Source: Ruminiclostridium sp. (GTDB lineage: Bacteria > Bacillota > Clostridia > Oscillospirales > Ruminococcaceae). Taken from it: a stretch of 37,695 bases of DNA. A program made the position numbers and the translations under genes. The notes beneath the pieces were generated by a model. It had not been told where the DNA came from, did no database searches, and was given only the letters and a program-made list of their open reading frames with translations. The stretch covers positions 1 through 37,695 of the forward strand of contig JAFTVY010000072.1 in assembly GCA_017465545.1 (NCBI GenBank). The letters run 5' to 3'. Below, one piece after another: positions 1 to 37,695 of the stretch (position 1 is the first letter of the stretch; every line of letters starts with the position of its first letter).

Positions 1-428
1 CAACTCCTGCACCCGATACAACAACTCCCGTGCCTGAGACAACCCCTGCACCCGATACAACAACTCCCGTGCCTGAGACAACTCCTGCACCCGATACAAC
101 AACTCCCGTGCCTGAGACAACTCCTGCACCCGAGACTACAACTCCCGTGCCTGAGACAACTCCTGCATCCGACACAACTCCCGTGCCTGAGACAACTCCT
201 GCGCCCGAGACTACACCCAGTCAGACTCTGACAGGTGGAGATAGTGCAGGCAATAACAACGCAGGCGGCAACAACACCGGCGGCGATAACGCAAACAACG
301 GAAACAACACAGACAGTGATGACATTCACAACCCGAATACGGGTAGCAGACTTGCAGGCTCTGCGGCTATTATCGCACTCTTATCCGTAGGTGTTATCTG
401 CCTTACTTTAAAGCGTAAGGAAAACTGA
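1..428 (+). CDS. C-terminal part of a Pro/Thr-repeat, sortase-type anchored surface protein (partial)
   Basis: The reading frame is open from the left edge, so the gene begins outside the window; the GTG at 30 lies inside the repeats and is not a credible start. What is seen: about five copies of a 12-13 residue Pro/Thr/Glu unit of the type PETTPAPDTTTPV, then a Gly/Asn-rich stretch, then NPNTG (330-344), a hydrophobic segment of about 20 residues and a short basic tail ending KRKEN. NPxTG followed by a hydrophobic helix and positive tail is the layout of sortase-processed cell-wall proteins; the Pro/Thr region would span the wall. The function of the missing N-terminal part cannot be told. 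A strong terminator follows at 465-495. Confidence 0.75.
   Translation, partial: TPAPDTTTPVPETTPAPDTTTPVPETTPAPDTTTPVPETTPAPETTTPVPETTPASDTTPVPETTPAPETTPSQTLTGGDSAGNNNAGGNNTGGDNANNGNNTDSDDIHNPNTGSRLAGSAAIIALLSVGVICLTLKRKEN
3..215 (+). repeat. In-frame tandem repeat of about 39 bp encoding a Pro/Thr spacer
   Basis: The unit encodes PETTPAPDTTTPV and recurs with small length changes (one unit lacks one Thr codon). Near-identity of the copies at DNA level suggests recent expansion, so copy number may vary between strains. It runs off the left edge of the window. Confidence 0.8.
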
Positions 429-464
429 TAAACCGCATATCGGATAACAACTAAAAACAGCTTT

Positions 465-495
465 GCTCCACAGCTTTATGCTGTGGAGCGTTTTT
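465..495 (+). terminator. Intrinsic terminator of the surface-protein gene
   Basis: A perfect 10-bp stem (GCTCCACAGC at 465-474 and GCTGTGGAGC at 480-489) with a 5-nt loop is followed by GTTTTT. It lies 36 bp after the stop codon and ends 10 bp before the next promoter. Confidence 0.93.
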
Positions 496-505
496 ATCTC
501 ATAAA

Positions 506-534
506 TTGACAAAATGTCTTAAATGTTGTATAAT
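506..534 (+). promoter_or_regulatory. Sigma-A type promoter of the AAA+ protease gene
   Basis: TTGACA at 506-511, exactly 17 bp, then TATAAT at 529-534: a full consensus match. The transcript would start near 541. The TTG of the -35 box can be mistaken for a start codon of the following reading frame, but it lies upstream of the transcription start. Confidence 0.9.
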
Positions 535-565
535 AGAAGTATATTTTTTCATAAGGAGAATTACT

Positions 566-3500
566 ATGGCAGAAATCAAAAAGAGTAGCTTCTATAATTA
601 CATTATGGAAGGTGCGAACCTTATAAAGGAAAGAACCCTTTGCAAATCAATCCAGATTGAACACATATTTATTGCTATATCCGACTATCTCAACTACGGA
701 TATAACAGCTCTATAGAAGGCTTTGATTCGTCAGAATTTGAAAGTGAAAGCAGCGAATGCAGAAAGCTTCTTGATCAGTTCGGACTCAATACCAAGAATC
801 TTTCTCCCCGTATAACAAAGCTCCTTGAAGAAAATAAGCCTACGATTTCCCAGGGCTATATAGCTCAGAAAATCATATATTCAGCCAACGATACAGCCAC
901 AAAATCAGGTCTTGACTCTGTAACTGTTGATATACTGCTGAAGAAGATAATCGAATCTCCGACTCAGCTGATGAAGGATGCGGGCTTTCTTTCCAAGAAG
1001 GAAGAATCCGAGTCTGATGACGTTGTTGCTCTTTTAAAATCGTTACAGAAGCGTAGCGAAGAGAGAAAGAAGGAGCAGGAAGCCGAAAAGAAGGGCGAAA
1101 GAGATGAAGCTCCTGCGCAGGTATCGGAAGAGGCTCCCAAAAGCCGTGAGCCTGAGCATGGCAAGGACAGAATAAAGAATCTCACAAAGGAAGCAAGAGA
1201 GATAAGAGAAAAGCTCCGTTCAATGATTTTCGGACAGGACAACGCTATAAACGTTTTTGCAAACGGATACTTCCAGTCAGAAATGAGATCCTTTGTTCAG
1301 AAGCAGACCGGTAAGCCTGCCGCAACCTTCCTTTTCGTAGGCCCTCCGGGTGTAGGTAAGACCTTCTTATCCGAGCAGGTGGCTGATATCCTCGACAGAC
1401 CTTACCGCAGATTCAATATGAGCGAATATTCAGACAAGGAATCTGCACTCTCCTTTGCAGGCTCTGACAAGGTGTATAAGAACGGTAGTAAGGGTAACGT
1501 AACGGAATTCGTTGAAAAGAATCCCAGGTGCTTACTTTTATTTGACGAGATAGAAAAGGCGCATATCAACGTAATTCATCTGTTCTTACAGATTCTTGAT
1601 GCAGGTGTATTACGTGATACCTATATGGAAAAGAACGTATCCTTCGCTGACGCTATAATCATTTTCACCACCAACGCAGGTAAGAATCTTTATAACAACT
1701 CCGAAGAAAACAACGCACTTATTCCCCGCAAGACGATTTTACGTGCTCTTGAAACTGATATCAACCGTGAAACCGGTGCGCCCTACTTCCCTGCCGCTAT
1801 CTGCTCAAGATTTGCTTCAGGCAACGTGGTTATGTTCAATCAGATCGAAGCTCACGATCTTTTAAGAATCGCAAAGAAGGAAATCGTATGCTACAGCGAA
1901 GCCTTCGGAAGTATGTTTGATATAAAATCTGAGATAGACGAAAAGGTATATACCTCTATACTTTTTGCACTTGGTGGCAAGGCAGACGCAAGAACGGTAA
2001 AGAGCCGTGCTCACACCTTCTATTCCGATGAGCTTTACGAGCTGTTCAGACTGGTTGACGCTGAAGAAATCTCTATCGACAACATAAACAAGATAAGATT
2101 TGAAGTACAGCTCCCGACGGATAACGAAAAGCTTTCGGCACTCTTCAAGAACAGATACACTCCTGAAATACTGGTATTTGCCGATAAGGATGTAGCTCTT
2201 TCTATTCCCCAGTCGGATAATTACGTCATCCGCTATGCAGACACGATAGAAAAGGCAGACGAAATACTGATGAAGAACGACGTAAGCCTTATCTTCTGCG
2301 ATATTGCATATGATACAAGAGATATAAAAAGCGGCTACCTCAACATAGAGGATATAGATTCTCTCGGAAGAGACTTCTTCAGACATATCATCAGCGCACC
2401 TGTGAGCGCACCCGTATACATACTTGAAAATGATGAAATAAAGCTCAACAACGAAGAGAAGTTCTCCTTTATCAAGAACGGCGCAAGAGATACCATCAGA
2501 ATCGACGATTCTATGGCTGACTATATTACCGACATCTGTAACAAGCTCTACCAGCAGAAGAGCCTTATTGACCTTGCAAAGGCTAATAAGATAATCGCCT
2601 TTGAGACAGCCCAGAGAGTGAGTGAAGATGGCACAGAAGCGATAATAACTCTCTTTGACTTCAAGATGAACACCTCCGTTGACGCTGAAGACAGCTTTGG
2701 TATGCTTTCAGATAACTCAAAGCCTAACGTACGTTTTGACGATATAATAGGCGCAAAGGACGCAGTAGAAGAGCTTAAATACTTTGTCGACTATCTTAAG
2801 GAGCCTAAGAAGTTCTTCAAGAAGGGTGCTGAAGCTCCCAAGGGTATACTGCTTCATGGCGAACCCGGTACAGGTAAGACTATGCTTGCAAAGGCACTTG
2901 CCTGCGAAGCGGACGCTACCTTCATTGCAGTAGAAGGCAACCAGTTCTTAAAGAAATACGTCGGCGAAGGCCCTCAGCTTGTACACGATATTTTCGCAAA
3001 TGCAAGAAAATACGCTCCTTCTATCATCTTTATCGATGAAATCGACTCTATCGGATTAGAAAGAAGCGGATCTGATCATTCACAGATAGTCGCTGACGTA
3101 CTTACCGCCTTTTTAGCTGAAATGGACGGCTTCAAGAACAATATGGCAAAGCCTGTATTCGTGCTTGCGGCAACAAACTTTGAGGTTGAACCCGGTAAGG
3201 CAAAGAGCCTCGATCCTGCTCTTATGAGAAGATTCGACAGAAGAATATACGTTGATCTTCCAAGCAAGGAGGAAAGAATCAAGTTCATCCATGCCGCTAT
3301 GAAAAAGAACAGCTTTATCAATATCTCAGAGGAGAAAATTGAAAATATCGCTATCCGTTCTACCGGTATGAGCCTTGCACAGCTTGACTCCATAATCGAT
3401 CTTGCAATCAGAAACACGATAAAGAGCCGCAAGGACGAAATGACCGACGAGATATTTGACGAGGCGTTTGAAACCTTCAACAACGGCGAGATCAAGGAAT

Positions 3501-4036
3501 GGGATCCCGCAATTCTTGAAAGAACCGCCCGTCACGAAGCAGGTCACGTTCTTATAAGCCTTGAGGCAGGCGAAAAGCCTTCCTACGTGACAATTGCCGC
3601 AAGAAGCGACCACGGCGGATATATGCAGCACGGCGACAGCGAAAAGAAGGCGCTCTACACAAGAAAAGAGCTTTTCGACAGAATCAGGACTTCCCTTGGC
3701 GGCAGAGCGGCAGAAATCGTATATTACGGTGAAGAGGACGGAATTTCAACCGGTGCCTCAGGCGACCTTGTCAACGCTACCTCTGTGGCAAAGAGAATAA
3801 TCACCACCTATGGTATGGACGAGCAGTTCGGTCTTGCTTCCTATAGTGGCGAATTAAACGGCAACGATGAAAAGCTCCGTGACAGAATAAATGAAATTCT
3901 CGGCAAGGAACTGAGAAACGCTATAGCTGTCATCAGCGAAAAAAAGAAGATTATAGACGCTCTCACAGCCGAGCTTATGGAGAAGAATCACCTTTCTGCT
4001 GAGGAGATCTACAGCATCTATACCAACAATTTATAA
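566..4036 (+). CDS. Hybrid Clp/FtsH-type AAA+ zinc metalloprotease (soluble)
   Basis: The ATG at 566 (MAEIKKSS) is preceded by AAGGAG at 553-558, giving 1156 residues. Domains in order: a helical N-terminal region resembling Clp_N (about 1-150); a charged linker; a ClpA/ClpB second-ring type AAA+ module with Walker A GPPGVGKT (259-266) and Walker B LLLFDEIEKAH (323-333); a middle region of about 530-680 that looks like a receiver-type alpha/beta fold (LVFADKD, LIFCDI, PVYILEND, FIKNGA); an FtsH-type AAA+ module with GEPGTGKT (765-772), IIFIDEID (820-827) and RRFDRR (888-893); and an M41 peptidase domain with HEAGH (990-994) and the candidate third zinc ligand in GASGD (1067). No membrane segment is visible, unlike ordinary FtsH. 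It probably unfolds and degrades proteins in the cytoplasm; substrates are unknown. The individual domains are secure; the function of the hybrid is inferred. Confidence 0.88.
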   Translation: MAEIKKSSFYNYIMEGANLIKERTLCKSIQIEHIFIAISDYLNYGYNSSIEGFDSSEFESESSECRKLLDQFGLNTKNLSPRITKLLEENKPTISQGYIAQKIIYSANDTATKSGLDSVTVDILLKKIIESPTQLMKDAGFLSKKEESESDDVVALLKSLQKRSEERKKEQEAEKKGERDEAPAQVSEEAPKSREPEHGKDRIKNLTKEAREIREKLRSMIFGQDNAINVFANGYFQSEMRSFVQKQTGKPAATFLFVGPPGVGKTFLSEQVADILDRPYRRFNMSEYSDKESALSFAGSDKVYKNGSKGNVTEFVEKNPRCLLLFDEIEKAHINVIHLFLQILDAGVLRDTYMEKNVSFADAIIIFTTNAGKNLYNNSEENNALIPRKTILRALETDINRETGAPYFPAAICSRFASGNVVMFNQIEAHDLLRIAKKEIVCYSEAFGSMFDIKSEIDEKVYTSILFALGGKADARTVKSRAHTFYSDELYELFRLVDAEEISIDNINKIRFEVQLPTDNEKLSALFKNRYTPEILVFADKDVALSIPQSDNYVIRYADTIEKADEILMKNDVSLIFCDIAYDTRDIKSGYLNIEDIDSLGRDFFRHIISAPVSAPVYILENDEIKLNNEEKFSFIKNGARDTIRIDDSMADYITDICNKLYQQKSLIDLAKANKIIAFETAQRVSEDGTEAIITLFDFKMNTSVDAEDSFGMLSDNSKPNVRFDDIIGAKDAVEELKYFVDYLKEPKKFFKKGAEAPKGILLHGEPGTGKTMLAKALACEADATFIAVEGNQFLKKYVGEGPQLVHDIFANARKYAPSIIFIDEIDSIGLERSGSDHSQIVADVLTAFLAEMDGFKNNMAKPVFVLAATNFEVEPGKAKSLDPALMRRFDRRIYVDLPSKEERIKFIHAAMKKNSFINISEEKIENIAIRSTGMSLAQLDSIIDLAIRNTIKSRKDEMTDEIFDEAFETFNNGEIKEWDPAILERTARHEAGHVLISLEAGEKPSYVTIAARSDHGGYMQHGDSEKKALYTRKELFDRIRTSLGGRAAEIVYYGEEDGISTGASGDLVNATSVAKRIITTYGMDEQFGLASYSGELNGNDEKLRDRINEILGKELRNAIAVISEKKKIIDALTAELMEKNHLSAEEIYSIYTNNL

Positions 4037-4053
4037 ATCTTTCACAAACGCTA

Positions 4054-4082
4054 TTGACTTATACAGACGATTGTTGTATAAT
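4054..4082 (+). promoter_or_regulatory. Sigma-A type promoter of the YbjN-like gene
   Basis: TTGACT at 4054-4059, 17 bp, then TATAAT at 4077-4082. It sits just behind the protease stop codon, so the small downstream gene can be expressed independently of the protease. Confidence 0.85.
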
Positions 4083-4129
4083 ATATATACGGCAATTGCT
4101 GAAATAAACAATTGAAAGGAAAAACAATT

Positions 4130-4612
4130 ATGTCAGAAGAAATCAAACTCGCACGCGCCCAGGCTACATACCGCACACTTTGTGAAGCACTTGATGAAAT
4201 GGAGCTTCGCTACGATGCCAACGACGAAAAGCTCACAGTTACACTTTCAGTTAAGGGCGACGACTTCCCCGTAGAATTAAGATTCAGAGTAAGTCCCGAA
4301 AGACAGCTCGTTTCACTTTTCTCACAGCTCCCCTTCACTATCTCCGAATCAAAGATTGTTGATCTCGCACTTGCAGTAAGCACAGCCAACTACGTACTTG
4401 CAAACGGTTGCTTCGACTTCAAGATCACTTCCGGTGATATTCTGTTCAGAATGGTTAACTGCTTCGAAAACACAGACCTCAGCAAGGATATATTCAAGTA
4501 TATGACTATCTGCACAGTTTCTACAGTAGATGAATACAACGATAAGTTCCTTCTCATTTCAAAGGACGTATTACCTCTTGACAAGTTCATTTCAGACGTA
4601 TTCGACAACTGA
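4130..4612 (+). CDS. YbjN-like / type III secretion chaperone-fold small protein
   Basis: The ATG at 4130 (MSEEIKLARAQ) has AAAGGA at 4115-4120; an apparent TTG start at 4112 overlaps this ribosome site and is rejected. The product is 160 residues, acidic, with no signal peptide or membrane segment. The pattern of a helix, a curled sheet (KLTVTLSV, FPVELRFRV, RQLVSLFSQLPF), a helix, a second strand pair (FDFKI, DILFRM) and C-terminal helices resembles the YbjN family, whose fold is shared with type III secretion chaperones. Family members are thought to be chaperones or regulators, mostly uncharacterised. It sits directly behind the hybrid protease and may be an adaptor or substrate-binding partner; that is inference only. 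Confidence 0.6.
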   Translation: MSEEIKLARAQATYRTLCEALDEMELRYDANDEKLTVTLSVKGDDFPVELRFRVSPERQLVSLFSQLPFTISESKIVDLALAVSTANYVLANGCFDFKITSGDILFRMVNCFENTDLSKDIFKYMTICTVSTVDEYNDKFLLISKDVLPLDKFISDVFDN

Positions 4613-4635
4613 TAAGCGATTAACTGAATAAGCTG

Positions 4636-4667
4636 ACAGCCGTGGATAAAATCCACGGCTGTTTTTT
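4636..4667 (+). terminator. Intrinsic terminator of the YbjN-like gene
   Basis: A perfect 12-bp stem (ACAGCCGTGGAT at 4636-4647, ATCCACGGCTGT at 4651-4662) with an AAA loop is followed by six T. The 3' arm and T tract are repeated imperfectly at 4688-4703. Confidence 0.93.
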
Positions 4668-4726
4668 ACTATATCATATCGGGAGAAATCCACGGCTGTT
4701 TTATTTACTGTATCCTATCAGGAGAA
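4651..4726. repeat. Tandem duplication of the terminator 3' half (about 37-39 bp, two copies)
   Basis: Copy 1 at 4651-4687 and copy 2 at 4688-4726 both start ATCCACGGCTGTTTT and end ATATC or CTATC followed by (A/G)GGAGAA, with small indels between. Copy 2 runs into the last codons of the convergent deacetylase gene (stop at 4705-4707), so the duplication rewrote that protein's C-terminus or is constrained by it. Confidence 0.75.
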
Positions 4727-5823
4727 ATCACCGTACCGTCCTTGTCGGAAATAACCGTCTGTTCAGTCGAGGGTGCAGAAGTCTCCGGAGCAGAATCTGC
4801 AACTATGGGCGCTTCGCTCTCATAGATAGCGTCGCTGAGCTTCTGAAGGGCGGTTTTAAGCTCTTTCTCATCCATCTGCTGAATAGCGGAGATTTCTTCG
4901 TCGCTCAGCAGATTCATCATTTTCTGCATAAGCTGTGCCGTAACTCCGTTGCTGAGATAATCCTCTATATCTGCGATTGTCAGGTTATCCTTAAGAGTCT
5001 GAAAAGCATTATCGAGAAGCTTATTTTCTGAAAAGATAACGGTATCGGCTATCGTTTCTTTAAGCTCGGTCTGTTTTCCCGTTCCGTCTACGGTATAGTT
5101 TTCCTTATAGATAAGCTCGGACACCTTGCAAAACTCGAAGCCCTGCTCCTTAAGACTCTTCAGCACCTTTGGAAGGGCGTTTGTGGTATTTTCAAGGTCG
5201 TTATGGAAAAGCAGTACGGAGCCTGAAGAAATATTCTTTGTGGTGCGCTCAATGATAGTTTCGGGAGAAGGCTTATTCCAGTCGATGCTGTCCACGTTCC
5301 ACTGAATGTGGAACATTCCCATACCCTCGACGGTTTTAACTATATTATCGTCATATTCGCCGTAGGGAGAACGATAAAGCACCGGTTCCTCTCCCGTAAG
5401 CGCCTTTATCTTGGTATTACAGCTTCTGACATCGTCGATAAAATCGTTCAGATTCATACCGCTTACGTGAGGATGCTTATCAGAATGGTTCTGTATCTCG
5501 TGTCCCGCATTATAAAGCTTTTTCACGTCCTCGGGATACTTGTCACAGAATTCACCCGTTACAAAGAAGGTAGCCTTTACGTCCTCCTTATCAAGTATCT
5601 CTATAAGCTGGTCTGTATTGCTGTTTGCCCAGGCGCAATCGAAGGTGATGCTTACTTTGTTATCAGCTCTGTCCACACAGTAGATAGGAAAGGACAGTCC
5701 CTCCGCACCCGTGTTGATTGAAGAAATGATAGCAAACACACCGATGGCGATGCCTGTTATAAGCACTAAAATAAAGGTTATGGCTCTTATAAGTCTGCGT
5801 TTTGTCATTGTCATTACGAACAT
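4705..5823 (-). CDS. Membrane-anchored polysaccharide deacetylase, PdaB-like (sporulation type)
   Basis: ATG at 5823 with GGAGGA at 5831-5836; 372 residues. A basic N-terminus and one membrane segment (about 10-33) form an uncleaved anchor. The NodB-type deacetylase domain follows: TFDCAW (60-65, the altered first motif typical of PdaB rather than TFDDG), HSDKHPH metal site (113-119), RSPYGEYD, WNVDSIDW and LLFHND. Such enzymes remove acetyl groups from cell-wall GlcNAc or MurNAc; PdaB relatives act in spore cortex formation. A helical extension of about 100 residues rich in Glu/Leu/Lys (about 255-345) follows and ends in a Ser/Pro/Glu tail; its role is unknown. The gene is monocistronic: the pyrB terminator lies upstream and a convergent terminator downstream. 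Confidence 0.85.
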   Translation of the reverse strand: MFVMTMTKRRLIRAITFILVLITGIAIGVFAIISSINTGAEGLSFPIYCVDRADNKVSITFDCAWANSNTDQLIEILDKEDVKATFFVTGEFCDKYPEDVKKLYNAGHEIQNHSDKHPHVSGMNLNDFIDDVRSCNTKIKALTGEEPVLYRSPYGEYDDNIVKTVEGMGMFHIQWNVDSIDWNKPSPETIIERTTKNISSGSVLLFHNDLENTTNALPKVLKSLKEQGFEFCKVSELIYKENYTVDGTGKQTELKETIADTVIFSENKLLDNAFQTLKDNLTIADIEDYLSNGVTAQLMQKMMNLLSDEEISAIQQMDEKELKTALQKLSDAIYESEAPIVADSAPETSAPSTEQTVISDKDGTVISPDRIQ

Positions 5824-5853
5824 TGTGTTGTCCTCCGTTTTAATTACTGGTAG

Positions 5854-5861
5854 ATTATATG
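5854..5861 (-). promoter_or_regulatory. Possible -10 element of the PdaB-like gene
   Basis: CATATAAT (minus strand) lies 17 bp upstream of the GGAGGA box and downstream of the pyrB terminator. It fits a sigma-A TATAAT and also resembles the CATACAAT -10 of sporulation sigma-E. No good -35 box of either class is visible, so the class is undecided. Confidence 0.35.
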
Positions 5862-5872
5862 TCCGTAATTTT

Positions 5873-5905
5873 AAAAAAATAACCGACAGAGCTTAAGTCT
5901 GTCGG
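5873..5905 (-). terminator. Intrinsic terminator of the sugar transferase-pyrB transcript
   Basis: The 8-bp stem CCGACAGA (5883-5890) / TCTGTCGG (5898-5905) lies 8 bp after the pyrB stop. On the minus strand it is followed by TTA and seven T (A tract at 5873-5879). Confidence 0.85.
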
Positions 5906-5912
5906 AAAATTT

Positions 5913-6989
5913 TTATTCAAGTAATATTCTTTCGTCGCAGAATTCACACTCAAGAATATCTCCTGCCGCTCTGAAGGCGTGAGGAAGATAGGTTTCCGTT
6001 GCTGTGATACATTTCGGGTTATGACAGCACACGTCCTTATTGGTGTAGCCTGAGGTAAGAGGCTGATTTGAAAGCTTGCCCTCAAGAATGCTTATAATAA
6101 GCGCCATTCTTGCGTAAACGCCGTTTGCCGCTTGTCTGAAATATAAAGCTCTTGGATCATCATCCACGTCGATTGTGATTTCGTCGACTCTCGGCAGAGG
6201 ATGAAGCACTATCATATCAGCAGAAGCCTTTTTCATTTTATCAGTATCAAGAACGTAGATATTCTTCTGTCTTAAGTACTCCTCCTCGCTTGCAAAACGC
6301 TCCTTCTGTATTCTTGTCATATAAAGAACGTCAAGTCCTCCGATAGCCTCTTCTATAGTTGCTACCTCTTTATATTCACAGCCTCTTGCTTTAAGAATAT
6401 CCTTTATATAAGAAGGAAGTGCAAGCTCGTCTGAGCTTATCAGCACGAATTTATTATTCTTGTACTTTGACAGAGCCTTGAGCAATGAGTGTACCGTTCT
6501 GCCGTATCTCAGGTCACCGCAAAGACCTACCGTAAGGTTATCAAGTCTGCCCTTCTCACTTTTAAGAGTAACAAGGTCGGTAAGCGTCTGTGTGGGGTGG
6601 AGATGTCCGCCGTCGCCTGCATTTATAACAGGACAGTCAGCAGTCAGAGCCGCCGCCTTTACGCTACCCTCAAGAGGATGACGGATAACCATTATATCCG
6701 AATAGGAGCTTACTACCTTGGTGGTATCCTTTAAATTCTCGCCCTTTGCAACGGAGGAGGTAGAAGGGTTATCAAAGCCGATTATAGAGCCGCCAAGACG
6801 GAGCATAGCCGTCTGAAAGCTCATCTGTGTTCTTGTTGATGGTTCAAAGAACAGCGTAGCCATTATTCTACCCTTGCAACGCTCGGAGTATGCGGAGGGG
6901 TTGTTCTTTATTTCTGTACCAAGCTCAACTATTCTGTCAAGCTCGGGAACAGAGTAATCGTCAAGGTCTATAAGGTGACTGAAGCTCAT
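5913..6989 (-). CDS. pyrB: Aspartate carbamoyltransferase with a C-terminal PyrI-type zinc module
   Basis: Catalyses carbamoyl phosphate plus aspartate to carbamoyl aspartate, the committed step of pyrimidine synthesis. 358 residues against about 305-310 for ordinary PyrB. Seen: FEPSTRTQMSF (carbamoyl-phosphate loop), DNPSTSSVAKGE loop, HPTQTLTD, GDLRYGRTVHS, HPLPRVDEI (aspartate site). The last 49 residues add C322-x4-C327-x20-C348-x2-C351 (starting CHNPKCI and ending CEFC), the same spacing class as the zinc site of the separate E. coli regulatory chain PyrI, but with no effector-binding domain. The ATG at 6989 overlaps the stop of the preceding sugar transferase (ATGA), so the two are translationally coupled. 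No other pyr gene is near. Confidence 0.93.
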   Translation of the reverse strand: MSFSHLIDLDDYSVPELDRIVELGTEIKNNPSAYSERCKGRIMATLFFEPSTRTQMSFQTAMLRLGGSIIGFDNPSTSSVAKGENLKDTTKVVSSYSDIMVIRHPLEGSVKAAALTADCPVINAGDGGHLHPTQTLTDLVTLKSEKGRLDNLTVGLCGDLRYGRTVHSLLKALSKYKNNKFVLISSDELALPSYIKDILKARGCEYKEVATIEEAIGGLDVLYMTRIQKERFASEEEYLRQKNIYVLDTDKMKKASADMIVLHPLPRVDEITIDVDDDPRALYFRQAANGVYARMALIISILEGKLSNQPLTSGYTNKDVCCHNPKCITATETYLPHAFRAAGDILECEFCDERILLE

Positions 6990-8395
6990 TTTGTTTCTTC
7001 CTTTTCTTTTTCTGTTATAGATTCATTTCCCTTTGTAATAGGTGTTATATAGCCTTCCTTTATGCCTTCAGTACTTTCACTTGACATAAAGATTATCTTT
7101 ACTGTTTTAAGTATCAGCAGAATATCCTTTGCAATGCTGTAACGCTCGATATACATAAGGTCGAGCTTCAGCTTATCGTAAGGAGTGGTATTATATTTGC
7201 CGACTACCTGTGCATTACCTGTAAGTCCTGCCTTTACCTTCAGTCTGAAGCTGAATTCGGGCATCTGCTCCTCATACTGCTTTGATATTTCAGGACGTTC
7301 AGGTCGGGGACCTACCACCGACATATCACCAATAAAGATATTGAATAACTGGGGAAGCTCGTCAAAGCGTATCTTTCTTATTATCTTGCCGACGGGAGTT
7401 ACTCTGCTGTCATTACTGCTGGCAAGTCTTGCTACGCCGTCGCTTTCGGCATTTACCACCATACTGCGGAACTTGAGCAGCTTGAACACCTTGCCGTCTA
7501 TAGTAAGTCTTTCCTGCTTGTAAAGAACGGGTCCTCTGTCACAAAGCTTTATCGCAATAGCTGTAAACAGCATAAAGGGAGAAGCTATTATGATTCCTAT
7601 TGATGACAGTACGATATCAAAGGCACGCTTTATTACTCTTTGCTCTATACCAAGACCGTAATTCTTGGACAGCACAAGAGGAGTATCGAAAAGCTCCATA
7701 ACGTCGCCACCACGTACTATTATATCTGAAATTTTCGGAACAAGATAGGTTCTTATTGAGTGCTTGAAGCAGAATTTCAGTATATCGTTTCTTATCTCGT
7801 TGGGAGTATCGCAGATAGCAACGCCGTCGAACTCCTGGATTCTTTCCGTAATATAGTCAAGTCCCATATCCACGTTTATCATTTCAACGATATTATACTT
7901 ATCTCTGCGGCTGCTGAGCTTGCTTACAAGGTTCTTTGCAGGCTCTAATAGTCCGTAGATGACTACGAGGTTCTTTGCCGGGTAAAGATTTCTGATTATA
8001 TATCCGCTGACGTACGCCCAGATTACTATTACGACAATCTGGAACAGCATACCGCAAAGAAGAGGCAAAGGACTCAGCATTTTTCTTGCGATAAGGCAGA
8101 TCTGGAAATAAGTAACCACGTTTGTACAGAAGGTTGCAAGCACCTGTGATACTATAATGTCGCCCGTTTTATGCGAGCCTATCTTGAGTCCCTTGTAGAT
8201 TTTTGAAAATACGTAGAGTATTACAAGATAAAGTCCGAACAGTAACCAGTTGCCCTTCTGGAAGAAGGCAAACTGCATACGGTCATTGTAGAAGTTTATC
8301 CATATCAGACCGAAGGTTGAAGTTTCCCAGGTGAGTAAGACAAGCGCATCTATAAAAAGTGCGATTCGTTTATATTTTTCTTTTATGTGTCCCAA
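6986..8395 (-). CDS. Polyprenyl-phosphate sugar-1-phosphate transferase (WbaP/CpsE type)
   Basis: TTG start at 8395 with AAGGAT at 8404-8409; the next in-frame ATG is 40 residues further in. 469 residues. The N-terminal half has about four to five membrane segments and a CoA-binding/Rossmann-like region (VVIYGLLEPAKN); a further membrane helix (about 260-285) leads into the bacterial sugar transferase domain: GPVLYKQERLTIDGK, FKLLKFRSM, RFDELPQLFNI, GDMSVVGPRPE, KAGLTGNAQV. Such enzymes move a hexose-1-phosphate from a UDP-sugar to undecaprenyl phosphate, starting exopolysaccharide, capsule or glycan assembly. No other glycan genes flank it; instead pyrB overlaps its end, perhaps linking expression to UDP supply (inference). 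Confidence 0.9.
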   Translation of the reverse strand: MGHIKEKYKRIALFIDALVLLTWETSTFGLIWINFYNDRMQFAFFQKGNWLLFGLYLVILYVFSKIYKGLKIGSHKTGDIIVSQVLATFCTNVVTYFQICLIARKMLSPLPLLCGMLFQIVVIVIWAYVSGYIIRNLYPAKNLVVIYGLLEPAKNLVSKLSSRRDKYNIVEMINVDMGLDYITERIQEFDGVAICDTPNEIRNDILKFCFKHSIRTYLVPKISDIIVRGGDVMELFDTPLVLSKNYGLGIEQRVIKRAFDIVLSSIGIIIASPFMLFTAIAIKLCDRGPVLYKQERLTIDGKVFKLLKFRSMVVNAESDGVARLASSNDSRVTPVGKIIRKIRFDELPQLFNIFIGDMSVVGPRPERPEISKQYEEQMPEFSFRLKVKAGLTGNAQVVGKYNTTPYDKLKLDLMYIERYSIAKDILLILKTVKIIFMSSESTEGIKEGYITPITKGNESITEKEKEETK

Positions 8396-8432
8396 AACAG
8401 CACATCCTTAATTTATATTCATAGTCGATATT

Positions 8433-8461
8433 AGTATAACATAATCCGACCGAATAATCAA
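8433..8461 (-). promoter_or_regulatory. Promoter of the sugar transferase-pyrB operon
   Basis: On the minus strand TTGATT (8461-8456), 17 bp, TATACT (8438-8433). The transcript start would be near 8426, about 30 nt before the TTG start codon. Confidence 0.7.
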
Positions 8462-8504
8462 GTATCCGACAGCCTTAATCGTGAAATATAAATAAAATTT
8501 ATCG

Positions 8505-8533
8505 GAATATTTATTTCCTTCTCCTCATAGGAT
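8505..8533 (+). promoter_or_regulatory. Candidate sigma-E-like sporulation promoter of the SpoIIM-like gene
   Basis: GAATATT (8505-8511), 14 bp, CATAGGAT (8526-8533). This follows the sigma-E pattern of an ATATT-type -35 and a CATACA-T -10 with 14-15 bp between, with two mismatches in the -10. No TTGACA-TATAAT alternative is visible. The resulting leader would be only about 17 nt, starting right at the AAGGAGG box. Confidence 0.4.
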
Positions 8534-8556
8534 TTACTACAAGGAGGGACAAGACT

Positions 8557-9285
8557 ATGGAATTATCAAATACGCTGGAAAAAGAAAGAAACTTTATATA
8601 CGAGCCTGACGCTGTGGCTGATGAAGAAGAAAATATAAAAATATACTCTGACAAGGCGGACCTGACTGTGCCTGTCTTTTCCCTGCCGCAGAAAATAAGA
8701 ATAAAAAACGGAGGCAGTAACGTCGCAGGTATCGTTCTTATACTTTTATCGGTTATCGGCTTTATTGCAGGGATAATACTGTGTGACAGCTTTTTTGAAG
8801 TGCTGAGCGAGGAATATATAAAGACAGGGCTTACGTTAAGGATAAAGGGCGGATTTTTTGCAAATGCCGCCTTCTCATTCATCACAATGGCAGGCTGGGT
8901 AGCTTTTTCCTTTGCGATGGGCTACAGCGGCATATCACAGCCGATTATATTTCTTATCCCTGCCGTAAAGTGTGCAGGCACGGGGATTATGCTGAGCTCC
9001 TTTGTAAAGGCTTACGGCGTGCTTAACGGCTTGCTTACCTTTTCTGCCTTTATCCTGCCTTCCTTTATTATAGGTACTCTGCTTACTCTCTATGTCTGTC
9101 GGTGCGCCTTAAGGGTATCAAACAAAACGTTTTTATCTATAAGCGGAAAATCTGCCGACATAAGACCTGCAAAATTATACAGGGATTATCTCTCAAAGGG
9201 GTTTATTGCTATAGCAGGCTGTTTCATCGGTGGGATAATCGACGCAGTTATCGGGTTATTATGCAGTAACTTTTTTGTAATATAA
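8557..9285 (+). CDS. SpoIIM-like (stage II sporulation protein M family) membrane protein
   Basis: ATG at 8557 with AAGGAGG at 8541-8547; 242 residues. An acidic cytoplasmic N-terminus of about 50 residues is followed by about five membrane segments (roughly 57-78, 103-122, 126-150, 155-178, 216-238). The arrangement, with a loop GYSGISQP between helices and a late LPSFIIGT segment, matches the SpoIIM/DUF95 family, in which SpoIIM with SpoIID and SpoIIP remodels septal peptidoglycan during engulfment. The first 50 residues are longer than usual. SpoIID and SpoIIP are not in the window. The family call rests on topology and motif resemblance, so it is moderate. Confidence 0.6.
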   Translation: MELSNTLEKERNFIYEPDAVADEEENIKIYSDKADLTVPVFSLPQKIRIKNGGSNVAGIVLILLSVIGFIAGIILCDSFFEVLSEEYIKTGLTLRIKGGFFANAAFSFITMAGWVAFSFAMGYSGISQPIIFLIPAVKCAGTGIMLSSFVKAYGVLNGLLTFSAFILPSFIIGTLLTLYVCRCALRVSNKTFLSISGKSADIRPAKLYRDYLSKGFIAIAGCFIGGIIDAVIGLLCSNFFVI

Positions 9286-9323
9286 AAACATCCTCAAAAA
9301 TGCCGGTCTTTACGGGGTAAATA

Positions 9324-9812
9324 TCATTCCTTCTTTTTACAGGTAAATCTGACAATAACGATGCTTATTACAAGAAGTAAAAGTAAAAGCATGAATATAT
9401 ACATACTTAATACAGGGATGACAGTATTAAGCTGTCGTTGTCTTATTACAGCGTCTGCCCATTCTCCGCTGAAGAAAAAAACAACATTGAACTGAATTAT
9501 ATAAATTGATAATCTGATTTGTTGTCTTATTATCATATCACCTTTACTGCTTATTTTCAGTCCTGATTTTATCTTATTTGAAAAGAATCCGCAAATGCCG
9601 AAAAAAGCAAGTGAAAGAAGGGATATGATATACGGGTAAAAGGCAAGAAGCTTGCTTCGTCTGGCGTCAAAGTTCCCGTCCGAAGTAAAGTGTATTCCTA
9701 TTTCATCGGGAAGTGTGTTCCATGCAACTAAAAGACGGATAAGACCGAGAACAAATACCGCCCATGCGAGAATATTAAGAATCAGGCAAATAATTCTTAT
9801 TACCTTTTCCAT
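9324..9812 (-). CDS. DUF1648-family small membrane protein
   Basis: ATG at 9812 preceded by AAGGAA; 162 residues with four membrane segments (about 5-27, 55-76, 98-116, 131-153). The stretch LPDEIGIHFTSDGNFD after the first helix is the hallmark of DUF1648 (LPxxIPxHF..dG.pD). Related proteins include SdpI-type immunity factors and permease-like partners of regulators, but this short form has no assigned role. It lies 57 bp downstream of the binding-lipoprotein gene, with that gene's terminator in between, so it would be expressed by read-through or from a promoter I cannot see. It converges with the SpoIIM-like gene; the 38 bp between them show no clear terminator. Confidence 0.75.
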   Translation of the reverse strand: MEKVIRIICLILNILAWAVFVLGLIRLLVAWNTLPDEIGIHFTSDGNFDARRSKLLAFYPYIISLLSLAFFGICGFFSNKIKSGLKISSKGDMIIRQQIRLSIYIIQFNVVFFFSGEWADAVIRQRQLNTVIPVLSMYIFMLLLLLLVISIVIVRFTCKKKE

Positions 9813-9830
9813 AAAATCACGTTCCTTATT

Positions 9831-9860
9831 AAAAATATTATCCCCGTTTTCACGGGGATA
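9831..9860 (-). terminator. Intrinsic terminator of the binding-lipoprotein gene
   Basis: A 9-bp stem (TATCCCCGT at 9839-9847, ACGGGGATA at 9852-9860) with a 4-nt loop; on the minus strand it is followed by ATA and TTTTT (9835-9831). Confidence 0.88.
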
Positions 9861-9869
9861 GTTTTATTA

Positions 9870-10706
9870 TCAGTCAGCCTTTACTGTTGTAATGTCAGAG
9901 CCGAACCACTTTGTAGAGATTTCAGCGAGCTTGCCGTCCTTCTTCATTTCTACGAGTATCTTCTGTACCTCGTCACGGAGCTTCTGATCGTTCTTTCTGA
10001 AGCCGATAGCATATTCTTCCTCTTCGAGACCTTCGGGGAGAACCTTTAAAGCCTTGCCTGAAGTCTTGATTTCGTAATCTGCTACGATCTTATCAAGGAA
10101 TACTGCATCGCAAAGTCCCATTTCAAGCTGCTGTAAAGCTTCTACGTTTGTTGCGATAGCGGAAACTGTGATAGTGTCCTTGATTTCGCTCTTTTCTAAG
10201 ATATCCTGAGCTGTAGAACCGTTCTGAACTGCAATCTTTGCTGTCTTTAAATCGTCAATGCTTGTAACTAAGCTGTCGCTCTTTACAACGAATACCATTG
10301 CATTCTTCATATAAGGATCGGAAAGATTCATCTTTTCTGCTCTTTCGGGGCTTATGCTCATACCGTTCCAGATGCAGTCGCACTTGCCTACTTCAAGGTC
10401 AGTTTCCTTGGTTTCCCAGTTGATAGGCTGTTTTACAAGCTCGACGCCCATTCTCTTGCATACTTCTTCTGCAACGTCGATGTCAAAGCCTACTATCTGG
10501 TCGTTTTCATCTGTGTAGCCCATAGGCTTGAAGGTAGCGTCAAGGCCTAAAATGAACTTGCCTGAATCCTTGATCTTCTGAAGAGAGTTATCCTCTGCCA
10601 CCTGTGATGAGCCGGAGGACTCAGAGGCTGTGGAACAACCTGCAAAGCCGATTGTAGCTGTAAGAGCTAAAGCGGCTACCATTGAAAAAATGCCGAATTT
10701 CTTCAT
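9870..10706 (-). CDS. Solute-binding lipoprotein of an amino-acid ABC transporter (SBP family 3)
   Basis: ATG at 10706 with AAAGGA upstream; 278 residues. Signal peptide 1-23 with lipobox FAGC (Cys24 lipidated), a Ser-rich tether, then the family 3 solute-binding fold: LGLDATFKPMGYTDEN, IVGFDIDVAEEVCKRMG, CDCIWNGMSISPERAEKM, LSDPYMKNAMV, IAVQNGSTAQDIL, AIGFRKND and the final KWFGSDIT. These proteins capture polar amino acids, commonly Gln, Glu, His, Arg or cystine, outside the membrane. No permease or ATPase gene is adjacent, so it is an orphan receptor that must dock to a transporter encoded elsewhere. The ligand cannot be told. Confidence 0.93.
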   Translation of the reverse strand: MKKFGIFSMVAALALTATIGFAGCSTASESSGSSQVAEDNSLQKIKDSGKFILGLDATFKPMGYTDENDQIVGFDIDVAEEVCKRMGVELVKQPINWETKETDLEVGKCDCIWNGMSISPERAEKMNLSDPYMKNAMVFVVKSDSLVTSIDDLKTAKIAVQNGSTAQDILEKSEIKDTITVSAIATNVEALQQLEMGLCDAVFLDKIVADYEIKTSGKALKVLPEGLEEEEYAIGFRKNDQKLRDEVQKILVEMKKDGKLAEISTKWFGSDITTVKAD

Positions 10707-10761
10707 AATTATTTTCCTTTCTGTTTTACAGATATTTTGTTTTTTATTTGTTTCCTATGGT

Positions 10762-10790
10762 ATATTAGCATAATTTCGGACTAAAGTAAA
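10762..10790 (-). promoter_or_regulatory. Promoter of the binding-lipoprotein gene
   Basis: Minus strand TTTACT (10790-10785), 17 bp, TAATAT (10767-10762). Start of transcription would be near 10755, about 50 nt before the ATG. Confidence 0.55.
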
Positions 10791-10884
10791 GAGCTATTCT
10801 TTAAATTCGGGAAAATAGCCAAAATAAAGAATATTTTAATTTCTAAAGTGGATATAAACACTACCGAAAACAAGTTATTTTTCA

Positions 10885-11002
10885 TATAATATATAAACAA
10901 CGGCGGTCTGTACGGTGGCTTATGCCCTTGAATTGCCGTACAACAGGCTTTACGTCCGCTGTAGTTATAGAAAAAGTCCGCTGTGAATAATAGCGGACTT
11001 TT
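10885..11002. other. Structured intergenic element, possible small RNA or repeat element
   Basis: Nested stems on either strand: outer ACGGCGG (10900-10906) with CCGCTGT (10956-10962, one G-U); inner TGTACGG (10909-10915) with CCGTACA (10936-10942); apical GGC/GCC with a TTAT loop (10917-10926). It is followed by the hairpin at 10971-11002. GTCCGCTGT occurs twice (10954-10962 and 10976-10984), so the first copy could also pair with the AGCGGAC arm of the hairpin. On the plus strand a TATAAT (10885-10890) precedes it, but without a -35 box. I recognise no known riboswitch or RNA family. Confidence 0.35.
10971..11002 (-). terminator. Intrinsic terminator of the comFC operon
   Basis: An 11-bp stem (AAAAGTCCGCT at 10972-10982, AGCGGACTTTT at 10992-11002) with a 9-nt loop, T5 on the minus strand, overlapping the comFC stop codon. 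The symmetric A/T flanks make it potentially active on both strands. Confidence 0.88.
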
Positions 11003-11687
11003 ATTCTGTAGTATCGTTTTCCTTATAGGGCGTTCTGGCAAATACAGCGCATATTACCTCATTGCCCGCCTTGCGCAACACCTCTGCCACTTCACTTAAA
11101 GTTGAGCCGGTAGTGGTTACATCATCTACAAGAAGTACGGTCTTGCCGCTGACTGCTCTTCTCTCGCTCATAGCAAAGCTTCCTTTAAGATTCTTCATTC
11201 TTTCTTCACGGCTGAGGGTTTTCTGTTCTCTTGTTTCCCTTATCTTCTTTACCGCTTTTACGGTATCGATACCGGATAAATAAGATATATGACGTGTCAG
11301 CTTTTCGGTGTGGTTAAAGCCCTTTTTAAGCCTCTTTGCAAGGCTCATAGGAGCGGGTACTATAACCTCAATCTCATCCATTACGCCATTATTCTTTAAA
11401 AGCTCGTATATTTCAGTCGCCATAAAGCTGAGCTTGTAAAAGTCTCTGCCCTTCTTTGCACCAAGAACGATTTTCTTATTGACGTCACTGTATTCGCATA
11501 CGCTGTAGCAAAGCGTCCTGCCTGAATAAAATTTTTGTGGCTTTCGGCTGGAGGAATCGTTGCAATCGTCACATATGCATTTACCTGAATCAAGGAGCTT
11601 ATCGCAGATGGCACAGCGGTCGGGGAAAAGCTCTGACAAAAGTGCATTGCCGATACCATAAAGCTTATTCTTCGTCTTCGTTGTCAT
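11001..11687 (-). CDS. comFC: ComFC-like phosphoribosyltransferase-domain protein
   Basis: ATG at 11687; 228 residues. An N-terminal zinc finger (C25, C28, C37, C39/C42 in CAIC and CICDDC) is followed by a phosphoribosyltransferase-type domain with VIVPAPMSLAKRLKKGFN and the PRPP loop VLLVDDVTTTGST (184-196). ComFC/ComF proteins are needed for natural transformation, probably handling incoming single-stranded DNA with the helicase ComFA, but they are widespread in non-competent bacteria too. The start lies 23 bp inside the end of the preceding DUF6076-like gene, so translation is likely coupled. No comFA is nearby. Confidence 0.9.
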   Translation of the reverse strand: MTTKTKNKLYGIGNALLSELFPDRCAICDKLLDSGKCICDDCNDSSSRKPQKFYSGRTLCYSVCEYSDVNKKIVLGAKKGRDFYKLSFMATEIYELLKNNGVMDEIEVIVPAPMSLAKRLKKGFNHTEKLTRHISYLSGIDTVKAVKKIRETREQKTLSREERMKNLKGSFAMSERRAVSGKTVLLVDDVTTTGSTLSEVAEVLRKAGNEVICAVFARTPYKENDTTE

Positions 11688-13806
11688 CTGTCAGGAAGGG
11701 ATTCTTTGCCTTTACCGGACTGAAAAGTCCGTCAAGCACACGCTGTGTTTTATTTGTTCCGCCGTTTTCTCCGAGAGTTATTCTGGGAGGCGTTCTCTTT
11801 CTTTTAGGCTTATCGGGAATTTCTATAATTTCAGGCTCAGGCTGAGCTTCTGCCTTTTTCGGCGCTTCTTCCTTTGGCTTTATGGGAGCGGCAGAAGGTA
11901 AAATATCAAAATCATCCTCTGTCATTCTTTCACCGCCGTCGCTTACTATCTCGGGGAACATCACTTCGTCGCTGTTAGCGGTCCTTGTGTACATATTTGC
12001 CGCATAGCGTTTTCTTGTGGTACCTGATTCCCTTATATAGGACGCCTTGGCAATCTCTCTTTCAAAGCCGCCTGCAGGCTCTTCTGTCGTTTTAATCTCT
12101 TCGTAGGTATCCATAACAAAGCCGTCAGGCTCGGGAATCTGTGCAGGTATTTCCTCTTGTGTAGTCTGCTTTTGGGGTGCCTCGGGTACAGCTTCCTGCT
12201 TTGTAGTCCGGGGCGCTTCAAAGCTGAAAATATCATCCAGCGGCTTGAAGCCTCTTTCGTTTACACGGCTCAGCTCGGAGATACCCTCGTCAAAAGCTCC
12301 GTCGAAGGGGTTTTCAAAGAGACTGACGTCTGCCGTCCGTGTCTCATCCGCCTTCATAACCTTTACCGTAGGCGTCGGCTCCTGCGTTATATTTGCAGCA
12401 GTGAGAGCCTCCAGCTCCTCTTCTTCCTGAGCTTCACGCTTTCTACGACGATATTCCTGCTCGTACAGCTCGCTTCTGTCAATTCTTTCAAAGACGAAGG
12501 GCTTTACTCTCGGATCCTCTGTCACAGGTGCGGGAGCAGGCTTCGGTGCAGGTGCAGGTTTTTCTGCCGCCTGCTTTGGTGCGGAAGGAGTGAATTTGAG
12601 CTCCTTTGAATACTTTTCAAAATCTCTGTATTCGTCAATGCTTAATCTTCTGTGGGCGATATTTTCCTTGATAGCCATAAAATACTGGTACCACTCGGAA
12701 AAATCACGCTGGGTAAGATCCACGTTTATACGCTTTGACATATAGCTGTAAAGCTCATTCGTCATAGCGTCCAGCTCTTCTATCTCTTCGACTGTGCGCA
12801 TAGGCACCATATTGCTTATTTCGTAGCAGGTTCTTCCGTTGGGCTGTTCGTTGTCGCAATAATCCTCGTCATATTCTTTATTTCTGACAAAGTATTCTCC
12901 GCAACGCTCACAACGGTATATTACCATACCGCTTTCAAGCATAAGGTCTATTTCAAGGTCTATTACCGATTTGAAGCTCTCTGCCACGTATACCTTCTTG
13001 GGCATTGAGCGCATGGTATTTACAATCGTTCCTATCACGGTATCAGGCTTTTCGGGGATTATATTCTTTATATGCGAGAATACGTCCATAGCCTCGCTAT
13101 CTGACTGCAGGGGTGAAAAAGCCTCCGGCTCCTCCTCAGGATACTGAAGCTCCGATAATGCTGTTTTCATTATCTCCTTTGATACCATACTGAGAACGAA
13201 GGGGGCAGAGGGGAGTCTGCCTACAGAGTACATTCTTGCCGTGCCGAAGCCGTCTGTGGGATAGCCCATTTCGTTGGCGGCGATAATGAAGGTTAAATCA
13301 AAATAATCCCTTCTTGCACCTGCTGTGATAAGATCGGCTTTTTCGGAGAAGATAAACTCCGTCTTTTTCTTGGCATAGTCCTGTATTTTAAGCAGGTTTA
13401 CCCACTGATTTACCGCCTTGCCGTGTCTGTACTCGGTAAGTCTTGAAAAAAGAGTTTTTTCAAAATTATTCTTTGCCTGGATATAGTTATTCCACAGAGC
13501 GGAAGGTCCTATTCCCTTTTCTCTGCAGACGTACTCTATAAAAAAGTCCTGTATTATCTTTTCGAAAAGGCTGTGGATATTCGCTTCATAAAACTTATGG
13601 CAGGCGCTTATCGAATTTCTGAGGGCGATTGCCTCGTCAATATAGAATTCTCCGTTAGCCTCACATTTCTTGCAGAAGTCCGTTGTACGGCGTACAAAGC
13701 CTGAAAAATCAAAGGCACAGAATTTAAGCAGGCTGTCAGGATAATGCAGACTGTATATTTCAGTCGAATTAAGACCTGTAAAGCTTGCTGTAGCATATCT
13801 TTTCAT
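11665..13806 (-). CDS. DUF6076-like zinc-ribbon protein with a long disordered tail
   Basis: ATG at 13806 with AAAGGAG upstream; 713 residues. The N-terminal 380 residues or so are mostly helical; near residues 295-330 a Cys cluster (RCERCGEYFVRNKEYDEDYC and then a Cys in GRTCYEI) forms a zinc-ribbon like that seen in DUF6076 and related helical proteins. From about 410 to the end the sequence is low complexity, rich in Pro, Glu, Ala and Lys, with acidic and basic blocks, and most likely disordered. No enzyme motif, membrane segment or signal peptide is visible. It is the middle gene of a three-gene operon, with a membrane protein before it and comFC overlapping its end. Function unknown; a DNA- or RNA-handling scaffold is only a guess. 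Confidence 0.65.
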   Translation of the reverse strand: MKRYATASFTGLNSTEIYSLHYPDSLLKFCAFDFSGFVRRTTDFCKKCEANGEFYIDEAIALRNSISACHKFYEANIHSLFEKIIQDFFIEYVCREKGIGPSALWNNYIQAKNNFEKTLFSRLTEYRHGKAVNQWVNLLKIQDYAKKKTEFIFSEKADLITAGARRDYFDLTFIIAANEMGYPTDGFGTARMYSVGRLPSAPFVLSMVSKEIMKTALSELQYPEEEPEAFSPLQSDSEAMDVFSHIKNIIPEKPDTVIGTIVNTMRSMPKKVYVAESFKSVIDLEIDLMLESGMVIYRCERCGEYFVRNKEYDEDYCDNEQPNGRTCYEISNMVPMRTVEEIEELDAMTNELYSYMSKRINVDLTQRDFSEWYQYFMAIKENIAHRRLSIDEYRDFEKYSKELKFTPSAPKQAAEKPAPAPKPAPAPVTEDPRVKPFVFERIDRSELYEQEYRRRKREAQEEEELEALTAANITQEPTPTVKVMKADETRTADVSLFENPFDGAFDEGISELSRVNERGFKPLDDIFSFEAPRTTKQEAVPEAPQKQTTQEEIPAQIPEPDGFVMDTYEEIKTTEEPAGGFEREIAKASYIRESGTTRKRYAANMYTRTANSDEVMFPEIVSDGGERMTEDDFDILPSAAPIKPKEEAPKKAEAQPEPEIIEIPDKPKRKRTPPRITLGENGGTNKTQRVLDGLFSPVKAKNPFLTDDNEDEE

Positions 13807-13840
13807 TATCCTTCAGCTCCTTTCTGTAAATCTGTCGTAA

Positions 13841-14701
13841 TCATTCTTCCTGCTGTGAATCTGATTCTGCCTCAGATTCGCTGTCCGTAATGCTTTCCTC
13901 TTCTGAAGAGGTATCTTCATCGCTCTCCTCATCAGAAGACAGCTCTATATCCGAATAGTCTGTTTCGGGGATGGGATCAAAGGTAAATTCTCTCTGTCTG
14001 CCGTCTATAAGGAGGGTATGCTCGTCCTTCCATTCAATCTTTGCAGGACGGTCATAGGCTGAGGTATTGATATGGATACAGCCAAGCACCTTTTTGCATT
14101 CTGCAAAGGGTATTGAAATATCTCCTTCTGTCTGCTCAAGATAGAAGGATACCGTTCTCTGAGCGTCCTTTTCAGGCTCTACGTAGGTGACGATTCTGTA
14201 AAGACCGTCGGGAGAATAGGTGTAGGTGGTACTTCTTTCAGATAAGTTTACGTCGTATAAGGTGAGGTTGCCAATCAGCATACTGAGAGTAAGATATACA
14301 AGAACGCCTACAACGTACATAAGAAGGTAGATTGTACCAAGTATTGTCTTTGTGGTTTCGCTGACGCCGCACATAAAGAATATCAGCACGCATACAACAA
14401 CGGGAGGCACGATGATAAACCAGTTACCGAATCCGAAAATCAGTATCGCAAAAGATATAAGCGGGGTTATCATAGCGCACATTCTTGTGATGATCTGCTT
14501 TCTTGTAAAGAACATCAGTCCGCCGAATATTACGTTTATAAAAAGGAAAAGCGTAAAAAGAGCGCCTGAGTGGGTAGGCTGAACGTAAAACGCCATCGTA
14601 AGCCATGCCACAAAGCCTAAGAATATGGGGTATCCGAGAGATAAGAAGGATACTCCGAATTTAAACCATCTATTTGTAAGAAAAGCCGCAACTTTATTCA
14701 T
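13841..14701 (-). CDS. Membrane protein of unknown function with an acidic Ser/Glu tail
   Basis: ATG at 14701 with AAAGGA about 14 nt upstream; 286 residues. Five hydrophobic segments in the first 145 residues (about 13-38, 43-63, 74-90, 93-111, 118-143), then a soluble beta-rich region (SPDGLYRIVTYVEPEKD, TVSFYLEQTEGD, WKDEHTLLIDGRQREFTF) that looks extracytoplasmic or cytoplasmic depending on topology, and a C-terminal stretch of about 35 residues made almost only of Ser, Glu and Asp. I do not recognise a family. It is the first gene of the operon ending in comFC, with 34 bp to the next gene. Confidence 0.75.
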   Translation of the reverse strand: MNKVAAFLTNRWFKFGVSFLSLGYPIFLGFVAWLTMAFYVQPTHSGALFTLFLFINVIFGGLMFFTRKQIITRMCAMITPLISFAILIFGFGNWFIIVPPVVVCVLIFFMCGVSETTKTILGTIYLLMYVVGVLVYLTLSMLIGNLTLYDVNLSERSTTYTYSPDGLYRIVTYVEPEKDAQRTVSFYLEQTEGDISIPFAECKKVLGCIHINTSAYDRPAKIEWKDEHTLLIDGRQREFTFDPIPETDYSDIELSSDEESDEDTSSEEESITDSESEAESDSQQEE

Positions 14702-14777
14702 ATTTCTGATTCCATCCTTTATTTGTATCAGGCAGTTTTTACGTTATACTGTCCGACAGATATAAATAGCTAATTAT

Positions 14778-14806
14778 ATTTTATACTAAAATCAGAAAAA
14801 TTTCAA
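14778..14806 (-). promoter_or_regulatory. Promoter of the membrane protein-DUF6076-comFC operon
   Basis: Minus strand TTGAAA (14806-14801), 17 bp, TAAAAT (14783-14778), one mismatch from TATAAT. It lies between the ftsZ terminator and the first gene. Confidence 0.5.
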
Positions 14807-14856
14807 GTATTATTTGAAATTTATATGGGATACAGAGGAAATAAAGCAAAAAAGGC

Positions 14857-14886
14857 AAAAAAATTCACCGTATCTCTACGGTGAAT
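14857..14886 (-). terminator. Terminator of the dcw operon, after ftsZ
   Basis: A 10-bp stem (ATTCACCGTA at 14863-14872, TACGGTGAAT at 14877-14886) with a TCTC loop and, on the minus strand, a run of T (A tract 14857-14863). It lies 13 bp after the ftsZ stop. Confidence 0.92.
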
Positions 14887-14899
14887 CTTAAATCTTTGC

Positions 14900-16042
14900 T
14901 TATTTGCTTCCTCTGCTGTTGAGAAGATCGAATAAATCTGAATGATCATCATCCTCAAACTCGGATACTGAACCGGGAGTTGCAGGGAAAACTGCGCTGT
15001 CAGAAGAAATACCTGAAAGAACCTCGGAAATTTCTTCGTCGGAAGTTACGTAAGCGTTTCCATCCTCATCCTGGAAGCAGGTAGCGATAACTGTAACGAT
15101 GATCTCATCGTCAAGATCGTCACCGAAGGCAACGCCGTGGATAACCTGAACGTCTGCAGATGCACTTTCTGTAAGCAGATTCATTACTGTGTTTACAACG
15201 TCAAGAGACGTATCCTCGGAAACCTGAAGATTTACAAGGAGCTTACCTGCATTTCTGATTGAGGTTTCAAGCAGAGGTGAAGTAACGATTTCCTGAACTG
15301 CCTGCTCTGCGGCATTTTCACCCTTACCGTGACCAATAGCCATATGAGCGTCGCCAGCCTTTTCGAGTGTAGCCTTTACGTCAGAGAAGTCGATATTGAT
15401 GAAGCCTGCGCCATTCACAAGGTCGGAAATACCCTTTACAGCCTGTAAGAGTACGTCGTCAACCATCTCGTATGCCGCCTTCATGGAAATGTTCTTTTCT
15501 CTTATAGAGAGAAGACGCTGGTTAGGAACGATTACGAGTGTATCTACGTTCTTTCTCAACTCTGCGATACCCTGAAGAGCAAGATTCATCTTATATTCTC
15601 TTTCAAAATCGAAGGGCTTTGTTACAACACCTACTGTAAGTATACCCATTTCGCTGGCAATTTCAGCTACGATAGGAGCCGCACCTGTACCTGTGCCGCC
15701 GCCCATACCTGCCGCAATGAATACAAGAGTTGCGCCCTTGAGCTGTTCTGCGATGTCCTCTCTGTTTTCCTTTGCAGATTCTTCTGCTACGGGAGGCTTT
15801 CCGCCTGCACCACGGCCTCTGGTTGTTCTTCTGCCGATCTGTACTCTTTCCATGGAGTTGCCGTCCATCTTCATAAGAGCGGCTACGTCTGTATTTACTA
15901 CTATGAACTCAACGCCTTCAACGTTGTTACGTACCATGTTTGCAACAGCGTTTCCGCCGCCGCCACCGACACCTACAACCTTTATCTTGACATCACGCTC
16001 AAATTCTTCTATATCAAAATCAAAATTCATTTTATCCGCCAT
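14900..16042 (-). CDS. ftsZ: Cell division GTPase FtsZ
   Basis: The start is ATG at 16042 (MADKMNFD) with AGGAGG at 16051-16056; an upstream in-frame ATG at 16078 has no ribosome site. 380 residues. The tubulin-like GTPase forms the Z-ring. Seen: VVGVGGGGGNAV (24-33), GGGTGTG signature (114-120), the T7 loop NIDFSD with the catalytic acidic residues, and GHGKGEN. The T3 region reads GRGAGGKP where GLGAGxNP is usual. The C-terminal peptide is DLFDLLNSRGSK, not the common DIPxFLR form that binds FtsA, SepF and ZipA. ftsA is not in the cluster. It is the last gene of the dcw run, with its own promoter and a terminator. Confidence 0.96.
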   Translation of the reverse strand: MADKMNFDFDIEEFERDVKIKVVGVGGGGGNAVANMVRNNVEGVEFIVVNTDVAALMKMDGNSMERVQIGRRTTRGRGAGGKPPVAEESAKENREDIAEQLKGATLVFIAAGMGGGTGTGAAPIVAEIASEMGILTVGVVTKPFDFEREYKMNLALQGIAELRKNVDTLVIVPNQRLLSIREKNISMKAAYEMVDDVLLQAVKGISDLVNGAGFINIDFSDVKATLEKAGDAHMAIGHGKGENAAEQAVQEIVTSPLLETSIRNAGKLLVNLQVSEDTSLDVVNTVMNLLTESASADVQVIHGVAFGDDLDDEIIVTVIATCFQDEDGNAYVTSDEEISEVLSGISSDSAVFPATPGSVSEFEDDDHSDLFDLLNSRGSK

Positions 16043-16083
16043 TTTATTTTCCTCCTGTTTTAGTGTATAAAATTCCATTTATT

Positions 16084-16112
16084 ATTGTAGCAGATTTCAC
16101 AGACAATTGCAA
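16084..16112 (-). promoter_or_regulatory. Internal promoter for ftsZ
   Basis: Minus strand TTGCAA (16112-16107), 17 bp, TACAAT (16089-16084), giving a leader of about 35 nt. It sits in the 151-bp gap between divIB and ftsZ, the largest gap in the operon, so ftsZ can be expressed above the level of upstream genes. A weak ACTA/TAGT hairpin followed by GCGTTTTT (around 16150-16170) may partly terminate upstream transcripts. Confidence 0.7.
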
Positions 16113-16193
16113 GTAGTTTACAAAAATTTTCTGCACAATTTGTTTGATTTTTTAAAAACGCCACTATATGTAGTATTTTAAGCGATAATGCTA

Positions 16194-17612
16194 TTACTCC
16201 TCAGGGGGCGTTGTATCACCCGGCTGTATATCGTCAGGTTCTGAAGTATCGTCGGGGTCGGACGTATCGTCGGGGTCGGACGTATCGTCAGGATCGGACG
16301 TATCGTCGGGATCGGACGTATCGTCGGGGTCGGACGTATCATCGGGATCGGACGTATCGTCGGGATCTGACGTATCGTCATCATCCGAAGGAATATCTCC
16401 CGGCTTATAGGTGGGACGGAAGGTAACCTTCATACCAAGCTCAGGATCTGCCGCCTTTGATAAATCCAGCTCACCTGATTCGTTTGCGAAATCCTCCTTG
16501 GATATAAGGTTCTTGGCTATAGTGAGCTTTACCTTCATATCCGTGTCATCGCCTAAATCAAATACGAATCTGTTGTCATAATCAAGGCGGATGGAGTATA
16601 TACTTTTAATATCTATAGATTTTATCTTATCCGCTATATCGACTGACTTATAGGCTTCTATAACGTCATAGAGTATATCTATCTTTCTGCCTGAGCCTAT
16701 GTCCGTTTCAACGTACAGGTTGCCGTACACCTTTACGGATTTCAAGAATTTTGTCAGGTAGTTTCGTGTTCCCTCGTCCGCTACTGAGAGGAATGCGCCT
16801 GAAATAGCATATTCGGGATGAAATCCCGTAACGGTAACGTATTCGGGATTCGGTGCAGTAAGGGTACTGTCAAGTATTCTGCCGTTTTCGGATACAAGAT
16901 AGTAGCCGCCGTCATTTGTTTCGATATTTGCCATAGGCGTTGCCTGGTTAAGGGTTATCACAAGACGTGAGCTGAAGAAATCCTTGCTTACAGTCACCTT
17001 ATCAACAAAGGGCAGGCTGTCTATAAGGGTATGCTCTACCTGTCCCGCATCTACGGAATTGAGATTCGTACCAAGCTCGATGCCGCTTTTATCTATAACC
17101 TCACTATCGCTGTAAATGGTCTCGCCCTTGATTACAAAGCCTGTAATATTGAAAAGCAGGGTACGTGAGAGAATGAGGCTTGCAATCACGAAAATGATAA
17201 TTCCTATCAGATAAAAAAGAACGTAACGGGAAAAATGAGCTGAAATTCTTTTTCCGAGGCTTTTTTTAGGAGCTGAATCGTCCTTTTCGCTTCTGCTTTT
17301 GGTCTTATTCTTCAGGACCTTGCTCTGGATATCCATCGGCTTTGCAAGGGTACCGTCATCCTCAAGATAGGTCGGAGTATCCTTCTTCGCCTTTTCTGCA
17401 CGGGTTTTCTTTTCTGTTTTTACGGGATGACGCTGTTTCTTTGCCGTCTTTTTTGCCTTGCCCTTGTCCCTTGCAGGAGCTTCTGAAGACTTTTTTTCTT
17501 CAGCGGGTTTTTCCGGCTGTAAAGGCTGATGAAGTTTATTTTTTCTGCTGGGAGGCATCTCAGTCCACATATTGTGGCTATCCCTTCCTCTGTTATCAGC
17601 CATTCTTATCAT
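16194..17612 (-). CDS. divIB: Cell division protein DivIB/FtsQ with a C-terminal DDTSDP repeat
   Basis: ATG at 17612, nine bases after the murA stop, with AAAGGAAGGG just upstream; an alternative ATG (MADNRG) lies three codons on at 17603. 472 residues. A very basic cytoplasmic region of about 128 residues (many Lys/Arg/Glu/Ala), one membrane helix (131-149), a POTRA domain (about 153-222: FNITGFVIKGETIYSDSEV and so on) and a FtsQ/DivIB beta domain to about 385. DivIB with FtsL and DivIC scaffolds the septal synthase. The tail is eight 6-residue units (DDTSDP x7 and DDTSEP) placed extracellularly, a negatively charged spacer not normal for the family. Confidence 0.9.
   Translation of the reverse strand: MIRMADNRGRDSHNMWTEMPPSRKNKLHQPLQPEKPAEEKKSSEAPARDKGKAKKTAKKQRHPVKTEKKTRAEKAKKDTPTYLEDDGTLAKPMDIQSKVLKNKTKSRSEKDDSAPKKSLGKRISAHFSRYVLFYLIGIIIFVIASLILSRTLLFNITGFVIKGETIYSDSEVIDKSGIELGTNLNSVDAGQVEHTLIDSLPFVDKVTVSKDFFSSRLVITLNQATPMANIETNDGGYYLVSENGRILDSTLTAPNPEYVTVTGFHPEYAISGAFLSVADEGTRNYLTKFLKSVKVYGNLYVETDIGSGRKIDILYDVIEAYKSVDIADKIKSIDIKSIYSIRLDYDNRFVFDLGDDTDMKVKLTIAKNLISKEDFANESGELDLSKAADPELGMKVTFRPTYKPGDIPSDDDDTSDPDDTSDPDDTSDPDDTSDPDDTSDPDDTSDPDDTSDPDDTSEPDDIQPGDTTPPEE
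16236..16379 (-). repeat. 18-bp tandem repeat, eight units, in the divIB 3' end
   Basis: Eight in-frame 18-bp units differing at one to four positions, encoding (D-D-T-S-D/E-P). All six frames stay open, which creates spurious reading frames on the plus strand. The copy number is likely to vary by slippage. Confidence 0.9.
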
Positions 17613-17621
17613 TCCCTTCCT

Positions 17622-18887
17622 TTAAATTCTCTTTATATCTGCGCCTATCGTTCTGAACGCACCTTCTATATTTTCATATCCTCTGTCTATATAGCAAAGT
17701 CTTGTAACAGCCGACTTCCCTTCTGCCGAAAGTGCCGCTAAAACAAGTGCCGCACCGCCCCTGAGGTCAGTTGCCTGAAGCTCACCACCGTAAAGAGTAG
17801 ATACTCCCTCTACTACTGCCACCTTGCCCTCGACCTTTATATTTGCTCCCATACGGGAAAGCTCGCTGACGTGACGGTATCTGTTTTCAAAGATGTTTTC
17901 CACGAAAACCGTCGTACCCTGTGCCGTCGCCGTGGCAGTCATAAGTAACGCCTGAGCGTCCGTGGGAAAACCTGGATAGGGCATTGTACGTATTGTGGCA
18001 GGTGCCTTCAGTCTGCCCTTCACCCTTATATATATACTATCCTTGCCGAAGGAATATATTTTGCATCCCATCGACTGCAAAAGAGGAATTATCTGTCCTA
18101 AATAAGCTGACTGCACTCCCGTCAGGATAAGCTCACCCTTACAGCAGGCTACCGCCGAAAGATAGGTTGCCGCCACTATTCTGTCGGAAATCACTCTATG
18201 CTCGCAGGGGTACAGCTTTTCTACACCCTCTACTGTTATTATATCGGTTCCTGCACCGAGAACTTTAGCACCACAGGAACTGAGAAATTCTGCCAAATCG
18301 CATATTTCAGGTTCTCTTGCCGCATTATGTATCTGCGTTACACCCTTTGCTCTTACCGCCGCAAGCATTATATTTTCCGTTGCTCCCACCGAGGGGAAGG
18401 AAAGAGAAATATCCGCTCCGTGCAGTCCCTTCGGTGCATTGCACATAAGGTAGCCGTGTTGTTCAGTAATTTCCGCACCCATTTCACGTAGTGCCGACAG
18501 GTGAAGGTCTATAGGACGGGGTCCTAATTCGCATCCGCCTGGAAAGGACAGCTTACAGCTGTTCATTCTGCCGAGCATTGCGCCTAAAAATACAATGGAT
18601 GACCTCATCTCCCTCATAAGGGACTGGGGTATTTCGTTGTTTGTAAGGGCAGAAGCGTCGGTTATCACGGTACCGCCCTCTCTTCTGCATTTTACACCGA
18701 TGCAGGATAATATCCGCATTGCATAATCCACGTCGGTAAGTCGGGGGCAGTTATGCAGAATGCATTCTCCCTGGGGTATCAGCACCGTGGCTGAAAGCAG
18801 GGGCAGACTGCTGTTTTTTGCACCCTGAACGGCAATCTCGCCCATCAGCTGATTACCGCCGTTTATAATAAGCTTTTGCCTTTCCAT
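17622..18887 (-). CDS. murA: UDP-N-acetylglucosamine 1-carboxyvinyltransferase
   Basis: ATG at 18887 with GAGGTGAT just upstream; 421 residues. Transfers enolpyruvate from PEP to UDP-GlcNAc, the first step of peptidoglycan precursor synthesis, in the cytoplasm. Seen: INGGNQLMGEIAVQGAKNSSL at the N-terminus with the substrate Lys, the catalytic loop FPGGCELGPRPIDLH with Cys119 (the fosfomycin target residue), PGFPTDAQA and ENIFENRY, all MurA hallmarks. The loop has LGPRP where IGARP is more usual, a conservative change. It follows murG by 62 bp and is nine bases ahead of divIB. Confidence 0.96.
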   Translation of the reverse strand: MERQKLIINGGNQLMGEIAVQGAKNSSLPLLSATVLIPQGECILHNCPRLTDVDYAMRILSCIGVKCRREGGTVITDASALTNNEIPQSLMREMRSSIVFLGAMLGRMNSCKLSFPGGCELGPRPIDLHLSALREMGAEITEQHGYLMCNAPKGLHGADISLSFPSVGATENIMLAAVRAKGVTQIHNAAREPEICDLAEFLSSCGAKVLGAGTDIITVEGVEKLYPCEHRVISDRIVAATYLSAVACCKGELILTGVQSAYLGQIIPLLQSMGCKIYSFGKDSIYIRVKGRLKAPATIRTMPYPGFPTDAQALLMTATATAQGTTVFVENIFENRYRHVSELSRMGANIKVEGKVAVVEGVSTLYGGELQATDLRGGAALVLAALSAEGKSAVTRLCYIDRGYENIEGAFRTIGADIKRI

Positions 18888-18949
18888 CTTATCACCTCTT
18901 ATGGTTTTTTTACATACTATGCCCGTAAGAGTGATATTGTGAGAGGATT

Positions 18950-20068
18950 TTAACTCTTAAGAAGTGTTTTTATTTCAGCAAGGCACAGCTCTGCAGAATC
19001 CTTTGCGCCAAGCTTTGCCGCATTCTGTGACATACGGGATAAATCGTCGGGAGAATCACACAATGCCTTTACCCTGGCAATAAGGCTTTCGCCCGTCAGT
19101 TCCTTATCGTTTATTATAACGCCTGCACCTGCATTCTGCAAAGTCAGAGCATTGTAATACTGGTGATTCTCAGCCGCATAAGGGTAAGGTACAAGCACAC
19201 TTGCTCTTCCTATAGCGGTAATTTCCGTAAGCGTCATAGCGCCTGCTCTCGTTATTATAAGATCTGCCGCACACATACAGGTGTACATATTATCAATATA
19301 TTCCTTCAGGATAAAGTGGGGGTTATTTTCGTCGACACCCTTTGCTCTTACACTTTCCATAAAGGTATCCTTGCCGTGCTTTCCGTAGCCGTGGATGTGG
19401 TTTATATTACCCTTTTCCTGCTCGTAGCTGAGAAGCTCAGCCACAGCCTCGTTTATACGCATAGCACCCTGACTGCCGCCTGCGGAAAGGATGGTAAGGC
19501 AGTCGGGAAGTCCCAGTCTTTCCCTTGCCGCCTTTTTGCCTTCTATGGGGATATTCTTACGCAGGGGGTTTCCTGTTACAACGCATTTTTTCATATTGCC
19601 AAGATGCTTTTTTGCATCCTCGCTACCCAGCATTACAAGATCGACCTTTTCGCTGAGCATTTTTACCGATACACCCGGGAGAGAATTGCTCTCGTGTACA
19701 GCGGTCTTTATCTTACACTTTACAGCGGTTTTAAGAACGGTACCGGTTACGTATCCACCCGTACCGATTACTATATCGGGGCAGAAATCACGGAATATCT
19801 TCTTTACCTGACCGCCTGCGCTTAAATAGTAATATACCGCCTTGAAGTTATGGACGATATTGGAGGGAGTCAGCTTTCTCTGTATTCCTGCCATTTTTAC
19901 GGCTGAAAAATCGTAGCCCGCCTTTGTGACAAGCTTTGACTCAAGCCCGTCGGGAGAACCTATAAACAGAATTTTAATATCGGGATATGCTTCCTTCAGC
20001 TTATCCGCCATAGCAAGAGCGGGGTTTATATGTCCGCCCGTGCCGCCTGCCGCAAAAATAACCTTCAT
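18950..20068 (-). CDS. murG: Undecaprenyldiphospho-muramoylpentapeptide GlcNAc transferase
   Basis: ATG at 20068 with AAAGGA upstream; 372 residues. A GT-B glycosyltransferase that adds GlcNAc to lipid I to make lipid II at the inner face of the membrane. Seen: AAGGTGGHINPALA (the N-terminal lipid I loop), GTGGYVTG, HESNSLPG, SAGGSQGA and the donor-site TRAGAMTLTEITAIGRASVLVPYPYAAENHQ. The length is normal. It begins 20 bp after the ftsW stop, in the same operon. Confidence 0.97.
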   Translation of the reverse strand: MKVIFAAGGTGGHINPALAMADKLKEAYPDIKILFIGSPDGLESKLVTKAGYDFSAVKMAGIQRKLTPSNIVHNFKAVYYYLSAGGQVKKIFRDFCPDIVIGTGGYVTGTVLKTAVKCKIKTAVHESNSLPGVSVKMLSEKVDLVMLGSEDAKKHLGNMKKCVVTGNPLRKNIPIEGKKAARERLGLPDCLTILSAGGSQGAMRINEAVAELLSYEQEKGNINHIHGYGKHGKDTFMESVRAKGVDENNPHFILKEYIDNMYTCMCAADLIITRAGAMTLTEITAIGRASVLVPYPYAAENHQYYNALTLQNAGAGVIINDKELTGESLIARVKALCDSPDDLSRMSQNAAKLGAKDSAELCLAEIKTLLKS

Positions 20069-20088
20069 AATAAATTTATCCTTTTCTA

Positions 20089-21630
20089 TTACGTTTCTGA
20101 ATTTCGTGAAATGCTCAGAAGTATGCCTGCCTCTGCAAGCTGAATGGTAAGTGCCGTTCTGCCGTAGCTGAAGAAGGGTAACGAAATACCCGTATTAGGC
20201 AGCGCATTGCAGGCTACTCCGATATTGAAGAACGCCTGAAGTACAAGCTGTACCGTTATACCTAACGCCAGTAATGAGCCGAAGGTATCCGTTGCGCCCT
20301 TTGAGATTTTATAGCCTCTGTATCCGAAGAATACGAAAAGCAGTATTACCGTGATACCGCCAACGAGTCCCAGCTCCTCGCATACGATTGAGAATACGAA
20401 GTCGTTCTGTGCCTCAGGGAGGTAGTAGTATTTCATTATCGAGTTACCGAGACCTCTGCCGAATAAACCGCCTGAGCCTATCGTTATCAGTGACTGGCTG
20501 GTCTGATAGGTGGTATCTGTGGTATCCCCGAAGGGAGCAAACCAACCGTCTATACGTTCAACGATATATGATATCTTATCAGGGAAAAGTATCACGAAGG
20601 CGATAGCCGCCACTACAATTAAAACTGTAAGTCCGAACAGCTTTCTCAGGCTTACGTCGCCTGCAAACATCATTGCATAGCAGATAACCGTAACGATGAT
20701 AACCGCCGAAAAATGTCTCTGTGCTACACAGGTAATTGCACACAGTGCAAAAACGAATACGTATCTTGCAAAGCCCGGCGCATACTTTTTTCTGGACTCG
20801 TAATATCTCTGGAGCATATACGCCATAACCAGTATAAGGGATATCTTCATAAGCTCGGAGGGCTGGAAGCGGACTCCGAAAAGGGTTATCCAGCGTCTTG
20901 CACCCGCTACCTCTTCACCTGCAACACAGGTGAGGATCATAAGGAACATAGCGAAAATAAAGAAGAGGATATGTGCCGCATTAAGTCCGTTTCCCTTGAC
21001 CTTGAATTCGTCGAGGGGCTTCTTTTTCAGTCCCACGCAGTCCTTGAGAAATCTGCCGAAATGTCTGAACACCTGAATAACAGGTGTAATAAATATTTTA
21101 TAATCCATAAAGGCAAAGAACAGCATAGCGCCGAAGCCTATCAGCATACCGTAAATCTGCTGTTTTATAGAATCGTAGCTGTCACGGTTTTCAAAAAGTG
21201 ACTGGGCGTAGCTTGCCGAGGACATAATTACAAGACCGAACACGGCAAGAATAATTATAGTGAGCAGAAGTGGTATATCCACCTTGCCTCTTCTTTTGAA
21301 ATAGGTACAGCAGGTAGGCGGTGCGTCAGGTGCTTTTAATACCCTGACAATGCTCGTTGCCTTTTCTGAGGCTTTTTCAATGAATTCATCCGCAGAGGCA
21401 CTTCCTGAACTGTGGGGTGCCGCTTTTGGCACCGGCTTTTTTTCTGTGGCAGGTCTTGTACCTGCATCATAACGTATAATATGATCGTATTTTTCTTTTA
21501 CGGGGGCGCTGCTTTTTACTTCCCTTTGCTGTCCTTCGCCGGCTTCAGGCTTATTTACAGTCATTGAAGGAGCTTTACTCTTTTTCTTTACTAAAACGTC
21601 GTTCAGTCTGCCGTTGTCCGCCATTGCCAT
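20089..21630 (-). CDS. ftsW: Septal peptidoglycan polymerase FtsW (SEDS family) with a long cytoplasmic N-terminus
   Basis: ATG at 21630 with AAGGAAAGGGG upstream; a second ATG (MADNGR) lies two codons on. 513 residues, about 110 longer than usual because of a hydrophilic, Lys/Pro/Ala-rich N-terminal segment before the first membrane helix (about 116). SEDS motifs: GARRWITLFGVRFQPSELMK, the outer loop LPEAQNDFVFSIVCEE carrying the conserved Asp, and ALPNTGISLPFFSYGR near the C-terminus. A hydrophilic insert (LKKKPLDEFKVKGNG) lies between early helices. It polymerises lipid II together with the class B PBP encoded upstream. SpoVE is the alternative name for sporulation paralogues. Confidence 0.94.
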   Translation of the reverse strand: MAMADNGRLNDVLVKKKSKAPSMTVNKPEAGEGQQREVKSSAPVKEKYDHIIRYDAGTRPATEKKPVPKAAPHSSGSASADEFIEKASEKATSIVRVLKAPDAPPTCCTYFKRRGKVDIPLLLTIIILAVFGLVIMSSASYAQSLFENRDSYDSIKQQIYGMLIGFGAMLFFAFMDYKIFITPVIQVFRHFGRFLKDCVGLKKKPLDEFKVKGNGLNAAHILFFIFAMFLMILTCVAGEEVAGARRWITLFGVRFQPSELMKISLILVMAYMLQRYYESRKKYAPGFARYVFVFALCAITCVAQRHFSAVIIVTVICYAMMFAGDVSLRKLFGLTVLIVVAAIAFVILFPDKISYIVERIDGWFAPFGDTTDTTYQTSQSLITIGSGGLFGRGLGNSIMKYYYLPEAQNDFVFSIVCEELGLVGGITVILLFVFFGYRGYKISKGATDTFGSLLALGITVQLVLQAFFNIGVACNALPNTGISLPFFSYGRTALTIQLAEAGILLSISRNSET

Positions 21631-21664
21631 TCCCCTTTCCTTGAAATTATATTAAATAAGTATC

Positions 21665-22684
21665 TTAAAGTATTCCGAAATAAAGTAACACTATACCCAC
21701 ACCGCAGGCTAAAAGCTCCAGCGCTGAGAATACGGCAACTATCTTCACTTCCTTCCAGCCTCTTATTTCAAAGCTATGATGGATAGGAGTCATTTTGAAG
21801 AGTCTCTTGCCGTGGGTAAGCTTGAAGTAGGTCATCTGGATAAGCACCGATAAGGCTTCCCAGATATATATTGCACTACAGATAACCATTATGAATTCCG
21901 TACCCGTGCCGATACCAAGAGCGGTAACGATACCGCCTAAAAACATTGAACCGGTATCACCCATCATAACCTTTGCAGGGTGGAAATTCCATACCAAGAA
22001 GCCGAGGCATCCTGCACCTGCTACTGCGGCTACTAAAGACATTTCGCCGAAATCCACAAGAGAGCAGATAACAAGGTACGCCGCACAGTAAACTACCGTT
22101 ACCGATGAACACAGACCGTCAACACCGTCCGTGAGATTTACCGCATTTACAAGATAAAGGATACCAAGTCCCATTATCAGATAGTAGAAGTACCATAAAT
22201 CAAGCTGTCCTAAGAAGGGGAAGCTGATTACGGTAGAGGTATCGCCTGCGATGATGCGGGAGGTAAAGTATGCGGCTATTACAAGCACCTGCATAATTAT
22301 CTTCTGCATAGGGGTGAGTCCCTCGTTGCGCTTTTTCTTTACCTTGATAAAATCATCCACAAAGCCGATAAATCCGAAGCATACCGCCATAACGATTGCG
22401 GAGACAGCCTTGACAAACTTTACCGAACCTGTAGCCTCAAAGCTTAATGCACCGTTCAGCCACATTATGATTATACCCGTAATAAAGGCGATTATCGAGC
22501 CTGCAATAAACATTACGCCGCCCATTGTGGGTGTGCCTTCCTTGGATTTGTGCCATGCAGGGCCTATATCAAGAATAGTCTGACCGAATTTCAGTCTTTT
22601 AAGAGCAGGGATAGTTACAAATCCTAAAAGTGCGGTTATCCCGAAGCTTACTATTGCCGCAATTACTGTTGCAGGTATATTCAT
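21665..22684 (-). CDS. mraY: Phospho-N-acetylmuramoyl-pentapeptide transferase
   Basis: ATG at 22684, six bases after the murE stop, with AAAGGA inside the murE end; 339 residues, about ten membrane segments. It joins phospho-MurNAc-pentapeptide to undecaprenyl phosphate to give lipid I. Seen: HKSKEGTPTMGG, FVDDFIKVKKKRNEGL (catalytic Asp pair), NLTDGVDGL and the MTPIHHSFEIRGWKE loop. murD, which usually follows mraY in Firmicutes, is missing; ftsW comes next. Confidence 0.97.
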   Translation of the reverse strand: MNIPATVIAAIVSFGITALLGFVTIPALKRLKFGQTILDIGPAWHKSKEGTPTMGGVMFIAGSIIAFITGIIIMWLNGALSFEATGSVKFVKAVSAIVMAVCFGFIGFVDDFIKVKKKRNEGLTPMQKIIMQVLVIAAYFTSRIIAGDTSTVISFPFLGQLDLWYFYYLIMGLGILYLVNAVNLTDGVDGLCSSVTVVYCAAYLVICSLVDFGEMSLVAAVAGAGCLGFLVWNFHPAKVMMGDTGSMFLGGIVTALGIGTGTEFIMVICSAIYIWEALSVLIQMTYFKLTHGKRLFKMTPIHHSFEIRGWKEVKIVAVFSALELLACGVGIVLLYFGIL

Positions 22685-22690
22685 CGTGTA

Positions 22691-24163
22691 TTATTCCTTT
22701 CGACTTAATATTTCCTCTACTATTTCCCTTTCGCAAAAGGGCTGATATTCCTTACCGATTATCTGGTATCTTTCGTGTCCCTTGCCGGCAAGCACGATAA
22801 CGTCGTCTTTTTTTGCCATAGCAAGTGCCTTTTCTATAGCAAGCCTTCTGTCAGGCTCCTTTATACAAGGGAGCGTTTTATCTGCACCCTCCCAGACCTC
22901 TTCTATTATTGCGACGGGATCCTCGCTTGCAGGGTTATCAGAGCTTATCACAAGCACGTCGGCGTATTCCGATACCGCCTTTGCCATCATAGGACGCTTT
23001 TCTCTGTCCCTTTCCCCTGCACCACCGAACAGACAGATAAGTCTGCCCTTTACCATCGGCTTTATTGCTGACAGCATCTTACGGAGTGCGTCATCGGTGT
23101 GAGCGTAATCGGTTATTACCGTAAACTCGCCTTCATAGACTGTATTCAGTCTGCCGTCAACACCCTGACAGCTACAAAGCGCCTTTGCACATTCCGTCAC
23201 GTCATAACCGCAGGCTGATACCAGCGCTATGGCACAAAGGGCGTTCTGTACGTTATAAAGCCCCGTCATATTTATCTTTACTCTGCAGGTTTTTTCCGCC
23301 CTGCTATCTGTCAGCATAAATTCGCTGCTTGTAGCGGTCATCTTTATATAATCAGCATATATATCCGCCTGCTCCTTTACGCTGTAGGTTATCGCCGTAT
23401 CCTTATGACGCTCTGCGAGGATTCTGCCGTAATCGTCATCTATGCATATTACCGCATTGTCCGTAAGAGTGAAGAGCCTTGCCTTGGCGTCAAAATAGTT
23501 ATCCATTGTGATATGATAGTCAAGATGGTCTCTCGTAAGGTTTGTAAAGCCTGCCGACAGAAATTTTTCATCGGCTATTCTGTGCTGGCACAAAGCCATG
23601 GAGCTTGCCTCCATAACACAGTATTCCGCACCGTTTTTAACCATCTCGGAAAACCATTTATAAAGCGTTGCGCTACCGGGTGTTGTGGGTGTACCGTGAG
23701 GAGACTCGGTAAGTCTTCCGTCGCACAGATCGTTACCTGCCGTACCGATACATCCGCATTTCTTACCGAGTGTGGTAAGGATATGCTTTACAAGATGTGC
23801 TGTTGTGGTTTTTCCGTTGGTACCCGTCACCGCAATAAGTCCGAGCTTTTTCGTGGGACTGCCGCTGAAGGCGGAACAGATTTCAGCAAGTGCAAGCCTT
23901 GTATTTTCAACTATTATCTGATTTTCCGCTCCCGTATCCCTCTCGCAGATTACAGCCGCCGCTCCTTTTTCCATCATCTGCTGTGCCACAGTATGACCGT
24001 CAAAGCGTGCGCCCTTTATGCATACGAAAAGGCTACCCTCCGTAACGTTTGCGGTATTGTCTGTAACGGACGTTATTTCGCAGTTTTCTACACCCTGCTC
24101 CTTTGCGGGTCTGCATATATCATAAAGCTTTATAACACTCACCTCATCAGCCTGTTTCATCAT
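22691..24163 (-). CDS. murE: UDP-MurNAc-tripeptide synthetase with an atypical DNPA specificity motif
   Basis: The ATG at 24163 overlaps the PBP gene by 17 bp; no good ribosome site precedes it, and starts a few codons inside (GTG at residue 7) remain possible. 490 residues. It adds the third stem-peptide residue to UDP-MurNAc-L-Ala-D-Glu. Seen: ATP loop GTNGKTTT (114-121), HGTPTTPG, MEASSMAL, TNLTRDHLDYH, the carbamylated-Lys segment FDAKARLF, DGRLN and DYAHTDDAL. At 409-412 (22928-22939) it has DNPA; diaminopimelate enzymes carry DNPR, while DNPA occurs in the lysine-adding enzyme of Staphylococcus. The third residue of this wall is therefore uncertain. Confidence 0.94.
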   Translation of the reverse strand: MMKQADEVSVIKLYDICRPAKEQGVENCEITSVTDNTANVTEGSLFVCIKGARFDGHTVAQQMMEKGAAAVICERDTGAENQIIVENTRLALAEICSAFSGSPTKKLGLIAVTGTNGKTTTAHLVKHILTTLGKKCGCIGTAGNDLCDGRLTESPHGTPTTPGSATLYKWFSEMVKNGAEYCVMEASSMALCQHRIADEKFLSAGFTNLTRDHLDYHITMDNYFDAKARLFTLTDNAVICIDDDYGRILAERHKDTAITYSVKEQADIYADYIKMTATSSEFMLTDSRAEKTCRVKINMTGLYNVQNALCAIALVSACGYDVTECAKALCSCQGVDGRLNTVYEGEFTVITDYAHTDDALRKMLSAIKPMVKGRLICLFGGAGERDREKRPMMAKAVSEYADVLVISSDNPASEDPVAIIEEVWEGADKTLPCIKEPDRRLAIEKALAMAKKDDVIVLAGKGHERYQIIGKEYQPFCEREIVEEILSRKE

Positions 24164-26453
24164 TTACAAGGAAGTCGACCTTTATAACCTCGCCTCTGTA
24201 CTGTATCGTACCCGGAGAAGGACTCTGATATATAGCTTTAGCCTCATTACTTCCGAAGGCGCCCTGAAGCTTGATATTGAAGCCCGCTTCGGTTATCGCC
24301 TTGTTCGCCTCGGCTACCGTCATTCCTCTTACGTCGGGTATCTCTCTGAGCTCATACTTCTCAAGCGTCATTTCGCCCATATAGATAACCACCTTACCAC
24401 CCTTGGGCATAAAGGTGCCTGCCTGGGGATACTGTCCGCCTACTACCGAGTTTTCGTCAACGTCTCCTACAAATTCTGCCTGAAGTCCTGCCGCAGTAAG
24501 CATAGCCTCAGCTCTGATACTGTTGTAGCCGGTTACGTAAGGAACGGAAACGTCCTGGTTTTTAAGCTCTTCCTCGGTGTATTGGGGGAAGATATTGAGG
24601 TATTCAAGTCCCTCCTTGAATACTGCCGATACGACGGGTGCCGCAATAGCACTACCGTAGATATATCCCGAAGTAGGCTCATCAGCCACTACAAGCATTA
24701 CGTATTCGGGATCGTTTGCGGGTACTACCGCACAGAAGGTTGCCACGTAACGAAGCTCCTCGTGCTTACCGCTGTTGAAATCGTCGATCTTTTCTGACGT
24801 ACCACTCTTACCACCGATACGGTATCCGCTGATATAGGCGTTACTACCGCCGTTGTAGTTTACTACGTCCTCTAATATTTTTCTCATTGTAGCGGAGGTC
24901 TCTTCACTTATAACCTGACGTCTTACAACAGTCTCGGTTGCTTCTACCACGTTGCCGTTGCCGTCTACAATCTTGTCTACTATATAGGGAGTCAGCAGTT
25001 TACCGCCGTTTACTGCGGCACAGACTGCCGTTGCCATCTGTATGGGAGTTACCTTATTGGTCTGTCCGAATGCCGAGCTGGAAAGCTCAACTATACCCAT
25101 ATTTGAAAGGGGTACGTAAAGTGAATCCGCCTCACCGGGAAGGTCGATTCCCGTTTTTTCGGTAAAGCCGAAGGCCTCGAAATACTTTGTGAATTTATCC
25201 TGACCTAAAAGCTGTCCTATCTGAATAAATGCAGGGTTGCAGGAATGAATCATCGCTTCTGTAAGATTTGACGTGCCGTGTCCTGCTGAGCTCCAGCACT
25301 TGATATGAGTTCCCGCTACCTCTGCAACGCCCGTACAAAGGAAGGAGCTGTCAAGGCTTACCTTCTCCTCTTCAAGAGCCGCCGCACAGGTGAAGATCTT
25401 GAATACAGAGCCGGGGATATAAAGCTCGCCTACCGCCTTGTTCTGCCATTGTCTGCCCCAAAGCTCCTGACGTGCCTTATCTATTTCTTCTTCAGTCTTT
25501 TTATCGTCGGACATCTGTGCCAGCGCATATCTGTCCTTCTCAAAGAATATATAGGTGGGATCGTTGGGGTTGAAGCCGGGATAGGTTGCCATCGCAAGGA
25601 TCGCTCCCGTCTTGGCATTCATGATAATGCCTGTGCTTCTGTTTTCTATCTTGTGCTGTGAAACGGTCGTTTCGAGATTTTTTTCAAGATAATACTGCAG
25701 GGTTTCGTCTATTGTAAGTACAAGGTTATTACCCTGCTTTGCTTCGTAAAGCATCTCATAACCGTAGGGCATATCGTCGCCCTGCTGGTCCTTTGTAGTA
25801 ACAAGCTTTCCGTTTACGCCGGTAAGGTATTTATCATAATAGGATTCTATACCGTATGCACCGCCGTTGGCGTTTACAAAGCCGAGAACGTTTGCCGCAA
25901 GAGTACCGTTGGGGTAATAACGGATGCTGTTTTCTCTCGCATAGCACATAACGTGGCTAAGACGGTTATCGCTCATGAATTTTTCTATTTTTGAAACAGT
26001 CTCTCTGTCTACCTGCTTTTTGGCAACGAAGTCCCACTGATTTGCATAATTATCGCAGGCTTCTACAAGAGTCTGCATATCGATTCCGAGAATATCGGCT
26101 ATATTTCTGCAGATGAAATCTCTTTCGGTTCTGTAGTTTTCCTCGTCTCTTTCCTCGTCCTTGCCCTCTTCGTCGAAGTTGATTCGTCTTATTTCACCTG
26201 CGCAGAGTATTATATCCCAGGCAGGGGTATTCTGGGCTAACACCTTGCCGTTTCTGTCATAGATATTGCCTCTGTCGGCTAAGATGGTTATCTCTCTTTG
26301 CTGCTGATTCTCTGCTTCTGTAAGCATAGAATCGTGCTGGATAACAGACCAGTAAAAAAGAAAGCCTGCTACGTATATTGACATAACCACCAAAAGGAAA
26401 AATCCTATAGCGGCTATCTTTCTTTTCATTTCCTCTGTAAGTTTTCCGTGCAT
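24147..26453 (-). CDS. Class B penicillin-binding protein with two PASTA domains (FtsI/SpoVD type)
   Basis: ATG at 26453 with AAGGAGAT upstream; 768 residues. A membrane anchor (about 12-35), the PBP dimerisation domain (ADRGNIYDRNG onward, with an acidic insert EEGKDEERDEE near 96-106), a transpeptidase domain with SVFK (349-352), SCN (404-406) and KSG (549-551), and two C-terminal PASTA domains (about 635-697 and 702-765). It cross-links septal peptidoglycan as the partner of FtsW. The same architecture serves vegetative division (PBP2b/PbpB) and spore cortex (SpoVD); as the only PBP in the cluster it is probably the division enzyme. Confidence 0.93.
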   Translation of the reverse strand: MHGKLTEEMKRKIAAIGFFLLVVMSIYVAGFLFYWSVIQHDSMLTEAENQQQREITILADRGNIYDRNGKVLAQNTPAWDIILCAGEIRRINFDEEGKDEERDEENYRTERDFICRNIADILGIDMQTLVEACDNYANQWDFVAKKQVDRETVSKIEKFMSDNRLSHVMCYARENSIRYYPNGTLAANVLGFVNANGGAYGIESYYDKYLTGVNGKLVTTKDQQGDDMPYGYEMLYEAKQGNNLVLTIDETLQYYLEKNLETTVSQHKIENRSTGIIMNAKTGAILAMATYPGFNPNDPTYIFFEKDRYALAQMSDDKKTEEEIDKARQELWGRQWQNKAVGELYIPGSVFKIFTCAAALEEEKVSLDSSFLCTGVAEVAGTHIKCWSSAGHGTSNLTEAMIHSCNPAFIQIGQLLGQDKFTKYFEAFGFTEKTGIDLPGEADSLYVPLSNMGIVELSSSAFGQTNKVTPIQMATAVCAAVNGGKLLTPYIVDKIVDGNGNVVEATETVVRRQVISEETSATMRKILEDVVNYNGGSNAYISGYRIGGKSGTSEKIDDFNSGKHEELRYVATFCAVVPANDPEYVMLVVADEPTSGYIYGSAIAAPVVSAVFKEGLEYLNIFPQYTEEELKNQDVSVPYVTGYNSIRAEAMLTAAGLQAEFVGDVDENSVVGGQYPQAGTFMPKGGKVVIYMGEMTLEKYELREIPDVRGMTVAEANKAITEAGFNIKLQGAFGSNEAKAIYQSPSPGTIQYRGEVIKVDFLVNDETG

Positions 26454-26580
26454 TGTATCTCCTTAAAAGCGTTTTAAAAATACTTCAATAAAAAGCTTTA
26501 TCCTTTTTCAAAAACAGCATGGCTGAATTCAAAAAAGGAGCTTTTTCCACCGCTTTTTGCGGCTTGTTAATTTATATTCA

Positions 26581-27075
26581 TCAGATTCCCAGATATTCCA
26601 CTATTCCGCTTATCCAGTTGCCGATACCGAACAGGAAACCATCGTTGCTATCCTCTGCGTTTTCGGTCATAGCACCCGTATCCATTTCGATATACTGTTC
26701 CTGAGCGTGTACTACCTTCTGCATACCAAGCTCGTCCACAGCGTACTGTTCAACCTGCTCAAGGGATACCGAGCCGTTAAGCTCTGCCATAATAGCCGTA
26801 TTGGTTGCCTTAGTCTCGTCAAGAATATCCTGCTTCTGGCTGACACGGAGATTTACCTCGCTGAGCGCCGCCTTGCAAAGGATGAACGCCATCAGTAATA
26901 TGGTAAACATCGCCGCCACTATTATAATAGCCACCGGATTGCCTCTCTTTGACGCTGAGACGGAAACGACCTCAAGCTCGGGCGCCTTTTCGGTTTCTTC
27001 CTTGGGCTTACGTAACGTTGTATCAAACAGCGCAAAATCATATGCTGTACTTGTTCTGTTATATGCGTCCTTCAT
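26581..27075 (-). CDS. ftsL: FtsL-like division protein
   Basis: ATG at 27075 with AAAGGAG upstream; 164 residues. A hydrophilic N-terminus of 45 residues, one membrane helix (about 47-69), a heptad coiled coil (LSEVNLRVSQKQDILDETKA), then the motif LEQVEQYAVDELGMQK typical of FtsL/DivIC. It forms the coiled-coil bridge between DivIB and the FtsW-PBP pair. It has a longer C-terminal tail (about 35 residues, ending in a hydrophobic segment) than most FtsL. The position between rsmH and the PBP is the classical ftsL position. The 127 bp before the PBP gene hold only AT-rich sequence with weak hairpins. Confidence 0.88.
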   Translation of the reverse strand: MKDAYNRTSTAYDFALFDTTLRKPKEETEKAPELEVVSVSASKRGNPVAIIIVAAMFTILLMAFILCKAALSEVNLRVSQKQDILDETKATNTAIMAELNGSVSLEQVEQYAVDELGMQKVVHAQEQYIEMDTGAMTENAEDSNDGFLFGIGNWISGIVEYLGI

Positions 27076-27127
27076 AATTTTTCTCCTTTTGATTACCTCT
27101 GTATTATCTTATCCTTTTATCTTTATT

Positions 27128-28054
27128 TCAGAGCTTTTCTATTATTCTGAGCTTTGCACTGCGACTTCTGACGTTTACAGAAAGCTCCTCGTCGCCTGCA
27201 ATTATCGGTTTTTTGTTTACAAGTGCGCCTCTTGGCGTCTTTCCGCAAACGCAAACGGGGAAAGAAGAGGGGCAGGTGCAACCCGTACAATATTCCTTGA
27301 ATTTATTCTTTACTATTCTGTCCTCTATCGAATGGAAGGTTATTACCGCAAGTCTGCCGCCCACGTTCAGCGCATCAAAGGCGCTGTCAAGACCTGTTAC
27401 CAGTTCGTCAAGCTCTCCGTTTACCTCTATGCGGATTGCCTGAAAGGTCTTCTTGCAGGGGTTCTTTTCCTTTCTGACTTTAAGCGGTACGTTTCTTTTT
27501 ATAATCTCCGCAAGCTGAAGAGTAGTTTCTATAGGGGCAAGCTCTCTTTGTTTTATTATGCCCGAAACTACCCCTCTTGCGAATTTTTCTTCGCCATACT
27601 GGAAAAGTATTTTTTCAAGCTGTGCTGCGGGATATTCGTTTACCACGTCATAAGCACTGAGTCCGCTTTTGCTCATTCTCATATCAAGAGGTGCGTCCTC
27701 GTGATAGGAAAAGCCACGTTCTGCAGTATCAAGCTGATAGGAAGAAACGCCTAAATCCATCAGCACTCCGTCAACCTTTTCCACACCAATTTCAGCAAGT
27801 GACTCGGAAAAGAAGGAGAATTGCTTATTTATTAGTATATGATTATAGGGCTTTAATACTTCTTCAGCAGCCTTTACCGCATCCGGATCTCTGTCAAAGC
27901 CGATGAGTCTGCCACCGTCAAGCCTTTTTGCAATCTCACGGGAGTGACCTGCAAAGCCTGTGGTACAATCCACGTATATTCCGTCGGGCTTTATTGCAAG
28001 TCCTTCTATAGTTTCTGAAAGCAGCACAGGTATATGAATTTGTTTTTCACTCAT
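27128..28054 (-). CDS. rsmH: 16S rRNA (cytosine-1402-N4)-methyltransferase
   Basis: ATG at 28054 with AGGAGGAAT upstream; 308 residues. It methylates N4 of C1402 in the decoding centre of 16S rRNA. Seen: HIPVLLSE, the SAM loop DCTTGFAGHS (usually DGTxGxGGHS), MDLGVSSYQLD, RGFSYHEDAPLDMRM, KTFQAIRIEVN and the C-terminal ITFHSIEDRIVK with Cys-rich CTGCTCP. Formerly mraW. Normal length; second gene of the dcw operon. Confidence 0.97.
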   Translation of the reverse strand: MSEKQIHIPVLLSETIEGLAIKPDGIYVDCTTGFAGHSREIAKRLDGGRLIGFDRDPDAVKAAEEVLKPYNHILINKQFSFFSESLAEIGVEKVDGVLMDLGVSSYQLDTAERGFSYHEDAPLDMRMSKSGLSAYDVVNEYPAAQLEKILFQYGEEKFARGVVSGIIKQRELAPIETTLQLAEIIKRNVPLKVRKEKNPCKKTFQAIRIEVNGELDELVTGLDSAFDALNVGGRLAVITFHSIEDRIVKNKFKEYCTGCTCPSSFPVCVCGKTPRGALVNKKPIIAGDEELSVNVRSRSAKLRIIEKL

Positions 28055-28082
28055 TTTTATTCCTCCTATGCAGCTTTAAGGC

Positions 28083-28511
28083 TTACATTCCAAGCTCTTC
28101 TGCTATTCTTCTTACCTCTTCTTCGGTATCAAGGCTTTCGTTGAACTCTGTCCAAGCCGCCTTGTCCCATATTTCCGCCATACCCGATTTACCCATACCG
28201 ATAACCATAACGTCGGTAGTAAGTCCGGCATAGGCTATAAGCTCGCTGTTTACCGAGACTCTTCCCTGCTTGTCTGCTACTAATTTATCTGCAGAACCGA
28301 CCAGATATCTTCTGATAGTCTGCGTCTTTACGGGAGGAAGCTCGTCAAGGCTCTTCATAAGAGCATCCCATTCCGCTTCGGAATATACTCTTATGCATCT
28401 TGTACCTATATTTTTAGCAAGGAAGAAGGTTTCACCAAGCTCCTCACGAAGCTTTATCGGTATATTCATTCTGCCCTTGGCATCAAGTGTTGATTTGTGT
28501 GCACCGAACAT
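28083..28511 (-). CDS. mraZ: Transcriptional regulator MraZ
   Basis: ATG at 28511 with AAGGAGAG at 28521-28528; 142 residues, the normal length. Two tandem SpoVT/AbrB-like half-domains each carry the family motif: DAKGRMNIPIKLRE near the N-terminus and DKQGRVSVNSEL in the second half. MraZ is a DNA-binding ring-forming protein that regulates its own dcw operon. Phased AAAAGTG-type repeats lie just downstream of the operon promoter (28574-28611). Confidence 0.96.
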   Translation of the reverse strand: MFGAHKSTLDAKGRMNIPIKLREELGETFFLAKNIGTRCIRVYSEAEWDALMKSLDELPPVKTQTIRRYLVGSADKLVADKQGRVSVNSELIAYAGLTTDVMVIGMGKSGMAEIWDKAAWTEFNESLDTEEEVRRIAEELGM

Positions 28512-28573
28512 ACCGTATCCCTCTCCTTCCTTATTTTTTATAATTTATGGGTGATTTTCAAGAATTTCACCTC

Positions 28574-28611
28574 AAAAGTTGGTAAAAACACCCCAAAAGT
28601 GAAAAAAAGTG
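28574..28611. promoter_or_regulatory. Candidate MraZ boxes
   Basis: AAAAGTT at 28574-28580, AAAAGTG at 28595-28601 and AAAAGTG at 28605-28611 (plus strand), spaced 21 and 10 bp, that is in helical phase. The 12-mers CACCTCAAAAGT (28568-28579) and CACCCCAAAAGT (28589-28600) match at 11 of 12. AAAGTG-type repeats with 10-bp period are the MraZ site described in mollicutes. They cover the predicted start of transcription, where binding would repress. Confidence 0.5.
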
Positions 28612-28620
28612 TCCAAATAT

Positions 28621-28649
28621 ATTATACAACTCCTGAATCAAAAATTCAA
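28621..28649 (-). promoter_or_regulatory. Main promoter of the dcw operon (mraZ)
   Basis: Minus strand TTGAAT (28649-28644), 17 bp, TATAAT (28626-28621). Predicted start near 28614, leaving a leader of about 100 nt before mraZ. Confidence 0.85.
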
Positions 28650-28689
28650 GGGGTGGACTCGTCATTTTAAAAAAAATACCAAAAAAATA

Positions 28690-28714
28690 ACGCCAAATTT
28701 CACGGCGTCTTTTT
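28690..28714. terminator. Weak hairpin upstream of the mraZ promoter
   Basis: ACGCC (28690-28694) and GGCGT (28704-28708) with a 9-nt loop, then CTTTTT on the plus strand and A-rich sequence (T-rich on the minus strand) on the other side. The stem is only 5 bp, so activity is doubtful; it may back up the stronger terminator at 28728-28758. Confidence 0.4.
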
Positions 28715-28727
28715 GTGTATTTTAAAC

Positions 28728-28758
28728 AAAAAATCCTCTCCCTTTCGGGAGAGGATTT
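28728..28758 (-). terminator. Intrinsic terminator of the SNF2-like/GHKL operon
   Basis: A perfect 12-bp stem (AAATCCTCTCCC at 28731-28742, GGGAGAGGATTT at 28747-28758) with a TTTC loop; on the minus strand the stem ends in a run of T. It lies about 60 bp after the stop of the GHKL gene. Confidence 0.93.
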
Positions 28759-28820
28759 AATAATTGTTATCGTTTTTCAAGATGTAGTAAAACTCGGTTT
28801 TTCGCCGTCTATATCTTGAT

Positions 28821-31800
28821 TTATTCAGCGTCGCCTGCTACGTATTCATCAGAGAGGTTATCTTCTAACCACTTTGCAAGCATAAGAGGTGTAAGGATAA
28901 GATCCATAGTCTGCTGTTCGCCGTCGCTTACGCTTTCTAAAGCTATCATATCACCGTGTTCACGGGTTTCGCTACCGATAATATCGTAAGTGAGCTGACT
29001 GCGGTACTTGATGGTACACAGCAGGAACTCAGGAGGAATAGCCTCGCACTTTTCGATCTCTTCAAGCCAGAGGAAGGGACTCATACCACCTATGCTGATG
29101 TCCTCGATTACCCAGCCGCTTGCGGCAAAGGAGTCATTGGCACACATATAGAGTGAGAACTTGAACTTTTCTTCCTTGTCGTCCTTGAACAGACCTACTT
29201 CAAAGCCCTTGATTACGTAGTTATTGATGATGCTTGTTTCGTTGCCGCAGCAAGAACAGATACCGCCATAACCGAAGAGCTTGCCGTTTATATCCTTAGC
29301 GAAGTAGTTACGGTAGATTCTGAGGTTAGAAAGACCTCTTAAAGTCTTGTAATGCTCACGCAGGTAGTTAAGCTCGCCTCTTGTGATAGTAGGCAGAGGC
29401 TTATAATAGTAGGGTATCTGATCGAGAAGTACCTGGTTGGGTTCTTCCGTGCTGGAGTAGAACTGGCTTAAAATGTTGTTGTTTTCGCCAACAAGCAGAT
29501 ATTCGATATACTTTGAGAATTCGGGCTTTGTGCAGTCATCCTTAAGTATTACGTACTTTGTGATATTCTTACGTTCTTCCTCGGTTATCTCATCATTGAT
29601 ATCAACGATACGAATAATCTTGTTGCCCTCGCCTAAAAGTGCGATTCTCGGAATTTTGAGGTCACAGATATAAAGGCTGGGGATAACGGAAGAAACCTTT
29701 TCGTCCGTAAGGTCGTAGCTTCTGAGAAGGCTCATAAGAGAAGCCTTTTCGAAGGAGTAACCGGACTTTGAGAAGGGGAAGTCGAATACACGGCCGTTGA
29801 ACATACCGCAGTTGATAAGGGCGTAAACGTCACCGATGATTTCAAGAAGATCGGCATTGGTGATACTGCCGGGAATCATAAACTGCTTGCCGTAGGCTGC
29901 GAAACGGAACTTCTTGTTGATGTCAAGCTGTAACGTGATGTCACAGCCCTGCTCCTTCATTTCACGCAGGAAGGTCATTGTGTCCTTACCCTGTGTAAAG
30001 CTGTTTATCAGCATATTGATAACTTCGTTATAAATCTGGTGATTCTCGAAGTTGTTCTTGTGTGCTACTACGCAGTCGTAAACCTTCTTGAGGTTACCTA
30101 CCGTCATTCTTGCAACGTCGAAGTTGTGCTGAATGTCACGGTAACGCACGTTGAACTGATAGTAACGCATACCGATCTTATAGTCCTGACCGTACATAGC
30201 GTCAAACAGTCCGAAGGCGCCGATAAGAGCCTCTTCGTTGGCAACTGCATCGTTGACAACGTACTTGCCGAGCTTTAAGCTTACGATACTTCTGAAGCCG
30301 AAGCTGATACCGAAATCCTTGATAGCAGGATTCTTTTCGCTGTCAAGCACGTAGGTGTTGCCGCCAAAATTGAAGTTGTAGCAGAACTCACTGCCCTCTT
30401 CTTCGGTTTCTTCGTCAGACCAGTTGTAGGAAGCCATAATGATGTTATCAGGAAGATCAGTAACGTCCGCCTTCATCTTTGTAAGCTCCTGCTCGATGTA
30501 TTCAGTAAAGGCTGAACCATCCTCGTGTTCCTTTTTGGAAACTCCGTCCGTTGTGGAGAAGAAGCCTATTTCCTTAACCTCGGAATAGGGCATAATTGCT
30601 TCTCTGCCCGGAACCATAAGTGACAGGCTGTTGTGGAACTTGCTCTGAAGGTTGCTTGCCATAACACTTGTATTCAGATAGTTGCTGAAGAACTCAAATA
30701 CGTAGTGCTTGGGTCTCATATAATATTTTTCGGAATTTGTTCTGGGTAAAAGCTCTAAAACGAAGTATCTTGAATATTTATCAATCATATATTCAAGGTC
30801 ACGGCTGATTGCGGCGGAAACCTCTTCCTCGCACTCGTGACGGATACCTGTTCTGTGAGTTGTGATATAGGAGTTGGGAACGCTTATAAAGAAGGCTGAA
30901 AGCTTTTCCTTTATAAAGTCCTCGCCCGTTGACTTGATAAGACCTGTAAGCTCATAGGTTGAGAAATAGTTGTACTTATCAAGCAGTACCTTTACTATAG
31001 TGTCACGACGGGATGCGGATACGGCAAAGGGAATAAGATATACAAAGCCGTCATTTTCGTGCCAGATGAATTCGATAACGCTCTTACCGTTCTGTAAGAA
31101 ACGAACCGTAGGATCGTCCTCGGGATTCTTCTGATAACGGATAACCTTATATACGGCAAGGGGCTTGCCCATTTCCATTACAGCAATATTGAAGGAACGT
31201 TCTCTGTTTTCAGCCTCACCGAATCTGCCCAGCTGTTTCTTTCTGATGAAAGCAAAGCAGAATTCTACAAGGTTTATGTATTCGCCCTTGTGGATCGTGA
31301 GATTGATAAGATTTTCCTTGATCTTGTTCTGTTCCTCTTCGGAAACCTTGAACACGATTTCCGTACCCTTGAATATAGGAGCTGTAAGGTTAAGCTCACG
31401 TATCTTCAGGATACCTGCGTCGTTTACGATACGGAAGTTGAAGTTGTTGGAACGGAGCTTCATCCATTCAACGTTCATAAATACGCTCTTTGAACCTACA
31501 CCGAAACGACCTTCTCTTGACTTGTCGCCGTCACTTCTGCCTATACTTAAATAGTACAGAATCTGCTCTAAGGTAATGCCGTCTTCGTTATAGGTGATTC
31601 TTGTTTCACCATTCTGTTCGAAATTGAACAGTACCTTTATATCAGGCTCGGAATAGTAACAACCGAAGGTGTTCTGCATAAGCTCACGCAGAATCGATTC
31701 CTTGGGATAGTCACTTACCGAAAGGGAGGTGTTGTAGGGAGTACGACCTGAGAATACAGAGTTGAAGTAATCCTTGAAGGGAGTACTGTCTGCCTCACCT

Positions 31801-31922
31801 GTGTAAAGCAGATTCTGCATCTTCATCAGCGTCTGATCCATTACAGCACGGTCATCCTTGGCGTGCGCCTGATAAAAGTCGCCTAAAAGCCCTGATATTT
31901 CTTCGTTGCGAAATGCCTCCAC
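28821..31922 (-). CDS. Sacsin/Hsp90-like GHKL ATPase protein, large, function unknown
   Basis: The GTG at 31922 has AAGGAG at 31932-31937, inside the end of the preceding gene. 1033 residues. An N-terminal GHKL ATPase domain: N-box RELMQNTFG (79-87, Glu80 and Asn84), G1 YNEDGI (111-116), G2 GREGRFGVGSKSVF-type lid (138-148 GRFGVGSKSVF). The rest (about 250-880) is of no family I recognise. Near the C-terminus ICSCCGNE (from 888) and YMCAND (from 925) may bind zinc. No signal peptide or membrane helix. It starts one base after the stop codon of the SNF2-like gene and so is translated with it. GHKL proteins of this sort act as ATP-driven clamps, seen in chaperones, MutL, MORC and several defence proteins. 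The role here is unknown. Confidence 0.8.
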   Translation of the reverse strand: MEAFRNEEISGLLGDFYQAHAKDDRAVMDQTLMKMQNLLYTGEADSTPFKDYFNSVFSGRTPYNTSLSVSDYPKESILRELMQNTFGCYYSEPDIKVLFNFEQNGETRITYNEDGITLEQILYYLSIGRSDGDKSREGRFGVGSKSVFMNVEWMKLRSNNFNFRIVNDAGILKIRELNLTAPIFKGTEIVFKVSEEEQNKIKENLINLTIHKGEYINLVEFCFAFIRKKQLGRFGEAENRERSFNIAVMEMGKPLAVYKVIRYQKNPEDDPTVRFLQNGKSVIEFIWHENDGFVYLIPFAVSASRRDTIVKVLLDKYNYFSTYELTGLIKSTGEDFIKEKLSAFFISVPNSYITTHRTGIRHECEEEVSAAISRDLEYMIDKYSRYFVLELLPRTNSEKYYMRPKHYVFEFFSNYLNTSVMASNLQSKFHNSLSLMVPGREAIMPYSEVKEIGFFSTTDGVSKKEHEDGSAFTEYIEQELTKMKADVTDLPDNIIMASYNWSDEETEEEGSEFCYNFNFGGNTYVLDSEKNPAIKDFGISFGFRSIVSLKLGKYVVNDAVANEEALIGAFGLFDAMYGQDYKIGMRYYQFNVRYRDIQHNFDVARMTVGNLKKVYDCVVAHKNNFENHQIYNEVINMLINSFTQGKDTMTFLREMKEQGCDITLQLDINKKFRFAAYGKQFMIPGSITNADLLEIIGDVYALINCGMFNGRVFDFPFSKSGYSFEKASLMSLLRSYDLTDEKVSSVIPSLYICDLKIPRIALLGEGNKIIRIVDINDEITEEERKNITKYVILKDDCTKPEFSKYIEYLLVGENNNILSQFYSSTEEPNQVLLDQIPYYYKPLPTITRGELNYLREHYKTLRGLSNLRIYRNYFAKDINGKLFGYGGICSCCGNETSIINNYVIKGFEVGLFKDDKEEKFKFSLYMCANDSFAASGWVIEDISIGGMSPFLWLEEIEKCEAIPPEFLLCTIKYRSQLTYDIIGSETREHGDMIALESVSDGEQQTMDLILTPLMLAKWLEDNLSDEYVAGDAE

Positions 31923-31923
31923 C

Positions 31924-33912
31924 TTACATCACTCCTTCGTTATAATTTTTCATAAACTGTCTGAACGTATCCTGAATGATATATTCATCAGTAAGATAAC
32001 GCCATGCACCTAAAAGAACAGGCATTCTCATTACGTCGTCAAGCTGGTTTACGCAGATGCGAAGCTCTGCATACTTGTTTTCCGTCAGGAAATTTGCTAA
32101 AGCGTTCTGTGCTACCTTGATGCCTGAGCTTAATTCTCCCGTTGCAAGCATTGCCTTGTACTGGCTGTACTTTGCGTGGTTGAGGCAGTCCTTCAGCTCG
32201 TCGCCGCCTACCGCTTCGATCTTCTTGTTTTCGTCAAGATAGAGAAGGGAGTTCTTATAGCTGTCGATCACAGGCTTGATAAGTGCCTTGAGCGTCTTTT
32301 CGTCTGTGGAATTATCCTTGATTCTGTCAGCAATACCGAATGCGGCATATATCTTCTGAAGCTTCTGTGCCGTATATTCGTGTGCCTTTGCAGAGTTTGA
32401 TATATCAACCTTTGCAGAAACGTTGAAATCGCTCTTGAACTGAACTATTACGTCGTGGCTGTTTGCAACCTCGCCTGTATATCCGCATACGTACTGTAAA
32501 TCTCTTATACCCGTTGCTATAAGCTGTACTGCATTAGGAATGTCGAAAAGTACGTTTCTGCCGGGAAGTCCGTTTACAAGTGCCGTATACACCTTGCCGA
32601 AAAGCACCTTTGACAGCATACGGCTGTCGAAGAGTCCGTTTGCATCGTTGAAAATGATAAATTCCTTATTTTTGTCGTCTCTTGTGCTGTGGCGGGCAAT
32701 TCTCTGCTCAAGCACAACGGGATCGTCGGGAAGCTCATAGTTGAATATATGTGTGTAAGTCTTTGTAGAAGGCTTGATAGAGCCTATCTTGTCTACCGTA
32801 AGTACAATTCTTGTGTTATCGACTGCGGAGGTTTCCGTAAACTGATCGTATCTTGTATTGAATATGTCTCCTCTGTCGATTCTGATGCTGTTACCACTGT
32901 TGGGGTAGATAGCCGCAAGAACCTTTCTTAAGTATGCTATAGTTGAACCTGTTACACAGTATACGACCGTCTTTGTGAGTGAGGACTCCATAACCTCCTC
33001 AAGCTTTGTAAGGAAGCAGTCAAGCTTCTTATCTACGCTACGAAGCTCCTCTACGTCCGCCATATTGTAAGCGGGCTTTGTATATACCTTCTTTGCTTCA
33101 AGACCGTATTCTTCAAAGATGTTACCGCCGTGCTGATATAAAGGAAGTCCCGTCTTGATGTCAACAAGCTTTCTTGAAGATGCGATAAAATCAGCAGGAA
33201 ATTCGTAATCGAGCATAACCACGTTTCTTGCTACCTCGCCGTCATATACCTCGGTATCATAGTAGCGCATAACCGGCTCGTAGGGATTGAAACGGATCGT
33301 CTGCTTGGAGAAGTTGATATCGTCAACCACCTTTGACTTTTCCTCATCCTTCATAAGTCCCTTTACGAGATTCTTTATATCGTCGTAATTTCCTTCGTAG
33401 TCGCAGGGAACGGGACAGAACACTACAAGCTTTTCTGCCTTTGTCTTTATATGTTCAAGATAGAGACTGCTGTTTATTCCATCGGTATTGAGTCCGGCAT
33501 CGATAATGATAAGATCCCACGTAAGACCTGCCTGCTCAGCCTGGGAAAGAATGCTGTTGTCAGCCTTTACCGCCTCTTCTGCAATAATGAACATATTGGA
33601 CATTTCTGCATCGAAGGTATTTATAGATCTGGACGCACCGGATATCATCTTGAAATCGACACCGTCGTTTGTCACAATGGATCTGTACCAGTTATGCATA
33701 AGATGCTTGGGGCAGACAAGAAGTATATTCGGCATACTCTTGCCCTGTATAGCGTCAAGAATGGCAAGTTGTGCCTTGGACGCCTTTTGGGAACCGTACT
33801 CGTCAAGCACGAGACAGAAGCCGAACTGCCTTACCTTATCGTAAAATGACTGGTTAATTGTACCTGTATCCTTACCGTAGTAGGATATCCATCTGATCTC
33901 TTCGGTATTCAA
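31924..33912 (-). CDS. SNF2-family helicase-like protein with degenerate ATPase motifs
   Basis: The start is TTG at 33912 with GGAGGG at 33921-33926; a GTG at 33921 is inside that ribosome site. 662 residues. The SNF2 order is visible: CLVLDEYGSQKASKAQ (about 33-48) in place of ADEMGLGKTxQ; NILLVCPKHLMHNW (about 62-75, motif Ia); WDLIIIDAGL (about 132-141) in place of DEAH; then helicase-C motifs KTVVYCVTGSTIAYL, TRIVLTVDKIG, HIFNYELPDDP and EQRIARHSTRDD (motif VI). The Walker A Lys-Thr and the DEAH acidic pair are lost, so it probably no longer hydrolyses ATP like a normal helicase and may bind DNA or act as a scaffold. First gene of a two-gene operon with the GHKL protein, whose ATPase appears intact. 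Confidence 0.78.
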   Translation of the reverse strand: MNTEEIRWISYYGKDTGTINQSFYDKVRQFGFCLVLDEYGSQKASKAQLAILDAIQGKSMPNILLVCPKHLMHNWYRSIVTNDGVDFKMISGASRSINTFDAEMSNMFIIAEEAVKADNSILSQAEQAGLTWDLIIIDAGLNTDGINSSLYLEHIKTKAEKLVVFCPVPCDYEGNYDDIKNLVKGLMKDEEKSKVVDDINFSKQTIRFNPYEPVMRYYDTEVYDGEVARNVVMLDYEFPADFIASSRKLVDIKTGLPLYQHGGNIFEEYGLEAKKVYTKPAYNMADVEELRSVDKKLDCFLTKLEEVMESSLTKTVVYCVTGSTIAYLRKVLAAIYPNSGNSIRIDRGDIFNTRYDQFTETSAVDNTRIVLTVDKIGSIKPSTKTYTHIFNYELPDDPVVLEQRIARHSTRDDKNKEFIIFNDANGLFDSRMLSKVLFGKVYTALVNGLPGRNVLFDIPNAVQLIATGIRDLQYVCGYTGEVANSHDVIVQFKSDFNVSAKVDISNSAKAHEYTAQKLQKIYAAFGIADRIKDNSTDEKTLKALIKPVIDSYKNSLLYLDENKKIEAVGGDELKDCLNHAKYSQYKAMLATGELSSGIKVAQNALANFLTENKYAELRICVNQLDDVMRMPVLLGAWRYLTDEYIIQDTFRQFMKNYNEGVM

Positions 33913-33940
33913 AAAAATCACCCTCCAGTTTTATTGCAAA

Positions 33941-33963
33941 GCCGATATATTTCTCGTATCGGC
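33941..33963. promoter_or_regulatory. Inverted repeat in the leader of the SNF2-like/GHKL operon
   Basis: GCCGATA (33941-33947) and TATCGGC (33957-33963) with a 9-nt spacer, between the promoter and the GGAGGG box. It could be an operator or an RNA hairpin near the ribosome site. Confidence 0.45.
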
Positions 33964-33984
33964 ATACAACTCATTAACATAACT

Positions 33985-34013
33985 ATTATAATACATTTCC
34001 GATTTTTTTACAA
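33985..34013 (-). promoter_or_regulatory. Promoter of the SNF2-like/GHKL operon
   Basis: Minus strand TTGTAA (34013-34008), 17 bp, TATAAT (33990-33985). Confidence 0.7.
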
Positions 34014-34056
34014 CCGTATTTTTGCATTTTATAAAAAATAAATAAAATTTTATTCA

Positions 34057-34081
34057 AAATTAGTGAAATTTGCACTAATTT
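34057..34081. promoter_or_regulatory. Perfect inverted repeat between divergent promoters, candidate operator
   Basis: AAATTAGTG (34057-34065), 7 bp, CACTAATTT (34073-34081). It lies 44 bp upstream of the -35 box of the minus-strand operon and 76 bp upstream of the -35 box of the plus-strand deacetylase operon. The remaining intergenic DNA around it is plain AT-rich sequence. No regulator gene is adjacent. Confidence 0.4.
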
Positions 34082-34157
34082 ACAATCAGGATTTCAGAAA
34101 TGTGCGACAATTTTTCCGAGAAAAATTCATATTCAGTTAAAAAATCCGCAACCTCTC

Positions 34158-34186
34158 TTGACAAAACCTGTCGAATATTGTATCAT
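34158..34186 (+). promoter_or_regulatory. Promoter of the deacetylase-bactofilin operon
   Basis: TTGACA (34158-34163), 17 bp, TATCAT (34181-34186). Confidence 0.8.
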
Positions 34187-34220
34187 AATAACATATATAT
34201 CAATGTGAGGAGTGGTTTGC

Positions 34221-35336
34221 TTGTATTTTGGCAGCGTCAGATTTTTCAAGCATCTGATTCTAACTGTCGTCGCATTGCTTATTATAGTCCCCACGATTCT
34301 GTGCATTGTCCTTCTATGTGATAATAACAGCAAGTCAGCCGAAATAGACAGGCTGAATTCTATAATTGCAAGCGGAGAATATAAAGATGAAGCGTCGGAT
34401 GATTCTTCGGCAACTGACAGCTCCGATACTGAAAACACGTCGGACTATTCAGAAACCGAAGAACCTGTATCCGCAATCACTCCCGAAAATACGGATACCT
34501 CCGTTCCCGAGACTACTACAGAAGAGCCTGAGACCTCTGTTCCAGAGACTACCACGGAAGAGCCTGAGACCTCTGCTCCAGAGACTACCACGGAAGAGCC
34601 TGAGACCTCTGCTCCCGAGACCACTACGGAAGAGCCTGAAAGCTCAGTTCCCTCCCAGTCGGAAGATCTCACTCTTTTATACGAAGATATGTACGTAACG
34701 CCCTATGCGGGTGAATATATAAACGACGACAAGACCGTTTACCTCACCTTTGACGATGGTCCGTCGATACTGACCGAAAACATACTGATGTATTTAAGGC
34801 AGGAAAACGTCAAGGCTACGTTTTTCGTAGTGCCTGAGGATACGGTTTACTGCCGCTCACTCCTGAGAAAAATCATCAACGAGGGGCATACGATAGGAAT
34901 ACATAGCTCTTCTCACGATTATGAAGAGATATACAGCTCACCAAAGGCGTTTTTAGACGATTTCTACAAGGCGTACAGTCTTGTATACGACGCAACCGGA
35001 TACAAGGCGGATATTTACCGTTTTGCAGGCGGAAGCATAAACGATTATAACGAGGACACAAGAGAAGAAATCATTGCGGAGATGAGCCGCCGTGGATTCC
35101 AGTATTTTGACTGGAACGTAGATAGCAACGACTGGCAGGGCTACAACTGGACACAGCTTTACAACTCCGTACTGAAGGACTCTTACGAGCTGTCAACGCC
35201 GGTTATACTGTTCCACGATACGGGAATGAGAGAAAATACCGTTCTTGTAATAGAGGATATCATCAAGGCGCTGAAAAACAAAGGCTATAAATTCGGCACT
35301 CTGTCACAGAAGACGGAACCGATTCAATTTGGATAA
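34221..35336 (+). CDS. Membrane-anchored polysaccharide deacetylase with a Thr/Glu/Pro repeat linker
   Basis: The start is TTG at 34221 with GAGGAG at 34207-34212; an in-frame GTG at 34212 overlaps that site. 371 residues. One membrane anchor (about 10-33), an acidic Ser/Glu/Asp linker, four 12-residue repeats of the type PETTTEEPETSV (about 96-144), then a NodB domain with the full canonical motifs: YLTFDDGPS (174-182), HSSSHDYEE, RFAGGS, FDWNVDSNDW and PVILFHDTG. It should deacetylate wall GlcNAc on the outer face, usually conferring lysozyme resistance or adjusting wall turnover. The linker spans the wall. A bactofilin gene follows after 29 bp. Unlike the PdaB-like enzyme at 4705-5823, motif 1 is standard. 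Confidence 0.88.
   Translation: MYFGSVRFFKHLILTVVALLIIVPTILCIVLLCDNNSKSAEIDRLNSIIASGEYKDEASDDSSATDSSDTENTSDYSETEEPVSAITPENTDTSVPETTTEEPETSVPETTTEEPETSAPETTTEEPETSAPETTTEEPESSVPSQSEDLTLLYEDMYVTPYAGEYINDDKTVYLTFDDGPSILTENILMYLRQENVKATFFVVPEDTVYCRSLLRKIINEGHTIGIHSSSHDYEEIYSSPKAFLDDFYKAYSLVYDATGYKADIYRFAGGSINDYNEDTREEIIAEMSRRGFQYFDWNVDSNDWQGYNWTQLYNSVLKDSYELSTPVILFHDTGMRENTVLVIEDIIKALKNKGYKFGTLSQKTEPIQFG
34500..34650 (+). repeat. 36-bp tandem repeat, four units, in the deacetylase linker
   Basis: In-frame units encoding (P)ETTTEEPET/SS(V/A)P; copies are nearly identical at DNA level, so length variation between strains is expected. Confidence 0.85.
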
Positions 35337-35365
35337 ACTTAAATTCACCGAAAGAAGGATAAAAA

Positions 35366-36181
35366 ATGGGACTGAAGGATAATTTTTCCCAGGCATTCAG
35401 AGAGCTTACAAGCCCTAAGGAAGCAAAGGAGCAGGAAAAGACCGAAATCAAGGACGTTGCATCATATATGAATGACGCAAGCGAAACCGAAGAGATAAAC
35501 GCTGTGCAGGAAGAGGCTGTACAGGAAGAAACAACAGCGGCTGAAGTTGCCGCAGAACCTGAAACCAAGGAGGAAGAACCAGTGGCAGAACAGACACATA
35601 GCTTCAGCAACGGCTTTAACAATCCTAATAACGGCACTTCATACAGCGGACAGCAGACCGCCCCAGCACCTATGTCAACGCCCTTCGCAAATCCCCAGGG
35701 CGCACGTCAGGAAGCATCCGAAACAACCATCATCTCCAAGAACACTATTATCGACGGTAACGTACGTTCCTTTGCAGATATGAAGATTGACGGCAGTATC
35801 AAGGGAAGCGTAGAAACTACCAAGAACGTAAGCGTAAACGGCAAGGTTGTAGGTAATATCACCTGCGACAACGCAGTTATGAACGCCGCATCCGTTCAGG
35901 GCGACATCACCTTAAAGGGACAGGCTACAATGAGCAGCGAATCAATGCTCATAGGTAATCTCACCTCTCAGGTAGCCACGGTAAACGGCAAGATGAAGGG
36001 TAACCTCACGGTTTCCGGCAAGGCACAGCTTGACAGAGACGCTGTAGTATTCGGTGATATCAAGGCAGGCGCTATCTCAATTTCTGACGGAGCAATAGTT
36101 CAGGGCTTCATCAGCACCACGTATCTTTCTCAGGATGAAAGCAGTAATATTTTCCCTGACAGCATAGCAATCGGTGAATAA
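35366..36181 (+). CDS. Bactofilin (polymer-forming cytoskeletal protein)
   Basis: ATG at 35366 with AAGGAT upstream; 271 residues. An acidic, low-complexity N-terminus (about 1-115: Glu/Ala-rich, then Asn/Gly/Pro/Gln) precedes a bactofilin beta-helix (about 118-255) with its short repeating turns: TIISKNTIIDGNVRS, MKIDGSIKGSVET, VSVNGKVVGNI, MNAASVQGDITL, ATVNGKMKGNLT, AVVFGDIKAGAI. Bactofilins polymerise without nucleotide into membrane-attached filaments that position wall-modifying enzymes. The operon partner upstream is a wall deacetylase, which would fit a filament that localises it (inference). The N-terminal half is unusually long. Confidence 0.93.
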   Translation: MGLKDNFSQAFRELTSPKEAKEQEKTEIKDVASYMNDASETEEINAVQEEAVQEETTAAEVAAEPETKEEEPVAEQTHSFSNGFNNPNNGTSYSGQQTAPAPMSTPFANPQGARQEASETTIISKNTIIDGNVRSFADMKIDGSIKGSVETTKNVSVNGKVVGNITCDNAVMNAASVQGDITLKGQATMSSESMLIGNLTSQVATVNGKMKGNLTVSGKAQLDRDAVVFGDIKAGAISISDGAIVQGFISTTYLSQDESSNIFPDSIAIGE

Positions 36182-36203
36182 TCATAAATATAAATAACAG
36201 TAA

Positions 36204-36232
36204 CTGCCCCGTGAAACATCGGGGCAGATTTT
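36204..36232 (+). terminator. Terminator after the bactofilin gene
   Basis: An 8-bp GC-rich stem (CTGCCCCG at 36204-36211, CGGGGCAG at 36220-36227) followed by ATTTT. The short T tract suggests incomplete termination, allowing some read-through to the HD gene 18 bp on. Confidence 0.65.
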
Positions 36233-36249
36233 AGACAGGAGATAAATTT

Positions 36250-36846
36250 ATGTCACTTACAGCACAGCAGATAAACGACAACAAGCAGAGATTTCTCGAT
36301 TTATTCGCTACCCACGTGAAAAGAGAGGGTGCAGATAAATTACTCGACTATCTTGTAAACAAGAGTGATTTCTTTACCGCACCTGCAAGCACAAAATTCC
36401 ACGGCTCTTTTGACGGCGGTCTGGCACTTCATTCGCTCAACGTGTACGACTGTCTCAGGAATTATCTTGACAGACCGAGAGTGAAAGAGGAATACAAGCT
36501 GAATTACAGCGACGAAAGTATAGTTATCTGTGCCCTGCTCCACGATATGTGCAAGGCGAATGTATACGTAAGAGGTACAAGAAACGTAAAGAACGAGCAA
36601 GGCGTGTGGGAAGCGGTACCTACGTATTATTTTGAGGATAAGCTCCCCTACGGACACGGTGAAAAATCGGTATATATGATAACCGGCTTTATGCGACTTA
36701 CAAGAGAAGAAGCTTTTGCGATAAGATACCATATGGGCTTTTCAGGAAGTGAAGAAAAGGGCAACGTAGGCAAAGCCTTTGAGATGTTCCCTCTCGCCTT
36801 TGCATTAAGCACCGCAGATATGGAAGCAACATATTTTATTGAATGA
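36250..36846 (+). CDS. HD-domain phosphohydrolase-like protein
   Basis: ATG at 36250 with AGGAG upstream; 198 residues, soluble. HD-superfamily metal ligands are visible: LALHSLNVY (His61), ALLHDMCKA (His98-Asp99), YGHGEKS (His136), IRYHMG (His161) and a final STADMEA Asp. Proteins with this layout (HD plus the YGHGEKS insert) are annotated only as HD-domain hydrolases; the substrate, perhaps a nucleotide, is unknown. Relatives are common in gut Firmicutes and their phages. It follows the bactofilin gene, with a leaky-looking terminator between, and may be partly co-transcribed. Confidence 0.85.
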   Translation: MSLTAQQINDNKQRFLDLFATHVKREGADKLLDYLVNKSDFFTAPASTKFHGSFDGGLALHSLNVYDCLRNYLDRPRVKEEYKLNYSDESIVICALLHDMCKANVYVRGTRNVKNEQGVWEAVPTYYFEDKLPYGHGEKSVYMITGFMRLTREEAFAIRYHMGFSGSEEKGNVGKAFEMFPLAFALSTADMEATYFIE

Positions 36847-36932
36847 GGCGTGCCGCCTCTGGCAATTCCGCCTTTTATCAATTCGTTTTATCCGAAGAAA
36901 GCGAAACGGCGGGAAAAAAATAAAATATATTT

Positions 36933-36961
36933 AAAATCGCAGTTTTTTGACTGCGATTTTT
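36933..36961 (+). terminator. Intrinsic terminator after the HD gene
   Basis: An 11-bp stem (AAAATCGCAGT at 36933-36943, ACTGCGATTTT at 36950-36960) with a T-rich loop and T tail. The 86 bp before it (36847-36932) hold no gene that I can see. Confidence 0.88.
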
Positions 36962-36999
36962 GATTAATAAAAATTTTTCCGTCAAAAATAAAAAAGTAG

Positions 37000-37028
37000 T
37001 TGACAAAATCAAAAAGATATGATATACT
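37000..37028 (+). promoter_or_regulatory. Promoter of ssrA (tmRNA)
   Basis: TTGACA (37000-37005), 17 bp, TATACT (37023-37028). Transcription would start near 37035, leaving about 17 nt to be removed by RNase P before the mature 5' end. Confidence 0.9.
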
Positions 37029-37051
37029 TACTATCTTAAAGAGATATAAAT

Positions 37052-37402
37052 GGGGCCGTAAAGGTTTCGACGGGGGTAGTGAACCCGACTAAGCACGCAG
37101 AGATCGCCTTATCTCTTTAAACGGGGCAAACTTAAAATTAAACGCAGACAATAGATCTGAATTAGCAGCTGCCTAAGCGCACTGCCGTCCTCCTGAGAAC
37201 CGCTGCGATCTCAGCCAGGGCGTCGACCAGCAGCCAACGTTTTCAGCAAGAGCCTTGTAGCTGTTAACGCACCAAAGGGCTACCGTATCAGCAATCCTGT
37301 TTGTCGGAGTGCTGTGAGGGAATTTCAAAAGATAAACTAAGCGTGTAGAAAGGTTGGCGGATTTGCTTTCGGACAGGAGTTCGATTCTCCTCGGCTCCAC
37401 CA
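37052..37402 (+). ncRNA. ssrA: Transfer-messenger RNA (tmRNA), one-piece
   Basis: The 5' end GGGGCCGTAAAGGTTTCGAC and the 3' end GGAGTTCGATTCTCCTCGGC then TCCACCA form a tRNA-Ala-like acceptor stem (GGGGCCG with CGGCTCC) and T arm; CCA is encoded. Length 351 nt. The tag frame starts at GCA 37126 and ends at TAA 37174-37176, giving the tag ANLKLNADNRSELAAA, whose LAAA end is a standard degradation signal for ClpXP-type proteases. tmRNA with SmpB rescues ribosomes stalled on broken mRNA. Followed by a terminator at 37403-37445. A minus-strand reading frame covering it is spurious. Confidence 0.97.
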
Positions 37403-37695
37403 AAAATCGACAGGTTTCGACAGAGACTTGTCGATTTTACTTTTTCACTATTAACTCTTCACTTTTCACTCTTCTCTTTCGAAACTTGTCGATTAGGTAA
37501 TAAGTAATAGTGAATAGTGAAGAAGTGCTGACGAAGCTTTTCTCCCTTTAGTCGAAAAGCATTATATTTTACTAGGGTTCGAATTTATACGCAAAACTGC
37601 CGAAAATATCTTTTTTGTAGCCCATAGCCAAAAATCGACAAGTTTCGACAGAGACTTGTCGATTTTACTTTTTCACTATTAACTCTTCACTTTTC
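37400..37695. repeat. 68-bp direct repeat, two copies 228 bp apart, second copy cut by the window edge
   Basis: 37400-37467 and 37628-37695 are identical except at one base (G at 37413, A at 37641). The unit starts at the CCA of tmRNA, contains the terminator hairpin and continues into CACTATTAACTCTTCAC. The substitution changes a G-U to an A-U pair, so the hairpin is kept. The 160 bp between hold a partly inverted version (AGTGAATAGTGAAGAAG near 37510-37526) and CGAAACTTGTCGAT (37480-37493); no gene is visible there. Confidence 0.8.
37403..37445 (+). terminator. Intrinsic terminator of ssrA
   Basis: A 13-bp stem (37403-37415 with 37426-37438, one G-U pair) around a 10-nt loop, then ACTTTTT. 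It begins directly after the encoded CCA. Confidence 0.85.

What the first reader, a model, noticed from the sequence alone, without database searches (positions are those of the whole stretch)
566..4036. Soluble Clp/FtsH chimera: two unlike AAA+ modules, a receiver-like middle and an M41 protease in one chain
Seen directly: ClpB/ClpA-type Walker A/B (259-266, 323-333) and FtsH-type Walker A/B, arginine finger and HEAGH zinc site (765-994) in one 1156-residue frame with no membrane helix. Known families: Clp proteins recruit a separate ClpP; FtsH is membrane-bound with one AAA module. Combining a Clp_N plus ClpB-D2-type ring with an FtsH ring and its own M41 protease is unusual. The middle 530-680 has strand ends and a lysine-turn pattern like a response-regulator receiver, which would allow signal input. 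Inference: a two-tier unfolding machine with built-in proteolysis, possibly regulated.
Basis: partly seen in the sequence, partly recalled or inferred. Interest (0 to 1): 0.78.

Follow-up and report, generated by a model that had tools for sequence, protein, structure and literature searches.

The report
Soluble Clp-FtsH two-ring protease family
This gut-bacterium gene encodes an intact, apparently soluble protein-degrading machine that joins a Clp-type unfolding ring, a signal-receiver-like domain and an FtsH ring with its own protease in one chain, and it belongs to a rare, patchily spread family often found beside sensor-like genes.

Summary
Window 566-4036 is one intact 1156-codon gene with a Clp-D2-type AAA+ ring, an FtsH-type AAA+ ring and an M41 zinc protease, and no predicted membrane helix. 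It is no frameshift or assembly artefact: 29 chimera loci were read, window included. In the 24 aligned, every ATPase and zinc-site residue checked is invariant, and each half forms one clade apart from ordinary FtsH or Clp. Profile comparison supports a receiver-like middle and, in one subset, a Clp_N-like N domain. The receiver keeps the phosphoacceptor-position Asp but lacks the usual acidic pair and lysine, so ordinary phosphorelay is doubtful. The genome also encodes ordinary FtsH, ClpP and two Clp proteins. The family is patchy: 13 of 394 genomes of the order. Neighbours vary: YbjN-like gene (9 of 29 loci), TrkA_N/RyR/TIR, CARF nuclease, TPR gene, or a fused Ser/Thr kinase. Best reading: a soluble two-ring AAA+ protease gated by partners or signals, used in stress or conflict responses. 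Substrate and trigger are unknown. Eight literature searches listed no description.

The parts
566..4036 (+). Clp-FtsH chimera gene, 1156 aa (ATG at 566; an in-frame TTG at 506 gives the longer mechanical ORF)
   Evidence: AAGGAG at 553-558
566..1015 (+). N domain (residues 1-150), Clp_N-like pair of helical repeats
   Evidence: hhalign of 11 members against 20 Clp N domains that I picked: probability 91, E 1.1e-6 (85, 6.4e-6 without L109); 8 column shuffles E 0.26-0.84. PDB profile: designed repeat protein first (E 1.4e-4), ClpA N domain next (E 0.0076). Pfam Clp_N in only 2 of 10 members, best E 0.11
1313..1711 (+). Clp-D2-type AAA+ ring (AAA_2, residues 250-382; ring region about 205-510)
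   Evidence: K265, D327, E328, N370, R415, R476 identical in 24 of 24
2162..2521 (+). receiver-like middle domain (residues 533-652); phosphoacceptor-position Asp579 at 2300-2302
   Evidence: hhalign probability 96.4, E 1.4e-9 against 16 of the 27 receivers found in the genome; 8 shuffles E 0.055-0.86; PDB profile hits mostly response regulators, best about 1e-4; Pfam Response_reg in 8 of 21 members, best E 0.0036, none in the window's; D579 in 23 of 23 rows with a residue there
2846..3256 (+). FtsH-type AAA+ ring (residues 761-897)
   Evidence: K771, D824, E825, N871, R888, R889 identical in 24 of 24
3521..4018 (+). M41 metalloprotease domain (residues 986-1151); HEAGH at 3533-3547, third-ligand-position Asp1067
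   Evidence: H990, E991, H994, D1067 identical in 24 of 24; the ligand role of the Asp is recalled
506..534 (+). promoter-like site TTGACA-17-TATAAT, 12 of 12 matches, upstream of the chimera
   Evidence: 8 such sites found in the region, 7.5 expected; this is the best
4054..4082 (+). promoter-like site TTGACT-17-TATAAT, 11 of 12 matches, upstream of the YbjN-like gene
   Evidence: second best
4130..4612 (+). YbjN-like partner gene, 160 aa from the ATG at 4130
   Evidence: PF10722, E 0.003, 18.2 bits, below the cut-off of 22; recurrent neighbour
464..490 (+). terminator-like stem upstream of the unit
   Evidence: 4 such sites found, 4.2 expected
4635..4663 (+). terminator-like stem downstream of the unit
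   Evidence: 4 such sites found, 4.2 expected

Best explanation
The gene encodes a soluble, self-contained AAA+ protease. A Clp_N-like N domain, or a partner such as the YbjN-like protein beside it, presents a substrate. The Clp-D2-type ring unfolds it and threads it, past or under control of a receiver-like domain, to an FtsH-type ring whose attached M41 domain cuts it. The family is an accessory module with varying partners (YbjN-like gene, TrkA_N/RyR/TIR genes, CARF nuclease, TPR gene, fused Ser/Thr kinase), so it is probably switched on by a stress or conflict signal rather than doing housekeeping. Shown by sequence: the domains, intact catalytic residues, no predicted membrane helix, family, clade structure and neighbours. 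Inferred: hexameric stacking, gating, partner binding and physiological role.
For: Domains. Of 17 key residues checked, 16 are identical in 24 of 24 rows and D579 in 23 of 23 with a letter. Each half forms one clade of 22 chimeras, apart from 12 ordinary FtsH and apart from 16 Clp, SH-aLRT 100. Ordinary FtsH, ClpP and two Clp proteins lie elsewhere in the genome, so this one is extra. Patchy spread: 13 of 394 genomes of the order, 10 of 71 of the genus, one of these a fragment. YbjN-like gene beside the chimera in 9 of 29 loci; 10 of 13 chimera genomes of the order carry one against 13 of 381 others (Fisher p 1.3e-11). RyR, TIR, TrkA_N, CARF-PDDEXK and kinase context.
Against: No structure could be predicted, so stacking is unproven. 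The receiver lacks the acidic pair and Lys, and L075 lacks the domain. The Clp-ring pore-loop region is not GYVG (motif recalled) and varies. Partners differ from locus to locus; 7 of 29 loci (L059, L066, L067, L070, L132, L133, L134; L066 and L133 cut by contig ends) have none of them. In the order, only 6 of the 10 genomes with both genes have them side by side; G163, G168 and G224 do not and G382 cannot be told. The window's other neighbours are housekeeping or surface genes. P0001 matches no PADLOC model beyond its AAA+ modules. The distant relative L134 appears to have lost Walker B residues. The Fisher test is inflated by relatedness and because the YbjN profile was built from chimera neighbours.
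Confidence: 0.55

Rival explanations
1. A general protein-quality-control device, a fused counterpart of the ClpK/ClpG plus FtsH pair on heat-resistance islands: it clears aggregated protein under stress, with no dedicated signalling.
For: On plasmids the two enzymes lie side by side as separate genes: 13 of the 15 listed places (of 3897 records with a match) are annotated with an FtsH gene beside an AAA or Clp gene. Clp_N-like N domain. Patchy, accessory spread fits a stress-tolerance gene. YbjN-family proteins have a chaperone-like fold (start of abstracts in the listing).
Against: The conserved receiver-like domain, kinase fusions and RyR, TIR and CARF neighbours are not needed for bulk clearance. 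No plasmid record covers 80% of the query: 0 of 3897.
Confidence: 0.25
2. A defence (anti-phage or anti-plasmid) effector: nucleotide or kinase signals from neighbouring sensors trigger destruction of an essential host or phage protein.
For: TIR gene in the L061 row of genes and an RyR gene next to the chimera of L060; CARF-PDDEXK nuclease directly upstream in L057 and L063; the helicase-type neighbour of L077 matches PADLOC Mko models. Patchy spread.
Against: Not general: in 9 of 29 loci the immediate partner is a YbjN-like gene; P0001 itself matches PADLOC only in its AAA+ modules; not found full length in phages, nor among the 80 viral-contig loci kept.
Confidence: 0.15
3. The receiver-like domain is only a structural spacer between the rings and the protease is constitutively active.
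For: No acidic pair or Lys; L075 lacks it altogether.
Against: The phosphoacceptor-position Asp is invariant where the domain exists in A1, 23 of 23, although L133, one of four distant rows added later, aligns Lys there.
Confidence: 0.3

Closest known systems
FtsH (M41 AAA+ protease)
   Same: C-terminal 440 residues: AAA ring plus M41, 37-41% identical to the ordinary FtsH matches listed in the family sample (47 of 148 genomes had a match at E 1e-60, chimeras included)
   Different: No predicted membrane helix, an extra Clp ring, N domain and receiver-like middle; TIGR01241 score 323.7 against a cut-off of 600
Hsp100 ClpA/ClpB/ClpC
   Same: Clp_N-like N domain and a ClpA/B second-ring-type AAA_2 module
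   Different: Only one Clp-type ring; the second ring is FtsH-type; own protease; pore-loop region not GYVG (ClpB motif recalled)
ClpK/ClpG with FtsH on thermotolerance islands
   Same: The same two enzyme types encoded together (papers as search listing only)
   Different: Separate genes; the listed matches to them cover about half of the query
FtsH ternary conflict systems (Kaur et al. 2020, PMC7159879)
   Same: A two-AAA FtsH-type protein in a conflict setting (passages seen)
   Different: There both AAA domains are FtsH-type and the first is inactive, with MoxR and vWA; the term M41 does not occur in the main text
IetAS (anti-phage AAA ATPase plus protease)
   Same: IetA profiles are the best PADLOC hits of the FtsH ring (E 3.1e-42)
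   Different: FtsH_fam scores far higher (323.7 against 143.3 bits); here the protease is fused and M41 (that IetS is a subtilisin is recalled)

Membership tests
FtsH | AAA ring followed by M41 with HExxH and Asp | tested here: met
FtsH | N-terminal membrane anchor | tested here: not met
   maximum KD19 1.17 against 2.95 in the own FtsH
FtsH | NCBIfam TIGR01241 equivalog cut-off | tested here: not met
   323.7 of 600 bits
Hsp100 Clp | Clp_N domain | tested here: inconclusive
   hhalign probability 91 but below Pfam thresholds
Hsp100 Clp | two Clp-type AAA rings | tested here: not met
   one AAA_2 ring; the second ring matches FtsH/AAA
Hsp100 Clp | ClpP-binding IGL/IGF loop | not tested
   not seen by eye after TTNAG; motif recalled
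Response-regulator receiver | receiver fold profile | tested here: met
   hhalign E 1.4e-9 (one comparison, no database correction); shuffles 0.055 or worse; against Clp N domains 0.5
Response-regulator receiver | phosphoacceptor Asp | tested here: met
   D579 in 23 of 23; aligned with the receiver Asp
Response-regulator receiver | acidic pair and conserved Lys | tested here: not met
   columns 533-545 and 634-648; the rule itself is recalled
FtsH ternary conflict system | two FtsH-type AAA domains, the first inactive | tested here: not met
   first ring is AAA_2 and intact
FtsH ternary conflict system | MoxR and vWA genes alongside | tested here: inconclusive
   none among the neighbours given to Pfam; not every neighbour was scanned
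YbjN (partner) | PF10722 gathering score 22 | tested here: inconclusive
   window 18.2 and L056 14.4 below it, L064 35.2 above

The most novel reading that the evidence does not exclude
A previously undescribed family of soluble, two-ring AAA+ proteases gated by a degenerate receiver and by swappable sensors (YbjN-like, RyR/TIR, CARF, Ser/Thr kinase), acting as the proteolytic effector of bacterial signalling or conflict systems.
Probability: 0.35. Interest if true: 0.82.

Novelty: new variant of a known kind. Interest (0 to 1): 0.64.

Why it matters
Clp unfoldases recruit a separate protease and FtsH is membrane-bound (family knowledge, recalled). A natural chain that puts a Clp ring in front of an FtsH ring and its own protease would test whether the two AAA+ clades can work in series on one substrate, and how a receiver-like domain between them could gate proteolysis. 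The recurring sensor-like partners offer a set of candidate triggers.

Tried and rejected
Frameshift or chimeric assembly: rejected; 24 loci align over the same order of AAA_2, AAA and M41, and each half gives one clade.

Pfam as evidence for Clp_N and receiver: nothing for the window's own segments and only weak hits in relatives (Response_reg 8 of 21, best 0.0036, with OKR_DC_1_N in 5 of 21, best 0.0026; Clp_N 2 of 10, best 0.11). Replaced by profile-profile comparison with shuffles and cross-controls.

Known defence system: PADLOC matched P0001 only in its AAA+ modules. Phage and viral origin: 0 of 146 phage records cover 80% of residues 1-715, and the 15 listed cover at most 40%; the 80 viral-contig loci kept (from a capped list of 600) match only within alignment residues 1-311 of 511.

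Class and phylum scans at E 1e-50 also return Clp proteins: of 50 of 391 and 25 of 398 genomes with a hit, only 3 and 3 (G000 in both) extend past model position 480; the others stop by 313.

Literature: eight searches, seen as capped listings only, plus 12 of 18 passages of PMC7159879. No description of this architecture was seen. The library is open-access only, and the paper asked for is not held.

Rows dropped: L066 and L069 from the trees, and 3 of 15 chosen FtsH rows that gave no row with the anchor motif; L066, L069 and L075 from the core and middle profiles. The N-domain profile uses 9 of the 24 rows of A1 plus L131; L073-L075 were cut out but left out of it, and the other members have different, shorter or kinase-bearing N termini. 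I picked the 20 Clp N domains from the listing, the 16 Clp rows, and 16 of 27 receivers.
Full report
The gene. Window 566-4036 (+) is an uninterrupted 1156-residue frame with a ribosome site at 553-558. Pfam finds AAA_2 at 250-382, AAA at 761-897 and Peptidase_M41 at 986-1151. NCBIfam's best match is FtsH, 323.7 bits over 714-1148 against a cut-off of 600; residues 207-463 match positions 445-687 of ClpA, its second ring. No membrane helix is predicted: the highest 19-residue hydropathy mean is 1.17, against 2.95 for the ordinary FtsH of the same genome. Among the 24 aligned members only L070, whose start may be called too early, exceeds 2.

Not an artefact. A MAG named Ruminiclostridium sp. 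RGIG2157 carries an 80%-identical full-length copy. In the family sample of 148 genomes it is in G000 and G094, with a contig-edge piece in G037. In all, 29 chimera loci were read: the 24 rows of alignment A1, window included, plus L079, L131, L132, L133 and L134. L066, L076, L079 and L133 are cut by contig ends; L058 and L069 are near copies; L068 is the contig of L003 to judge by its length.

Catalysis. In the 24 rows of A1 the checked Walker A and B, sensor and arginine positions of both rings and the H-E-H-D set of the zinc site are invariant. Of four further distant members, L131 and L132 keep all of them; L133 is cut before M41; L134 keeps the zinc site but appears to have lost Walker B residues of both rings, although that alignment is unsure. 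The roles of these residues are recalled from the known families.

One fusion, probably. In a tree of the FtsH half, 22 chimeras form one side of a branch with SH-aLRT 100 against 12 ordinary FtsH; in a tree of the Clp ring the same 22 separate from 16 Clp proteins with support 100. The small subclades agree between the trees, but L063, L067 and L075 sit differently, and L067 and L075 have long branches. These are quick trees. Chimeras of one genus are scattered over the tree while most of that genus lacks the gene, which points to transfer or repeated loss.

The other domains. A profile of the middle region from 21 members (A3) aligns with 16 receiver domains of the same genome at probability 96.4 and E 1.4e-9. 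Eight column-shuffled controls give E 0.055-0.86, and the middle against Clp N domains gives 0.5 (these E-values are for single comparisons). In the PDB the profile's best hits are a designed protein (9.9e-5) and a response regulator (1.1e-4), followed mostly by receivers and CheY proteins. D579 falls on the phosphoacceptor Asp and is present in 23 of 23 rows of A1 that have the domain; L075 lacks the domain; the acidic pair and the Lys are not conserved. The N domain aligns with Clp N domains at probability 91 and E 1.1e-6 with an 11-member profile, or 85 and 6.4e-6 without L109; eight shuffles give 0.26-0.84 and the receivers 0.42. Its top PDB hit was a designed repeat protein (1.4e-4), with ClpA next (0.0076), and troponin C among the weak hits. 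Only a subset has this N domain: others have a kinase or a short N terminus. A conserved stretch at about 655-712 remains unassigned.

Partners. The gene after the chimera in the window (ATG 4130) is YbjN-like. YbjN-like genes also lie beside the chimera in L047, L056, L058, L064, L065, L068, L069 and L131, making 9 of 29 loci with the window. In 19 chimera genomes scanned, 12 have such a gene, and 13 of 18 places are next to the chimera. In the 394 genomes of the order, 10 of 13 chimera carriers have one against 13 of 381 others (Fisher p 1.3e-11); the two genes are side by side in 6 of the 10, apart in G163, G168 and G224, and on separate contigs in G382. Relatedness and the way the profile was built inflate this test. 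A second recurrent neighbour is a 600-780-residue protein in L060, L061 (two copies), L062 and L079: Pfam gives TrkA_N in one of the four scanned and nothing in the other three, and I read an RyR-like C-terminus by eye. A separate RyR gene lies next to the chimera in L060 (Pfam 1.6e-35) and a TIR gene in the L061 row; by BLAST clusters alone, an RyR-like gene also lies in L061 and an RyR-like and TIR-like pair about 5 kb from the chimera of L072. A CARF-PDDEXK nuclease is directly upstream in L057 and L063 (Pfam Card1 below cut-off). TPR-type genes adjoin L073 to L075 (Pfam for L073 only), with a TraG-type coupling protein near L074 (Pfam) and L075 (BLAST). An N-terminal Ser/Thr kinase domain is found by Pfam in L071, L076 and L077 and by alignment in L072. 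That leaves 7 of 29 loci with none of these: L059, L066, L067, L070, L132, L133 and L134. L067 and L132 share a small neighbour, DUF1292 by Pfam in L132.

Expression unit. The chimera and YbjN-like gene lie between two terminator-like stems (464-490, 4635-4663), and each has a promoter-like site of 12 and 11 of 12 matches. The numbers of both kinds of site in the region are at chance (8 against 7.5, 4 against 4.2), so only the quality and placing of these speak for them.

How it probably works. From the anatomy I infer a soluble hexamer in which the Clp-type ring unfolds a substrate chosen by the N domain or a partner and hands it to the FtsH ring and its M41 chamber, with the receiver-like domain between the rings as gate or spacer. 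The genome also encodes an ordinary FtsH, ClpP and two proteins with Clp_N in frames of 876 and 814 codons, so this machine is extra. The variety of sensor-like partners favours a signal-triggered role in stress or conflict; which, I cannot decide.

Novelty. No NCBIfam model reaches its cut-off among the 25 of 52 shown, PADLOC matches only the AAA+ modules of P0001, and the literature searches (capped listings) showed nothing with this architecture. Kaur et al. 2020 describe a different double-AAA FtsH protein (passages). Separate Clp-type and FtsH genes sit together on plasmids. I rate it a new variant of a known kind: an AAA+ protease with a combination that I have not seen described.

Noticed in passing
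window 1-428: End of a Pro/Thr-repeat surface-type protein finishing in NPNTGS, a hydrophobic stretch and basic tail, like a sortase signal (by eye; no Pfam hit).
   Followed up: no
window 5913-6989: Aspartate carbamoyltransferase with a PyrI_C metal-binding domain at its C-terminus, a PyrB-PyrI fusion.
   Followed up: no
window 20089-28054: Cell-wall and division genes (FtsW/RodA type, Mur ligase, PASTA penicillin-binding protein, MraW) close together on the minus strand.
   Followed up: no
window 28821-33921: Two large adjacent minus-strand frames (1033 and 665 aa) without a Pfam match at 1e-5.
   Followed up: no
P0001 residues about 655-712: Conserved stretch (NK...FETAQ...DG..A.I.LFDF) between the receiver-like domain and the FtsH ring with no assigned fold.
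   Followed up: no
L242 7049-10970: A second YbjN-like pair in G416 lies near an 830-aa protein that begins like a vWA domain by eye; no relative of the chimera was found in the 15 kb by BLAST.
   Followed up: partly
L134 7573-10458: Distant relative with HEAGH kept but Walker B residues of both rings apparently lost.
   Followed up: partly
L071 5195-7432, L072 5350-7542: A gene convergent with the kinase-fused chimera in two genomes; Pfam shows kinase plus leucine-rich repeats for the L071 copy.
   Followed up: no
L078 324-5750 (G559): A chimera fragment in a genome stretch that also holds RyR-like and TIR-like genes by BLAST cluster.
   Followed up: no
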